Assembly (NCBI GenBank): GCA_031082225.1 | Contig: JAVHLG010000025.1 | Location: forward strand, 1-53,973 | DNA length: 53,973 nucleotides | Origin: Desulfovibrionaceae bacterium | GTDB lineage: Bacteria; Desulfobacterota; Desulfovibrionia; Desulfovibrionales; Desulfovibrionaceae | Reading direction: 5' to 3' | Shown: positions 1 through 53,973 of the stretch, piece by piece | How positions within the stretch are numbered: the first letter of the stretch is position 1 | Layout of the letters: every line of letters starts with the position of its first letter | Notes under the pieces: generated by a model | What the model was told of the DNA's origin: nothing | What the model saw: the letters and a program-made list of their open reading frames with translations, nothing else | Databases searched by the model: none | Program-made: the position numbers and the translations under genes

Positions 1-3
1 GTC

Positions 4-1809
4 TTATTCTTCCTTCTTGCGGGTCTTGATGCCCAATTCGCGCAGTTGCCCGGGGGCCACGGTATTGGGGGCGTCGGTCAAAAGGCAGGCCGCCTTCTGG
101 GTCTTGGGGAAGGCGATGACGTCCCGGATGGACTTGGACCCGCATAGGAGCATGATAATACGGTCCAGGCCGAAGGCAATGCCGCCGTGGGGCGGGGTGC
201 CGTGTTCCAGGGCGCGCAGGAAGAAGCCGAATTTTTCCGAGGTCTCGGCCTCGTCAAGCCCCAGGGCGGCGAACATGCGGCGCTGGACCTCGGGGGTGTG
301 GATGCGGATGGAGCCGCCGCCGATCTCGTAGCCGTTTAAGACCAGGTCGTAGGCCCGGGCCAGGGCCTTTTCCGGTTCGTTTTCCAGGATGTCCAGGTGC
401 CCGGGAGCGGCCGAGGTGAAGGGATGGTGCCGGGCCACGAAGCGTTTGGCCTCGGGATCGTATTCGAAGAGCGGGAAATCGGTGATCCACACCGGCGCGT
501 ACGCGCCCTCGGGGATGAGCCCGAAGCGCTCGCCGAGCTTTATGCGCAGGTATCCCAGGGCGGTGTTGACCATGTCCGCCGGACCGGCCTGGAAGAACAC
601 GATGTCGCCGACTTCGAGGGAGAGTTCCCGGGCCAGGCCCTCGCGTTCGGCCTCGGAGAGGAACTTGGCGAACGGCGACTGCCACTCGTCGGGCCGGATC
701 TTGATCCAGGCCAGACCCTGGGCCCCGTAGATCTTGACGTATTCCGTGAAGTCGTCGATCTCCTTGCGCGACAACTCGCCGCCGCCGGGCACGCGCAGGC
801 CCTTGACCAGCTCGGCCTTGGCGAAGACCCGGAAGCCCGAGTCGCGCACCACGTGGGTCACGTCCTTGAGCTTTAAGTCAAAGCGGATGTCCGGCTTGTC
901 CAGGCCGTAGTCGGCGATGGCCGCAGCGTAGGTCATGCGCGGGAAGGGCGAGGGCAGCTCGACGCCTGCGGCGTCGCGGAAGATGCCCATGACCATGCCC
1001 TCGGCCATCTCCATGACCTGGGCCTCGTCCACAAAGGACATTTCAATGTCGATCTGGGTGAATTCCGGCTGGCGGTCGGCGCGCAGATCCTCGTCCCGGA
1101 AGCAGCGCACGATCTGGTAGTAGCGGTCCATGCCGGACATCATGAGCATCTGCTTGAAAAGCTGCGGCGACTGGGGCAGGGCGTAGAACGAACCCTGGTT
1201 GACCCGGCTGGGCACCAGGAAGTCGCGCGCCCCCTCGGGGGTGCTCTTGGTCAGGATGGGGGTCTCGACTTCGAGAAAGCCCAGGGAATCCAGGTAGCGG
1301 CGCACGCTCATGGAGGCCTTGTGCCGGGCCAGGAAGTTGGCCGCCAGCTTGGGGCGGCGCAGGTCCAGGTAGCGGTATTTGAGGCGCAGGGATTCGGCGG
1401 CGTCGGTGCGGTCCTCAATGGGGAAGGCCGGGGTGGCGGCGGTGTTGAGCAGTTTGAAGTCGGAAACCACCACCTCGATCTCGCCCGTGGCCATGTTCGG
1501 GTTGACCATGCCCTCGGGCCGGGCGCGCACCAGGCCGGTGACGGCCAGCACGTATTCCACGCGCAGGTCGTGGGCCTTGTCGTGGGCGGCCGGGGCGTCG
1601 TCCGGCGAAAAGACGACCTGGGTCAGGCCCGCCCGGTCGCGAAGATCGATAAAGATCAGCCCGCCGTGGTCGCGGCGGTACTGGGCCCAGCCCATCAGCG
1701 TCACGGTGCGGCCGATGTCGGCTTTGGCCAGCTGGCCGCAGGAATGGGTGCGCCGCCAGCCGCCCAGTTCGTCGAGCAGGGCGGTTTCGCGGGGAAGGGC
1801 GTCGCTCAT
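4..1809 (-). CDS. aspS: Aspartyl-tRNA synthetase, probably non-discriminating
   Basis: This class II synthetase charges tRNA-Asp with aspartate in the cytosol. The 601-residue product has the normal bacterial length. It has an N-terminal OB-fold anticodon domain (about 20-120), class II motif 2 around FRDEDLRADRQPEFTQ, a bacterial insertion domain in the middle and motif 3 with GIAFGLDR near the C terminus. His48 (RRDHGG) and Gly100 (RPEGMVNPN) occupy the positions that in Pseudomonas-type enzymes allow charging of tRNA-Asn as well; discriminating E. coli-type enzymes carry Leu and Lys there. I therefore infer a non-discriminating enzyme that works with GatCAB. I chose the ATG at 1809; an ATG at 1818 would add three residues, and the longer upstream reading frame only runs through the hisS region. 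It lies 86 bases downstream of hisS and is probably co-transcribed with it. Confidence 0.96.
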   Translation of the reverse strand: MSDALPRETALLDELGGWRRTHSCGQLAKADIGRTVTLMGWAQYRRDHGGLIFIDLRDRAGLTQVVFSPDDAPAAHDKAHDLRVEYVLAVTGLVRARPEGMVNPNMATGEIEVVVSDFKLLNTAATPAFPIEDRTDAAESLRLKYRYLDLRRPKLAANFLARHKASMSVRRYLDSLGFLEVETPILTKSTPEGARDFLVPSRVNQGSFYALPQSPQLFKQMLMMSGMDRYYQIVRCFRDEDLRADRQPEFTQIDIEMSFVDEAQVMEMAEGMVMGIFRDAAGVELPSPFPRMTYAAAIADYGLDKPDIRFDLKLKDVTHVVRDSGFRVFAKAELVKGLRVPGGGELSRKEIDDFTEYVKIYGAQGLAWIKIRPDEWQSPFAKFLSEAEREGLARELSLEVGDIVFFQAGPADMVNTALGYLRIKLGERFGLIPEGAYAPVWITDFPLFEYDPEAKRFVARHHPFTSAAPGHLDILENEPEKALARAYDLVLNGYEIGGGSIRIHTPEVQRRMFAALGLDEAETSEKFGFFLRALEHGTPPHGGIAFGLDRIIMLLCGSKSIRDVIAFPKTQKAACLLTDAPNTVAPGQLRELGIKTRKKEE

Positions 1810-1895
1810 GGTGTGCATGCTCCGTATGGATGTCGCGGGGTCGCGGGTTTGGTTGCGGTTTGTTGGGATTTGTTGCGGAGTTTGGCGCGGCAGGG

Positions 1896-3155
1896 TTACC
1901 GGCGGCCGATCCGGGCGGTGAAGAAGTCGGTCAGGCCGTCCATGGGCACGGCGGTCTGTGAGCCGTCGGCCAGATCCTTGACCTGGACCTCGTCCCGGAC
2001 GAGTTCGGCCTCGCCCAGGATCAGGCACAGCCGCGCCCCCAGGCGTCCGGCGCGGCGCAGGCCGCTTTTGGCGCTGCCCGGCCTGTAGGGCGTCTCGCCG
2101 CAATATCCCAGGCGGCGCAGGGACTGGACCATGAGCAGGGCGGGCTCAAGGGCGGCGGGGTCGAGGATGGCCACGTCGAAGTCGGGTTTTGCGTCCGGCA
2201 GGCCGGAGACCAGAAGCGCCAGCCGCTCCATGCCGCAGGCGAACCCGATGCCCGGGGTGTCCGGGCCGCCCAGGTCGGCCACCAGCCCGTCGTAGCGGCC
2301 GCCCCCGGCGATGGAGGACTGGGCCCCGATGTCGCCGGAGACGATCTCGAAGGTGGTGCGCACGTAGTAGTCCAGGCCGCGCACCAACCGGGGGGCCGGT
2401 TCATAGGCCATCCCGGCGGCGTCCAAAAGGCCCTTGACCGCGTCGAAGTGATCCAGGCAGTCGGGGCACAGGTAGTCCGTGATTTTGGGGGCGTCCAGGG
2501 TCAGTTCCCGGCAGCCGGGGGCCTTGCAGTCGAGCACGCGCAGGGGGTTGGTCAGCTTGCGGCGCAGGCAGTCCTCGCACAGCTTTTCCTTGTGCATGCC
2601 GCGCAAAAAATCCCGCAGGGCGTCGAGATAGACCGGGCGGCACTGGCGGCAGCCCAGGGAGTTGAGCTGGGTCGTGGTGTCGGTGATGCCCAGTTCGGTG
2701 AGGAAGTGGTTGAGCATAAGGAGCATCTCGGCGTCCAGGGCCGGTTCCGGCGAGCCCAGGGCCTCCACGTCCACCTGGTGGAACTGGCGCATGCGGCCCT
2801 TCTGGGGCCGTTCGTAGCGGAACATGGGGCCGTGGGCAAAAAGCTTGGCCACGCCCTCGGCGGCGCAAAGCTTCTGCTCCACGTAGGCCCGCACAAGTCC
2901 GGCCGTGGCCTCGGGCCGAAGCGTCAGGGAGCGGCCCTTGCGGTCCGGGAAGGTGTACATCTCCTTTTGCACCACGTCGGTCTGTGCGCCGATGGACCGG
3001 GTGAAAAGCTCGGTGCGTTCCAAGAGCGGGATGCGGGCCTCGCGGTAGCCGTAGAGGGCGAAAACCCGGGCGGCTGTGCGCTCGATGTGGGAGAAAACAT
3101 CGCTTTCCGGTGCGAACAGGTCCGCAAAACCTTTGATTTTCTGAATTTTGTCCAT
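1896..3155 (-). CDS. hisS: Histidyl-tRNA synthetase
   Basis: Class II synthetase that attaches histidine to tRNA-His. The 419-residue product has the standard length and architecture. The N terminus begins MDKIQKIKGFADLF, motif 2 follows (FRYERPQKGRMRQFHQ), then the two histidine-specific signatures RGLDYYVRTTFE and GGGRYDGL, and motif 3 with GIGFACGMERL. The last 90 or so residues form the anticodon-binding domain. A cysteine-rich stretch in the middle (CRQC, CEDC, CPDC) looks like a zinc-binding insertion. The ATG at 3155 matches the family N terminus; a start 14 codons upstream would add an unrelated GC-rich stretch. It is the first gene of the hisS-aspS pair and has a good promoter upstream. 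Confidence 0.96.
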   Translation of the reverse strand: MDKIQKIKGFADLFAPESDVFSHIERTAARVFALYGYREARIPLLERTELFTRSIGAQTDVVQKEMYTFPDRKGRSLTLRPEATAGLVRAYVEQKLCAAEGVAKLFAHGPMFRYERPQKGRMRQFHQVDVEALGSPEPALDAEMLLMLNHFLTELGITDTTTQLNSLGCRQCRPVYLDALRDFLRGMHKEKLCEDCLRRKLTNPLRVLDCKAPGCRELTLDAPKITDYLCPDCLDHFDAVKGLLDAAGMAYEPAPRLVRGLDYYVRTTFEIVSGDIGAQSSIAGGGRYDGLVADLGGPDTPGIGFACGMERLALLVSGLPDAKPDFDVAILDPAALEPALLMVQSLRRLGYCGETPYRPGSAKSGLRRAGRLGARLCLILGEAELVRDEVQVKDLADGSQTAVPMDGLTDFFTARIGRR

Positions 3156-3209
3156 GGGTTCCGATCGCTTGGGAGGATGTGGCGCGCGCGCCGTCAAAAA
3201 AGAAGAAAA

Positions 3210-3238
3210 ATGTTAGTCGCAACCGGGGCGATTGTCAA
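3210..3238 (-). promoter_or_regulatory. Sigma-70-type promoter of hisS-aspS
   Basis: Read on the minus strand, a perfect -35 hexamer TTGACA (3233-3238) is followed by a 17-base spacer and the -10 hexamer TAACAT (3210-3215), which matches four of six consensus bases. Transcription would start near 3203, leaving a leader of about 48 bases before hisS. That leader contains a perfect 12-base palindrome, GGCGCGCGCGCC (3181-3192), of unknown meaning. No T-box features were seen in it. Confidence 0.6.
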
Positions 3239-3268
3239 AAAAAGGGGTACAGAAGGGCGCCGGCCGGA

Positions 3269-4003
3269 TCAGCCGATGCCCGGCTTGGCCTTGAGCGCAT
3301 GCAGGGGCGTGACGGCCGGTTCGCCCAGAAGGTCCACCCGGGCGGCGCAAAAGGCCCCCAGGGGCAGGGGCAGGATCGGGGCGTTCAGATGCCGCCAGGG
3401 CGGGGCGTCGCGCCAGGTGGCCATGGGCCCGAAGAGTACGCTGCGGCAGACATAGGGCCGTCGACCCAGGTTCTCCATGGCCAGCCGCCTCATCTCCCAG
3501 GGCAGAAACCACCGGGCCTGTCCGAGGATCGAGCCGCCCCGGCCGCCGGGCAGGCCTTTGGTGAACAGCCAGTGCAGGGACAGGCGGTTCAAAAAACCGA
3601 TGATCAGTCCCTTGCGGGCCACCCGGGCGGCCTCGCGCAGGGCCAGGCCCGGGTCCGGGCAGAACTCCAGCACCGTGAGAAGCACCGCGAAGTCGAATTC
3701 GTTGTCGTCAAAGGGCAGATGCTCCGCGTCGCCCAGGTGCAGATCGGCCAGGGAACCCATGCGGGTGCGGGCGGCCTCCAGCATGGCCGGCGACTTGTCC
3801 AGCCCGGTCACGTCGAACCCGGCGTGGTGCAACACCTCCAGAAAGATGCCCGTGCCGCAGCCGACCTCCAGGAGGCGCTGCCCCCGGCGCGGCCAGCCCG
3901 AGGCCATGTGCCCAAGCAGGCGCACCTCCCGACGCAGGGCGAAGGCCCCCCGGGGGGTGGTGAACCAGGCGTCGTAGCGCCGTGCCGCGTCCGTGTCCCA
4001 CAT
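3269..4003 (-). CDS. Class I SAM-dependent methyltransferase
   Basis: The 244-residue protein has a Rossmann-type methyltransferase core. Motif I is LLEVGCGTGIFLE (about 44-56), the acidic end of strand 2 is VTGLDKSP, and motif II/III is GDAEHLPFDDNEFDFAVLL, with a loop typical of the UbiE/BioC-like Methyltransf_11 group. The substrate cannot be told from sequence. The gene stands alone between the hisS promoter region and the radical SAM gene, from which it is separated by a strong hairpin. ATG 4003 is the natural start because the family N terminus (WDTDAARRYDAWF) begins there. Confidence 0.85.
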   Translation of the reverse strand: MWDTDAARRYDAWFTTPRGAFALRREVRLLGHMASGWPRRGQRLLEVGCGTGIFLEVLHHAGFDVTGLDKSPAMLEAARTRMGSLADLHLGDAEHLPFDDNEFDFAVLLTVLEFCPDPGLALREAARVARKGLIIGFLNRLSLHWLFTKGLPGGRGGSILGQARWFLPWEMRRLAMENLGRRPYVCRSVLFGPMATWRDAPPWRHLNAPILPLPLGAFCAARVDLLGEPAVTPLHALKAKPGIG

Positions 4004-4148
4004 GGCCGGACCCTACCCCGGGCATGGGGGGAAAGGGAAGCCCCCGCCGACAGGTCTGGGGCCGGGATTTCAGGGGGTGCGGCAAGGTCCCCAAAGGTGT
4101 GGCGCGTCACATGGTGAAGCCGCCACAAGTTTTCGGAAGGGGAGGATT

Positions 4149-4188
4149 CGGGAGGGGGACCCTTTTTGAAAAAGGGTTCCCCCTCCCG
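4149..4188. terminator. Long hairpin, probable bidirectional terminator
   Basis: The arms are 4149-4167 and 4169-4188. They pair almost perfectly with one extra T in the second arm, and the stem is G/C-rich at its base and A/T-rich towards the loop. It lies 11 bases beyond the stop codon of the radical SAM gene. The same base design (G-run, A/T core, C-run) recurs at 53930-53959. Confidence 0.65.
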
Positions 4189-4198
4189 GGGCGTCGTC

Positions 4199-5068
4199 CT
4201 ACAGGGCCCGGACGTGGTCCGGCCGCAGGGGCACGTCCCCGGCCAGGGCGCGGCCGATGAGCGCCAGGGCCGTGCCCTTGTCCCGGGGCAGGCGGAGTTT
4301 GAGCGGCAGGAAGTTGGAGGCGTGGTTGGCCAGGAAAAGCCCCCGGCTTAAGGTGGTGTGGGCCAACAGCGCGGCCAGTTCGCCGAGCATTCCCCGGGCG
4401 TCGGGAAGCACGAAGCGCCCGGCCTTCCAGTCGGCGTGCAGGGGGGTGCCCGGAACCAGCATGAGCGTCAGGGCGGCGGCCTGATCCGGGTCCATCTCGG
4501 ACAGGGCCGCGCCGGTGCGCTCGGCATGGACGCGGGAGCGGTCGATCCCGGCCAGCCCCAGGAGCACCGTAACCGACAGGCGCAGCCCGGCCCGGCGGAC
4601 CTTTTGCCCGGCGCTCACGATGTCGGCCACGGCGTCGGCCTTGCCCATGGCGGAAAGCGTGTCCTGGTCGCCGGACTCCAGGCCCATGTACAGGGTATGC
4701 AGACCCAGGCCGCGAAGCGCCGCCAATTCGTCCACGGACTTGGGGCCCAGGCTTTTGGCGTTGGCGTAGGCCGAGACCCGGTTCACGAAGGGCAGCTTCT
4801 CCCGGATGCGGCCAAGGAGCCGCGTCAGGCGGTTGACGGACAGGACCATGGCGTCGCCGTCGCACAAAAAGACCCGGCGTTGGCGGCGGCAGTAGGTGGC
4901 GGCGAAATCCAGGGCGGCGTCCACGTCGGCCTCGGGGACCACCCGGAAGGGCTTGCCCGTGTAGGCCCCGCAAAAGGCGCATGTGTTGTGCGAGCAGCCC
5001 AGGGTGGCCTGGATGAGGATGCTGTCGGCCTCGCTGGGGGGCCGGATGACGGAGCCGATAAGGTGCAT
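4199..5068 (-). CDS. Radical SAM protein (Elp3/HemN-like fold)
   Basis: The 289-residue protein has a radical SAM cluster motif near residues 25-35, CSHNTCAFC, giving a CX4-5CX2C spacing that should bind a [4Fe-4S] cluster and S-adenosylmethionine. Further family signatures are the FLCDGDAM strand, the glycine/acidic motif HTLYMGLESGDQ, and a barrel segment SVTVLLGLAG. No extra C-terminal cluster domain is visible. The reaction is unknown; small proteins of this kind in anaerobes are usually annotated simply as radical SAM proteins. It is a single gene with its own downstream hairpin, and no partner gene beside it suggests a substrate. Confidence 0.88.
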   Translation of the reverse strand: MHLIGSVIRPPSEADSILIQATLGCSHNTCAFCGAYTGKPFRVVPEADVDAALDFAATYCRRQRRVFLCDGDAMVLSVNRLTRLLGRIREKLPFVNRVSAYANAKSLGPKSVDELAALRGLGLHTLYMGLESGDQDTLSAMGKADAVADIVSAGQKVRRAGLRLSVTVLLGLAGIDRSRVHAERTGAALSEMDPDQAAALTLMLVPGTPLHADWKAGRFVLPDARGMLGELAALLAHTTLSRGLFLANHASNFLPLKLRLPRDKGTALALIGRALAGDVPLRPDHVRAL

Positions 5069-5129
5069 GGGTGCGTCTTTGTGGGCGTTTTGGGGTGGCC
5101 GTCCGGTGCAGGTTTCCAGAGGACCGTTA

Positions 5130-5318
5130 TCAGAAGATGGCCGGAAGACCGGCCTGTTTGCAGAGTTCGTTGGCGGTGATGCGGTCCAGGGTGTGGTGCC
5201 GTTTCACCGGTATCACCTTGACCCCATTGGAGTAAATGGAGTGGTTGCCTCCCTCGCGGTGTAAATGGAAGCCGTTTTTCTCCAGATGCCGGACAAGATC
5301 ACGCCGTTTGACGGACAT
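5130..5318 (-). CDS. hicA: HicA-type mRNA interferase toxin
   Basis: This 62-residue protein has the HicA (YcfA-like) double-stranded RNA-binding fold. It begins with a lysine/arginine helix (VKRRDLVRHLEKNGF) and carries the catalytic-histidine motif EGGNHSIY followed by the typical VIPVKRHHTLDRIT segment. HicA toxins cleave mRNA when not bound by HicB. The gene overlaps the end of the upstream hicB by 20 bases, so translation is probably coupled and antitoxin is made first. It appears intact, with no missing key residue. Confidence 0.88.
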   Translation of the reverse strand: MSVKRRDLVRHLEKNGFHLHREGGNHSIYSNGVKVIPVKRHHTLDRITANELCKQAGLPAIF

Positions 5319-5535
5319 GGGGCGTTTCCACGGCCAGGGCTTCCATGAGGGCGTTGCCGGGAGGGATGTCCCTGCCCATCTCCCCGTAAGCCAGGACCAT
5401 TTCCCTCAGGGCGTCCCGGAGCTGCTCCCGGCATTCCTCAAGGGTCCGGCCTTCGGTGACCACCTCGGGCCATTCCACCAGACGTCCCATATAGCCGGAT
5501 GGGATTTTCAGATATTGCGCTGTATACTGGATCAT
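5299..5535 (-). CDS. hicB: HicB-type antitoxin
   Basis: The 78-residue protein matches the HicB partial RNase H-like fold. It has the N-terminal strand pair (YTAQYLKIPSGYMGRLVEWP), then VVTEGRTLEECREQLRDALREMVL, which is the hallmark segment of the family. It is short and ends without an obvious ribbon-helix-helix or helix-turn-helix DNA-binding domain, so autoregulation would have to use another surface or the HicA-HicB complex. It precedes and overlaps hicA. ATG 5535 is the only sensible start. Confidence 0.85.
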   Translation of the reverse strand: MIQYTAQYLKIPSGYMGRLVEWPEVVTEGRTLEECREQLRDALREMVLAYGEMGRDIPPGNALMEALAVETPHVRQTA

Positions 5536-5597
5536 AGGCGTTTCGTGCCTGGAGCAGGTTGCGAAGTCAATGGTCTGCGAGCCGGGCGGGGCAGAAG

Positions 5598-5635
5598 CGG
5601 CCGCCGCACCCCGTATCCGGGAAACGCGGCGGCCG
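5598..5635 (-). terminator. GC-rich hairpin after the cysteine-rich protein gene
   Basis: A perfect 10-base stem (arms 5598-5607 and 5626-5635) lies 13 bases beyond the stop codon of the minus-strand gene at 5648. There is no T-run after it, so a role in termination is only likely, not certain. Confidence 0.4.
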
Positions 5636-5647
5636 ACCTCCAGGGTG

Positions 5648-6100
5648 TTACTGTCCCATGCCGCACCCGGAACGCACGCTGCGGCAATAGGCCTCGCACT
5701 GGCGCATGTATTCGGGATTGGAGGTGTTTTTTGGGTCGCGACGGCAGTTGTCCAGGCATTGGGCGTACTGGGCGTTGCAGTATTCCCTGGTCTCGACGTT
5801 GCTGCGCATGTCGCTGCCGGTGAGGGCCTCGGGCCGGACCTGGACCACGGGGACGCGGTTTTCCGCCCCCGGGTCGCCGCCGCTTTGGAAGCGCAACTGG
5901 GCGACGCAGGTCAGGTTGCACTGGGAACACGACAGGTTGCACAGGACGCTGGGATCATGGCGGGCGCCGGGGGGAACCATGATGGCGCACACCGGGGCGC
6001 CGCCGGGCTTGACGCAGTAATATTTGGTCTGGGCCTGGACCCGGGAAGCGGCCGTCGCCATGAAAAGCGCCATGGCCAGAATCAAAAACAGGCGTTTCAT
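5648..6100 (-). CDS. Secreted cysteine-rich protein, unknown function
   Basis: The product is 150 residues. It starts with a classic Sec signal peptide (MKRLFLILAMALFMATAASRV, cleavage expected after VQA, about residue 23). The mature part carries twelve cysteines, several in close sets (LCNLSCSQCNLTC, then QCLDNC and QCEAYC), so it should be held by disulfides or bind a metal in the periplasm. I do not recognise a family. The start at 6100 is supported by GGAGG seven bases upstream; an in-frame start at 6157 would put 19 extra residues before the signal peptide. It is transcribed divergently from the ATP synthase operon. Confidence 0.75.
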   Translation of the reverse strand: MKRLFLILAMALFMATAASRVQAQTKYYCVKPGGAPVCAIMVPPGARHDPSVLCNLSCSQCNLTCVAQLRFQSGGDPGAENRVPVVQVRPEALTGSDMRSNVETREYCNAQYAQCLDNCRRDPKNTSNPEYMRQCEAYCRSVRSGCGMGQ

Positions 6101-6289
6101 GAAAACCTCCTTGCTTTGCGTACGAAAAAAATCCATGAGAAATGGGCTTAAAATCAAAACCTATCCCAAAGGGGCGGGGTTGTCATGTGCGCCCCCTCCC
6201 CGGCGCGCGGGGACAGGGGGCCGGGCTGTCGGAAAGGGCAAAACGGGTCTTCCCAGAGGGGAAAATGGATGATAAAAGGGCAAATGCCG

Positions 6290-6318
6290 TTGACTTTCCC
6301 AAATTGGCCGTGTTAGGG
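6290..6318 (+). promoter_or_regulatory. Possible promoter of the atpZIBE operon
   Basis: TTGACT (6290-6295, five of six bases of the -35 consensus) is followed after 17 bases by TTAGGG (6313-6318), a poor -10. It is placed directly before the Rex-like site at 6328-6345, so a repressor there would sit over the start of transcription. I see nothing else in the rest of the divergent gap (6101-6403) apart from G/C-rich short inverted repeats around 6190-6235. Confidence 0.35.
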
Positions 6319-6327
6319 CTTCGCGAC

Positions 6328-6345
6328 TTGTGAAGTCTTGCACGA
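6328..6345. promoter_or_regulatory. Candidate Rex operator upstream of the ATP synthase F0 operon
   Basis: The 18 bases TTGTGAAGTCTTGCACGA match the Rex consensus TTGTGAA-N4-TTCACAA at 12 of its 14 fixed positions, with the left half perfect. It lies 59 bases before the chosen start of atpZ and just downstream of the possible promoter. The rex gene itself is encoded 2 kb away. Confidence 0.55.
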
Positions 6346-6403
6346 TCTCCGTCGCGCGTGGCGGCAAGCGCCTGTGGAAAGGCCTGGGACGGGGGAGGAC
6401 GTG

Positions 6404-6676
6404 GTGCTGGACAAATTTCTCAAGTCGCCGATATTTAAAGATAAAAAGACGTGGGACGCCGTAGGCAACGCCTCGGTCATAGGGCTGCATCTGGTTTCCG
6501 GCGTTCTTGTGGGGCTTTTCATCGGATATTGGCTGGACGTGTGGCTTGGCACCAAGCCGTGGTTGCTTCTGTTGTTTTTGCTGTTCGGCATTGCCGCAGG
6601 ATTTCGGAACATCTACCTGGAAGCCAAAAAGTTCCAGGAAGAGAACACGACGACGAACCATGACGACCAGGGCTAG
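6404..6676 (+). CDS. atpZ: AtpZ/AtpI-family small membrane protein of the ATP synthase operon
   Basis: A protein of 90 residues with two membrane segments (about 22-43 and 48-66) joined by the short turn DVWLGTKP, followed by a charged tail with the motif FRNIYLEAKKF. This is the pattern of the AtpZ/putative F0F1 assembly family, thought to help assemble the c-ring or move magnesium or calcium. The chosen start is the GTG at 6404, with GGGGGAGG 5 bases upstream; a GTG at 6401 and a TTG at 6338 are also in frame. It overlaps atpI by 17 bases. Confidence 0.8.
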   Translation: MLDKFLKSPIFKDKKTWDAVGNASVIGLHLVSGVLVGLFIGYWLDVWLGTKPWLLLLFLLFGIAAGFRNIYLEAKKFQEENTTTNHDDQG

Positions 6677-7121
6677 TACGCTTGTGACCTCCTTCGACCG
6701 GATGCTTTTCCGCAGGGGGTTCGTCAATCCGGACATCAGGATGTTGGTGCGCAACCAGATCCTGTTGGCCGGATTTTCCACGGTGTTCTGTCTGGCGATT
6801 CTGGGGTTTTCGGCGTGGGCGTGGTCGTACGGCGCTGGGGCGGTCCTGGCGACGCTGAATTTCTGGTTTCTGGCCGGATTCGGCGTGCGCATCACCTCCC
6901 AGCCCAACCGGACCGAGGCCGTCCTGGCCACCTTGACCCGGTTTTATCTGCGGCTGGGGCTGACCGGCGCGGTCCTTTACGCGCTTATCGTGTGGGCAGG
7001 GGCGCGACCCGTCGCGCTTTTGACCGGGGTTTCAATCATCGTCGTCAATTTTCTGTGCTGGGGCGCCGTCAAGATCGCGGCCTCCGGAACGCGGGAAGCG
7101 CCAAATGGAAAGGAGGCATAA
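6660..7121 (+). CDS. atpI: ATP synthase subunit I
   Basis: The 153-residue protein has about four hydrophobic segments (near 33-52, 56-75, 95-112, 116-135) and the layout of the AtpI family (ATP synthase I chain). AtpI is an accessory protein that helps assemble the membrane rotor. It starts at ATG 6660 inside the end of atpZ and is followed 3 bases later by atpB, so the genes are translationally coupled. Sequence conservation of the family is low and the call rests on topology and position. Confidence 0.82.
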   Translation: MTTRASTLVTSFDRMLFRRGFVNPDIRMLVRNQILLAGFSTVFCLAILGFSAWAWSYGAGAVLATLNFWFLAGFGVRITSQPNRTEAVLATLTRFYLRLGLTGAVLYALIVWAGARPVALLTGVSIIVVNFLCWGAVKIAASGTREAPNGKEA

Positions 7122-7124
7122 GCT

Positions 7125-7814
7125 ATGGCTGGTGGTGGACTTCCGCATCCCCTTCTGCTCGTCGTGGAGGGCTTTCACTCGGTCGGTCTGAACGTTCCGG
7201 ACACCGTGGTGAACGCCTGGGTGGTCATGGGCATCATGATCGTGATCGGCTCCATGGCCACGCGCAAGTTGGCCATGGTTCCCGGAGGGATGCAGAACTT
7301 TTTCGAATTCCTGGTAGGCGGCCTGGAAAGTTTCGTGGTCGCCAACATCGGCGAGAAGGGGCGCAAGGTCTTCCCGTTTTTGTGCGGCCTTTTCGTCTTC
7401 ATCCTCATCGGAAACCTCATCGGCTTTGTGCCCGGCTTCGACGCGCCCACGGCCAACATCAACACCAATGCGGCCATGGCGCTCACGGTCTTTATCTATT
7501 ACAACTTCTGGGGACTCAAGCTGTGGGGCCCCGGTTACATCAAACACTTTCTTGGACCGTTCTGGTGGCTCATTCCGCTCATGCTTCCGGTGGAACTGAT
7601 CTCCCACCTGGCCCGGCCGCTTTCGCTCACCCTGCGTCTTTTCGGCAACGTGCGCGGCGGTGAAATCGTCCTGGTGCTGCTGTTCGCCTTGGCCCCGGTG
7701 GTCTCCACCTTCCCCATGTACTTCATGTTCATTCTGGCCAAGACCATCCAGGCGTTCGTGTTCTTCATGCTGTCCATGATCTACCTCAAGGGATCGCTGG
7801 AACACGCCCATTAG
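7125..7814 (+). CDS. atpB: ATP synthase F0 subunit a
   Basis: The stator subunit that forms the ion half-channels beside the c-ring. The 229-residue protein has five or six membrane helices. The signature LRLFGNVRGGE contains the essential arginine (Arg171) that faces the c-ring carboxylate. NLIGFVPGF and the C-terminal TIQAFVFFMLSMIYL are also typical. A Shine-Dalgarno GGAGG lies before ATG 7125. The F1 genes and the b subunit are not in this window; separating atpIBE from atpFHAGDC is common in Desulfovibrio. Confidence 0.95.
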   Translation: MAGGGLPHPLLLVVEGFHSVGLNVPDTVVNAWVVMGIMIVIGSMATRKLAMVPGGMQNFFEFLVGGLESFVVANIGEKGRKVFPFLCGLFVFILIGNLIGFVPGFDAPTANINTNAAMALTVFIYYNFWGLKLWGPGYIKHFLGPFWWLIPLMLPVELISHLARPLSLTLRLFGNVRGGEIVLVLLFALAPVVSTFPMYFMFILAKTIQAFVFFMLSMIYLKGSLEHAH

Positions 7815-7854
7815 AATCGGGGGAAATGGTCCTTAGGACCAACAACACTACTAA

Positions 7855-8202
<348 letters not shown>

Positions 8203-8222
8203 TTGCGGACATACCGATTTGG

Positions 8223-8254
8223 AAAAGGAGGCCGGAACTCCGGCCTCCTTTTTT
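8223..8254 (+). terminator. Rho-independent terminator of the atp operon
   Basis: A perfect 9-base stem GGAGGCCGG/CCGGCCTCC (8227-8235 and 8240-8248) with loop AACT is followed by a run of six T. It lies 24 bases after the atpE stop codon. Confidence 0.92.
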
Positions 8255-8265
8255 CAAGGCGCCTC

Positions 8266-8283
8266 TTGTTAAAAGTTTCACAT
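8266..8283. promoter_or_regulatory. Candidate Rex operator upstream of rex
   Basis: TTGTTAAAAGTTTCACAT agrees with TTGTGAA-N4-TTCACAA at 12 of 14 fixed positions. It lies 31 bases before the rex start, overlapping a possible -10 (CATAAT, 8281-8286). This placement suggests that Rex represses its own gene. Confidence 0.6.
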
Positions 8284-8313
8284 AATTAGCCTCTTTCCCA
8301 TCGGCACAGTACT

Positions 8314-8970
8314 GTGAAAAGCGACCACATCCCAAGAGCAACCATCAAGCGGCTGGCCATGTATGTCCAGGTGCTGGAGTCCTTCAAGCGGGAAGGAACC
8401 CCGGTCGTGTCCTCGGAGCTTCTGGCCAGAACCTGCAACGTCAACCCCTCGCAAATCCGTAAAGACTTGGCGTATTTCGGCGAATTCGGCGTGCGCGGCG
8501 TGGGGTATCACGTGCAGGATCTCATCTCCGCCATCAAGCGTTCCCTGGGTGTGGACCGCATGTGGAAATGCGCCCTGGTGGGCGTGGGCAACCTGGGCAA
8601 GGCGCTGTTGCGGCACCGGGAATTCAAATACCGGGGCTTTGACATCGTGGCCGCCTTCGACTGTGATCCCTTCAAGATCGGCGAGGAGGTCATCGGCCTG
8701 GAGGTGGTCTGTACCAGGCGTCTCAAGGAGACGGCCCGGGATCTGGGCATCGAGATCGGGCTCATCACCACCCCTCCGGATCGCGCCCAGCGCGCCGCGA
8801 ACTTCCTGGTCGAGGCCGAGATCAAGGGCATCATCAATTTCGCCCCGGCCCGGATCACCCTGCCTGCCGACGTCCATGTGGAATACGTGGATTTCTTCCA
8901 CCATCTCTATGCCGTCTCTTTTTCCATCACCCTGGATCAGCGTCCCAAGGCCAAGGCCATCGGCGATTAA
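8314..8970 (+). CDS. rex: Redox-sensing transcriptional repressor Rex
   Basis: Rex binds DNA as a dimer when NADH is low and lets go when NADH rises. The 218-residue protein has the family layout: an N-terminal winged helix (about 1-80, with RATIKRLAMYVQVLE and the recognition segment VNPSQIRKDLAYFGEFG) and a Rossmann domain with CALVGVGNLGKALL (about 90-102), the GFDIVAAFDCDP strand and the C-terminal swapped helix. The start is GTG 8314: an in-frame stop at 8287 excludes a longer form, and the next ATG would cut into the winged helix. No Shine-Dalgarno is visible and the GTG lies in a 12-base palindrome (8305-8316), so initiation may be weak or close to the transcript end. Confidence 0.95.
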   Translation: MKSDHIPRATIKRLAMYVQVLESFKREGTPVVSSELLARTCNVNPSQIRKDLAYFGEFGVRGVGYHVQDLISAIKRSLGVDRMWKCALVGVGNLGKALLRHREFKYRGFDIVAAFDCDPFKIGEEVIGLEVVCTRRLKETARDLGIEIGLITTPPDRAQRAANFLVEAEIKGIINFAPARITLPADVHVEYVDFFHHLYAVSFSITLDQRPKAKAIGD

Positions 8971-9077
8971 AAGCCCACCGGGGGCCAAAGTTCACCGCGC
9001 CCCGGCAACGGCTGTTCTTTGCGGGCCGCCTGGGGTATGCTTTCGCCGTGATTCTCAGTCTGCCGCAGGAGCGATAC

Positions 9078-9941
9078 ATGACCCGTTCGCGACGCCGCGT
9101 TCCGGCCCGTCCGGTGGTGGCCCTGTTGACGGATTTCGGCCTGTCCGATCCGTACGCGGGGCAGATGAAGGGCGTCGTGGCCTCGCTTGCGCCCGAAGCC
9201 CGGATCCTGGACATCAGCCACGGCGTGCCCGCCCACGACATCCTGGCCGGGGCCCTGTATCTGGACGCCAGTCTGCCCTGGCTTCCCCTCGGCTGCGTGA
9301 TCGTGGCCGTGGTCGATCCCGGGGTGGGGACCACCCGTCGCCTGGTCGGCGTGGAGAGCCGGGGACGCCTGGTCCTGGCCCCTGACAACGGCCTGCTCTC
9401 GCTGCTTCTCACGCGCGGGGGGGTGGACGGCGCATGGGTCTTTCCCTCCCAGGACATGGGCAGCGCCACCTTCCACGGCCGGGACATCTTCGCCCCCCTG
9501 GCCGCCGCCCTGGCCAAGGGGCAGCCGCCCCGGGAACGCGGCCAGCCCGTGGATCCGGGCACGCTGGTGATTCTGCCGGGCCTGGACCCGGTCCTGGACG
9601 GGGATCGGCTGCAGGCCCGGGTGCTGCATGTGGATCGGTTCGGCAATCTCATTTTGAATCTGCGCATCGGGGAATACGGGGCCATGCTTGGCGCGGCCCA
9701 TGGGGTGGCCATGGATATGCCCCGGGCCCCGCGCATCGTCCGGGCCGCGACCTATGCCGAACTGCCTCCGGGGGCCCTGGGCCTGCTGGCCGGGAGCCAG
9801 GGCTTTTTCGAGATGGCCATGGACCGGGAAAGCGCGGCCAGATCCACGGGCCTGCACCCGGGCGATGCCGTGACCCTTGTTCTCAGTGGGGAGACGGCTG
9901 CCGGGCCGGACCGGATACCCGGCGTCGTGTCGGAAAGATGA
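9078..9941 (+). CDS. S-adenosyl-L-methionine hydrolase/hydroxide adenosyltransferase (DUF62 family)
   Basis: A 287-residue protein of the fluorinase-like family that uses hydroxide to split S-adenosylmethionine to adenosine and methionine. Signatures are the N-terminal LLTDFGLSDPYAGQMKGVV (about 16-34), the ISHGVPAHDI segment, VVDPGVGT and LAPDNGLLS; the C-terminal beta-barrel domain has VLHVDRFGNLILN. The start at ATG 9078 is preceded by CAGGAG. An in-frame start at 9048 is less likely. The gene follows rex but is 107 bases away, and has its own hairpin downstream, so it may be a separate unit. The physiological role of these enzymes is not settled. Confidence 0.88.
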   Translation: MTRSRRRVPARPVVALLTDFGLSDPYAGQMKGVVASLAPEARILDISHGVPAHDILAGALYLDASLPWLPLGCVIVAVVDPGVGTTRRLVGVESRGRLVLAPDNGLLSLLLTRGGVDGAWVFPSQDMGSATFHGRDIFAPLAAALAKGQPPRERGQPVDPGTLVILPGLDPVLDGDRLQARVLHVDRFGNLILNLRIGEYGAMLGAAHGVAMDMPRAPRIVRAATYAELPPGALGLLAGSQGFFEMAMDRESAARSTGLHPGDAVTLVLSGETAAGPDRIPGVVSER

Positions 9942-10018
9942 CGCGGTCGCGGACCACGGCGGCCGCCGTATGAAATCCGAGCGACTGCAGGACGCAAACC
10001 GGCTTCAGGGGGGCACAG

Positions 10019-10036
10019 CCCCGCCATGCGGGGTTT
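10019..10036 (+). terminator. Probable terminator after the SAM hydrolase gene
   Basis: A perfect 6-base G/C stem, CCCCGC/GCGGGG (10019-10024 and 10028-10033) with loop CAT, is followed by TTT. It separates the rex region from the glycan island. Confidence 0.4.
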
Positions 10037-10161
10037 CGCCAACGCAGGCGGCGTCTTTAGAGTGATGCCACGCGAGGGTGAAACGCTGCTGCCCATTGCA
10101 GGGACTTGACCGCGAGATCCGGGCCCCGGATTTCGAAACCGCGACACCGGGAGGACCGCCT

Positions 10162-10980
10162 GTGACGCAGCCTGCAACAATGGCCTCCATCATCGTGCCG
10201 ACGTACAACCAGGCCCGGTACCTGACCGCCTGCCTGGATTCCATCTGGTTCCAGGACCACCCCGACCTGGATGTGGTGGTGGTCAACGACGGGTCCACGG
10301 ACGACACCGCCCAGGTGCTGGCGGCGTTCGTCAGGGCCGTGGCCGGGGACCAGGCCTCCTATGCCTCGCGCTACGACGCCGAAAACAACCGCATCGAGCG
10401 GGTGCAGCACCCCCGCTATCCCCAGGCCGGACGCCGCCTGCGCATCCTCACCCACGAGACCAACCGGGGGCTGGCGGCGGCCCTCAATACCGGGTTCCAG
10501 GCGGCAAGCGGCCCCTACTGCACCTATGTGCCCTCGGATGACTGCCTCCTGCCGTCCATGATCTCCGAGATGGCGGCCGTGCTCGAGGACGGGGCGGATT
10601 TCGTCTACGCCGACATGGCCATCGTGGACGACGCCGGGCATTGGGTGCGGCGCTTCGCCCTGCCGGACTATTCCTTTTCCCGGTGCTTCGCCGACTGGTA
10701 CCTGTGCGGCGTGGCCAAGCTGTACAAGACGGCGTTGCACCAGCGGTTCGGCTGGTACGACGAATCCCTCCTGGCCCACGATCACGAGCTGTTTCTGCGT
10801 TTTGCCGAGGCCGGGGCCGTGTTCCGGCATATCCCCAGGGTGCTCATGTACGTCCGGGACCACGCCCGGCGCGAGGTGGACATCCACGCGCCCACCAACT
10901 GGAACCGCCTGCTTGAGGAGTCCAAGGCCCTGGTGCTCAGGGCGCGGGCGCATCAGGCCGACTTGCCGTCGTCGCGCTGA
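10162..10980 (+). CDS. Family 2 glycosyltransferase
   Basis: A 272-residue GT-A fold transferase. The nucleotide-binding start is ASIIVPTYNQARYL (about 8-21), followed by VVVVNDGSTDDT, then a DXD-like PSDD near residue 125 and the acceptor region LLAHDHELFLRFAEAG. There is no membrane segment, so it acts in the cytosol on a nucleotide sugar. The start is GTG 10162, supported by GGGAGG seven bases upstream; the frame is open further upstream but without family sequence. It opens the plus-strand arm of the glycan island. Donor and acceptor are unknown. Confidence 0.88.
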   Translation: MTQPATMASIIVPTYNQARYLTACLDSIWFQDHPDLDVVVVNDGSTDDTAQVLAAFVRAVAGDQASYASRYDAENNRIERVQHPRYPQAGRRLRILTHETNRGLAAALNTGFQAASGPYCTYVPSDDCLLPSMISEMAAVLEDGADFVYADMAIVDDAGHWVRRFALPDYSFSRCFADWYLCGVAKLYKTALHQRFGWYDESLLAHDHELFLRFAEAGAVFRHIPRVLMYVRDHARREVDIHAPTNWNRLLEESKALVLRARAHQADLPSSR

Positions 10981-11082
10981 TCCGGCTGGGCCTGCCTCGG
11001 AAGGGCCTTTTCCGGCCTCGCGCCGCAATTGTCCGGGGGCGCGTGTGCAGGCGTCACGCGCCAGGCCCACGGCGGCGTTTTC

Positions 11083-11098
11083 TGGCATGCATATCGCA
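11083..11098 (+). promoter_or_regulatory. Possible sigma-54 (-24/-12) promoter
   Basis: TGGCATGCATATCGCA has the required GG and GC ten bases apart (11084-11085 and 11096-11097) and agrees with TGGCACG-N4-TTGCA except at two positions. It lies in the 283-base gap before the second family 2 glycosyltransferase. A G/C hairpin (11112-11129) follows at once, which could weaken the idea. No enhancer-binding site was identified. Confidence 0.3.
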
Positions 11099-11263
11099 TG
11101 ACGCCTGGCCTGGGCGGGAGCCCCCGCCCGGGACATGCGCCTTGGCGCGAGGTCTGCGCCGGGTCTCGCCCTCATGTTTCCGTGGCGGATCGACGCGGGT
11201 ATGGCCGCGCCGACCCGCAGGGGGACAGGTGGAGCGCAACAGGTCGAGGTCGCGAGGACGAGC

Positions 11264-12121
11264 GTGAAAGACATCAGCCTGTACATCCCGTGCTATAACG
11301 CCGCACGGTTTCTGCCCACGGTCCTGCCCGCCGTCATGAACCAGACCCACCCCCTGCGCGAGGTGCTGGTGGTGGACGACGGCTCCCTGGATGACACCGC
11401 CGCCGTGGCCCAATCCTTTGCCGGATCGGCCAGATATCCCCTGCGCATCCTGCGCCAGCCCGGAAATCTGGGACTGGCCGTGGCCCGGAACACGGCCATT
11501 CGCAGCCTGGATACCGAATATATCGCCGCCCTGGACTCGGATGTGGCGCCCAGTCCGGATTGGCTGGAGCACCTGGCGAAGGAGATGACCGATGAGGTGT
11601 CCGGGGTCGGCGGCGAGCTTCTGGAGACCTACCAGACCACCTTGGCCGACCGCTGGCGCACGGTGCACATGGTGCAGCACCGGGGTCCGAACCGGGTGGT
11701 CCGGCCGCCGTTTCTGTGGGGCTGCAACACGCTTTTCCGGCGCAGCGTGCTTTTTGAGGCCGGTCTGTACGACGAATACTGCAAGACGAACGCCGAGGAC
11801 GTCAAACTCTGCGAGGCCATCCGCGACCGGCACGTCCTGATCTACACCCACCTGGCCAAATGCCGCCACCTGCGGCGCGACACCCCTAAAAGCCTCATGC
11901 GCAACTACTGGAAATGGTATTATTACGGGTGCTATCAGCCCGTCAGTCCTGCCCGGGCCCTGGCCTCCAACGCCCGCAACCTGCGGCGGCTGTGGGGGGT
12001 CATCCAAAAAGACGTCGCCGACGGCGATCTGGCCAGGCTTTTGATCAGCCTCCCCCTGCTTCCCTATACCTGCATCCGGGACTGGATCGACCTGGTGCAG
12101 CGGCGGGGAGAACCCATGTGA
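11264..12121 (+). CDS. Family 2 glycosyltransferase
   Basis: The 285-residue protein starts DISLYIPCYNAARFL and has the donor-site motifs VVDDGSLDDTA (about 29-39) and AALDSDVAPSPDWL (about 87-100, the DXD equivalent), the acceptor-site WGCNTLFRRSVL and the catalytic-base region TNAEDVKLCEAI. This is the rhamnosyl- or galactofuranosyl-like GT2 layout. A tryptophan/tyrosine-rich stretch (NYWKWYYYGCYQP, about 213-225) may bind the membrane surface or the acceptor. GTG 11264 is chosen because GAGG lies six bases upstream and family homology begins there; the open frame extends to 11135 without homology. Confidence 0.87.
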   Translation: MKDISLYIPCYNAARFLPTVLPAVMNQTHPLREVLVVDDGSLDDTAAVAQSFAGSARYPLRILRQPGNLGLAVARNTAIRSLDTEYIAALDSDVAPSPDWLEHLAKEMTDEVSGVGGELLETYQTTLADRWRTVHMVQHRGPNRVVRPPFLWGCNTLFRRSVLFEAGLYDEYCKTNAEDVKLCEAIRDRHVLIYTHLAKCRHLRRDTPKSLMRNYWKWYYYGCYQPVSPARALASNARNLRRLWGVIQKDVADGDLARLLISLPLLPYTCIRDWIDLVQRRGEPM

Positions 12122-12242
12122 CCACCCCGGCCAGGGAGCGCAGGACGAGCGGCGGGCTGGTTTTTGGCGTGCGACATGAAACGTGTCCATCCCTGGCCTG
12201 GCGCGCCGGAGCATGGATGACATGACGAGCAGCGGAGAAGAG

Positions 12243-14183
12243 ATGCCAACGGTCCTGCATGTGATCCATTCCATAAGCGGCGGCGGCGCGGCGCGGGCCA
12301 TGCTTGCCTGCGCAAAAGCCGTGGGGAGCGGGGGGGCGTGGCGTCAATCAGCCCTGAGCCTCGTGCCCGGCGATGCGAGCGTCAGCGAAGTCTGCCTGGC
12401 GCACGGCGTAACGTATCTGGGATGTCCGGATCAGAATGACCTGGACAATGCCTTGGCCGGGGCGGACATCGTCCACATGCACTATTGGAATTCGCCCGAG
12501 TTGCTCCATCTCCTGCTGCGCGGGTTGCCCCCTGTGCGCTGTCTGGCCACCTGGCACATCGGCGGCATGGACCCTCCCCATGTGCTGTCGCCGCAACTGC
12601 TCGACTGTTTCGACCATGTGCAGTGTGTCGGCCCCATTACGTTGGAGGCGGAGGCCGTCCGGAACCGTGTCGAACGTGGCGGGGCCGGGCGCGTCAGCAT
12701 GGCCTATCCGGCAGTGGATCTGGACCGGTTCCTGGCCATTCGCCGCTCCCCCGGGGAAGGCGTCACCATCGGGTACCTTGGGACGCTGGACGGATTCAAG
12801 ATCCATCCCGACTATATCGCCATGAGCGCCCGGGTCTCCTTCCCCCGGACCCGATTCGTCCTTTGGGGCGGAACCCGGGAGGCGGGCGAGGCGCTTCTGG
12901 CCCAGGCCGAGGCCCTGGGTGTGCGGGATCGGTTCGACTTCCGGGGGTATGTCCCGGATGCGGCGGACGTGTTTTCAAAGATCGACATTTTTGGCTATCC
13001 CCTGTGCGAAGGGAACTATTCCGCCGGGGAGTTGGTGCTCCAGGAGTGTTTCGCCGCAGGCGTTCCCGTCGTGGTGCTCCCCCACGGGGGCGCTGGAAGG
13101 ATGGTGGTCCACGGGCAGACGGGGCTGGTGGCGCGATCCCCAGAGGAATACGCAACGGCGCTCGACCGGCTGGCTGCCGACCCCCTGGAGCGTCTGCGCC
13201 TGGGAGAGAACGCCAGGCAGTGGGCCAGGGAGCATTTCGGCGCGGAAAAAACCGCCCAGGCCACGCTTGGCCTCTATAACGCGCTTATGAAGCGGGGCAA
13301 ACGCGCCCGGGTCATGGCCCGGCGGGTGGCGCGGGCCGGATCGCCGGTCAGCGGCGCGGAGGCCTTTCTGGAGGGACTGGGCGGGGCCTGCGTTCATTTC
13401 CAGCAAAGCTACTTCACCGGGCCGCATCGGCTGGCTTCGGCCGCAGATGCGTGCATCGCGGCTTCCTCGGACGTCCTGTGTTCCGGATCAGGCGGCGTCT
13501 TTCATTACCTCGACGTTCACCCGAACGATTTCTGGCTGCGGCTCTGGACCGGCCTGATCCATGCCCGTCGGGGGGCCCTGGACCAGGCGTCTGCGGAATT
13601 CCGTGCCGCCCTGGCCTGCCCTGACGCGGGGCTCAGGGCCGCGCACCACCTGGCCGCGTGCGCCATGGCCCAGGCCCGTGCTGCTCGCGATGTCCACACG
13701 CTTGAACAGTGCTATCACACCGGGCATTTTCTTGGCGCTTCGGGGTATCGCGTCCAGGCGGCGGAGATCTTCCGTTTTGTCGTGCGATCAGGCCAGGACC
13801 AGGGGCTTGCGGGATGGGCGCTTTTCAAGCTGGGGGAACAGGCCTGGGAGGAGGGGCGCGTCCGGACGGCCCGGCGACTTTTCAGGCAGGCCCTTGCCGC
13901 CAATGCCGCCATCGCCAAGGCGCGGATCCATCTTGCGCCCGGCGGTCGGCCCTTGCGGGTGCTCATCGCGACCGGGGCCGAGGGCGCGCAACCCGCCGGG
14001 GACCGTATCGTCGTGAGCATGGACCCGCTGGACGCCGGGCTCTGGGCCTACCATTTCGCCCGACGGAGTTTCGACGACGCCATCGTCGTCCTCCCCCCGG
14101 GAGCCAGCCATGCCGACAGGGCCAGGGCGATGGCCGTGGCCGGAGTGCATGCGGCCCCCGGGGCCCTGGTGACGGTGCGTTGA
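12243..14183 (+). CDS. Family 4 glycosyltransferase with C-terminal repeat domain
   Basis: A 646-residue fusion. Residues 1-360 are a GT-B glycosyltransferase: N-terminal VLHVIHSISGGGAARAML, inter-domain IGYLGTLDGFKIHPDYI, and the donor-binding region EGNYSAGELVLQECFAAGVPVV with the family's EX7E-type spacing. Residues 420-600 are alanine-rich helical pairs resembling TPR (FWLRLWTGLIHARRGALDQA, LFKLGEQAWEEGRVRTARRL). The last 70 residues include a small strand-rich segment (LRVLIATGAEGAQP). ATG 12243 has GGAG at suitable distance; in-frame starts exist at 12183, 12213 and 12222. The repeat region may dock other assembly proteins. Confidence 0.83.
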   Translation: MPTVLHVIHSISGGGAARAMLACAKAVGSGGAWRQSALSLVPGDASVSEVCLAHGVTYLGCPDQNDLDNALAGADIVHMHYWNSPELLHLLLRGLPPVRCLATWHIGGMDPPHVLSPQLLDCFDHVQCVGPITLEAEAVRNRVERGGAGRVSMAYPAVDLDRFLAIRRSPGEGVTIGYLGTLDGFKIHPDYIAMSARVSFPRTRFVLWGGTREAGEALLAQAEALGVRDRFDFRGYVPDAADVFSKIDIFGYPLCEGNYSAGELVLQECFAAGVPVVVLPHGGAGRMVVHGQTGLVARSPEEYATALDRLAADPLERLRLGENARQWAREHFGAEKTAQATLGLYNALMKRGKRARVMARRVARAGSPVSGAEAFLEGLGGACVHFQQSYFTGPHRLASAADACIAASSDVLCSGSGGVFHYLDVHPNDFWLRLWTGLIHARRGALDQASAEFRAALACPDAGLRAAHHLAACAMAQARAARDVHTLEQCYHTGHFLGASGYRVQAAEIFRFVVRSGQDQGLAGWALFKLGEQAWEEGRVRTARRLFRQALAANAAIAKARIHLAPGGRPLRVLIATGAEGAQPAGDRIVVSMDPLDAGLWAYHFARRSFDDAIVVLPPGASHADRARAMAVAGVHAAPGALVTVR

Positions 14184-14360
14184 AAAATTTCAGGATTCCG
14201 GCATGCTCCATGCCGTCAGGTCAATGCGAGAGGCTGACAACCATGGGCGTCCATCGTCCCGGGCTTTCGGGGCCTGGCGCGGGAAGATCGCCCGGGCCGG
14301 GCGGACGTCGGCGAGGCGGGGCTGAACCGTTGGACGCCGGGCAGATATGTCCTCAGGTTT

Positions 14361-14391
14361 TTGTGTCCATTTTTTGCATAGGTGTCATACT
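14361..14391 (+). promoter_or_regulatory. Weak possible promoter before the pseudaminic-type genes
   Basis: In the 240-base gap 14184-14423 the base composition drops around 14340-14400. An extended -10 (TG-T-CATACT, 14383-14391) lies 19 bases after TTGTGT (14361-14366). The spacing is long, so this is only a suggestion. Nothing else was found in the gap. Confidence 0.25.
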
Positions 14392-14423
14392 GGACATGCC
14401 CCGGGTGGTGTGTGGGAGGCGCT

Positions 14424-15077
14424 GTGACGCATTCGAAGCAACTGGGATTTTGGGCCGGTGAATTCGGTCGGGCATACACCGAGCGAAACGCCGCATGCAA
14501 TTTCGATCCGAAACGCCTGGCCCGGATGGGGGAAATATTCAAAGAGATGTTGTCCCATGCCAGCGGCGTGCGACGCATTCTCGAGGTCGGCTGCAATACC
14601 GGACACAATTTATCCATCTTGCGCGACCTTGGCGACTTTGAGCTTGTGGGCGTGGAGCCGCAGGACGCGGCCCGGGAAGAAGGGATGCGGCGCGGCGTGG
14701 CGGAGACGATCCTGCCGGGAGACGCCTTCCATCTCCCCTTCGAAGACGGCAGCTTCGATCTGGTGCTCACCACCGGTGTGATGATGCACATTTCGCCGGA
14801 CGATATCCTACGCGCAATGGCGGAGTTTCGCAGGGTTTCCCGGAAATGCTATTTCACGATGGACTATTTTGAGGAAACGGAAACGGCGGTAGCAAACTAC
14901 CACGGCCACGACGACCTGCTGTGGCGTCGCGACATGCGCAAGGTCGTGGCCCGGAGCGATCCCGGGGCGACGCTGCTGTGGGAGCAATGCGTGGGGCAGG
15001 ATCGCGACATCGGCAAACAGACCTGGGCTTTTTTGTTCGCCTTTGGGGGCAAAGCGGCGGGGATCTCCGGTTGTTGA
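14424..15077 (+). CDS. Pseudaminic acid biosynthesis-associated methylase
   Basis: The 217-residue SAM methyltransferase has the N-terminal signature KQLGFWAGEFGRAYTERN (about 5-22), which is the mark of the family annotated as pseudaminic-acid-associated methylase, then motif I RILEVGCNTGHNLSIL (about 49-64) and PFEDGSFDLVLTTGVMMHI. The modified position on the sugar is not known for the family. GTG 14424 is preceded by GGGAGG at a good distance. It lies directly before pseB, which fits the role. Confidence 0.85.
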   Translation: MTHSKQLGFWAGEFGRAYTERNAACNFDPKRLARMGEIFKEMLSHASGVRRILEVGCNTGHNLSILRDLGDFELVGVEPQDAAREEGMRRGVAETILPGDAFHLPFEDGSFDLVLTTGVMMHISPDDILRAMAEFRRVSRKCYFTMDYFEETETAVANYHGHDDLLWRRDMRKVVARSDPGATLLWEQCVGQDRDIGKQTWAFLFAFGGKAAGISGC

Positions 15078-15149
15078 AGCGGAAAGGGCAGGGGCGCAAA
15101 ACACGTGACGTTGATCCAGCATGGCTGGAAAGGATCGATATACCAAGGC

Positions 15150-16148
15150 ATGTTAAACGATAAAAGCATTCTCGTGACGGGCGGCACAGGCTCCTTTGGC
15201 ACGGAGTTCATCAGGACGACGCTACGGTCCTACAAACCGAAACGACTGATCGTCTTCAGCCGGGATGAGCTCAAGCAGTACGAGATGTCCCAGGTTTTTT
15301 CCGTGCAGGAGCATCCGTGCATGCGATATTTCATTGGCGATGTCCGGGATGCTGACCGGCTTCGCCGCGCCCTGCGGGGCGTCGACATCGTGGTGCATGC
15401 GGCCGCCCTCAAACAGGTGCCCACAGCGGAATACAATCCGGCTGAGGCCGTGAAGACGAACATCCAGGGCGCTGTCAATGTGGTCGATGCCTGTCTCGAC
15501 TGCGGCGTGTCGAAATGCATCGCCTTGAGTACGGACAAGGCCGTGAACCCCATCAATCTGTACGGCGCCACCAAGCTGTGCTCGGACAAGCTCTTTATCG
15601 CGGGCAACAGCTATTCCAGCGCGGACCAGACCGTGTTCTCCATCGTGCGCTACGGAAACGTCATGGGCAGCAGGGGCAGCGTCATCCCGCTCTTCCTGAA
15701 ACTGCGCGGGACCGGCCGCCTCCCGGTCACCGATCTGGAGATGACCCGGTTTTGGCTGGAGATTACGGACGGCATCCAGTTCGTTCTCAAAAGCCTGTCC
15801 ATGATGGAAGGGGGCGAAATATTCATTCCCAAGATCCCAAGCATGCGCGTGGTGGATCTGGCAAAGGCCATCTGCCCGGAGTGCGAACTGGACGTGGTGG
15901 GCGTCAGGCCGGGAGAAAAGATCCATGAAATCATGATTCCGGACGCGGAATCCCGCAACACCCTGGAATACGACACCCATTACGCCATCTACCCCATCGG
16001 CCGCAATCTCGACAGGTTTGTGGGCAAGGACAAGGGCAAACGGCTGCCCGAAGGTTTCGAGTACAGGTCGAACACCAACACCTGGTGGATAAGCAAGGAC
16101 CAGTTGCGGGAATGCGTAAAAAAATTATTTCCTACGGCAGACATCTGA
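15150..16148 (+). CDS. pseB: UDP-N-acetylglucosamine 4,6-dehydratase (inverting)
   Basis: First enzyme of pseudaminic acid synthesis: it converts UDP-GlcNAc to UDP-2-acetamido-2,6-dideoxy-beta-L-arabino-hexos-4-ulose with C5 inversion. The 332-residue extended SDR has the NADP motif LVTGGTGSFG (about 7-16), VVHAAALKQVPTAEYNP, ALSTDKAVNPINLYGATK with the catalytic YXXXK pattern, and RYGNVMGSRGSVIPLF. Length and motifs match PseB/FlaA1 rather than the membrane-bound retaining dehydratases. ATG 15150 has only a weak AAGG close by; upstream in-frame starts add no family sequence. It overlaps pseC by 37 bases. Confidence 0.93.
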   Translation: MLNDKSILVTGGTGSFGTEFIRTTLRSYKPKRLIVFSRDELKQYEMSQVFSVQEHPCMRYFIGDVRDADRLRRALRGVDIVVHAAALKQVPTAEYNPAEAVKTNIQGAVNVVDACLDCGVSKCIALSTDKAVNPINLYGATKLCSDKLFIAGNSYSSADQTVFSIVRYGNVMGSRGSVIPLFLKLRGTGRLPVTDLEMTRFWLEITDGIQFVLKSLSMMEGGEIFIPKIPSMRVVDLAKAICPECELDVVGVRPGEKIHEIMIPDAESRNTLEYDTHYAIYPIGRNLDRFVGKDKGKRLPEGFEYRSNTNTWWISKDQLRECVKKLFPTADI

Positions 16149-17266
16149 TTGACCAGGCCGACATCGACGCCGTGACCGAGGCGTTGCAGTCCGGCTGGCT
16201 GACCGGCGGCCCGGCGATCGTCGCCTTCGAGGAGGCCGTGGCCCGCCTGTGCGGCGCCGCGCACGCCGTGGCGGTATGCAACGGCACCGCCGCCCTGCAT
16301 TGCGCCATGCACGCCCTTCGCGTCGCTCCCGGGGACGAGGTGATCGTGCCCCCGATGACGTTTTGCGCCACGGCCAACGCCGTGGTCTATCAGGGGGGCG
16401 AACCCGTGTTCGCGGATGTTGCGCCAGGCACCCTGCTGCTCGATCCCGCTTCGGTGGAGGCCAGCCTGACGCCGCGCACCAAGGGGATCGTGGCCGTGGA
16501 TTATGCCGGTCAACCCTGCGACTATGACGCCCTGCGGGCCATCGCCGACGCGCATGGCCTCTTTCTGGCCGCAGACGCCTGCCATTCCCTGGGCGGGGCC
16601 TGGAACGGCCGTCCCGTGGGCAGTCTGGCGGACGTCACCTGCCTGAGCTTTCATCCAGTCAAGCACATCACCACCGGCGAAGGCGGCATGATCCTGTGCG
16701 ACGATCCGCTCCTTGCCGAAACCATGCGCCGCTTCCGCAACCACGGCATCGACGCCGACCCCGCCCGGCGGGCGGAACAGGGCGTCTGGCGGTATGACAT
16801 GGGATTTCTCGGCCACAACTACCGCATCACCGACATCCAGTGCGCCCTGGGCGGAAGCCAGCTTGACAAGCTGCCGCAATGGCTGACGCGCCGTCGGGAG
16901 GTGGCGGCCATGTATGCGCAGGCGCTGCGGAACATGGCGGACGTGTCGCCCCTGGAGGAGGTTCCAGGCGCGACCCACGCCCTGCACCTGTATGTGGTGC
17001 GCATCGCCTCGAGGCCCAAACCCTTGCGGGATGCGGTCCTTTCGGGGCTGCGGGCGCGGGGCGTGCAGGCCAACGTGCATTACGTCCCGGCCAACAGGCA
17101 TTCGTACTACCGGCAGCGGCTTGGGGACGGCGCATCCGGAACGCCGGTCTGCGACAAGGCGTTCGAGGAGATACTGAGTCTGCCCATGCACGCCGGACTC
17201 ACGGACGAGGACGTGCGGCATGTGCTGTGGGCGCTTGGCGAGGCCCTTTTGGAGGCCAGGGCATGA
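16112..17266 (+). CDS. pseC: UDP-4-amino-4,6-dideoxy-N-acetyl-beta-L-altrosamine transaminase
   Basis: PLP-dependent aminotransferase that aminates C4 of the PseB product using glutamate. The 384-residue protein is a DegT/DnrJ/EryC1/StrS member with the PseC features ISYGRHLIDQADIDAV at the N terminus, SGWLTGGPAIVAFE, and the Schiff-base lysine Lys184 in SFHPVKHITTGEGG. LGHNYRITDIQCALG and the C-terminal HYVPANRHSYYRQ also fit. ATG 16112 begins inside pseB; a GTG at 16085 is possible but adds only nine residues. The stop overlaps the next gene in ATGA. Confidence 0.93.
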   Translation: MRKKIISYGRHLIDQADIDAVTEALQSGWLTGGPAIVAFEEAVARLCGAAHAVAVCNGTAALHCAMHALRVAPGDEVIVPPMTFCATANAVVYQGGEPVFADVAPGTLLLDPASVEASLTPRTKGIVAVDYAGQPCDYDALRAIADAHGLFLAADACHSLGGAWNGRPVGSLADVTCLSFHPVKHITTGEGGMILCDDPLLAETMRRFRNHGIDADPARRAEQGVWRYDMGFLGHNYRITDIQCALGGSQLDKLPQWLTRRREVAAMYAQALRNMADVSPLEEVPGATHALHLYVVRIASRPKPLRDAVLSGLRARGVQANVHYVPANRHSYYRQRLGDGASGTPVCDKAFEEILSLPMHAGLTDEDVRHVLWALGEALLEARA

Positions 17267-18120
17267 GTGTGCGGTTTGTCGCTGAAATTTCCAGCAACCA
17301 CCATGCGGATCTGTCCCGCTGCCTGCAGTTCGTGGACACGGCGGCGGACATTGGCTGCGACGGCGTCAAATTCCAGTTGTTCCGTCTGGAGTCGCTGTTC
17401 GCGCCCGAGATCCTGGCCAGGTCGGAAAGGCACCGGATGCGCAAAGCCTGGGAGCTGCCGCCGCATTTTCTGCCCCACATCGCGGACCGGGCCAGACAGC
17501 GGGGCCTGGCCTTCGGCTGCACGCCCTTCGATCTGCGGGCCGTGGAGGAATTGACGCCCGTTGTGGATTTTTTGAAGATCGCCTCCTATGAACTCACCTG
17601 GCCGACCCTGCTTTCGGCCTGCGCCGCCACGGGACTGCCTGTGGTCCTGTCCACCGGCATGGCCGATCTTACGGAGACGAAAACGGCCGTGGATGTCTTG
17701 CGGGCGGCCGGGTGCGCCGACCTGACCCTTTTGCACTGCGTCTCCCGGTACCCGTCCCCCCCGTGCGAATCCAACCTGGCCTGCATCGAGACCTTGCGTA
17801 CGGCCTGCGGCTGCGACGCGGGATGGTCGGACCATTCGGTGTCGCCGGGCGTGATCCACCGGGCGGTGCATGCGTTTTCCGCCTCCATGGTCGAGTTCCA
17901 CCTGGACCTGGAGGGGGCGGGCGTGGAGTATCAGGGCGGCCATTGCTGGCTCCCGGAGCGGATGGCCCAGGTCATCAAGGACGTGAGGGACGGGCTTGGC
18001 GCTGACGGCGACGGCGTCAAGCGCCACGCGCCGTGCGAGGACGAGGAACGGTGGTGGCGCGCGGACCCGGAAGACGGGTTGCGTCCGTTTCAGCGCGTCA
18101 GGGCCGGGTTTGAAGGGTGA
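17263..18120 (+). CDS. pseI: Pseudaminic/sialic acid synthase-family protein without SAF domain
   Basis: NeuB-family TIM barrel that condenses phosphoenolpyruvate with a six-carbon amino sugar to give a nonulosonic acid. The 285-residue protein has VAEISSNHHADL (about 6-17), GVKFQLFR, the KIASYELTWP strand, VVLSTGMADLTET, LLHCVSRYPSP and the metal-binding GWSDHSVSPG. It ends about 60 residues short of standard PseI/NeuB: the C-terminal antifreeze-like (SAF) domain is absent, and the segment EFHLDLEGAGVEYQGGHCWLP replaces the usual EKHFTLD stretch. It may therefore use a different substrate or need a partner. Start and stop overlap neighbours, so it is co-translated. Confidence 0.82.
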   Translation: MSVRFVAEISSNHHADLSRCLQFVDTAADIGCDGVKFQLFRLESLFAPEILARSERHRMRKAWELPPHFLPHIADRARQRGLAFGCTPFDLRAVEELTPVVDFLKIASYELTWPTLLSACAATGLPVVLSTGMADLTETKTAVDVLRAAGCADLTLLHCVSRYPSPPCESNLACIETLRTACGCDAGWSDHSVSPGVIHRAVHAFSASMVEFHLDLEGAGVEYQGGHCWLPERMAQVIKDVRDGLGADGDGVKRHAPCEDEERWWRADPEDGLRPFQRVRAGFEG

Positions 18121-18131
18121 AGGAGACGGAC

Positions 18132-19259
18132 ATGCGTTGCATCGCCGTGGTGGAGGCCCGTATGGGCTCCACGCGTTTCCCGGGCAAGTCCCTGGCCCCC
18201 CTGGTCGGCCTGCCTGTTTTAGGGCATATCGGCAAGCGCCTCGCCGTATGCCCGGTCCTGGAGCGCATGGTGCTCGCCACCTCCGTCCTGCCGCGCGACG
18301 ACGTGCTGGCCGAGGCCGGGCCGAAATACGGCTTCGAGGTGGTCCGCGGCCCGGAAGACAACCTGCTCGCCCGGCATCTGCTGGCCCTTGAGCGCTACGA
18401 ACCGGACATCGTCGTCCGGGTCACCGGGGACTGCCCCCTGGCGGACCCGGACGTCATCGCCCGGCTGGTCGACCTGCTCCTGCAGACCGGCGCGGAATAC
18501 GCCACCGTCCGGGAAGGCGTCCCCTGCATCCATCAGGGCATCGATCCCTGCCGGAGTTCCGTGCTGCGACGGCTCGCCGCGCGCCACGGCGACGATCCCT
18601 TGGTGCGCGAGCATGTGACGTCATGGCTCAAATCCCGGCCGGACTTCGCCCCCATCGCCTATCTTGAGCTTATGGAGCGCGAAAAGTTCGCCGGGGCGCG
18701 CATCTGCATCGACACCCCGGCGGATCTGGCCTTTCTGGAGGCGGTCTACGCCGCCCTGGGCGCGGCCCCGGGCGAGGCGGACATCCGGGATGTGGCGGAC
18801 CTGTTGCGGGCCAGGCCCTGGCTCATGGACATCAACAGCCATGTGGCGCAAAAAACCGCCGGGCAACCCACCCTGCGCCTCGTCATCCAGGCCGGGGATG
18901 GCGCGGACGCGGCCTTTCTGGCCGCCGTGGCGGCCGTGTTGCGCGATGCCCATGGCCTGGGCGTGCGCGTGCACCAGCCTCCGGGACAGGCGCAAGAGCC
19001 GGAACTACGGCCGTTTGGCGTCGTGGCCGACCCCGGGGATTTTCAGCCGGACATTTTGCTTCGGGCCGCAGGTACCGGTTCGCCTGATCCAGGGGTTCCC
19101 GGGGTGGACCTGACGCAGGGGGACGGCCTGGCGCAGTTCGTCCCGGGGCCCGGACTGGGACTGGCCCCGGTCCAGACGGGCCTTGACGGGCCAGGAATCC
19201 GGACTGCGGCGGCCTATCTGGCGGCCTGCGCCCGGAAACGGCGCGAGGGCCCATGCTGA
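18132..19259 (+). CDS. SpsF-type cytidylyltransferase with a C-terminal extension
   Basis: The 375-residue protein starts with a CMP-sugar synthase-like domain (about 1-230): CIAVVEARMGSTRFPGKSL with the nucleotide-binding RXGSXRXPGK pattern, VVRGPEDNLLARHLLAL, and VVRVTGDCPLADPDVI. This is the SpsF group, thought to activate a nonulosonic acid with CTP. Residues 240-375 are a poorly conserved alanine/proline/glycine-rich extension (LRLVIQAGDGADAAFLAAV and onward) that I cannot assign. AAGGAGA precedes ATG 18132. A second, PseF/NeuA-like synthase is encoded at 39192-39899, so the two may activate different sugars. Confidence 0.8.
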   Translation: MRCIAVVEARMGSTRFPGKSLAPLVGLPVLGHIGKRLAVCPVLERMVLATSVLPRDDVLAEAGPKYGFEVVRGPEDNLLARHLLALERYEPDIVVRVTGDCPLADPDVIARLVDLLLQTGAEYATVREGVPCIHQGIDPCRSSVLRRLAARHGDDPLVREHVTSWLKSRPDFAPIAYLELMEREKFAGARICIDTPADLAFLEAVYAALGAAPGEADIRDVADLLRARPWLMDINSHVAQKTAGQPTLRLVIQAGDGADAAFLAAVAAVLRDAHGLGVRVHQPPGQAQEPELRPFGVVADPGDFQPDILLRAAGTGSPDPGVPGVDLTQGDGLAQFVPGPGLGLAPVQTGLDGPGIRTAAAYLAACARKRREGPC

Positions 19260-20230
19260 CCGCGGCCATCATCGGCTGCGGCGACATCGCCGGCGGTTTC
19301 GACGACCGTAGCGTACCGCCCAATGTGCTGACCCACGCCGGGGCCTATGCCGCCTGCATAGGCGCGGTGCGGCTGGCCGCCGCCTGCGATCCGTCCGAGG
19401 AGGCGCGGCGCTCCTTTCTTGCCTGCCGTCCGGGCGTGCAGGGATATGAAGACCCGGCGGCCATGCTCGCCGCTGTGCGGCCGGACATCGTCAGCGTCTG
19501 CTCTCCCACGCCGTGGCACGAAAGGCATGTGGCCCTGGCGCTTGAAAGCGGGGCCAGGGCCGTCATCTGCGAAAAACCCCTGGCAACGGACGCCGCCACG
19601 GCCGCGGCCATGCTCCGGGAGTGCCGACGGCGCGGGGTGTTGTTGTGCGTGCCCTACCTGCGCCGCTGGGCGCCGCATTTCACCGCCCTTGGGCGTGATA
19701 TCGCCGAAGGCCGGTACGGCGGACTCCAGGCCGCCACCGTGGCCTACACCAAGGGCCTGCGGCACAATGCCTCGCATTTTGTGGATCTGCTTGGCGCATG
19801 GTGCGGGGACTGGCGCGGGCCGAGGGTCATTTGCGGCGAAGCCTGGGGCGGTGATGACGCGGCGGCGGACTTCGCCGTCATGTTCGGCAGCGTGCGGGCC
19901 ATGTTCCTGCATCTGCGGGCGGAGTGCTACGAAGTCCTGGAGATGCAGCTGTTTTTCGAGGAGGGGCGCGTGGATGTGCTTCGCGGCGGCCGGGAGTTCC
20001 GCCGCCATGCCCTCGCCGCGCACCCGGTCCTGCGCGGTGGCCGCATTCTGGCCAGTCCGCCGGTGGTCGAGGAATGGACGCAAGATCGCAACATGGCGCA
20101 CATGCTGCGAAACGTGCTGGAGGCCCTGGCCGGGACGCGCCCTCTCGCGGCGCAACCCGAGGAAGCGGTCCGGGCCCTGGCGCTCTGTGACGCGGTCATC
20201 GCCGCGCTAAAAGGGAGATCCCATGGCTGA
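19253..20230 (+). CDS. Gfo/Idh/MocA-family sugar dehydrogenase
   Basis: A 325-residue NAD(P)-dependent oxidoreductase. The Rossmann domain has AAIIGCGDIAGGFD (about 4-17), DIVSVCSPTPWHERHV and the family's ICEKPLATD (about 105-113), whose lysine is catalytic. The C-terminal alpha/beta domain has the region RHNASHFVDLLGAW, with a histidine in the expected place for catalysis. It overlaps the SpsF-like gene by 7 bases and the following aminotransferase by 8. A dehydrogenase next to a DegT-type aminotransferase is the usual arrangement for making an amino sugar by oxidation and transamination. Confidence 0.87.
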   Translation: MLTAAIIGCGDIAGGFDDRSVPPNVLTHAGAYAACIGAVRLAAACDPSEEARRSFLACRPGVQGYEDPAAMLAAVRPDIVSVCSPTPWHERHVALALESGARAVICEKPLATDAATAAAMLRECRRRGVLLCVPYLRRWAPHFTALGRDIAEGRYGGLQAATVAYTKGLRHNASHFVDLLGAWCGDWRGPRVICGEAWGGDDAAADFAVMFGSVRAMFLHLRAECYEVLEMQLFFEEGRVDVLRGGREFRRHALAAHPVLRGGRILASPPVVEEWTQDRNMAHMLRNVLEALAGTRPLAAQPEEAVRALALCDAVIAALKGRSHG

Positions 20231-21536
20231 ACTGGCGATACTTGGCGGGACGCCGGTGCGCACCGCGCTTTTTCCGGCCTACAATCCCATCGGCGCCGAG
20301 GAAAAACAGGCCGTGGCGGAGGTCATGGACAGCGGCCTGCTGTCCTCGTACATCGGGGCCTGGCATGAGGACTTCTACGGCGGCCCCCTGGTCCGGGAAC
20401 TGGAGGCCAAGTGGCGGCGGGCCTTCGGCGTCAGACACGCCGTGGCGGTGAATTCCGCCACGTCCGGCCTGTATGCGGCCATGGGCGCCTGCGGCGTGGC
20501 CCCCGGGGACGAGGTCATCGTCTCGCCCTACACCATGTCCGCCAGCGCCACCGCGCCCCTTATCTACGGGGCCACGCCGATTTTCGCCGACATCGACCCC
20601 CGGGATCTGTGCATTTCCCCGGAATCCATCCGCGCCCGCCTCAGCCCCCGCACCAAGGCCATCATCGTGGTGCACATTTTCGGCCATCCGGCGCGCATGG
20701 AGGAAATCATGGCCATCGCCCGGGAACACGGGCTTTTGGTCGTGGAGGACTGCGCCCAGGCCCCCATGAGCCGGTGCGACGGCAGGTATGTGGGCGCAAT
20801 CGGCGACATCGGCGTCTTCAGCCTCAATTACCACAAGCATATCCATACGGGCGAAGGCGGCGTCGCAGTCACCGACAACCCCGACCTCGCGGAGCGGCTG
20901 GAGCTTCTCCGCAACCATGGCGAGGTGGTGGTGGACGACAAGGGGACCAGGGATATCTTCAACATCATCGGGTACAATTACCGCCTGACGGAACTTCAGG
21001 CCGCCATCGGCGTGCATCAAATCGACAAGTTGGAAGGGCTGTTGGAAAAACGCCGGGCCAACGCGGCGTTTTTCGACAGGGAACTGTCCGGGCTTCCCGG
21101 CATCGAGCCCCAGCCCGTCCGCCAGGGCTGCACCCACGCCTACTACAACCAGGTGTTTTTTTTCGACCAGGAGCGCGTCGGCATACCGCGCAACGTCTTC
21201 ATCAAGGCCGTGGGGGCCGAGCTGCCTTCCGCCTACCTGCGCGAACGGGTGCCCCTGATCGGCTACGGCTACGTCAAACCGTTGTATCTGCAACGCATCT
21301 ATCACGAACATGCCACGGACTGCGGGCCGAACTGCCCCAGGTACTTAGGCGTTGCCGAGTATGGGCCCGGGTTGTGTCCGATCACTGAAAACATGCATTA
21401 TCATGTGCTGTTCAACCATGAATTCCACAGGCCCGGCATGAGCGACGGGGACTTGCGGGATGTGGCGGACGCCTACTTCAAGGTGTACGAACAGCGCCAC
21501 ACACTGCGGGGACTTGCCCTGGAACAGGGGAAGTAG
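20223..21536 (+). CDS. DegT/DnrJ/EryC1/StrS-family aminotransferase
   Basis: The 437-residue PLP enzyme carries the long-form N terminus (LAILGGTPVRTALFPAYNPIG) seen in inositol and sugar aminotransferases, AVNSATSGLYAAMGACGV, VVEDCAQAPMS and the Schiff-base lysine Lys205 in SLNYHKHIHTGEGG. Region NYRLTELQAAIGVHQIDKL closes the active site. It is about 50 residues longer than PseC, and the extra C-terminal segment has several cysteines and histidines (HEHATDCGPNCPRY) that could bind a metal. AAGGGAGA precedes ATG 20223. The probable substrate is the keto sugar made by the preceding dehydrogenase. Confidence 0.88.
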   Translation: MAELAILGGTPVRTALFPAYNPIGAEEKQAVAEVMDSGLLSSYIGAWHEDFYGGPLVRELEAKWRRAFGVRHAVAVNSATSGLYAAMGACGVAPGDEVIVSPYTMSASATAPLIYGATPIFADIDPRDLCISPESIRARLSPRTKAIIVVHIFGHPARMEEIMAIAREHGLLVVEDCAQAPMSRCDGRYVGAIGDIGVFSLNYHKHIHTGEGGVAVTDNPDLAERLELLRNHGEVVVDDKGTRDIFNIIGYNYRLTELQAAIGVHQIDKLEGLLEKRRANAAFFDRELSGLPGIEPQPVRQGCTHAYYNQVFFFDQERVGIPRNVFIKAVGAELPSAYLRERVPLIGYGYVKPLYLQRIYHEHATDCGPNCPRYLGVAEYGPGLCPITENMHYHVLFNHEFHRPGMSDGDLRDVADAYFKVYEQRHTLRGLALEQGK

Positions 21537-21542
21537 GGCGGC

Positions 21543-22556
21543 ATGCCTGCCGTCCTGTGCGCGATGCATGATCCCGGGGGGGCCCTGGCCCTGGCGCCGG
21601 TGCTCCGGCTGGTGCCGCCCGGATGGGCCGACGTGTTCGCCGGGGAATGGGCCCGTGACATGTTGCGGCGGCAGGGGGTCGCGGCGCGGCCGCTGCACAA
21701 GGATGTATCCCCGCAGGAGGCGGAGGCCCTCCTGGACGGGTGCGCCGCCCAGGCGCTATTGACCGCCACAAGCTGGGGCGGCGATGCGGAACAGGCCCTG
21801 CGCAACGCGGCCCGACGCAGGAGGCTGCCCAGCGTAACGGTTCTCGATTTCTGGTCGAACTACCGGATGCGTTTTCGGCATGCCGACGTTCCCATCGAGA
21901 GCATGCCGGATCTGATCTGCGTCATGGATGAAGGGACCCGGCAGGAGATGATTGGGGAAGGCTTCGCCGCGTCCAGACTTGTGGTCACGGGGCAGCCGCA
22001 CCTGGAGGCCCTTTTCGCAGACGGTTGCGCCCCGGCGTGCGGCCCGACGGACCGCCTGCTTTTTTTGTCGCAGCCGGATCTGGCGAACGGCCTTACGGTG
22101 CATGGCGACTCGCTGATGCGGCGGATATTTCAGGAGGCGGGCCGCATGGCCAGTGCCCGGGGACGGCGCATGCACCTTTTTTTCAAGCCCCATCCCAAGG
22201 AAACCCCGCCTGCGCCCGAACGGTTACGCGTCCTGTGCGATCCGGATCTGGTGGAGGTGACGCTTCTTTCGCGGACCATGCCCCTTCTGGCCGCCCTGGA
22301 CGGCGTGGAGGCGGCGGTCGGCGGCCCGACCATGGGACTGTTCGAGGCCCGGGCGCGCGGCGTGGGCGCGACAGCGCTTTGCGCCGTAAACGCCACGCCC
22401 GCCCTTGTGGCCGCGTTGCGCCAGGCAGGCATCCGGGTGCAGCAGCCGCCAGCCTGTCCTGGGATATTCGAGCACGAAACAAACGCGCCGCCAGCAAAGT
22501 GGCGACCGGGAGCGGCCAGGCGCATCCTCGACGCCGTGACAAGGAGCATGGGATGA
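21543..22556 (+). CDS. GT-B-like protein, possible glycosyl- or glycerophosphotransferase
   Basis: The 337 residues fall into two Rossmann-like halves. The N-terminal half has AVLCAMHDPGGALALAPVL and the segment TVLDFWSNYRMRF; the C-terminal half has LLFLSQPDL, HLFFKPHPKETPPAPERL and a glycine-rich AAVGGPTMGLFEARARGVG. The KPHPKE motif and the layout resemble CDP-glycerol transferases, polysialyltransferases and UDP-GlcNAc 2-epimerase relatives, but I cannot assign a closer family. It ends in an ATGA-type overlap with the next gene, so it belongs to the same operon. Confidence 0.6.
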   Translation: MPAVLCAMHDPGGALALAPVLRLVPPGWADVFAGEWARDMLRRQGVAARPLHKDVSPQEAEALLDGCAAQALLTATSWGGDAEQALRNAARRRRLPSVTVLDFWSNYRMRFRHADVPIESMPDLICVMDEGTRQEMIGEGFAASRLVVTGQPHLEALFADGCAPACGPTDRLLFLSQPDLANGLTVHGDSLMRRIFQEAGRMASARGRRMHLFFKPHPKETPPAPERLRVLCDPDLVEVTLLSRTMPLLAALDGVEAAVGGPTMGLFEARARGVGATALCAVNATPALVAALRQAGIRVQQPPACPGIFEHETNAPPAKWRPGAARRILDAVTRSMG

Positions 22557-23437
22557 CACGCCGCACGCAGCAGGCCCTCCGTGAGGCCCCGCTCATTCCC
22601 CTGGAGGATCTGCCCCGGTATTCGCCCTGGCCCGCCCGGTTGCTTGGCCTCTCGGCCTGGCGAAAACCCGTCAAGAGCGAGGCGGAACTCTACCGGGAAT
22701 ACGAGGAGGAGACCTTCGCCCCCTACCTGGAGCGCGCCCGGTCGCACTACGCCCACAGCCTCTACCGGGAGTGGTTCGCCGCACAGACGGCAGGGACCGG
22801 TCCGTCTCCCTGCCATACCGAATGCGGCCTGCGGCTGCTCACTCCCGGCCAGCAGCTCGAGGTCTTCATCGACGCGGTGCAGGACGCCCTGGCGCCGCAT
22901 CTCCCCGCCCCGGCCCTGTGCGATCTGGGGGCCGGGACGGGCAAGATTCTGTATTGCCTGGCGCAGCGGGGCGTGACGCGCCAGACGCCGCTTCTGGCCT
23001 TCGAGTTCAGCCCGAGCGCCAGGGAGCTCATCCGGCACTTTTCCCGGAACCAGGGCCTGGACATGCAGGTGCATGCCTGCAACTTTCTTGAGCCGCGGAT
23101 CACGGAGGCGGCCATTCCCAGGGACGCGGTCCTTTTCACGTCCTTCGCCCTGGCCTGCGTCCCCCGGGACGCCACAGACTTCCTGCGGGCGCTGGCGGCG
23201 TTCCGGCCCCGGGTGGTGGCGCATTTCGAGCCCTGCGCGGACTTTTTCAAGCCCGACAACCTCCAGCACATGATGTGTCGGCGCTATGTCGAGATCAACG
23301 GCTACAACGCCGACATCCACATTGCGGCGCGCGAACTCGAGGCTGAGGGCGTGTTGCGCGTGCTCGCCACACGCCCGAACGTCTTCGGCGGCAACCCCCT
23401 GCTGCCGTTTTCCACGGTGGTCTGGACGCCCGCATAA
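22553..23437 (+). CDS. SAM-dependent methyltransferase-like protein
   Basis: A protein of 294 residues. The first 110 residues are a charged, aromatic helical region (ELYREYEEETFAPYLERA). The methyltransferase core follows with CDLGAGTGKILYCLA (about 122-136), LAFEFSPSARELI and a later strand VLFTSFALACVP. The final third contains MMCRRYVEINGYNADIH. The target is unknown; the position between a glycosyltransferase-like gene and pseG points to a glycan precursor. The start at ATG 22553 overlaps the previous stop by 4 bases and AAGGAG lies upstream. Confidence 0.7.
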   Translation: MTRRTQQALREAPLIPLEDLPRYSPWPARLLGLSAWRKPVKSEAELYREYEEETFAPYLERARSHYAHSLYREWFAAQTAGTGPSPCHTECGLRLLTPGQQLEVFIDAVQDALAPHLPAPALCDLGAGTGKILYCLAQRGVTRQTPLLAFEFSPSARELIRHFSRNQGLDMQVHACNFLEPRITEAAIPRDAVLFTSFALACVPRDATDFLRALAAFRPRVVAHFEPCADFFKPDNLQHMMCRRYVEINGYNADIHIAARELEAEGVLRVLATRPNVFGGNPLLPFSTVVWTPA

Positions 23438-23447
23438 AGGAACGGAC

Positions 23448-24491
23448 ATGGCGGTTTGTTCCCCCACGGCGCTTTTTCGGTGCGACGCCTCCCCCGAACG
23501 GGGCTACGGCCATGTCAGCCGCTGCCTGTCAGTGGCCCGGGCCATCCGGGCCGTGCGCCCGTGGCGGATCGTCTTCGCCCTGGGCTCGGATCACGCGGCG
23601 CAGCGGGTGCGTGGGCGCGGCCTGGAGGTCAGCGTCCGGTCGTCCGGCGAGGCTATGGCGGCCTGGCTGGAGCGCATCCTGCGCGAGCTCTCCCCGCAGG
23701 CCCTTTTTCTGGATGCGCCCCAGGGCTTTCCCGAGGCCCTGGCGGCCCGGCGTCATGCCGCAGGCGGCCTGACGGTCGTTTTGGACGACGCCGGTCCCCT
23801 GCGCCGACATGGGGACGCGGCCTATTACCCGCCCGCACCTGCGGCGTACGCCCTGGACTGGACGGGGTGCGGCACGGAGGTGTTGTGCGGATTTCAGTGG
23901 GCGCCGCTTGGGGAGGCCTTCGTCCGGCATCCCCGCGTCGCCCGGACCGGCCCGCCCAGGCTTTTGGTGACCATGGGAGGCTCGGACCCGGCCGGGTTGG
24001 CGCTCCGGGCGGCGGAGTTGCTTATGACGCCGCCCTTGAGCGGCACGCCCTGGTCCGCCCTGTTTGTGGTTGGGCCGTATTTTGCAATGAAACACGAGCT
24101 GGCCGTACGCCTGGACAGGCTGGACGGCCGGGCCGAGATGGTGGAGTCGCCACAGGACATGGGGGCGCTCATGGCGGCCAGCGACTTCGCGTTGGCCTCC
24201 TTTGGCGTCAGCGCCTACGAACTTGCGGCCAGCGGGGTTCCGGCCGCCTACTATTGCCTGACCGGGGAGCATGCCGCCATGGCCGGGGTTTTCGCCAGGG
24301 AGGGCATGGCCATAAGCTTCGGCGTTCATGACGCGGTGCGCCAGGACGAGGCGGCCCGACGGACGGCGGAGCTGTTGCGCGATCCCCTGGCGCTTGAGCG
24401 CATGGGCCGTCGGGCCGCCTCCCTGGTGGACGGCAAGGGGGCGCAACGGATAGCCGCCGACCTGGTGCGAAGGGTGGAGTCGCTGATATGA
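23448..24491 (+). CDS. pseG: PseG-like UDP-sugar hydrolase
   Basis: In the pseudaminic pathway PseG removes UDP from UDP-2,4-diacetamido-2,4,6-trideoxy-beta-L-altropyranose. The 347-residue GT-B protein has the family start FRCDASPERGYGHVSRCLSVA (the GHV histidine is catalytic), VVLDDAGPL, RLLVTMGGSDPAGLA and the late segment ASFGVSAYELAASGVPAAYY. Length and motifs agree with PseG/SpsG. AAAGGAAC precedes ATG 23448. It lies away from pseBC-pseI but in the same run of genes. Because PseH is not visible, the true substrate may carry a different 4-N group. Confidence 0.83.
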   Translation: MAVCSPTALFRCDASPERGYGHVSRCLSVARAIRAVRPWRIVFALGSDHAAQRVRGRGLEVSVRSSGEAMAAWLERILRELSPQALFLDAPQGFPEALAARRHAAGGLTVVLDDAGPLRRHGDAAYYPPAPAAYALDWTGCGTEVLCGFQWAPLGEAFVRHPRVARTGPPRLLVTMGGSDPAGLALRAAELLMTPPLSGTPWSALFVVGPYFAMKHELAVRLDRLDGRAEMVESPQDMGALMAASDFALASFGVSAYELAASGVPAAYYCLTGEHAAMAGVFAREGMAISFGVHDAVRQDEAARRTAELLRDPLALERMGRRAASLVDGKGAQRIAADLVRRVESLI

Positions 24492-25432
24492 GCACGCAAA
24501 GCCATTGGGAAGGGCACCACGGCCCTGTTCTGGAACGCCAGGGCGAATACACGGTCATCGCGTGCCAGGCCTGCGGCTTCGCGCACATCATTCCCATCCC
24601 GGATGCCGAGTCCCAGCAGCGCATGTACCGGGAAAAATACTACACCGAGATGATCCCGGACTACATCGAGCGGCATACGCGGGACCAGCCGTGGTGGGAT
24701 CACGTCCACGCCTCCCGGCTGAAGACCCTGGAGTCCCTGCTTCCCGTTGGAGCCAGGAGGATCCTGGATATCGGTTCCGGTCCCGGCGGCTTCCTGCGGG
24801 CGGCCCGGGACAGGGGCTGGGAGGGCCTGGGGTTCGAACCATCCGAGCAGGCCTGCCGCCATTGCGTCGGGACGCTTGGCCTGAATGTCCGCCAGGAGTT
24901 TTTCACCAGGGAGACGGACCTCGGCGAGGGAGCCTTCGACGCCGTCCACATGAGCGACGTGCTGGAGCACATACGTGACCCCCTGGCCATGCTGCGGGCC
25001 GTCCGCCGGGTGTTGCGCCCGGGCGGCGCGTGCTGCGTGGCCGTTCCCAACGACTTCAACCCCATCCAGACCGCCTTGCGCCGCGACCGGGGATTTTCTC
25101 CCTGGTGGGTCAGCACCCCGGATCATATCAACTATTTTACGTTCGACTCCCTGCAACGGCTCTTGGAACGCGGCGGATTCGAGGTGCGGCAGCGGGAGGC
25201 CAGTTTCCCCCTCGACGTGTTTTTGCTGTTGGGGATCGACTATACGGACGACGACGTCCTGGGCAGACAGTGCCACGGGTGGCGCATGCGCCTGGAGCGG
25301 ACATTGTACGATATGGGGCTGGGCGAGGCCCTGACGGACGTATACCGGGCCCTGGCGAAACACGACCTGGGGCGGCACGCCGTCCTGTACGCCACGGCGC
25401 GCGAAGGGGCCGCATCACCGGAGGAACGATGA
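24488..25432 (+). CDS. SAM-dependent methyltransferase with N-terminal cysteine motif
   Basis: A 314-residue protein. The first 45 residues hold the tail of a zinc-ribbon-like element (VIACQACGFAHIIPIPDAE). The methyltransferase core has RILDIGSGPGGFLRAARDRG (about 92-111), FDAVHMSDVLEHIRDPLAML and VLRPGGACCVAVPN, all standard class I motifs, followed by a helix-rich C terminus. The plan is that of the Methyltransf_23 family found in many glycan clusters. It overlaps its neighbours by 4 bases at both ends, so expression is coupled to pseG and the next methyltransferase. The acceptor is unknown. Confidence 0.82.
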   Translation: MSTQSHWEGHHGPVLERQGEYTVIACQACGFAHIIPIPDAESQQRMYREKYYTEMIPDYIERHTRDQPWWDHVHASRLKTLESLLPVGARRILDIGSGPGGFLRAARDRGWEGLGFEPSEQACRHCVGTLGLNVRQEFFTRETDLGEGAFDAVHMSDVLEHIRDPLAMLRAVRRVLRPGGACCVAVPNDFNPIQTALRRDRGFSPWWVSTPDHINYFTFDSLQRLLERGGFEVRQREASFPLDVFLLLGIDYTDDDVLGRQCHGWRMRLERTLYDMGLGEALTDVYRALAKHDLGRHAVLYATAREGAASPEER

Positions 25433-26622
25433 ACGACGAGGCCGGGGAATCCATCATTCACCTGGAGAAATGCCCGGGATGCGGCTATTCGGAGCGCATC
25501 CCCGTCTACGCCATCGCCTGGGAGCGATCCATCCCCGTGGCCGTCTGCGCGCGCTGCGCCCTGACCTACCAGGAGGCCCCGCTCAATGCCGCCGAGTTGG
25601 AGCGGTATTACCGGACCAACAGCATCTATCATTTCCACGGGCCGGGGTCGCGCCAGCACAAGCTGGTCGGGGCGCGCCACGCCTTTCTTGCCGGCCTGCT
25701 TCCCTCCCAGGACCGGCATCGGTGCGTGCTGGACGTGGGGTGCGGCTTCGGGGACTTCCTGGCCTCCTTCGACCCGTCCGCATGGCGCAGGATGGGCATC
25801 GAACTCAATGCCGAGCGGGCCGCCTTCGGCCGGGAGTCGCTTGGGCTGGAGATCATCGAACGGCCCCTGGAGTCGCCTGGGATAGAGCCGGGCAGCGTGG
25901 ATCTGCTGTGCGCCTTCGGGGTGATCGAGCATATGTACGACCTGCCGACGGTCTTCGCCTCCATGCATTCCTGTCTGGCCATGGGCGGCCTGGGCGTGGT
26001 GAACGTGGCCGATATCGACAAACCCGACCATGGCGTCAGCGATTATTTTTGCGCGGAGCACATCCTTTCCTTTTGCCCGGAAACCTTGCAATCCGCCATC
26101 CAGGCGGCGGGGTTCGAACTGGTCAAGACCGCCCCGGTCACTCCGGACGAAAACAAGGATGTCGGCTGCGTGTTCCGGAAGGTGCGCCAGGACTCTTTCT
26201 GGCGCGGCATGCGGGCCATGCCGGAACGGGCCGGGAGGCTGGCCGATGCGATCAGGGTCTATGTCCGCAGGCGGCAGGAGTACATCGCAGGGATGCGGCG
26301 GCGTTTCGAAGAGGCGGGGCTTTTTGATCCGTCGCTGCGGGTCGGCGTCTACGGCGCGGGCGGGCATACGGAACAGATGCTGGAAGGCGTTCCGGAACTG
26401 CGCACGGTCCGCTTCTTTTTCGATTCCGACCCCGCGAAACGCGGGCGGCCGTTTCTGGGGGGGGCCATCCACAGCCCGGAGGAGATCCCGACGCTTGGGC
26501 TCGACGCGGTGCTGATCTCGAGCCGGGCCTTCGAGGAGGAGATATTGGCCGCCCTGACCCGGACCCTGCCGTCCTCCATCCGGGTCATTCCCATGTACCG
26601 GGAGTTCGGGGAGCGGTCATGA
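25429..26622 (+). CDS. Sugar C-methyltransferase-like three-domain protein
   Basis: The 397 residues are laid out like deoxysugar C-methyltransferases (NovU/TylC3 type): an N-terminal zinc-binding element (CPGCGYSE and CARC, about 11-45), a SAM-binding core with CVLDVGCGFGDFLASFD (about 100-116) and DLLCAFGVIEHMYDLP, and a C-terminal Rossmann-like domain with RVGVYGAGGHTEQMLEG (about 303-319) and FFFDSDPAKRGRPFLG. Enzymes of that type methylate carbon 3 of keto sugars. The similarity is in architecture, so C-methylation is an inference. GGAGGAA precedes ATG 25429 and the start overlaps the previous stop. Confidence 0.72.
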   Translation: MNDEAGESIIHLEKCPGCGYSERIPVYAIAWERSIPVAVCARCALTYQEAPLNAAELERYYRTNSIYHFHGPGSRQHKLVGARHAFLAGLLPSQDRHRCVLDVGCGFGDFLASFDPSAWRRMGIELNAERAAFGRESLGLEIIERPLESPGIEPGSVDLLCAFGVIEHMYDLPTVFASMHSCLAMGGLGVVNVADIDKPDHGVSDYFCAEHILSFCPETLQSAIQAAGFELVKTAPVTPDENKDVGCVFRKVRQDSFWRGMRAMPERAGRLADAIRVYVRRRQEYIAGMRRRFEEAGLFDPSLRVGVYGAGGHTEQMLEGVPELRTVRFFFDSDPAKRGRPFLGGAIHSPEEIPTLGLDAVLISSRAFEEEILAALTRTLPSSIRVIPMYREFGERS

Positions 26623-27878
26623 AGCGCGTCGTGTTCGCCGGGGCGTACGGCATACAAAGCCAGGGGGACGACGCCCCGCTGGTGGTGATGGCCCGGATGC
26701 TGCGCGAGCGCGTGGGGGAGTTCGACGGCGTGGTCGTCTCCAGGCCGCACGGAGGCGCGGAATACGCAGCGCTTCGCCTGCGCAGCGTCGCCAATTTCGA
26801 ATATGCGGCCAAGGCCGACAGCCTCGGCAGGTGGTTTCGCGGCTTCAATCCCACGGATGACCGCACGGACCTTTTGGCGCTTGAGGCCGAGATCGCCGGG
26901 TGCGACCTGCTGGTTCTCGGTGCGGGCAACGCCCTGGTCGACCAGTGCTTCGATCTGCTGCGCGGCCCGGTTCCCTATTTCACGATGTTGACGCTCATGG
27001 CCCGCATGTCCGGGAAGCCGGTTTTGTGGTATGGGCTTTCCATCGGCCCCCTGCGCACGCCCTTCGGGAAAAAATACGCCCGGCTGTGCCTGGACCTGGC
27101 CGCCGCGGTCACGGTGCGCGACGCCGCAAGCGCGGCCGTGGCCAGGCGGATCGGGTATCACGGGACATGCCTGCGCCTGCCGGACCCGGTGCTCGGCCTG
27201 CCCTCGCCGGGATCGCACCCCGCGCCTGGTCCGGCGCGTGACGCCTGGAACCGGGCCCATGCCCGGGGGGCGGGCGTGGCGGCGGTCTCCCTGCGCGCCC
27301 TCCCGCCGGGGCGCATGTCCCACGCCCAGTGGGTGGCGGGCATGGCCGCCCTGTTGGACGCCCTGTACGAGCGTCACGGCCTGCGCCCCCTGTTCATCCC
27401 GCAATGCACCTATTCCGGGGGCGGGCCGCTGGAGGACGACCGCAACGTCGCAAGGGACGTGGCGGAGGCCATGCGCGGCAGGGCCGACCCGGTCGTGGTC
27501 CGGGAGCGCCTGAATGTTGAGGAATGTCTTTCCCTGTACGCCGGGGCGCGCGTTGCGTTATGCACCAGGCTGCACGGCGCGGTGTTCGCCGCCATGAACG
27601 CAACGCCGGTTCTGGCCTTTGGATACCATCCCAAGGTGGCCGGGTTCATGGACTGGCTGGGACAGCCGGACCGGGTGGTTTCCCTGCGGCGGGGCGGCGC
27701 GGCGGATTGGCTGGACAAGGCCGAGGCGGCCCTTGGCGCGTCTTTGCAGGAACGGGGCCGGGTGTTGGCCCGGATCGAGGAAGGCCGCCGCGAGGTGGAG
27801 CAATACGGGGCGCTCGCCGCCGCGCTGCTGGCCGGGGAAAGGCTCCCGGCCCCGGCGACGGGAAGAGGCATGCCATGA
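26619..27878 (+). CDS. Polysaccharide pyruvyl transferase-family protein
   Basis: The 419-residue protein belongs to the CsaB/polysaccharide pyruvyltransferase family, which adds ketal-linked pyruvate to sugars from phosphoenolpyruvate. Visible family features are the N-terminal VVFAGAYGIQSQGDDAPL (about 4-21), DLLVLGAGNALVD, PVLWYGLSIGPL, AVTVRDAASAAVA and the late CTRLHGAVFAAMNATPVLAFGYHPK. It overlaps the upstream methyltransferase by 4 bases. Its own stop overlaps an ATG that opens a short reading frame (27875-28048), after which base composition changes sharply. Confidence 0.87.
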   Translation: MKRVVFAGAYGIQSQGDDAPLVVMARMLRERVGEFDGVVVSRPHGGAEYAALRLRSVANFEYAAKADSLGRWFRGFNPTDDRTDLLALEAEIAGCDLLVLGAGNALVDQCFDLLRGPVPYFTMLTLMARMSGKPVLWYGLSIGPLRTPFGKKYARLCLDLAAAVTVRDAASAAVARRIGYHGTCLRLPDPVLGLPSPGSHPAPGPARDAWNRAHARGAGVAAVSLRALPPGRMSHAQWVAGMAALLDALYERHGLRPLFIPQCTYSGGGPLEDDRNVARDVAEAMRGRADPVVVRERLNVEECLSLYAGARVALCTRLHGAVFAAMNATPVLAFGYHPKVAGFMDWLGQPDRVVSLRRGGAADWLDKAEAALGASLQERGRVLARIEEGRREVEQYGALAAALLAGERLPAPATGRGMP

Positions 27879-28048
27879 ACGTGCTGCCCGTTTTTCCGGA
27901 TATGCCCCTCAAGGCTTCAAAACAGCCCGTGGGGGGCGTATGCCTCGCGGTCTGCCAGCGTGGGCATGGTCATGAGGTGTCCGCCTCCGGCATGGTCATC
28001 CAACCAGACTCCCGTGAGGGCAATGCGGGCGATGCACATGAAGAGTAA
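27875..28048 (+). CDS. Short ORF at the edge of a low-GC insert, possible gene remnant
   Basis: This 57-codon frame begins with an ATGA overlap just like its upstream neighbours and ends where the AT-richer radical SAM gene begins. The sequence MNVLPVFPDMPLKASKQPVG and onward resembles no family I know. It could be the 5' stub of an operon gene whose rest was replaced by the low-GC gene, or chance coding. The overlap with the next start means it could still couple translation. Confidence 0.35.
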   Translation: MNVLPVFPDMPLKASKQPVGGVCLAVCQRGHGHEVSASGMVIQPDSREGNAGDAHEE

Positions 28049-29171
28049 AGACCGAATTGTTGCATTAGAACACAATGTTCATAATAACAGCAATGCAGCG
28101 CAAAAAGCCCGAAGCTATGGCGAACTGTCCGACGCACTGTTTGCGGAAGGATTTGTTCAAGATGCAAGTATTGCGAATGATGCTTCGATGTATCATGGAG
28201 GCCAGGGTTCCTGTGTCGGGCAAGAGCTAGACAGAGATTCTGTTAATAATAAGAACAGACTGGAAGAACAGGCAGAATACATAAAAAATCGGAACATATT
28301 TACAGATTATCCATCGGTAATCCAGTTTGAAACACTATCCATGTGTAATGCGCGGTGCGTGTATTGTCCATCGATGAAGACGCCGCGCCGAAATAATAGG
28401 ATGACGGATGTCTATCTTGATAAGTTGTTAAACGAGATAGGTGATATTTCTCGTGAGACAACAATTGCGATTGCGCCTCACTATGTGAATGAACCGTTCA
28501 TGGATTCCAGACTCATAGAAATCTTAAAGAGAGTGGACAAGCAAATGTCACGGGTCAAGGTTTCTCTTTTCACCAACGGATCACTTTTATATGAAAGAGA
28601 AGCCAAAGAGTTGTCCCAGATCGGAAAAATTTCCGCGATATCCGTCTCTCTCAACGAATACGAGAAAGCCCCCTACACCCGGGTGACAGGTTTGTCGTTT
28701 GAAAAAACGATACAAAACATCAAATATCTGCACGGTCTTGCTGAAAAGGGGCAACTCAAGACGGAGGTGTATATACGTCGGGTTGGAGATGGATCCGCAT
28801 CAGATCAGGAATTTGTCGAGTTCGTAAAAAGGGAATTTCCTCTTTTCATCCCGGCCTGCAGGCGACAGACAGACTGGATCGGCCAGATCGACACGGATTC
28901 GAGCGGAAATGCCCTGGTCAAATATCCTCTTGGCTTTATCCCGGTGATGGGCTGCAATCAATGGTTTCGGATTCACATTTCGTCAGAGGGAAAAGCCTAC
29001 GTATGTTGTTTTGACGGGGTGGGGAAATGGCCAGTGGCTGATTTGAACCATATGCATATCCTTGATTTTTACCGGAGCAAGTATAAACGAATGCTCCGGA
29101 AGGACATTTATACCCGGTTGGAGGCGCCGCCGCCATGCAATTCCTGTAACATATATTGGAATGAAGACTGA
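28038..29171 (+). CDS. Radical SAM/SPASM-domain protein, probably horizontally acquired
   Basis: A 377-residue protein. After a polar N-terminal region of about 90 residues comes the radical SAM motif CNARCVYCP (CX3CX2C) in FETLSMCNARCVYCPSMKTP, then the barrel with ISVSLNEYEKAPYTRVTG. The C-terminal part has MGCNQWFRIHIS, AYVCCFDG and CNSCNIYWNED, typical of a SPASM or half-SPASM auxiliary iron-sulfur domain. Codon use and composition differ strongly from all neighbours: 28201-28260 has 28 G+C in 60 and 28261-28320 only 20 in 60, against 46 in 60 at 27301-27360. ATG 28038, 28032 or 28023 could be the start. Similar proteins in glycan loci modify sugars, but the reaction is unknown. Confidence 0.82.
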   Translation: MKSKDRIVALEHNVHNNSNAAQKARSYGELSDALFAEGFVQDASIANDASMYHGGQGSCVGQELDRDSVNNKNRLEEQAEYIKNRNIFTDYPSVIQFETLSMCNARCVYCPSMKTPRRNNRMTDVYLDKLLNEIGDISRETTIAIAPHYVNEPFMDSRLIEILKRVDKQMSRVKVSLFTNGSLLYEREAKELSQIGKISAISVSLNEYEKAPYTRVTGLSFEKTIQNIKYLHGLAEKGQLKTEVYIRRVGDGSASDQEFVEFVKREFPLFIPACRRQTDWIGQIDTDSSGNALVKYPLGFIPVMGCNQWFRIHISSEGKAYVCCFDGVGKWPVADLNHMHILDFYRSKYKRMLRKDIYTRLEAPPPCNSCNIYWNED

Positions 29172-29221
29172 TTCGTCGAATCGTCGTGGCGGGTGTTGAA
29201 GCCGTCCCGGGAATGGCTGGA

Positions 29222-29250
29222 TTAGAAATGCGGATGGGATCTAGTACAAT
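29222..29250 (+). promoter_or_regulatory. Possible promoter before the Dxs-like operon
   Basis: TACAAT (29245-29250, five of six -10 bases) lies 17 bases after TTAGAA (29222-29227, a weak -35). It is just after the low-GC radical SAM gene and before the short ORF at 29260. Confidence 0.3.
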
Positions 29251-29259
29251 CAATACATA

Positions 29260-29424
29260 GTGAACATGCGCAATGCATTTCTGAGCTCAGACGCCATGGA
29301 GCGGTTGCGCCAGCACGTGCGGACCTCCATCCACAGCAAGGTCCGTCGCGCCATGGGCGAAATGGAGCGTAGATGGGAACAGCGCGAAACAGCCGTGGCC
29401 GCCGCATCCGGCCCTGGCGCATAA
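29260..29424 (+). CDS. Short charged ORF before the Dxs-like gene
   Basis: GTG 29260 (or ATG 29266) opens a frame of 54 codons that ends 16 bases before the Dxs-like start. The product is highly charged and mostly helical in character (MERLRQHVRTSIHSKVRRAM, then GEMERRWEQRE). It has no signal peptide or membrane segment and matches no family I recognise. No clear Shine-Dalgarno is present. It might be a small partner protein of the cassette or a chance frame in high-GC DNA. Confidence 0.35.
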   Translation: MNMRNAFLSSDAMERLRQHVRTSIHSKVRRAMGEMERRWEQRETAVAAASGPGA

Positions 29425-29440
29425 CGAAAGGAGGGGGTCC

Positions 29441-31207
29441 ATGACCTCTCTGACAAGCCTGACCCCGGCGGCGCTCAAGGCCATGCCGCCGGACGCCCTG
29501 CCGCAGTTGGCGGCGCACATGCGGGCGTTTCTCCTGGATACCGTCTCCCGGACGGGCGGGCATATCGGGGCCAACCTGGGCACGGTGGAGTTGGCCATCG
29601 CCTTGCACTACGTCTTCGATTCCCCTGCCGACGCCATCTTCTGGGATACCGGGCATCAAGGATACGCGCACAAGCTGATCACCGGCCGGGCGTCGCTGTT
29701 TGCGACGCTCAACACCAAAGGCGGCATGAACCGCTTCGTGTCCAGCGCGGAAAGCGACCATGACGCCATGGAGGCCTCCCACGCCGGCACCTCGCTGTCC
29801 ATGGCCCTGGGCGCGGCCCTGGCCCGGCGCATCCTCGGCCGGTCGGGCTGGACCATTCCCGTCATCGGCGACGGGGCCCTGTGCGAAGGCGTCGCCCTGG
29901 AGGCCCTGAACCATATCTCCGTGGAGCCGGGGGTGCGGGTGGCCGTGGTGCTCAACGACAACGGCTACGCCATCAGCCCCGGGTTCGGGGCGCTCCACAA
30001 CCATCTCCAACAACGGGGCCTTGGCGCAACCGGGCCCGATGCGCTGTTCACTTCCCTGGGCTACGAGACCATCGGCCCGGTGGATGGGCACGACATCGCC
30101 GCCCTGACGGCCGCCTTTGAGCGCGTGCGCCAGTCGGACAGGGTGGCGTTGGTCCATGTGAAGACGGAAAAGGGGCGCGGCTATCCCCCGGCCGGGGCGC
30201 ACCCGGTCAGGATGCACTTCTCCTTTCCCTTCGACCTGGGGACCGGGGCCCTCACCCAGACCCAGGCCGCGAGGTGCTACCAGGACGTGGCCGCCGAGGC
30301 CGTGGGCGAGGTCATGGACGAGGATGAGACCGTGGCGGCCATCACGCCCTCCACCCTGTACGCCACCGGCCTGGCCCCGGTGTTCGCCCGCCATCCCTCG
30401 CGCTGTTTCGATCCCGGCATGGAGGAGCAGCACGCAATGACCATGGCCGTGGGCCTGGCCAAGGCCGGGGTGAAGCCCGTGATTTTTTATCAGTCCACCT
30501 TCATGCAACGGGCCTTCGACCAGCTCTTTCACGACGTGTGCTTCGCCGCGCATCCCGTGCTGCTTCTGGCTGCGCGTTCGGGTTTCGCCGGGTACGACAA
30601 TCCCACCCACCACGGGATCTATGATCTTTCCTACCTGCAATGTCTCCCGAACCTGCGCATCTTCTACCCCAAGGACGGGTTCGAACTGCGGGCCATGGTC
30701 CTGCGCCACCTGCGGGATCTGCAGGGGCCCACCCTGGTGCTCATGCCATACGGCCCCCTGGACGAGTTCGATCCCGGGCCCCTTGGCGAGTCGGCCCGCA
30801 GTCTGGACCAGCCGGAGATCGTCCTGCCCGGGCGGGACGTGCTCCTTGTGGCCGTGGGCAACACGTTCGCCGCAGCCAGGGAGGCGGCCATGCTGTTGCG
30901 GCAGGCCGGAGTGGACGCGGGGCTTGTCAACGTGCGCCGGGTGAAGCCCCTGCCCGTCGAGGCGCTTGCCCCGCTTCTCACGGCCTGCCCGAACATCGTG
31001 ACCATTGAGCAAGGCGTGCTGGATGGCGGTTTCGGGGCCAGCGTGGCGGCCATGATGCAGGATCGCCGCATCACGCCGGACCTCTTGCGCATCGGGCTGC
31101 CCTGCGCCTTTGTGGAGCCCGGGTCCAATCAGGAACTGTGCGAGGCCTATGGCCTGACCGGCCAGGGCATCGCCAAACGCGTGATGGAGAGGCGAAGCGG
31201 CGTATGA
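29441..31207 (+). CDS. 1-deoxy-D-xylulose-5-phosphate synthase-like ThDP enzyme, divergent
   Basis: The 588-residue protein is a full-length Dxs homologue, about 30 residues shorter than usual. ThDP and catalytic features are present: GGHIGANLG with His41, WDTGHQGYAHK with His72, the Mg-ThDP motif GDGALCEG (143-150) to LNDN (171-174), EEQHAMTMAVGLA with the catalytic glutamate, FMQRAFDQ with Arg357, and ARSGFAGYDNPTHHG with the Arg, Asp and His that match E. coli Arg420, Asp427 and His431. Two substrate-pocket positions differ: the tyrosine before STF is Gln351, and the conserved RYPRG, holding a phosphate-binding arginine, reads LMPYG (434-438). I infer another acceptor than glyceraldehyde 3-phosphate. 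AGGAGGGGG precedes ATG 29441. Confidence 0.88.
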   Translation: MTSLTSLTPAALKAMPPDALPQLAAHMRAFLLDTVSRTGGHIGANLGTVELAIALHYVFDSPADAIFWDTGHQGYAHKLITGRASLFATLNTKGGMNRFVSSAESDHDAMEASHAGTSLSMALGAALARRILGRSGWTIPVIGDGALCEGVALEALNHISVEPGVRVAVVLNDNGYAISPGFGALHNHLQQRGLGATGPDALFTSLGYETIGPVDGHDIAALTAAFERVRQSDRVALVHVKTEKGRGYPPAGAHPVRMHFSFPFDLGTGALTQTQAARCYQDVAAEAVGEVMDEDETVAAITPSTLYATGLAPVFARHPSRCFDPGMEEQHAMTMAVGLAKAGVKPVIFYQSTFMQRAFDQLFHDVCFAAHPVLLLAARSGFAGYDNPTHHGIYDLSYLQCLPNLRIFYPKDGFELRAMVLRHLRDLQGPTLVLMPYGPLDEFDPGPLGESARSLDQPEIVLPGRDVLLVAVGNTFAAAREAAMLLRQAGVDAGLVNVRRVKPLPVEALAPLLTACPNIVTIEQGVLDGGFGASVAAMMQDRRITPDLLRIGLPCAFVEPGSNQELCEAYGLTGQGIAKRVMERRSGV

Positions 31208-31968
31208 ACGCGCAACAGGGCAGATTGGCGGGGAAATCGGCGATTGTGACCGGCTCCTCCCGGGGCCTGGGCCGGGCCATCGCCCTGGCCTTCGCCCGGG
31301 AAGGGGCCCGGGTGGCCGTAACGTATCAGTCCGCCCGGGACGAGGCCGAGGCGGCGGCGGCCGAGATCCGCGCGGCTGGCGGGGAATGCCTGGTCCTGCC
31401 CCTGGACGTGCGCAGCCGGGATTCGGTCCGGGCGTGCTTCAAAAATGCCCACGAAGGGCTTTGGAGCATCGATATCCTGGTGAACAACGCCGGGATCAAT
31501 CGCCGGGGCCCGTTCGAGGAGGCCACGGACGAGGACTGGGATCAGGTCATGGAGGTCAACCTCAAGGGGCCGTTCATCTGCTCCCAGGAGGTCTTTGCGT
31601 ACATGAAGCGCCAGGGCGGCGGCCGGATCATCAACATCTCCTCGGTCGCCGGGCAGTATCACGGCCCGAAGACCGTCCACTACGCCGTCTCCAAGGCGGG
31701 CCTCAACAGCCTGACCAAGGTCGTGGCCCGCTATGGCGCGCCGTACAACATCCTGGTGAACGCCGTGGCCCCGGGCCTTGTGCTGACGGATCAGACCAGG
31801 GACGAGTTCGACTCTCCGGCGGGAAAGGCGGTCATCGACATGACCCTGCTCAAGCGGCCCGGCGAGATGCAGGACGTGACCAGCGCCTGTCTGCTGTTGG
31901 CCGAGGATGCGCAACGCTACATGACGGGACAGGTGCTCAGCGTGAGCGGAGGGGCCTACCTTGGCTGA
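31204..31968 (+). CDS. Short-chain dehydrogenase/reductase (FabG-like)
   Basis: The 254-residue classical SDR has the cofactor motif AIVTGSSRGLGRAIA (about 13-27), the structural ILVNNAGINRRGPF, the catalytic serine in IINISSVAG and YXXXK in VHYAVSKAGL, and the C-terminal AQRYMTGQVLSVSGG. It should reduce a ketone with NADPH or NADH. It overlaps the Dxs-like gene in ATGA and the ATP-grasp gene by 8 bases, so these three are translated together. In this context reduction of the ketone produced by the ThDP enzyme is a reasonable guess, whereas a role in fatty acid synthesis is less likely. Confidence 0.88.
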   Translation: MNAQQGRLAGKSAIVTGSSRGLGRAIALAFAREGARVAVTYQSARDEAEAAAAEIRAAGGECLVLPLDVRSRDSVRACFKNAHEGLWSIDILVNNAGINRRGPFEEATDEDWDQVMEVNLKGPFICSQEVFAYMKRQGGGRIINISSVAGQYHGPKTVHYAVSKAGLNSLTKVVARYGAPYNILVNAVAPGLVLTDQTRDEFDSPAGKAVIDMTLLKRPGEMQDVTSACLLLAEDAQRYMTGQVLSVSGGAYLG

Positions 31969-33205
31969 CCGGCACGATCTGGCCGGGCGCTGGGTGTTGC
32001 TGCTTGGCGCCAGCCAGGACCAGCTTTTCGCCATCAAAACGGCCCGGGACATGGGGCTGCGGGTTCTTGTCGTGGACCAGAATCCGGACTCCCCCGGTTT
32101 CGCCCTTGCGGATGCGCACGCCCTGGTGTCCACCCGCGACGTTGCCGCGCTTGTGTCCCTGTGCGACGCGTACCGGGCCCGGGGACGCCGCATGGAAGGC
32201 GTGCTGGTGATGGGCAGCGACATCCCCGGGGTGGTGGCGGAGGTGTCCCTGCAACTCGGTTCGCCCGGCGTCAGCCTGGAAACGGCGCGCCTGGCCAGCC
32301 ACAAGCTGCTGATGAAGGAGCGGCTGGCGGCGGTCGGCGTGCCGGTTCCCTGGTTCACGGAGGTGCGGGATGCGGCCCAGTTGCGCGGCCTCCTTGGCCG
32401 ACGCGGCCCCCGCATGGTCATCAAGCCCGTGGACCGGTCAGGGGCCAGGGGGGTGTTTGTGGTCACGCCGCAGTCGGATCTGGAGGGGCTTTTCCGGATG
32501 TCCCGCAGCCTGTCCTTTGGCGGGCAGGTGATGGCGGAAGATTTTCTGGAGGGGCCCCAGATCAGCACGGAAAGCATCATGTGGCGCGGCAGGGCCTATA
32601 CCGTGGGGTATGCGGACAGGAACTACGAGATGCTTGGGCGGTTCGCCCCGCATATCATCGAAAACGGCGGCGAAGTCCCCGGCCTTCTTTCCCCGGCGCA
32701 GAGGCAGGCCGTGAACGATCTCGTGGAGCACGCCGCACTGGCCCTGGGCATTGAAAACGGCGTGGCCAAGGGCGACGTGGTGCTGACCGCCGAGGGGCCG
32801 AAGCTTATCGAAATGGCGGCCCGGCTGTCGGGCGGGGATTTTTCGGAAAGCCTCATCCCCCTGGGCTGCGGCGTGAATATCGTGGCCGAGGCCTTAAAAA
32901 TCGCCATGGGGGGCGAGCCGGACCTGGAGGCCTTGCGGCCACGCCTGGCACGCTGGGTGGCGAACCGGTATTTCTTCCCGCCCCCGGGGGTGTTGCGGGC
33001 CGTGCGCGGGGTCGAAACCCTGGCCGATCTTCCCTGGCTGCACAAGTTCGCCCTGTGGCGCAAGGTCGGCGACACCCTCCCGGCCATCACCTGCCACGGC
33101 GACCGGGCCGGGGTCTTTCTCGTTTCCGCCGACAGCCGCGAGGCCCTGCTCGAACGCGTCCGCCAGATCTACGAAACCGTCCATCTCGATGTCGCGCCGT
33201 CATGA
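31961..33205 (+). CDS. ATP-grasp domain ligase
   Basis: The 414-residue protein has the three parts of ATP-grasp carboxylate-amine ligases: an N-terminal pre-ATP domain (WVLLLGASQDQLFAIKTAR, about 11-29, and VLVVDQNPDSPGFALAD), a central ATP-binding domain (SHKLLMKERLAAVGVPVP, then MVIKPVDRSGARGVFVV) and the metal/phosphate region KLIEMAARLSGGDFSESL. Such enzymes join an acid to an amine through an acyl phosphate. The start is TTG 31961 with GGAGGGG six bases upstream. It lies between the SDR and a GH57 protein. A possible role is N-acylation of an amino sugar, which is unproved. Confidence 0.85.
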   Translation: MADRHDLAGRWVLLLGASQDQLFAIKTARDMGLRVLVVDQNPDSPGFALADAHALVSTRDVAALVSLCDAYRARGRRMEGVLVMGSDIPGVVAEVSLQLGSPGVSLETARLASHKLLMKERLAAVGVPVPWFTEVRDAAQLRGLLGRRGPRMVIKPVDRSGARGVFVVTPQSDLEGLFRMSRSLSFGGQVMAEDFLEGPQISTESIMWRGRAYTVGYADRNYEMLGRFAPHIIENGGEVPGLLSPAQRQAVNDLVEHAALALGIENGVAKGDVVLTAEGPKLIEMAARLSGGDFSESLIPLGCGVNIVAEALKIAMGGEPDLEALRPRLARWVANRYFFPPPGVLRAVRGVETLADLPWLHKFALWRKVGDTLPAITCHGDRAGVFLVSADSREALLERVRQIYETVHLDVAPS

Positions 33206-35280
33206 CCCCTGCCTGCGCCTACGCGATCTTTCATCTCAATCTGGCCTATTCCTCCGTGGACGAGGCGCAGCACGCCCGGATCGTCGAGGCCTGCTATCGG
33301 CCGATCCTGCGCTTGGCCGCCGGGCGCGGCATCCCCGTCGGCGTGGAGGCCACGGGCTATACCCTGGAATGCATCGCGGCCATCGCCCCCGGCTGGATTG
33401 CGGAGCTTCGTGCCCTGATCCGGGCGTGCCTGTGCGAATTCGTCGGCTCAGGACTGGCCCAGATCATCGGTCCCCTTGTCCCGGCCCGGGTGGTGGAGGC
33501 CAACCTGCGACTGGGCAACCGGGTCTACGAGCGTTTGCTCGGTGCCCGGCCCGCCGTGGCCATGCTCAACGAGCAGGCGTTTTCCGCAGGCATCGTGCCG
33601 CTTTATCGCGAAGCGGGCTACCAGGCCGTGGTGGCGGAGTGGGAGAACCCCATGGCCGCGAACCCGGATTGGCCACCGCAGGGATGGCGCCTGCCGTGCG
33701 CGGCGGCGAACCGGGGCGAGCCCATGCCCGTGCTGTGGAACTCCTGCATCATCAACCAAAAGCTGCAACGGCTGGCCCACGGCGACCTGACGCAGAAGGA
33801 ATATCTCGACTATATAAGGCCCCTGGCCGCAAGCGGCGGCGGGACATTGCCCCTGTACGCCGGGGATGCGGAGATATTTAATTTCCGGCCCGGGCGATAT
33901 GCCTCCGAGGCCCCCCTGCCTGTCCGCGACGAATGGCTGACCATCTTTGACGCCTTCACGCGACTGCGGGACGAGGGGGCCTGCGAGTTTGCCTTGCCGA
34001 CCCGGGTCTTGGCCCGGCAGTCTTCCCGGATGACCCTGCGGCTGGAGACCGCCTGCCAGCCGATCCCCGTGAAAAAGCAGTACAAATACAATCCCACGCG
34101 CTGGGCCGTCACCGGCCGTGACGATGTGGGCCTGAACACGGCCTGCTGGCGGCTGTTTCATGCCCTGGACGGCGACGACCGGGCGGATCAGGCGGCCTGG
34201 AGGGAGCTTTGCCTGTTTTGGGCCAGCGATTACAGAACCCACATCACCGACGCCCGCTGGGAGGACGTCCGTCGCCGGATGCAGGCCGGGCTTGCCGCCC
34301 TGAAACCGGCCAAAGGCCAGCCGGGTCACGACGCGTCCCTGTCTGCGGTGTCGGCCCACGCTGTCCGGGATGGCCGCCTTCTTGAGCCGGGCCACGACAT
34401 GTCCCTGTCTGCGGTGTCGGCCCACGCCACCCGGGATGGCCGTTTCCTTGATCTGCGGGCCGAATCCGTCAGTGTCCGGCTCAACATGCGCAAGGGCTTG
34501 GCCGTGGACGCCGCCTGGTTCCCTGAGGCCAGCCCCCATGCCCTGTTCGGCTCCCTCCCGCACGGGCATTTTGAAGACCTTTCGTTGGCGGCGGACTTTT
34601 TCAGCGGCCATCTCGTCCTTGAGCGGGCCGGCCTGCAGAAGGAGACGGACCTGGGGATCGTGGCCCCGGAGGTGGCCGTCACGGCCGAGGCCGTGGCCGT
34701 TTCCTGCGCCATGGCCGGTTTCCCCGTGCCCTTGCGCAAGACGGTGCGCCTGTCGCGCCTGCGGCCGGAGATCTCCATCCGCTACGATTTCGACTGGGCC
34801 TCGTTGCAGCACGCCTGCCTGCGTCTGGGGCATGTGACGCTGCTGCCGTCGGCCTTCGATGCGGGCACGCTGGCCTACGCCACCCACAACGGCGGCCGGG
34901 AGGCGGAATTCTTTCCCCTGGGCGGCCGGGAGTTCAATCATGGGCAGCCCGTATCCTCCCTGGTGTCCGCCAGGCAGTGCCTGGGCATGACCAGGGGGAT
35001 TTTCTGGATCGGCGACGCCTCCTTGATGCTGGAAATCGAGGTGGACCAGACCGTCGCGGCCGGGGTTCCCATGGTCCTGCATCGCAAGGCCCGGCCGGAT
35101 TTCCTGTTCCGGTGCTGGTTCTCCCTGCGCGAGACGGATGAGACCTCCCAGGCCGCCCGGCCGGGGTCGTTCCAGGGCATGGGAGGGTTTTCCATGACCA
35201 TACGGGCGCGTAAAACCGGCGATTGCGGCATCGGACCGGGCTGCGGGCCGTTGGTCGGCAGCGGCGGTCCGTCGGCCTGA
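33202..35280 (+). CDS. Glycoside hydrolase family 57-like protein
   Basis: The 692-residue protein starts with a GH57-type (beta/alpha)7 barrel: YAIFHLNLAYSSVDEAQHA (about 6-24), VGVEATGYTLECIAAI, CEFVGSGLAQIIGPLVP and AMLNEQAFSAGIVPLYREAG, where the glutamate of NEQ is a candidate catalytic residue. Residues 370-417 contain two copies of a 22-residue repeat. The C-terminal 270 residues are strand-rich, like the beta-sandwich of alpha-mannosidase relatives. No signal peptide is visible, so it would act in the cytosol on a glycan intermediate, perhaps as a transferase or a deacetylase rather than a degrading enzyme. It overlaps the ATP-grasp gene by 4 bases and closes the operon. Confidence 0.78.
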   Translation: MTPACAYAIFHLNLAYSSVDEAQHARIVEACYRPILRLAAGRGIPVGVEATGYTLECIAAIAPGWIAELRALIRACLCEFVGSGLAQIIGPLVPARVVEANLRLGNRVYERLLGARPAVAMLNEQAFSAGIVPLYREAGYQAVVAEWENPMAANPDWPPQGWRLPCAAANRGEPMPVLWNSCIINQKLQRLAHGDLTQKEYLDYIRPLAASGGGTLPLYAGDAEIFNFRPGRYASEAPLPVRDEWLTIFDAFTRLRDEGACEFALPTRVLARQSSRMTLRLETACQPIPVKKQYKYNPTRWAVTGRDDVGLNTACWRLFHALDGDDRADQAAWRELCLFWASDYRTHITDARWEDVRRRMQAGLAALKPAKGQPGHDASLSAVSAHAVRDGRLLEPGHDMSLSAVSAHATRDGRFLDLRAESVSVRLNMRKGLAVDAAWFPEASPHALFGSLPHGHFEDLSLAADFFSGHLVLERAGLQKETDLGIVAPEVAVTAEAVAVSCAMAGFPVPLRKTVRLSRLRPEISIRYDFDWASLQHACLRLGHVTLLPSAFDAGTLAYATHNGGREAEFFPLGGREFNHGQPVSSLVSARQCLGMTRGIFWIGDASLMLEIEVDQTVAAGVPMVLHRKARPDFLFRCWFSLRETDETSQAARPGSFQGMGGFSMTIRARKTGDCGIGPGCGPLVGSGGPSA
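34321..34452 (+). repeat. Tandem duplication of 66 bases within the GH57-like gene
   Basis: Units 34321-34386 and 34387-34452 are nearly identical and in frame. They encode PGHDASLSAVSAHAVRDGRL plus two residues, and PGHDMSLSAVSAHATRDGRF plus two residues. The unit lies between the barrel and the C-terminal domain. Confidence 0.92.
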
Positions 35281-35384
35281 GTCGGGACGCCGTCACGGGC
35301 ATTCCCCGGGGTTTGCCTGGACCTGGCGCCACCCCAGGCCGTCCCCGGGCGCGGGCACGGGGTCCGGGACTGCCGGGGCAAGGG

Positions 35385-35413
35385 GATCCGGCCGGGAGCC
35401 TCCCGCCGGGATC
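35385..35413. terminator. Hairpin between the two converging glycan operons
   Basis: GATCCGGCCGGGA (35385-35397) and TCCCGCCGGGATC (35401-35413) can pair at 11 of 13 positions around a GCC loop. It overlaps the stop codon of the minus-strand gene. No T-run follows on either strand. Confidence 0.35.
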
Positions 35414-36518
35414 AGGGGAGCATGCCGTTTTGCTCCAGGGTCCGGATGATGAGGTCCGCCCGATGCGGCTTGTCGTGCGAGGCGTACCACTTCGCCTGGC
35501 GCATGAACACCTCTGCGGGCGGAGCCGGGTGCTCTCGCGACAGGGCGCAGACGTCCTCGACGATGGCGGTCAGCCGGAGCAGGCTGGCACGATCGCGCAC
35601 GTCGTCGAATCCCCATCCGAAATCCACAATGCGCCGGTTGCGGGGATGGTCCGGGGGGCTCCATTCCCTGAGGGCCCGGACGAGCAATTTGTAGTAGCCA
35701 TTATGCGCCTTTGAACATCCTATGGTGGTGTCGCGCAGGATGATCGCCTCATCCGCGACAAGCCTTGTCTTGCAGACGCCGATGCGAACGGGTTTTCCGA
35801 GATGCATGGCGTATCCCACGGCCGAGGTCTGGCCATAGCACAGAACCGCATCAGCCAGTTCAAGCAGGAACCGTGACCTGTCGAGAAAGATGTCGTCAAA
35901 TATGTGGCCGGCGCTGACGCAGGTGAGACCGACCTGGTGGCACTGGTCAAGGACATCGCGCGACACGTCCTTCCAATAAACACAGACAAGTATCGTATCG
36001 AAGGGCTGGCCCTGGTCCCGGGCGTCGTTCGCCAACCATTCCCAGGAAAACAGGCTTTGCACGTGATGCGTGGAGTGGGGAGGGAAGACGAGCAAGACCT
36101 TTCCCAGGGACTGTTTGAGGGCCTTGAATTGGTGCAGGTCGCGAAAGCTGCGGGCGTAGTGGATGGCCGGGCCGATGGGGAAACGGACCTGCGGGGTTTT
36201 CCCGCGCAGGAGTCTGCAGGAATGTCGGCTGTTCGTGAAAATGGCCGGAAAGACGGAATCCCTGTCCACCTTCCATATGTATCCCGGATACCCTGAGCCG
36301 TGCGGCAGCACCGCCTTTATGGGATAGTGCGGAGGGAGTCCCAGGAACCGTTTGACCATGGCCGCGTGGCCGTAAAAGTCGTTGCTTTCATGGATCTCCG
36401 GCGTCTTCAAGGGCCTGTCGGTCATGATCCGCAGGGGGTCGAACGCCTCGATGGGCATGGATGGCGTTTCTGTTTGAGTCATCGGCGCTTTTCCCGTTTC
36501 GTGTTGCTGTCCGGTCAT
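35412..36518 (-). CDS. Unknown protein, possible glycan-assembly GT-B relative
   Basis: A 368-residue protein I cannot assign. It has a Rossmann-like strand-turn KVLLVFPPHSTHHVQSL (about 140-156), a second VVCVYWKD-like strand (ILVCVYWKDVSRDVLDQC), and a GT-B-type late motif DAVLCYGQTSAVGYAMHLGKPV (about 226-247), in which a site for a nucleotide sugar or a shared signal region is common in capsule and teichoic-acid enzymes. The first 20 residues (MTGQQHETGKAP) may not be translated: an in-frame ATG at 36482 is an equal candidate and neither has a good Shine-Dalgarno. It is the last gene of the minus-strand arm. Confidence 0.6.
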   Translation of the reverse strand: MTGQQHETGKAPMTQTETPSMPIEAFDPLRIMTDRPLKTPEIHESNDFYGHAAMVKRFLGLPPHYPIKAVLPHGSGYPGYIWKVDRDSVFPAIFTNSRHSCRLLRGKTPQVRFPIGPAIHYARSFRDLHQFKALKQSLGKVLLVFPPHSTHHVQSLFSWEWLANDARDQGQPFDTILVCVYWKDVSRDVLDQCHQVGLTCVSAGHIFDDIFLDRSRFLLELADAVLCYGQTSAVGYAMHLGKPVRIGVCKTRLVADEAIILRDTTIGCSKAHNGYYKLLVRALREWSPPDHPRNRRIVDFGWGFDDVRDRASLLRLTAIVEDVCALSREHPAPPAEVFMRQAKWYASHDKPHRADLIIRTLEQNGMLP

Positions 36519-36636
36519 GAAGGTCCGGCGGAGGAGGAACCCGTCGCGTCCGCAGGGCGCGCCGGAGATCTCCTGCGTGCCGCATGACCGCCTGACGGCG
36601 TCCGCCGGGAGGATGCGTTATCTGCCGCGTTTACGG

Positions 36637-39192
36637 TCATGTGTCGTCCACGCGAAAGGCGTGAACGGTATTGCCGTGCATGTCCGCCAGGTAGAGGCGG
36701 GAGCCGCACGGGGAAAGGGCCGCCCCGGCAAGCGAAACCATCTGTCCGGCCAGCCTGGAGACGTCGGCCTGAAACAGGACGTCGCCGTCCGCAGCGTATT
36801 TCACCAGTCCCTTATGGGCATAGACCGTATACAGGCACCCCTTTCCGGCGGCCATCCGCAGGATGACGCCTTCCGAGCCCTCCATCCGGGTCAGTCCCCG
36901 CCGCGACCGGTGCGACAGCCTGCTGACCCTGTTGTCCAGGAAGGCGTTAAAGAACAGGGCGTCGCCCCAGGCGGCCAACAGGCCGACGGGGCGTCCCTCC
37001 GGAACAGGCCAGGGGGACGCCAGGGGGGCAAGGGTCTCCGGATCCAGGGAGAGGATCCGGCCCGCGCGGCTGGGCTGGAGGTTGAGGGCCACATGCAGGG
37101 CCGCGTCCCCGGCGGCGGCCCAGGCCAGGGTGAAGTCCCCGGGAGCCAGCCCCAGGATGTCGGCCACAGACACGTGCCGGGCCATGCCGCCGCAGAGCGG
37201 GGCCAGCACCAGGTTTCTGCCGTCGAAATCGCACAGCGCCAATCGCTGAAAAACCCTGTCCAGGCAGAACCCATAGGAGGTGATCCCGGGGGGCAGGCCA
37301 ACGGCGGTGATCTCGCCGGAGGCCAGGTCCAGCCGGTGAATCTGGTCGGTGCGCGCATCGGCGACCAGGAGGAATCCGTCTCCGGCCGCAAGGTCTTTCG
37401 GGACCATGTCCTTGGGGAGCGGGATGGCCTCCAGGTATTGCAGGCTCGTCGCGGCCAGCCGTTGTTTCGCGGCGTCGTTTCCGCGGTCCGCCAGTTCCCC
37501 GAGGATGCGCCGGGCCGGTTTTGAGGCGGGATCGGCCCCGAGGCTGTCGTAGATCAGGCGCAGGGCCTCGGGTTCCCGGCCCTGCGACAACAGGCGGCGC
37601 GCCATGTCCATCCGGGCTGGCAGGATCTGTGTCGTGACCATGTCCTGGAAACGCGCCTTCGTGGCGACGATGAACCGCTGCAGGCTGCGATGCCACGCCC
37701 CAAGGCGGCTTCCTTCCAGATCCCTGGCGTCGCAGAGGCAGTCGAGGACAATCTGGGCCTTGACGGCCTGGTGACGAAGATCCCGGACCTGGCCGTCCTT
37801 CCCGGCGGCGGGGGCGGCCTCTTCGGCGGGAGCGGGGGCGGCCTCTCCCACCCGGTAGATTCGCGGTTCTGGGGCGTCCGGGGCCGGGACGCCGCGCCGC
37901 CGCACATCCAAACGGATGCGGTCGACGAGGGAACGGGCCACAAGAGCGCCCGCGTCGGGCAGGCGGTACAGGACCAGGCCCGGTGCGCCCTGGGTGGGCA
38001 GTGTCGCGGGCCTGCCAAGCCGGTGGACGAGGAAGCTGCCGTCCATCTCCAGGATCGGCGGGAAGGCCTGGCGGCCGTGAATGATCTTCCCGGTCTGCAG
38101 GGATATGGCCTCGCCGTTTCCCTTCCTGCTCCAGAGGCCGCCGCCGGGAAAGGGCTCCTGGAAATCCGGCGTTCGGTCGTTTTCCGCACAGCCGCTGATC
38201 CCCACGGCGAGGTGGCTGAAATGCCGGTAGGAATGGAAGTTGTCCAGGCAAATCGCGTTGGCCCCCGCAAGACACGGATGGCTGAGATATTCCCGGGCCC
38301 CGGCTGGGGATTTGCAGATGACGCGAAGCGTGGAGGCCCCATCGGGGGCGTTGAGGTGAAGGGTGAGCGTGTCCTTGAAGGTGTCGTTGTAAAGGAGCGT
38401 GGACGGCGTGTCGTCGTCCCACGGCATTCCCACACCCACAAGAAACCGGCCCCTTGTCGGATTCCCGGGCATGGCGCGGGCCGCGTCGAACCCGCCGAGG
38501 TCGACAGCCGCCCGGGCCATGAACAGGTCTTCCCGGAGAAAGAGCGTCCGCCAGCCGGGCTTTGCTCCGGCCAGGAAGGCCCGGGCCTGGTCCTCGTCCA
38601 CGGGATCCAGATCGTCCGGCCGGGCCGGATCGTCGGACGGCCGGAAAAAACGCCCGCAGTTGTGGTGGTCGACGTTGTGGTGCTCCCAGTTGATGTCGAA
38701 GGGCCGGGTCAGACGCGGGCAGCCGGGCCGGCCCGAGTCGGCCAGGGGGTCCAGCATGAGGACAATGTCCGCAGCCAGCAGGCGTTCCATGGAGAAGGAC
38801 TGGCACGGATGATCCTCGGGGGGCGAGGCCGAGGCCAGCCAGGACCATCCGTCGGGCGGGAGCTGCGCCATGGCCTCACGGGCCAGTTCCGGGGCCTGAG
38901 GGTTCCTGAAATTGAGCCACGCCAGGGGTTCGGCGGCGGAAACGCCGTCAAGATGCGCCAGGGTCGCCTCCGCCCCCGGCAAAAGGCGCGACGCCGGGGG
39001 GGGCGCGGCAAAAACGGCCTGGATCCCGTGCCGTGCGGCCATGTCCCGGACCGCATCCATGGAGGTGACGGCCAGACTCTTAGGGAAAAGGTCGGCCACG
39101 CGGGCCAGGAAGGACTCCATATGCCCGGCCCAGCCCTCATGGCGCCAGCCGGTGTCGTCCTCCTGGAGGAAAACAGGCAGGACGGCGCGCAT
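36637..39192 (-). CDS. Large protein with C-terminal beta-propeller-like domain, unknown function
   Basis: The product has 851 residues. Residues 1-430 form an unrecognised domain with conserved-looking motifs (MRAVLPVFLQEDDTGWRHEG, FDINWEHHNVDHHNCGRFF, LVGVGMPWDDDTPSTLLYND), rich in His and Asp as in metal enzymes. A proline/alanine linker (about 485-505) leads to a helical part and then, from about 630, to strand repeats such as DGFLLVADARTDQIHRLDLASG and SRLYLADMHGNTVHAFRVDD, which look like an NHL or SMP-30 beta-propeller. No signal peptide. AGGAGG precedes ATG 39192 and the start overlaps the stop of the CMP-sugar synthase gene, so the two are linked in function or expression. Confidence 0.72.
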   Translation of the reverse strand: MRAVLPVFLQEDDTGWRHEGWAGHMESFLARVADLFPKSLAVTSMDAVRDMAARHGIQAVFAAPPPASRLLPGAEATLAHLDGVSAAEPLAWLNFRNPQAPELAREAMAQLPPDGWSWLASASPPEDHPCQSFSMERLLAADIVLMLDPLADSGRPGCPRLTRPFDINWEHHNVDHHNCGRFFRPSDDPARPDDLDPVDEDQARAFLAGAKPGWRTLFLREDLFMARAAVDLGGFDAARAMPGNPTRGRFLVGVGMPWDDDTPSTLLYNDTFKDTLTLHLNAPDGASTLRVICKSPAGAREYLSHPCLAGANAICLDNFHSYRHFSHLAVGISGCAENDRTPDFQEPFPGGGLWSRKGNGEAISLQTGKIIHGRQAFPPILEMDGSFLVHRLGRPATLPTQGAPGLVLYRLPDAGALVARSLVDRIRLDVRRRGVPAPDAPEPRIYRVGEAAPAPAEEAAPAAGKDGQVRDLRHQAVKAQIVLDCLCDARDLEGSRLGAWHRSLQRFIVATKARFQDMVTTQILPARMDMARRLLSQGREPEALRLIYDSLGADPASKPARRILGELADRGNDAAKQRLAATSLQYLEAIPLPKDMVPKDLAAGDGFLLVADARTDQIHRLDLASGEITAVGLPPGITSYGFCLDRVFQRLALCDFDGRNLVLAPLCGGMARHVSVADILGLAPGDFTLAWAAAGDAALHVALNLQPSRAGRILSLDPETLAPLASPWPVPEGRPVGLLAAWGDALFFNAFLDNRVSRLSHRSRRGLTRMEGSEGVILRMAAGKGCLYTVYAHKGLVKYAADGDVLFQADVSRLAGQMVSLAGAALSPCGSRLYLADMHGNTVHAFRVDDT

Positions 39193-39899
39193 CACAAGGC
39201 CTCCTGGAAGTCGAAAAGGCCCTGGCGGATGATCTCTTCGGCCAGCATGAGATCTTCCTGATAGTCGATGTCCACGCACATGACGTCGTTGGTCAGGACG
39301 TGGCAATAGGGGGGCTTGGTGGCGTTTTGGGTGCGGTAGCCGTTGAAGGTGCCGTAGGTGCGGTAATACGGGGTTGCGTCACCGCAGGTCGTCTGGCCGG
39401 GGGACCAGAACGGCGTGGCCGCGCCCTCCCCGGCCATGTGGTAGAGGGGGTTGTAGCGCACGGGTTTGACCGTGGCGGCGTTTTCGTGGCCGTCGTTCAG
39501 CCTGCCGATGAGCATTTCCAGCAGCCGGACGGACCGGAAAGGCGAGGTGGGGTAGAGGATCACGACCCGCACGTCGTCCTCGACGTCCAGACCAAGGCCG
39601 ACCAGGGTGTAATGCACGGCCTGGCCGATGATGCTTTTGCCGCGGGCAAGACCCGGGGGGCGCAGAAACGGAACCAGGGCGCCGTGTTCCCGGGCGATGT
39701 CGGCGATCTCCTGGTCGTCGGTGGACACCACCACCGTGTCGATGGAAGGGGTGGCCAGGGCCGTCTCGATGGAATAGGCGATGAGGGGCTTTCCGGCCAG
39801 ATCAAGGACGTTTTTCCTGGGAAGTCCACGGGAGCCCCCTCTTGCGGGGATGATGGCCACCACCTCTCCGATGTCGTGGGGGCCAGATGGGGCGCGCAT
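39192..39899 (-). CDS. pseF: Acylneuraminate/pseudaminic acid cytidylyltransferase
   Basis: CMP-sugar synthase that activates a nonulosonic acid with CTP. The 235-residue protein has the nucleotide-binding signature VVAIIPARGGSRGLPRKNV (about 13-31), KPLIAYSIETAL, VVVSTDDQEIADIA and VVILYPTSPFRS, which define the NeuA/PseF family. The name pseF rests on the pseB, pseC and pseG genes in the same island; it could act on another nonulosonic acid. ATG 39899 is placed seven bases after GGAGG, better than the ATG six bases upstream or the longer frame to 39941. It sits 178 bases downstream of the radical SAM gene. Confidence 0.88.
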   Translation of the reverse strand: MRAPSGPHDIGEVVAIIPARGGSRGLPRKNVLDLAGKPLIAYSIETALATPSIDTVVVSTDDQEIADIAREHGALVPFLRPPGLARGKSIIGQAVHYTLVGLGLDVEDDVRVVILYPTSPFRSVRLLEMLIGRLNDGHENAATVKPVRYNPLYHMAGEGAATPFWSPGQTTCGDATPYYRTYGTFNGYRTQNATKPPYCHVLTNDVMCVDIDYQEDLMLAEEIIRQGLFDFQEAL

Positions 39900-40014
39900 G
39901 TGCATTCCTCCGAAAAGGCGAGGGTTGCGGGATTTCGTCATGCCGCCTTTGCGGCATAAAACGTGACCGCCGGAGCCAGGAGGGGCCGCCTCCCGAGGTC
40001 GCAGTCACGAAGAA

Positions 40015-40051
40015 GGGCCGACCACCAGGTCCAGGGACAGGAAGTCGGCCC
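40015..40051 (-). terminator. Inverted repeat in the gap 39900-40077
   Basis: GGGCCGAC (40015-40022) and GTCGGCCC (40044-40051) form a perfect 8-base stem with a 21-base loop, 26 bases past the stop of the minus-strand radical SAM gene. A smaller perfect hairpin, ATGCCGC-CTTT-GCGGCAT, lies at 39940-39957. Neither has a T-run, so termination is uncertain. Confidence 0.3.
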
Positions 40052-40077
40052 CTCCGGCTGCACCGCAGGGTGGTTCG

Positions 40078-41448
40078 CTACCCCCGCCGGGCCTGGCAAT
40101 GCCCCCGCCAACGGGTCTCGGCCTCCTGGCGCAGGGCGATCAAATCCCCCGGCTCCAGGGTGTCCGTGCGCACCACGGCGTTGTGATACCCGTCGTATTC
40201 GTCATAGTTGGTGGACACCAGGTGGCCGCTTTCCAAAAGCTGGCTGTGGAACCGGCTGCCGGGGAAGGGCGTGGCGATGGAGAACTGCACCGTGTCCGGA
40301 TCGAGCTCCAGGGCCAGGGCGATGGTCTTCCTCGCGGTCTCCTCGGTCTCCCCGGGAAGGCCGAACATGAACGTCAGGTGGTAGAGGATGCCCAATTCCC
40401 GGGTGATGGCCACGGTCTCCCGCACCTTGGACAGGTCCAGGCCCTTGGAGACCCGGCGCAGGAGATCCTGGGAGCCGGATTCGACCCCGTATTTCAGGGC
40501 CACCAGCCCGGCCTCCTTGAGGGCCTCCAGGATCTCGCGGTCCATGGTGTCGGCTCGGGCCATGATGGCCCAGGGGAGGTTGATCTTGCGGTCGCGTATC
40601 TCCCCGGCCAGGGCCAGGATGCGCTTTTTGCCGATGTTGAAGGTGTCGTCGTCGAAATAAAAGGACTTGAACCCGTAGCGGCTGACGCAATCCTCGATCT
40701 CGTCCACCACGTCCTTGGGGTCGCGGGTGCGGTAGCGGTTGCTGCCGTACATGAGCTGGGGCCAGGCGCAATAGATGCACCCGAAGGGGCAGCCGCGCGA
40801 GGCGATGATCTGCAGCGACGGCGCGGGAATGCCGCCGGGGAGGTCGCGGTAGCGCTCCATGTCCAAAAGGTCGCGGGCGGGCCAGGGCATGGAATCCAGG
40901 TCTTCCAGGAGATTGTAGTCGGAGTTGACCACCACCGCGCCGTCCGGTCCGCGCCAGGCCAGGGCCGGAAGCCCCGCTGCCTCGTCCCCGTCCCGCAGGG
41001 CCTTGGCCAGGGCCAGAAGCGTGGTCTCGTACTCGCCAAGCAGGCAAAAATCCAACCCCGGGTGGGTCTCCAGAAAGGACGGATCGGCCATCTCGCGGTG
41101 CAGTCCGCCGAAGGCGATGCGCACCGAGTCGCCAAGCTCCCGCCGGGTGCGCTCCAGGATCCTCAGGTCGGTGCTCAGGGAGGAGGAAGAGACTTCCAGA
41201 AACACCAGATCAGGCTGAAACGCCTTCATGCGGGCGAAAAATTCGTCCTCGTCGATGTCCTCGGCGATGGCGTCCACCAGGGACACGGAAAACCCGTTGT
41301 CGCGCAACAGCGCCGCGCCGTAGGCCAGAAAGAAGGGGAAGGGCATGTAGCCGCTGGTGTCGGCCTCGAAATGCGGCCAGCGCGAGCCAGCCCGCACGCC
41401 GTAATAACCGGGTTTTTTCCAGGGGGCGTTGCCAAGAAAGATTTTCAT
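40078..41448 (-). CDS. B12-binding-type radical SAM protein
   Basis: The 456-residue protein has an N-terminal cobalamin-binding-like Rossmann domain (about 1-170; PFPFFLAYGAALLRDNGFSV and PDLVFLEVSSSSLSTD) and then a radical SAM barrel with CPFGCIYC in IASRGCPFGCIYCAWP, FKSFYFDDDTFNIGKKRIL, VALKYGVESGSQDLLRRV and YHLTFMFGLPGETEET. This is the BchE/P-methylase type found widely in glycan and natural-product loci. The cobalamin lower-ligand motif DXHXXG is not seen, so B12 may bind base-off or not at all. ATG 41448 overlaps the glycosyltransferase stop by 4 bases; the Shine-Dalgarno is weak. Confidence 0.87.
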   Translation of the reverse strand: MKIFLGNAPWKKPGYYGVRAGSRWPHFEADTSGYMPFPFFLAYGAALLRDNGFSVSLVDAIAEDIDEDEFFARMKAFQPDLVFLEVSSSSLSTDLRILERTRRELGDSVRIAFGGLHREMADPSFLETHPGLDFCLLGEYETTLLALAKALRDGDEAAGLPALAWRGPDGAVVVNSDYNLLEDLDSMPWPARDLLDMERYRDLPGGIPAPSLQIIASRGCPFGCIYCAWPQLMYGSNRYRTRDPKDVVDEIEDCVSRYGFKSFYFDDDTFNIGKKRILALAGEIRDRKINLPWAIMARADTMDREILEALKEAGLVALKYGVESGSQDLLRRVSKGLDLSKVRETVAITRELGILYHLTFMFGLPGETEETARKTIALALELDPDTVQFSIATPFPGSRFHSQLLESGHLVSTNYDEYDGYHNAVVRTDTLEPGDLIALRQEAETRWRGHCQARRG

Positions 41449-42788
41449 GAGCGTCTCTTCACGGTGTTGAAGGTTTCGGACGAAGCAGCGGCGACCGCCG
41501 CCGGGCAGGTCATGCCGCGGGTGTCCGCCGTTTCGGAAACAGCGGGCGAAAGAAGGATGCCCTTCAGGGTCAAGCAGGCGTCGATCATGTTCCACCCCGA
41601 GTCCACCCGGGCCCGGGCCTCGCGACCCATGGACTCCCGCCGGTCGCGGTCGCGGATCATGGTGATGATGCCTTGCGCATATCCCTCCCGGTCATCGGCC
41701 AGAAAACCGGTTTTGCCGTGCTCGACGAAGTGGGAGGCCTCGCCGAACCGGGTGGAGACCACGGGTTTGGCGCAGGCATAGTATTCGAAAATCTTCGTCG
41801 GGCTTTTGCTTTCGTGAAACAGGGAGGGCTCCACCAGGCAGTACAGGCCCACGTCGATGCCCTGCAGATAGGCGGGCATGTCGTCCGGGGCCATCCAGGG
41901 TTGCAACGCCACGGGATAGTCGGCAAAGCGCTGCCCGATCTGCTCCTTGACCCGGTTGTAGAAGTCGCCCCCGCCCACGATCTCAAGCCGCGCCGCGTCC
42001 CTTTGTCCCATTGTGTCGCAGGCCAGGGCGAAGGACTCGATCATAAACATCACGTTGTCGTAGGTGAAGTCCTGGAAGATGGTGCCCACCCAGGAAAAGA
42101 CCACGGGCGAGTCGTCTGCGTCCTTGTGCGGGCCGGGCGTGAACCGGTGGTGGTCCACATAGGTGGGCAGAAGCGGCAGGTGGGGGAAATGCCGGGAAAG
42201 GCGCGTCCTTAGGCGATGGCTGGAGACGATGCAGGTCGGGCTGTACCAGCTGAAAAAGGACAGCATGTGCCGGACTTCGATGGGATGAAAGACCTTGTAG
42301 CTTAAGATCCAGTCGTCGATGTCCATGACCACCCGGGAGCCGTTGATGAATCGCAGCAGAAGGGGCACGAGAAAGTCGTAGTTGGGCCGCTGCTCCATGA
42401 TGGTCATGGGCCCCCTGGGCAGAAGCCGGAACAGGGTCACGGCGTCGAGCAGCACCTTTTCCGTCTCCCAGATGCGGCGGAAAGGGAAGGGGAAATGGGC
42501 CAGCCGGGAATACTCGTCCCAATAGGCGAACACCGAGGCGTCCACGCCGTGCTTTTGCAAGACCTCGGCGAAATGGTAGCAGCGCACCCGTGCCGGGGCG
42601 ACTTTCACGCCCTCGAAGGAAAAAAGCAGCACCCGGGGCGGCGGCGTGTTTCTGCTCCAGCGCCACGGCCACAAGACCACGGCCAGGATCAGGGAAATCA
42701 GGCAAAGCCCCAGGATCAGGACCAGGGCGACCAGTTCATCCAGCCGGAACAGCACCTTGCGCTTCCAAAAATCCTTGTTGAACTTCAT
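41445..42788 (-). CDS. Membrane-anchored family 4 glycosyltransferase
   Basis: The 447-residue protein begins with a basic stretch and one strong membrane helix (about 18-42, LVALVLILGLCLISLILAVV). The rest is a GT-B transferase in the cytosol: VLLFSFEGVKVAPARVRCYHF, VVMDIDDWILSYK, LLPTYVDHHRFTPGP, then VFSWVGTIFQDFTYDNV and the donor site SLFHESKSPTKIFEYYACAKPVV with its EX7E-type pair. The last 35 residues are alanine- and serine-rich. It overlaps its upstream and downstream neighbours by 4 bases. Anchoring suggests action on lipid-linked sugars at the inner face of the membrane. Confidence 0.88.
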   Translation of the reverse strand: MKFNKDFWKRKVLFRLDELVALVLILGLCLISLILAVVLWPWRWSRNTPPPRVLLFSFEGVKVAPARVRCYHFAEVLQKHGVDASVFAYWDEYSRLAHFPFPFRRIWETEKVLLDAVTLFRLLPRGPMTIMEQRPNYDFLVPLLLRFINGSRVVMDIDDWILSYKVFHPIEVRHMLSFFSWYSPTCIVSSHRLRTRLSRHFPHLPLLPTYVDHHRFTPGPHKDADDSPVVFSWVGTIFQDFTYDNVMFMIESFALACDTMGQRDAARLEIVGGGDFYNRVKEQIGQRFADYPVALQPWMAPDDMPAYLQGIDVGLYCLVEPSLFHESKSPTKIFEYYACAKPVVSTRFGEASHFVEHGKTGFLADDREGYAQGIITMIRDRDRRESMGREARARVDSGWNMIDACLTLKGILLSPAVSETADTRGMTCPAAVAAASSETFNTVKRRS

Positions 42789-45040
42789 GGTTGCGTCTCT
42801 CCATGGTGGCGAAGCATGCGGTCGAGTTCCTTGATGATCCGCTCCTCTCCGGGGCCACGTTCGAGGGCCAGCCGCATCTGGGCCAGGCCTGCGGCCGCAT
42901 CGCCGGTCTCCTCCAAAAGCAGGCCCAGGCGGTACCGGAACCAGGGCATTCCGGGGTCGAGCCGGGCGGCGGCCTCAAGATGCTCCCGGGCCGCTGCGAG
43001 GTCGCCAAGCCGGTGGCGGCACATGCCCAGGTCGAAACGGACCCACGGGCCATCCGGATGCAGTTCGGCAGCATGCAAGAAGTGTGTCAATGCGTCCCGG
43101 TCATTTTTGGCCGCGGCCAGGGCCAGCCCGTACTGATGGGCGGCGTGGGCGGAGCGCGGCGACAGGCGCACGGCCCGCTCCCCGGTCTCCAGGGCCTCGT
43201 CCAGGCGTCCCAGGCGGCGCAGGACGTCGCACCGGTCGCCTCCGGCGTACAGGTGCTCCGGCGAAAGCTCCATGGCCCGCCCGAAGGCCGTGGCCGCCTC
43301 TGCCAGACGGCCCGCTGCGGCCAGGGCCAGGCCGAACTGGTGCCAGGCGTGGGCCGAGTCCGGGGTCAGGGAGACGGCGCGTTCGCCCATGTCCAGGGCC
43401 TCGTCCAGGCGTCCCAGGCTGCGTAACGTCGCACACAGGTCGCTCCCGGCAAAGTCATGGTCCGGTTCCAGGGAGAGGGCGCGCGCAAGGGCCGTGGCCG
43501 CCTCGTCCAGGCGGCCCGCCGCGGCCAGGGCCAAGCCGAACTGGTGGGCGGCATGGGACGAATCCGGGGCCAGGGCCACGGCCCGTTCGCCCGCGGCCAG
43601 GGCCTCGTCCGTTCGTCCCGCCGCCAGCAGGCTGTGGCACATGTCGCCCCCGGCAAAGGCATGGCCCGGCTGCAAGACCAGGACATGGGCAAAGGCCTTG
43701 GCGGCCTCGGCATGCCGTTCCAGATTCCGGAGGATGACCCCCCGTTTGTGGGCCAAAATCGCGTTCGACGGATTCTCGGCGCAGGCCTTTTCGAGAAGGG
43801 CCAGGGCCTGGTCGGTCTGACCGTCAGCGGCCAGGGCCTCGGCCCTGTCTGCCAGCAGGACGAGGCGCTCCGGGGCCAAGAGGTGAAGCCTTTCCAATTC
43901 GCGGGCGGCGCGCCCGGCATGGCCCGCAAGCATTTCGCACCGGGCCAGTCCGTGGGCGGCCTCCAGGGAGAACCCCCGGGCCAGGGAGGCCCGGAAAAGC
44001 CCTGCGGCCCGGGCCACGCGTTTGTTTTCCAGCAGGGCGAATCCGCGGTCGGCCAGTCGCTGGGTTGATCCGTAATACTGGCATCCCATGAGGCACAGGG
44101 TGCAGGTGCGCCGGAAACGCTGAAAATTCCGCCAGCCTGGACCGGAAAAGACGCCCTCGGGCGTGGCCTGGGCCAGGCTGTCAAAAGGTTGACAAAAGAG
44201 GCAGCCGCGCACCTCCAGCCGGGAATTGACGAAGATGAAGCGGTTCGCCCCACAGCGCTGTGCGGGGCCTGCGGGACGGGCATGAAACGGCGGCATCTGG
44301 TCCAGCATCTCGGCGCTGTTGTCCAAAAAGCCCGGACGGTCGGTCGTGTCATGCCGGACAGCCTGCAGGGATTCCTGCAGGGCGTGCAGATAGGCGGGGT
44401 CATGGCGAGGGCGTTTGGGGGGCTGCCCGTCCGGAGGATAGACCATGTCAAAGGGATGCAGGGGTTGCAGCAAAAGGTGCGACAGCCCGAAATCGGCGGC
44501 CAGGGCGGCGATGTCCGGCAGTTGGTGGACGTTGGCGGGCTGTACGGTGGTGATGGCCCCCATCTCCACCCCGTGCCGTTTGTCCGGGGCCAGGGCGGCG
44601 ATGGCCCGGATGTTGGCGCTCAGCCGGGCGAAGGCCCCGGGGCGGCCGCGCAAGGCGTCATGCACCTCGGGGGTTGCCCCGTCCAGGGAGAATTTGATGG
44701 AGGTCACGCCCGCCTGCCGCAGACGCCCGAACATGCCGGGGGTCAGGCGCATCCCGTTGGTGACGACCTGGACCTCGTCGAAGCGGCGGCGCGCGGCGGC
44801 GCTGATGTCAACAATGTCCGGGTGCAGCAGGGGTTCGCCGCCGGTGATGGTGGTGAAGCGGACGCCCACGGCGGCCAGCGGGCCGAACACGCGCTCGTCC
44901 AGGCGCTGCGCGGACACGAAGGGCCCTGACCGTTCAGGGATATAGCAGCCGGGACAGGCCAGGTTGCACCGCTCGGTGACCTGGACGTGGAGAATGGAGG
45001 GCGTATCCATTGATGATGAGGCAGTTCGATGTTCGGACAT
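42785..45040 (-). CDS. Radical SAM/SPASM protein fused to TPR repeats
   Basis: The 751-residue fusion starts with a radical SAM domain with CNLACPGCY in ILHVQVTERCNLACPGCYIP (about 17-36), ITGGEPLLHPDIV and SIKFSLDGATPEVHDAL. A SPASM-like cysteine region follows (GCLFCQPF and CTLCLMGCQYYG, about 300-350). From about 360 to the end are TPR helices, including three nearly identical 68-residue units (475-678). TPR fusions probably dock the enzyme on a protein substrate or partner. ATG 45040 is chosen for lack of better evidence: no Shine-Dalgarno precedes it and an ATG at 45010 also fits. It overlaps the next gene by 4 bases. Confidence 0.85.
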   Translation of the reverse strand: MSEHRTASSSMDTPSILHVQVTERCNLACPGCYIPERSGPFVSAQRLDERVFGPLAAVGVRFTTITGGEPLLHPDIVDISAAARRRFDEVQVVTNGMRLTPGMFGRLRQAGVTSIKFSLDGATPEVHDALRGRPGAFARLSANIRAIAALAPDKRHGVEMGAITTVQPANVHQLPDIAALAADFGLSHLLLQPLHPFDMVYPPDGQPPKRPRHDPAYLHALQESLQAVRHDTTDRPGFLDNSAEMLDQMPPFHARPAGPAQRCGANRFIFVNSRLEVRGCLFCQPFDSLAQATPEGVFSGPGWRNFQRFRRTCTLCLMGCQYYGSTQRLADRGFALLENKRVARAAGLFRASLARGFSLEAAHGLARCEMLAGHAGRAARELERLHLLAPERLVLLADRAEALAADGQTDQALALLEKACAENPSNAILAHKRGVILRNLERHAEAAKAFAHVLVLQPGHAFAGGDMCHSLLAAGRTDEALAAGERAVALAPDSSHAAHQFGLALAAAGRLDEAATALARALSLEPDHDFAGSDLCATLRSLGRLDEALDMGERAVSLTPDSAHAWHQFGLALAAAGRLAEAATAFGRAMELSPEHLYAGGDRCDVLRRLGRLDEALETGERAVRLSPRSAHAAHQYGLALAAAKNDRDALTHFLHAAELHPDGPWVRFDLGMCRHRLGDLAAAREHLEAAARLDPGMPWFRYRLGLLLEETGDAAAGLAQMRLALERGPGEERIIKELDRMLRHHGETQP
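43007..43618 (-). repeat. Three tandem 204-base units within the radical SAM-TPR gene
   Basis: On the minus strand the units run 43618-43415, 43414-43211 and 43210-43007. Each encodes 68 residues, two TPR motifs, starting GR(T/L)DEALXXGERAV. The first two units are most alike and the third has drifted. Confidence 0.85.
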
Positions 45041-45366
45041 GTGTTTCGTTTCTAATATTTTGAAATATAATAAAATTTGAAATTTATCGACGAGATGCTG
45101 TTTCCCCATGCAACGTTTGCGCCGAAATGCCGCACCGCTGGGGGCGTCCCTGCTGTCGTGGCCCCTGGGTTTGCCGGACAGGCCGTGCGGCATCTTGGCC
45201 CCCAAGGCCGGACGTGTCAAAGCGTGCAGGCTGTTGCAAAATGAAGGCGCACGTGAAAGACGGGTTCCCTGTCCGTTGAAAAAGACATGGCAAACCCCTC
45301 CCTGTGCATGGAACAGAGGGATATCGCATGCCTGAGTGAGGCGGAAGGGGCCTTTTCAACGGGCGG
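45041..45366 (-). promoter_or_regulatory. AT-rich leader with direct repeats before the radical SAM-TPR gene
   Basis: The 326-base gap has no supported gene. Its first 60 bases (45050-45090) are strikingly AT-rich and contain two direct repeats, TTTGAAATATA (45059-45069) and TTTGAAATTTA (45076-45086), 17 bases apart. On the minus strand several TATTAT/TATATT-like hexamers could serve as -10, but I cannot choose one. The rest (45100-45366) is ordinary GC-rich sequence. Confidence 0.4.
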
Positions 45367-47046
45367 TCATGAATAGGTCGCGCGCAGGACGGAAAGAAGC
45401 GTCCCAAGGCGGTGGACGTAGGTGTGCTCGGCCAGGATATGATTGCGGGCCTGGGCCGAGATGCGGCGTCTTTCCTGCGGATGGGCGAGATAGTGGCGCA
45501 CGAGGTCCGGTATTTCGTCCGGGTCGTCATAGCATGCGGTTTCCTGCGGCGCGAAGGCCAGGTGGAGCTGCTCGCGTCGATCCGTGAGGACAAATCCCCC
45601 GCAGGCCGGAACGTCGAACACGCGTTGATTGACGGCGCCCTTCATCTGCAGGCTGGTGCAGTTGAGGTTGATGTGTGAGCAGGGATAAAAACGGGGCAGC
45701 TCGCGGTAATAGTCAAGGGGGGGATGCCATCTCCAGGCCGGGGATGCCGGGAGGGTTTTTTTCCAATGGCGGTCGCCGACGAGAAGCGGGCTAAAAGGCA
45801 GCAGGGCCTCCACGCACCGGGCGCGATAGGCGCGCGTCGCCTCCCAGGTGACAAGAAGCTCGAAATCCAGCCGGGTTCGAACGTCGGGCAGCGTCTGCCA
45901 GGCGGCATGCACTTCGGGAAGGGTCTCCGCCAAAAAACGGGAGACGCTGCGGTATCCCGACCGGGCGAACCGGGCCGCCAGGGCGGCGTAGTCGCGCGTC
46001 AATTCCGGAAAATCGCGCAGGCGGTCCAGGGGTTCGCCCACCTGCCGGACCATGGAATGGCCCACAAAGGAAACGTCTGCGGCCCAGGATGGGCGGACCG
46101 GTTCCCCGGGGTGCGGCGGTCGAAAGCGTTGCGGGTCCGTGGCCAGGGGGAGAAACGTCGGATGGTGAAAACCCATGGCCTCAAGCGAGGCCACCGTGTC
46201 CTGGTCCCAGGTGAAAACCGTGCACCAGGGACTTGTCTGGTTTGGGTAGTCGTGAAGGATCAGGTGCGGGTTGTCCACGAACCAGGAGGCCAGGGGCAGT
46301 TGCAACTCGGCCAGAAGGGCCATGAGACGCCCCTCGCGGTCAAGCCCCAGGTGGTTGACTGTCAGCAGGAAGTCGGGCCGGAAGCCCGTGACGGCGGCCA
46401 GCAGTTCCTCGATGAAGGCGGTCTGCCCACGGGTTCTCTCCGGCAACGCCAGGAACCGCGTGGGAATGTCCATGGCCGACAAGGCGCTGCGGATCTCCTC
46501 CACCAGAAAATAGTTGCTGTGCACCAGAAGCACGCGGGGCGTGGGGTCACGGAATTTGCGGTAGTGGGCCTGCTGGTAAAAAAGCCTCCGGGCCCCAAGG
46601 CGACGCACGACCTGCGCATAATACGGCCGGTCGAGGCGGACGACGCCGGGATGCTGCAGCACCGTGACCCGGTCGCACGGGATCCCGGACAGGCTGTCCA
46701 GGGCCATGCGCGCCGCCGTGTCGGGATCGGGGTCGGAGATGACGACCAGCCGGGGGTCGTCTGCAAGGCCGCTGGCCGGGAGCGTGGCCTGGAGGATCGC
46801 GGTTTCGCGGTCAATGGCCACGACGCGGGGGACGCCCAGATGCAGGGCCGCCAGCGGGGCGCGGCCAAGCCCGAACCCTACGAAAAGCGGTGTCCGGCCG
46901 GTGGAGACGGCCTCGCGCACGGCCTCCTCCAGGGATTTTTCTCCGTCCCTGCCGCACAGATGGCGGGACTTGCCGTCCGCCTCCATGCGCACGTCGACGA
47001 GCCTTCCCGTTTCGGGGTCGATCACGGGAGCGGCAAAGAGGGGCAT
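45367..47046 (-). CDS. CgeB/DUF3880-type glycosyltransferase
   Basis: The 559-residue protein has a short N-terminal domain resembling a nucleotide-binding fold (PLFVGFGLGRAPLAALHLGV, about 51-70), a DUF3880-like region (VLLVHSNYFLVEEIRSAL and PDFLLTVNHLGLDREGRL) and a C-terminal GT1-like domain with NLNCTSLQMKGAVNQRVFDV, ACGGFVLTDRREQL and ICYDDPDEI-type loop (CYDDPDEIPDLVRHYL). This is the family called CgeB or spore maturation-type, found in many bacterial glycan loci and in Desulfovibrio flagellar glycosylation regions. ATG 47046 lacks a visible Shine-Dalgarno. It is 16 bases from the AsmA gene stop, so both may share a transcript. Confidence 0.85.
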   Translation of the reverse strand: MPLFAAPVIDPETGRLVDVRMEADGKSRHLCGRDGEKSLEEAVREAVSTGRTPLFVGFGLGRAPLAALHLGVPRVVAIDRETAILQATLPASGLADDPRLVVISDPDPDTAARMALDSLSGIPCDRVTVLQHPGVVRLDRPYYAQVVRRLGARRLFYQQAHYRKFRDPTPRVLLVHSNYFLVEEIRSALSAMDIPTRFLALPERTRGQTAFIEELLAAVTGFRPDFLLTVNHLGLDREGRLMALLAELQLPLASWFVDNPHLILHDYPNQTSPWCTVFTWDQDTVASLEAMGFHHPTFLPLATDPQRFRPPHPGEPVRPSWAADVSFVGHSMVRQVGEPLDRLRDFPELTRDYAALAARFARSGYRSVSRFLAETLPEVHAAWQTLPDVRTRLDFELLVTWEATRAYRARCVEALLPFSPLLVGDRHWKKTLPASPAWRWHPPLDYYRELPRFYPCSHINLNCTSLQMKGAVNQRVFDVPACGGFVLTDRREQLHLAFAPQETACYDDPDEIPDLVRHYLAHPQERRRISAQARNHILAEHTYVHRLGTLLSVLRATYS

Positions 47047-47062
47047 GGGGGGGCTCGGTGGT

Positions 47063-50000
47063 TTAATTGATGTTGAAGATCTTTCCCAAGGCCTTGCCGG
47101 GCATGGTGATGATGCCCTTGAGGATGCGGTAGACCATGTCGCCGAAGAGCTTGGAGCGGTCGATCTCCAGTTTGGGGTCTTCCAGGGGCCCCCGGATGGT
47201 GGCCGGAATCTTGGCCCCGCTTTCCAGGGTGGCGGAAACGGACAGATCGATGGATTCGTCGCGCAGGTCCACAAAGCCTGCGCCGTCGACACGCATCTCC
47301 TTGCCGTCGATGAGGAAGTCGTTGGTGATGGCCACGCCTTCGCGCACGGCATAGGATGACGACAGCACGGAAAACGGCAACAGGTCGTATTTGGGCTCCG
47401 TGGGCGTTTTGGGTGCGGCGGCGGAGGCCTGGGGAGCGGGCGCGGCGGTCGCGCCCGACGCGGCGGAGGCAGGGGGGGGGCTGCCGGATTCGCGGATTTT
47501 CAGGGCGCCGCGGGTCACTTGAAAGCGGGCTGAGCCGGAGATGTTGCGGCGCAAGGCGCGCTCCGTGAGGCCGTTGCTCTTGAATGCCAAAACAAAGGTG
47601 GTTCCTCCGGAGTCGAGCACGTCGCCCTCGGCCCATTCCTTGAGAAAGGTGGCGGCGTCGAAGCCGTCGATCTGCAGATCCAGCGAGGTCTTGAGCACCA
47701 CATCCCTGGCGTCGCCCTTGAGTTCCGCCAGAAAGCGCCCGCCGTAGAATTCCCCGGCCTCATGGCGGGCCGAAAAAACGCCGCCCCGGGCGGACACGTC
47801 CGCCTGCCCTTTTTTCCAGACCAGATTGCCTTTTTTGAGCCATCCGAAGCGGATGCGGGCCTCAAGGTCGTATTCCCGCAGGGCGGCCAGATCGATGGGC
47901 TTGTCCTGGTTGGGGGCGGCCTTCGGCTCGTCTGACTTGGGGGGGAAATAGCGGTCGAAGTCCAGATGCGTCACGTCCAGGGAGATTCGGGGCCGACCGA
48001 ATCCGTTGCGCAGCACGACGGTCCCGGTGGCCCGGGCGTCGTCGAGGTGCAGGGCGATGCCCTTGAACTCGATGCCGGCGGAGCTTTCCGCCACCTGGAA
48101 GGACAACGACCCGGTTTGCAAATGTTCCTGCCCGGCATGGACCGCCGAGCCCAGGCCCAGGGCGGCAAGGACGTCGCGGGGGGCGATGTTCGGGAAATCG
48201 AAGGATCCCGACAGGGCACCGCCTGCGTCGCGGCTCTTCCGTTCGAGCCTGCCCGACCCTTTTGCCCCTGCCGATTCCAGGGTCATGCCCTGCAGGGCAA
48301 AGGCGCCACGGGACGGCTCCAGATTGAAATCCGCAGCCATGGCCACAGGCAGGGCGCGCTCGCCGCTTTCTCCCGGAAGGGCAAGGGTGGCCGTGCCGGA
48401 AAGCTTTCCCTGGCCGATTTGCCACGCGTCCTTCCCAAAAGCGGCCACGCCCCGGGCATCGGCCTTGATCTCCCGCAGGAGGGCCGGGCCGGAAGCCGTC
48501 AGGGTGGCGGTCAGGTCGTAGGCGCGCACGGCCTCGGGCGTGCCGTTGGGCTGGGCTTTGAAGTCGAGCCCGGCCTTGATCTTGGACAGGGGAAGGTCGC
48601 CGACCTTGCGCCCGGGTTTCAGATCCCGGTTCATTTCGGCCTCAACGCGGCCGGACAGGCCCGACAGCATGGCCGTTGCGGACTCTCCGCCGCCCTCGGC
48701 CGCAAGGCGCAGGGTGCAGGGGCCGGTCAGCAATCGGTTCGTGAGCGCCCCGGAGTCAGCCCCGGCCAGGGTTGCGTTGACGGCCAGGCGATGCGCCCCG
48801 GGGGTCAGATCGGCCTCCATGCGGCCGGAGAGTTTGCCGCCGAAAAGATCGCCGCCGAGGGAGGTCGCCTCGGCCCTGCCCTGCCGGTAGCGCCCCTCAA
48901 GGGACAGATTTTTGGCCTCAACCCCGGAAATCGCGGCCTTGCCGATGGAAATGCGACCCGACACGGCGGGTAGGGCGACATGCTCCGGGGAAGGCCCGGA
49001 GGCTTCCCCGGGCGCGCCGTTTTTCGCCGGGGCCATGGCCGCAAACAGGGCGGCCACGCGGTCCGGTTCCAGGGCCTCCAGGTGCAGCCCAATCTCCACT
49101 GTGGTCTCCGGGCCGTTGATCACCGTCAGGCTGCCTCCCGCCACATCCGGCCCGAGGCGGGCCTCGATGTTCGTGAATTCCAGCCTGTCCCAGAACCGGT
49201 CCCGGCCCGGGCGCAGGGTGAAAACCGATGTGCAGGACATCTCCGGGCGGGCGGCGTCGGCCGCAGCCCCCCCCAGACCGAGCACCCTGGGGGCGGACAG
49301 GGGGTCCGGGGCGGACAGGGTCAGATTTCCCGTGGCCTTTGCGGGGTCTGCCGTGCCGCTGAGCACAAGGGTGGTGGCCCGCTGGTCGTGGCGCGGGTTT
49401 GCGGGGCGTCCGGCCGGACCTTCCGTGATTTCGGCCTCGGCTGTCACATCCAGGGCCTCGCCCCTGACCTCGCCGCGAATATCCGCCGCGAGAACGCCGC
49501 CGGGCGTCAGGGCGGAGACGGGATAGAGGCGGAACTGGCCGTTTTCCGAGGCCCCGGTAATCGCCGCCCGGGAAAAGGTCAGCCCGGCGACGGTCAGGCT
49601 GCGGGCGTCCAGGCTGATACGGCCGAGGGCGTTTTTGAGAAACGACAGGGGCAACACCCAGCCCTGTCCGCCAGCCCCCCAGGGAATCCGGTCCAGGTCC
49701 AGGCCATCGGCAAAAAGGGCGGCGGACAGGCGCGGGCGCGCCCCTGGCTGGTAGTCCGCCCGTCCGGTCACGGCGGCCTGCCCCAGGCGCAGGTGCAGTG
49801 CGGTGACGGAGAGGATGTCTGCGGTGGCCGCAAGTTCGGCCTCCAGGAGGAGGTCGCCGGGTCGGGCCGGTGGTTCCGAGGGCAGGAAACGGCTGGCGAA
49901 CCCCCGGGAGGGAGGGGTTTTGCCGTCGGGATCGGACAGGGGCGAGGCATGCAGGGCGTGTCCCAGGGGGCCGTGAAAGTCGGCCCGAAAGGCCAGGGAC

Positions 50001-51004
50001 GCCGTGGCCCGGAGGTCTTGCAGCAACCCGGTCAGTTGGACGCGGCCGGTCAGTTCCGCATCGGGTGCGGCGGCCGTGATATCCCGCACGGCGAGGTCTC
50101 CGGCGGCCGTATCGAAATCAACGGCGGCCCGCAGGACCATGCGCCAGGGCTCGCCGCCGTCTGGGGCGTTGAAACGTTCGTCGCCGGGCACGGTCAGGGT
50201 GGCCTCCACGAGGGCGTCCTGCACAGCCAGGCTCAGCCGGTCGGCGTCGAAACCGGCCGTGCCCTTGGCATGGATCTGGGCCTCCACGGCCGGGTCCAGG
50301 CCGGTGACGTCAAAGGACAGGTGGAAGTCGAAACGCTCTCCCCGCCCGGTGGCCAGGGTCAAACGCCGCAGGGATCCGGAAAGGCCCCGGCGGCGGTCGT
50401 CGTAGTGCACCACGGCGTTTTGGATGCGCAGGCCGGTGGGCGACGGGATCACCTCCCAGCCCGAGGGCGCGTCGGACCGTTGCGGGCCGTCTCCGTTCTC
50501 CGGATTGACGAGCGCCGCCTCCGGCTTGACGGCGGCATTGAAAAACGGAAGCCCCTCCCAGTTGGAGCGGTCGGCGGCGTCGCGTTTGAGGCGCATGACG
50601 GGGCTGTCCAGGGTGATGGCCCCGGGCATGATGATCCGGGAGAAAAGGGGCAGGATCCGGATGTCCACGATGATCCGGTTCACGGTCAAAAACGGCTCGG
50701 GTCCGAACCCCGGGGCATCGTCTACAACCAGATTCTCGGCCCGCAGCGACATCCAGGGCAGGGAGGACAGCCGCACCTCCCCCGCCACGGTCACCTTGCG
50801 GCCGAAGGCCTGGGAGAGGGACAATTCCGCGTATTCCTTTATTTTCTCCTGCCCAAGGGAGAACCCGACGACCTGGGGCAGGGCGAAAAAACCCGCCGCC
50901 AGCACAAGGCCGATCATGACGGCCAGACGCAGACGGCGGCGCAGATTGACGCCCCCGGCAGGTGCGTACACCGGGGCCTGGGGGGTGTTGGCGGGTGTGC
51001 TCAT
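47063..51004 (-). CDS. AsmA-family envelope protein
   Basis: A 1313-residue protein of the AsmA/TamB-like group, which forms long bridge-like proteins between the inner and outer membranes and helps move lipids. It has one N-terminal membrane anchor (about 25-47, LRLAVMIGLVLAAGFFALPQVV), the AsmA N-terminal signature FGRKVTVAGEVRLSSLPWMSLRA-like segment (about 68-90) and many short strand repeats through the body. The conserved C-terminal AsmA_2-type region has GSARFQVTRGALKI and VSATLESGAKIPATIRGPLEDPKL. A TTG two codons upstream is also in frame. The gene is not linked in sense to glycan synthesis. Confidence 0.9.
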   Translation of the reverse strand: MSTPANTPQAPVYAPAGGVNLRRRLRLAVMIGLVLAAGFFALPQVVGFSLGQEKIKEYAELSLSQAFGRKVTVAGEVRLSSLPWMSLRAENLVVDDAPGFGPEPFLTVNRIIVDIRILPLFSRIIMPGAITLDSPVMRLKRDAADRSNWEGLPFFNAAVKPEAALVNPENGDGPQRSDAPSGWEVIPSPTGLRIQNAVVHYDDRRRGLSGSLRRLTLATGRGERFDFHLSFDVTGLDPAVEAQIHAKGTAGFDADRLSLAVQDALVEATLTVPGDERFNAPDGGEPWRMVLRAAVDFDTAAGDLAVRDITAAAPDAELTGRVQLTGLLQDLRATASLAFRADFHGPLGHALHASPLSDPDGKTPPSRGFASRFLPSEPPARPGDLLLEAELAATADILSVTALHLRLGQAAVTGRADYQPGARPRLSAALFADGLDLDRIPWGAGGQGWVLPLSFLKNALGRISLDARSLTVAGLTFSRAAITGASENGQFRLYPVSALTPGGVLAADIRGEVRGEALDVTAEAEITEGPAGRPANPRHDQRATTLVLSGTADPAKATGNLTLSAPDPLSAPRVLGLGGAAADAARPEMSCTSVFTLRPGRDRFWDRLEFTNIEARLGPDVAGGSLTVINGPETTVEIGLHLEALEPDRVAALFAAMAPAKNGAPGEASGPSPEHVALPAVSGRISIGKAAISGVEAKNLSLEGRYRQGRAEATSLGGDLFGGKLSGRMEADLTPGAHRLAVNATLAGADSGALTNRLLTGPCTLRLAAEGGGESATAMLSGLSGRVEAEMNRDLKPGRKVGDLPLSKIKAGLDFKAQPNGTPEAVRAYDLTATLTASGPALLREIKADARGVAAFGKDAWQIGQGKLSGTATLALPGESGERALPVAMAADFNLEPSRGAFALQGMTLESAGAKGSGRLERKSRDAGGALSGSFDFPNIAPRDVLAALGLGSAVHAGQEHLQTGSLSFQVAESSAGIEFKGIALHLDDARATGTVVLRNGFGRPRISLDVTHLDFDRYFPPKSDEPKAAPNQDKPIDLAALREYDLEARIRFGWLKKGNLVWKKGQADVSARGGVFSARHEAGEFYGGRFLAELKGDARDVVLKTSLDLQIDGFDAATFLKEWAEGDVLDSGGTTFVLAFKSNGLTERALRRNISGSARFQVTRGALKIRESGSPPPASAASGATAAPAPQASAAAPKTPTEPKYDLLPFSVLSSSYAVREGVAITNDFLIDGKEMRVDGAGFVDLRDESIDLSVSATLESGAKIPATIRGPLEDPKLEIDRSKLFGDMVYRILKGIITMPGKALGKIFNIN

Positions 51005-51049
51005 GGGCAAAGGTCCGCGTGGCGCATGTCGGCGGCTGCGTCAGGGCGG

Positions 51050-51412
51050 CTACAGGCTGATGTTGAAATGACTGGCGGCGTCCGGTCCCCGTTCAACCTC
51101 CACGATCAAGCGCCGCGCCTCCTTGGTCATGAGGAGAAAAGCCCCGTGTTCGGTGGCGTCGGACACCTGTGTGGTCCAGCCCTTGGCGGCCATGTCCGAC
51201 GCGTAGAAGGCCGCAATCCGCTCGGGCGTGTCGTGAGACGTAAGCCGGACCATGACGGACTTGGGAAAGGTGATCACCTTGACCACGACCGCTCCGGGAT
51301 ACACCGCCACCTCGCCCTGAAACCGTTCGGGAAGCGCCTCGTCGGCGCAGGCCGACGCCGCCAGCATGGCCCAAAAAAACGCGTTGCAGCACGCCATAAG
51401 GATACGCTTCAT
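51050..51412 (-). CDS. Small exported protein, unknown function
   Basis: A 120-residue protein with a Sec signal peptide (MKRILMACCNAFFWAMLAAS, likely cut after ACA, about residue 23) and a mature part of about 97 residues. The segments VVKVITFPKSVMVRLTSHDT and ERIAAFYASDMAAKGW resemble small periplasmic proteins that pair a strand core with a helix (FYASDMAAKGW is common in domains that compare squared or offset values). I cannot name the family. GAGGTGG lies before ATG 51412. It is 45 bases upstream of the AsmA gene and probably in one transcript with it. Confidence 0.7.
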   Translation of the reverse strand: MKRILMACCNAFFWAMLAASACADEALPERFQGEVAVYPGAVVVKVITFPKSVMVRLTSHDTPERIAAFYASDMAAKGWTTQVSDATEHGAFLLMTKEARRLIVEVERGPDAASHFNISL

Positions 51413-51707
51413 GCCACCTCTGTGCGTCCGGCGTCATCGCGTGGGGATTGGCCGGACCCGGGCCTGATGACGACGGCCAAGGACAGGGCGTCGTGCGGCA
51501 GGCCCTGCCGGGAACTCCTTGCCAGACGGCATGATCCATCCCCCAAACCGGGGCAAAAGTCAAAGCGGTGGCCGCGTAAGCGCACTGTGGCGGCCCCGTG
51601 CGATCCTGACGGGCCGCTTCTTGTCAGCCGGGCCGGAAGCCGGTACATCAAACCGGCCGGAACGCGGGTTTCCGGTCATCATTTCCCCTCCGTCCAAAAG
51701 GAACGTC

Positions 51708-53240
51708 ATGCCCAAGGTCTATCTGCTTGGCGCCGGTCCCGGCGATCCGGGCCTGCTTACCCTCAAGGCCAAGGCCGTGCTGGAGCAGGCCGACGTGGTG
51801 GTCTACGATTATCTGGCCAACAAATCCTTTTTGGCCTACTGCCGCCCCGAGGCGCAGATCCTCTACGTGGGCAAGAAAGGCGGCGACCATACCCTGCCCC
51901 AGGACCAGATCAACCAGCTCCTGGTGGAAAAGGCCAAGGAAGGCAAGGTGGTGGCCCGCTTAAAGGGCGGCGATCCCTATGTCTTCGGCCGGGGGGCCGA
52001 GGAGGCCGAGGAGCTTCTCGACGCCGGGGTGGACTTCGAGGTGGTGCCCGGGGTGACCTCGGCCGTGGCCGCGCCCGCCTATGCGGGCATCCCCCTGACC
52101 CACCGGGCCTATGCCTCGTCCGTGAGCTTCATCACCGGGCATGAGGATCCCACCAAGGCCGAAAGCGCCCATGACTGGGAGGCCCTGGCCCGGTCGGCCT
52201 CCACCCTGGTCTTTTTCATGGGGGTGAAAAACCTTCCGGACATCGCGAAAAATCTCATCGCCGCCGGACGTCCGGCCACCACCCCGGCCGCCCTGGTGCG
52301 CTGGGGCACCACCTGCCGCCACCGTTCCCTGGCCGCCGACCTGGGAACCATCGCCGAGAAGGCCAAGGCCGCCGGGTTCGCTGCGCCGTCGCTTCTGGTG
52401 GTGGGCGAGGTGGTGCGGCTTCGGGACCGGCTGTCCTGGTTCGAGAAGCGGCCGCTTTTGGGCAAAGGCGTGGTGGTCACCCGCAGCCGGGAACAGGCCA
52501 GCGATCTGGTGCGGCTTTTGGAGGACGACGGGGCCTGCTGCTTCGAATTTCCGGCCATCGAGATCGCGCCGCTTGCCGACGACGCCCCGGTGCGTCTGGC
52601 CGCCCGGGGGCTTCCCGGCTACGACTGGGTGATATTCACCTCGGCCAACGGCGTGGAGGCCTTCTTCGCGGCCATGGCCGCCGAGGGCCTGGACGCCCGG
52701 GCCTTCGGGCAGGCCAAGGTCGGGGCCATCGGACCGGCCACGGCCGCGGCCCTGGCGGGGCGCGGCATCCGGGCCGACTTTCTGCCCGAGCGGTTCGTGG
52801 CCGAGTCCGTGGTGGAGGGGCTTTTGGCCCGGGGCGTGGCCGGGAAATCCGTGCTCATCCCCAGGGCCGAAAAGGCCCGGGAGGTGCTGCCCGAGAAGCT
52901 GGCCGAGGCCGGGGCGGCGGTCACGGTGCTGCCGGTCTACGCCACGCGGCCCGTGGACCAGGATCCCGAAGAGATTCTGGAGGCCATGCGCGCGGGCGAG
53001 ATCCACTATGTGACCTTCACCTCCTCCTCCACGGTGGACAATTTCTTCGCCAAAATCCCCCCCGAGGTCTTCCGGGAGTTCACCCCGGCCGTGGCCTGCG
53101 CGGTCATCGGGCCGATCACGGCCAAGACCCTGGAGACATACGGCTTCACCCCTGCGGTCACGGCCGGGGAATATACCGTCCCGGCCCTGGCCCGGGCCGT
53201 GGCCCGGCACGCGGCCGCCGCACGGGACGCCGCGTCATGA
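51708..53240 (+). CDS. cobA-hemD: Uroporphyrinogen-III C-methyltransferase / uroporphyrinogen-III synthase fusion
   Basis: A bifunctional tetrapyrrole enzyme. Residues 1-245 are the SUMT domain (KVYLLGAGPGDPGLLTLKA, about 3-21; DVVVYDYLAN; VARLKGGDPYVFGRGAEE; TSAVAAPAYAGIPLTHR), which methylates uroporphyrinogen III to precorrin-2. Residues 255-510 are the HemD domain (GVVVTRSREQASDLVRLLE; YDWVIFTSANGVEAFF; VGAIGPATAAAL; YVTFTSSSTVDNFF), which cyclises hydroxymethylbilane. Known Desulfovibrio strains carry this fusion, feeding siroheme, cobalamin and the alternative heme route. AAAGGAAC precedes ATG 51708. The gap 51413-51707 shows no cobalamin riboswitch box and no clear promoter. Confidence 0.95.
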   Translation: MPKVYLLGAGPGDPGLLTLKAKAVLEQADVVVYDYLANKSFLAYCRPEAQILYVGKKGGDHTLPQDQINQLLVEKAKEGKVVARLKGGDPYVFGRGAEEAEELLDAGVDFEVVPGVTSAVAAPAYAGIPLTHRAYASSVSFITGHEDPTKAESAHDWEALARSASTLVFFMGVKNLPDIAKNLIAAGRPATTPAALVRWGTTCRHRSLAADLGTIAEKAKAAGFAAPSLLVVGEVVRLRDRLSWFEKRPLLGKGVVVTRSREQASDLVRLLEDDGACCFEFPAIEIAPLADDAPVRLAARGLPGYDWVIFTSANGVEAFFAAMAAEGLDARAFGQAKVGAIGPATAAALAGRGIRADFLPERFVAESVVEGLLARGVAGKSVLIPRAEKAREVLPEKLAEAGAAVTVLPVYATRPVDQDPEEILEAMRAGEIHYVTFTSSSTVDNFFAKIPPEVFREFTPAVACAVIGPITAKTLETYGFTPAVTAGEYTVPALARAVARHAAAARDAAS

Positions 53241-53917
53241 AAACCCCTGTGGCCGTGCTCATCTCCGGGTCCGGGTCCAACCTCCAGGCCCTGTTGGACA
53301 AGGCCGCCTCGGGCGTGTTGGCGGCGGACATCCGCCTGGTGCTCTCCAACCGGGGCGACGCCTACGGTCTGACCCGGACCGCCAAGTGCGGCATCCCCAC
53401 GGCCGTGGTGGAGCACGGGGCCTATCCCTGCCGCGAGGCCTTCGACGCCGCCCTGGTGGCGGCCATCCGCAACTCCGGGGCCGAAGTCGTGGTCCTGGCC
53501 GGGTTCATGCGCATTCTGGGGCCGGGGTTCGTCACGGCCTTTGCCCAGCGCATCGTCAACATCCATCCGGCCCTTTTGCCGAGCTTCCCCGGGGTGCACG
53601 GCCAGCCCGACGCGGCCCGGCACGGGGTCAAGATCTCCGGCTGCACCGTGCATTTCGTGGACGAAAAAATGGACCATGGCCCCATCGTCATCCAGGCGGC
53701 GGTCCCGGCCCATGCCGAGGACGAGGGCAAGGCCCTGGGGGCGCGCATCCTGGCCCTGGAGCACCGTATCTTTCCCCAGGCCGTGCATTGGCTGTGCACC
53801 GGGCGGTTGTCCATCGTCGGCCGCCACGTGCACCTGGCCCCGGCCGACGTCGCCCCGGCCGACATGTCCGGGCTCGGCCCCTGCCTGGTCAATCCGCCCC
53901 TGGAACAAGGGTTTTGA
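53237..53917 (+). CDS. purN: Phosphoribosylglycinamide formyltransferase
   Basis: Transfers a formyl group from 10-formyltetrahydrofolate to GAR in purine synthesis. The 226-residue protein has the substrate-phosphate loop VLISGSGSNLQALLDKA (about 7-23), the strand VVVLAGFMRILGPGF, the catalytic NIHPALLPSFPG with its Asn and His, and FVDEKMDHGPIVIQ with the catalytic aspartate. It is about 15 residues longer than E. coli PurN at the C terminus. It overlaps cobA-hemD by 4 bases (ATGA), so a purine enzyme and a tetrapyrrole enzyme are co-translated. Confidence 0.95.
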   Translation: MKTPVAVLISGSGSNLQALLDKAASGVLAADIRLVLSNRGDAYGLTRTAKCGIPTAVVEHGAYPCREAFDAALVAAIRNSGAEVVVLAGFMRILGPGFVTAFAQRIVNIHPALLPSFPGVHGQPDAARHGVKISGCTVHFVDEKMDHGPIVIQAAVPAHAEDEGKALGARILALEHRIFPQAVHWLCTGRLSIVGRHVHLAPADVAPADMSGLGPCLVNPPLEQGF

Positions 53918-53929
53918 TGAGGAGCCCAA

Positions 53930-53959
53930 GGGGGAAACCTTTTACAAAAGGTTTCCCCC
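53930..53959. terminator. Perfect 14-base-pair hairpin after purN
   Basis: GGGGGAAACCTTTT (53930-53943), loop AC, AAAAGGTTTCCCCC (53946-53959). It begins 12 bases after the purN stop and its T/A core allows termination in either direction. It has the same design as 4149-4188. Confidence 0.75.
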
Positions 53960-53973
53960 CTGGACCCCCCTTC

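Follow-up and report, generated by a model that had tools for sequence, protein, structure and literature searches.

What does a protein resembling Dxs, the enzyme that starts isoprenoid synthesis in bacteria, do in a cassette with a reductase, a ligase and a GH57-type protein? We addressed this question in a window of 53,973 nucleotides from a Desulfovibrionaceae bacterium (contig JAVHLG010000025.1), this being the whole stretch of DNA that was analysed. The cassette consists of four genes:

29441..31207, + strand: DxsL, a Dxs-derived ThDP enzyme of 588 aa (ORF, Pfam, TIGR00204, alignment, tree)
31204 (ATG) to 31968, + strand: SDR reductase of 254 aa (ORF, Pfam, alignment)
31961..33205, + strand: ATP-grasp protein with a LAL_C2 domain, 414 aa, TTG start (Pfam)
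33202 (ATG) to 35280, + strand: GH57-type protein of 692 aa (Pfam, alignment)

The overlaps of 4, 8 and 4 bases given in a preliminary description of this DNA agree with the ORF coordinates, from which they were recomputed, and all four proteins are backed by Pfam domain matches. Y160 and K164 of the reductase are conserved in all 11 aligned SDRs, and the ATP-grasp protein is, judged by its domains, of the carboxylate-amine ligase type. E124 and D222 of the GH57-type protein, invariant in seven of seven sequences, align with E123 and D214 of 1k1w (T. litoralis 4-alpha-glucanotransferase), which we take to be the catalytic residues.

DxsL passes the curated Dxs model TIGR00204 with 509 bits (cut-off 465.95). 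It has Pfam matches to DXP_synthase_N, Transket_pyr, Transketolase_C and others, with no TPP_enzyme family among the six matches listed, and a short loop follows residue 190. The best Foldseek fold matches of its AlphaFold model are all DXPS (TM ~0.5, rmsd ~17); because this model, made with an 8-row alignment, has a mean pLDDT of 73.9 and low-confidence loops, and because of the high rmsd, the claims about the pocket were drawn without it. Numbered by E. coli Dxs (NP_414954.1, L045), Q351, Y437 and N91 of the window's DxsL align at Y392, R478 and R99. The preliminary description had read Gln351 for Tyr392 and LMPYG for RYPRG, with loss of Arg478, as signs of an altered glyceraldehyde-3-phosphate (GAP) pocket, and the alignment confirmed them, the changes at 392 and 478 being present in 10/10 DxsL and 0/43 Dxs: position 392 is Gln in every DxsL and Tyr in every Dxs, and position 478 is Tyr in the former and Arg in the latter. 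R475 is also absent from all ten DxsL, being Arg in 43 of 43 Dxs. A change beyond those described earlier is R99 to N, found in nine of nine DxsL rows with a letter there, against Arg in 43/43 Dxs. A passage of PMC11019550 assigns the residues altered in 10/10 DxsL to the GAP pocket. The pocket set R420, R478 and Y392 is thus incomplete in DxsL, with R420 alone kept (10/10). R398, D427, H431, E370 and H299 are likewise conserved in all ten sequences, and H49 and H80 in nine of nine rows with a letter there.

The earlier suggestion that DxsL is something other than the housekeeping Dxs was borne out by the genomes: a separate ordinary dxs was found in the window's genome and in nine of nine other DxsL genomes tested. 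In the tree, a single branch (SH-aLRT 100) splits the ten DxsL from 21 Dxs, taken from the 43 aligned Dxs rows, a set in which the L036 and L041 genomes have no ordinary Dxs because the ORF script had missed it. Four candidate DxsL orthologs (G497, G547, G723 and G727) grouped with Dxs in this tree and were dropped. DxsL is probably not a DXP synthase.

The window also holds the following genes, all at lower coordinates than the cassette:

15105..16148, + strand: PseB, UDP-GlcNAc 4,6-dehydratase (inverting) (TIGR03589, 508 bits, cut-off 408)
16085..17266, + strand: PseC-like aminotransferase, true start probably slightly downstream of 16085 (TIGR03588, 422.7 bits, cut-off 423.5)
17263..18120, + strand: short NeuB of 285 aa, the module marker (Pfam NeuB domain only)
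18117..19259, + strand: SpsF-like cytidylyltransferase (Pfam CTP_transf_3)
23448..24491 (start approximate; ORF from 23286), + strand: PseG-like protein (TIGR03590, 81.4 bits, cut-off 153.55)
24488..25432, + strand: methyltransferase; relatives occur in several of the sister loci (sequence comparison)
25429..26622, + strand: methyltransferase of 397 aa (SfmD of S. oneidensis has 395 aa)

Of the canonical pseudaminic acid pathway, PseB lies above its cut-off in the window, and PseC, PseG (scores above) and PseI (149.5 vs 340.25 bits) lie below theirs. Going by its gene content, the locus is of the pseudaminic-acid type. No PseH above the cut-off was detected in any of the 13 carrier genomes; 11 of them have sub-cut-off matches, and in the window's genome a weak PseH-like match lies on another contig (69 bits, cut-off 93.1). 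Genes for Maf (flagellin-transferase) exceed the cut-off in 12/13 carriers, in seven of these on the same contig within about 28 kb, and the matches of the window's genome are on other contigs. The sialic-acid-like sugar probably decorates flagella. This context, the Maf carriers, and the transketolase swap and sfmABCDE parallel described below were absent from the preliminary description.

The cassette turns up in several groups of bacteria that are only very distantly related to one another. Co-occurrence of the four genes elsewhere, on which the preliminary description had staked its reading, was found in the form of a recurring set of ThDP enzyme, SDR and ligase, with or without GH57, in glycan loci. 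A phylum search with the window's short NeuB gave 6/395; the sixth contig measures 3 kb, and the five readable loci all have a ThDP enzyme, an SDR and an ATP-grasp protein. In three loci from this search a split transketolase replaces DxsL beside the same reductase, ligase and GH57. Where the short NeuB has at least 55% identity, a ThDP enzyme is present in 12 of 12 loci (DxsL in eight, one of which also has a split transketolase, and a split transketolase only in four), a count that is partly circular because the only route to seven of the loci was DxsL or GH57. Among the carriers, Magnetospirillum aberrantis has DxsL and Solidesulfovibrio carbinolicus the split transketolase. The exchange of Dxs type and transketolase type within one cassette points to a shared two-carbon chemistry. 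Across the 14 module loci, mostly short stretches, PseB was seen in nine, PseC in 12, PseG in 13 and the SpsF type in 12. L036 pairs DxsL with a NeuB of another type, 31% identical to the short NeuB; the 11-kb stretch of L041 has no NeuB; no GH57 lies within the examined stretches of L037, L038, L039, L041 and L051; and L038, whose stretch stops inside the SDR, has ATP-grasp proteins only at 27% identity.

Around 16 ordinary PseI genes, we found no relatives of the SDR, the ATP-grasp protein or GH57 (0/16). The control stretches scanned at first ended ~10 kb from PseI, whereas 11 kb separate DxsL from the short NeuB in the window; a scan of 22 more stretches gave one weak ThDP-like match, at L136 (23% to DxsL, E 7.6e-9; 33% over 147 aa to transketolase C, E 1.2e-13).

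The best explanation, which we favour by a modest degree, is that a Dxs-derived carboligase, an SDR and a ligase together amide-link a polyhydroxy acid to a pseudaminic-acid-type sugar. Its direct basis is the gene content, the recurrence, the pocket changes, the ThDP swap, the Maf and flagellin context, and the lack of PseH above the cut-off. DxsL would move a two-carbon unit, presumably acetyl from pyruvate, onto a carbonyl acceptor without the phosphate of glyceraldehyde 3-phosphate, and the SDR would reduce the new hydroxy-ketone to a polyhydroxy acid. The ligase would activate this acid and join it by an amide bond to an amino group, the one usually acetylated by PseH, of a nonulosonic acid made by PseB, the PseC-like and PseG-like proteins, the short NeuB and the SpsF-like protein. 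GH57 would trim or transfer a sugar at some step of this putative order, and in most carriers the modified sugar would be bound for flagellin via Maf transferases.

Judged by annotation and size, a gene set comparable in composition has been published: sfmABCDE of S. oneidensis, described in excerpts of PMC3765264 as encoding a NeuB-domain protein, an IlvB-annotated ThDP protein, a 3-oxoacyl-ACP-reductase type, a methyltransferase and an ATP-grasp protein. The window has the same kinds of protein near each other and of near-equal size (Sfm 290/581/255/395/412 aa; window 285/588/254/397/414 aa). Unlike the single sfm operon, however, the window's genes are spread over about 16 kb and its ThDP enzyme is of Dxs type, and the five sfm genes as described there do not include GH57. 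Single deletions of sfmA-D left cells non-motile on soft agar, whereas deletion of the ligase gene sfmE reduced spreading with flagella and swimming retained; a flagellum was still visible after deletion of the reductase gene sfmC (PMC3765264). The ligase and reductase steps are thus not strictly needed in S. oneidensis. According to the same excerpts, the most likely composition of its glycan is a 274-Da nonulosonic acid with one N-acetyl group, together with an outer group of C9H16O7, C10H18O7 or C11H20O7 (236, 250 or 264 Da), and PseB and PseC are present, with clear PseH, PseG, PseI and PseF reported absent. Another ATP-grasp protein linked to a flagellin glycan is CDR20291_0245, from the type B flagellin system of C. 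difficile, where the peptidylamido-sugar extension is missing in the mutant; that system differs in its sugar, and no transketolase is named in the excerpt of PMC5207246.

A more specific version of the favoured pathway is tentative and, in its details, improbable: DxsL would transfer acetyl from pyruvate to a 3-deoxy-2-keto acid (e.g. 3-deoxy-heptulosonate) at its keto carbon, the SDR would reduce the product and the ligase would load it onto the 7-amino group of pseudaminic acid. If so, the branched acid of the S. oneidensis analogue would be C9H18O8, exactly matching the unsolved outer group (C9H16O7 increment), and the product of loci with a split transketolase would be the hydroxyacetyl counterpart. 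Other compounds share this formula: by our count, 3,9-dideoxynononic acid, named in an excerpt of PMC9912281, and a hydroxyethyl-branched heptose fit too. A C7 acid made by the short NeuB, plus acetyl, also gives C9H18O8; beyond this non-unique agreement in formula the idea was dropped, because PseI is reported absent in S. oneidensis and its NeuB-domain protein probably makes the pseudaminic acid core.

In yersiniose synthesis, a ThDP enzyme acts first and a reductase follows. An analogous role for DxsL, as put forward in the preliminary description, has a minor but real chance of being correct: acetyl added by DxsL to a nucleotide keto sugar at its keto carbon would form a branch for the SDR to reduce, and the ligase would add an unrelated acid to an amine. 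In favour of this, the product of PseB is a 4-keto sugar, and related kinds of enzyme (IlvB-annotated, split transketolase) occupy the ThDP slot. The 2025 review PMC12247030, as excerpted, describes two-carbon branching of keto sugars by YerE-like decarboxylases and a proposed role of split-gene transketolases in the same reaction, but names no Dxs-derived enzyme. DxsL shares with these enzymes its place in a sugar pathway, but sits in a nonulosonic-acid locus with a ligase and, by Pfam, lacks the decarboxylase-superfamily architecture. Moreover, the inner 274-Da sugar of S. oneidensis fits unbranched mono-N-acetyl pseudaminic acid, so a branch would have to sit in the outer group, and no further NDP-keto-sugar enzyme was common to the loci in an unsystematic comparison. 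The earlier reductase-and-ligase logic stands, but rather than branching of a nucleotide sugar we consider an acid side chain on the nonulosonic-acid amino group the likelier outcome.

Another role, in which the short NeuB would build a variant backbone from a C2-extended or deoxy precursor provided by DxsL, is very unlikely: the close association of the short NeuB with a ThDP enzyme speaks for it, but L036 has DxsL with its divergent NeuB, and the S. oneidensis inner sugar resembles an ordinary pseudaminic acid core. We give the lowest probability to a second DXP synthase, for which the passed family model and the retained active-site residues (R420, R398, H431 and D427) argue, but which is opposed by the loss of Y392, R478 and R99, by the ordinary dxs alongside and by the sister loci in which a split transketolase takes the place of DxsL. 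Chance or artefact was ruled out because both the pocket changes and the cassette recur across phyla.

Since DxsL passes a curated dxs model yet is probably no DXP synthase, glycan genes are open to being misread as isoprenoid genes. The ThDP slot can be filled by a Dxs type or a transketolase type, and the annotation of the Shewanella gene gives an IlvB type as a third. Ketone-accepting ThDP enzymes are wanted as biocatalysts, and the ThDP swap leads to a structure that can be tested for the flagellin glycan whose outer part the 2013 paper left unsolved.

The preliminary description of the four-gene cassette proved correct in its coordinates, overlaps and residues when the window was rechecked. 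The genes overlap in the following order:

29441-31207, + strand, first gene, Dxs-like thiamine-dependent (ThDP) protein, here termed DxsL
31204-31968, + strand, second gene, SDR
31961-33205, + strand, third gene, ATP-grasp protein
33202-35280, + strand, fourth gene, GH57 protein

The YxxxK pair was conserved in all 11 aligned SDRs. For the ATP-grasp profile, 4dim was the top structure match; the next, covering most of its length, was the L-amino acid ligase BL00235 (3vot). Activity as a glycosidase or transferase is probable for the GH57 protein: its sole solved-structure match is the 4-alpha-glucanotransferase 1k1w (E 0.01), and the aligned Glu and Asp are retained. Immediately upstream of the cassette, a radical SAM/SPASM gene (27960-29171) lies within a block of low G+C (0.596 at 27001-30000); the value was 0.589 at 6001-9000 and 0.64-0.70 in the other 3-kb blocks. 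A convergent group occupies the - strand at 35412-42788. Two of its products (368 and 889 aa) have no Pfam match; it also encodes a cytidylyltransferase that resembles PseF but scores below cut-off, a group 1 glycosyltransferase and a radical SAM protein of the B12-binding type. At 48980-52144, a 1054-aa ORF without a Pfam match is overlapped on the opposite strand by a 1315-aa ORF.

We compared the substrate pocket of 10 aligned DxsL rows with that of 43 rows of DXP synthase (Dxs; E. coli numbering). According to the accessible part of PMC11019550, R420, R478 and Y392 form the glyceraldehyde 3-phosphate (GAP) pocket, R99 is contacted by inhibitors, and R478A has a Km for GAP of 1400 uM. Tyr392 was present in 43/43 Dxs and replaced by Gln in 10/10 DxsL, and Arg478 (43/43) was replaced by Tyr in 10/10; Arg475 (43/43) was gone from all 10 DxsL, and Arg99 (43/43) was Asn in all nine DxsL rows with a letter there. 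R420, R398, D427, H431, E370 and H299 were retained. DxsL scores above the TIGR00204 cut-off, a point against a non-Dxs reading; TIGR00204 therefore does not separate DxsL from Dxs. In a tree, 10 DxsL and 21 Dxs fell on opposite sides of one branch with support of 100. The preliminary description held that its reading would fall if DxsL were the sole dxs of its genome; it is not, as a further dxs lies at C119:8698-10539.

Among 149 genomes searched as relatives, including that of the window, the top match outside the latter reached 5.6e-77, the level of ordinary Dxs, and three had no match at all. A species-genome scan recovered eight DxsL relatives (45-61% identity), with record titles Thermodesulfovibrionia, Magnetospirillum aberrantis, Deltaproteobacteria, Alphaproteobacteria, Syntrophomonas, 'bacterium', Thermincola and Bacteroidetes. 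Within the phylum of the window, 3/395 genomes matched at 1e-90, the real carriers being the genome of the window and G213; the third, G497, was rejected as it groups with Dxs in the tree. Ordinary Dxs was also present in G213 and in all eight relatives. In the class of Magnetospirillum, 4/289 genomes matched at 1e-110, and by the tree only the one already known was real, the other three not being DxsL. A second dxs on a Paraburkholderia plasmid (dxs_2; L078, 8001-9782), which has ilvB and a gene for 2-oxoglutarate dehydrogenase E1 nearby, likewise groups with Dxs. DxsL is thus rare in the sampled groups, and its scatter over phyla suggests spread by horizontal transfer.

Elsewhere in the window lie genes for PseB, which scores above cut-off, a PseC-like aminotransferase (slightly below), a PseG-like protein (below), a 285-aa NeuB-domain protein (short NeuB), an SpsF-like cytidylyltransferase and methyltransferases. 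We assembled 14 such pseudaminic-acid-type loci (the window, L036-L044, L051 and L063-L065), several of them cut by contig ends or fetched length, and found relatives of short NeuB (at least 55% identity) in 12, PseG in 13, PseC in 12, the SpsF type in 12 and PseB in nine. The four-gene order recurred in L036 and L040, and L042 had one additional methyltransferase gene. DxsL, SDR and ATP-grasp (44-53% identity) occurred in L037, L039, L041 and L051, with no GH57 in their available DNA; the L038 stretch stops inside its SDR. DUF4910/DUF2172 proteins, presumably of the kind of Campylobacter Cj1295, lie near the module in L039 (3045-4325) and L042 (906-2252).

A short NeuB search of the 395 phylum genomes gave six carriers and no other match at 1e-50. 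Two of the six, the genome of the window and G213, carry DxsL; G320, G367 and G485 had no DxsL at 1e-90 and carried genes for a split transketolase, SDR, ATP-grasp and GH57. With the sixth, G303, left out (3-kb contig), a ThDP enzyme, SDR and ATP-grasp were present in 5/5 readable loci and GH57 in 4/5, the G213 contig ending about 1 kb beyond its ATP-grasp gene. A ThDP enzyme occurred in 12/12 short-NeuB loci, a partly circular count as seven of them were reached via DxsL or GH57 alone. In a sample of the Thermincola phylum, short NeuB was found in 1/348 genomes, the known one. The Solidesulfovibrio carbinolicus plasmid, reached via GH57, has the order SDR, split transketolase, methyltransferase, ATP-grasp, GH57, pseB, pseC, and the Bacteroidetes locus L043 combines DxsL with an additional split transketolase pair in one cassette (7634-15282). 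The one transketolase C subunit searched, from L065, was closest to the split transketolase of C. hydrogenoformans. At the R478 column, four complete cassette-type transketolase subunits have Arg and the second subunit of L044 Lys, against Tyr in DxsL. An extra transketolase C subunit or full pair lies in L044 (21692-22630) and L125 (4147-5906); some loci may thus carry out two transfers of a C2 unit.

As a control we used the 16 PseI above cut-off among 198 same-phylum genomes, with about 10 kb each side, extended to about 20 kb where contigs allowed; two contigs were only 5-7 kb long. SDR, ATP-grasp or GH57 relatives were found around 0/16 at 1e-8, and a ThDP relative around 1/16, a weak match in L136 (transketolase C, 33% over 147 aa; DxsL, 23%). 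This transketolase-C-like protein is encoded at 9010-9858 beside a gene resembling PseC, within the extended surroundings of an ordinary PseI.

Maf-type flagellin transferase (PF01973) was above cut-off in 12/13 carrier genomes, the exception being the Bacteroidetes one; in seven it lay on the same contig, at most about 28 kb from the cassette or its NeuB, and in the genome of the window on other contigs. PF01973 matched in 4/14 control genomes, all four archaea, so these are not a matched control. Flagellin genes were present in L037 and L063, and visual inspection pointed to flagellin-like ORFs in L125, after GH57, and in L126, on the far side of the Maf gene; the L039 candidate had no Pfam match. 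PseH was above cut-off in 0/13 carriers, and weaker matches in 11/13 (69 bits in the genome of the window) make a diverged PseH possible.

The accessible part of PMC3765264 describes a cluster of similar make-up, sfmABCDE of Shewanella oneidensis, encoding a NeuB-domain protein (290 aa), an ilvB-annotated ThDP protein (581), a 3-oxoacyl-ACP-reductase type protein (255), a methyltransferase (395) and an ATP-grasp protein (412); its ThDP protein is annotated ilvB, whereas that of the window cassette is of Dxs type. Single deletions of sfmA-D were non-motile in soft agar, with a flagellum still visible in the sfmC mutant, and sfmE deletion only reduced spreading. Its glycan is, most likely, a mono-N-acetyl nonulosonic acid of 274 Da bearing an outer group of C9H16O7, C10H18O7 or C11H20O7 at formula level, and PseB and PseC are present without clear PseH, PseG, PseI or PseF (PMC3765264). 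The simplest reading, ours and not that paper's, is that the outer group would be an amide-linked acid, since the missing PseH leaves a free amine and a carboxylate-amine ligase is present. By arithmetic, acetyl transfer to a 3-deoxy-heptulosonate and reduction would give C9H18O8, which as an acid corresponds to the C9H16O7 increment; the formula is not unique, being shared, by our count, with 3,9-dideoxynononic acid, named for another bacterium in the accessible part of PMC9912281.

For tertiary alcohol formation, the accessible text of review PMC12247030 names decarboxylase (YerE-like), alpha-keto acid dehydrogenase 2 and transketolase enzymes; a word search of it returned no deoxyxylulose, DXS or DXPS. 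No Dxs-type version of such a flagellin/nonulosonic cassette was found in the literature searched, which lay outside most subscription papers and preprints, and this absence is weak evidence that the Dxs-type version is new. The cassette first noticed in the window is confirmed and more general than sequence alone could show. There is good support for the idea that a Dxs has been repurposed for a glycan pathway, the exact reaction being a proposal.
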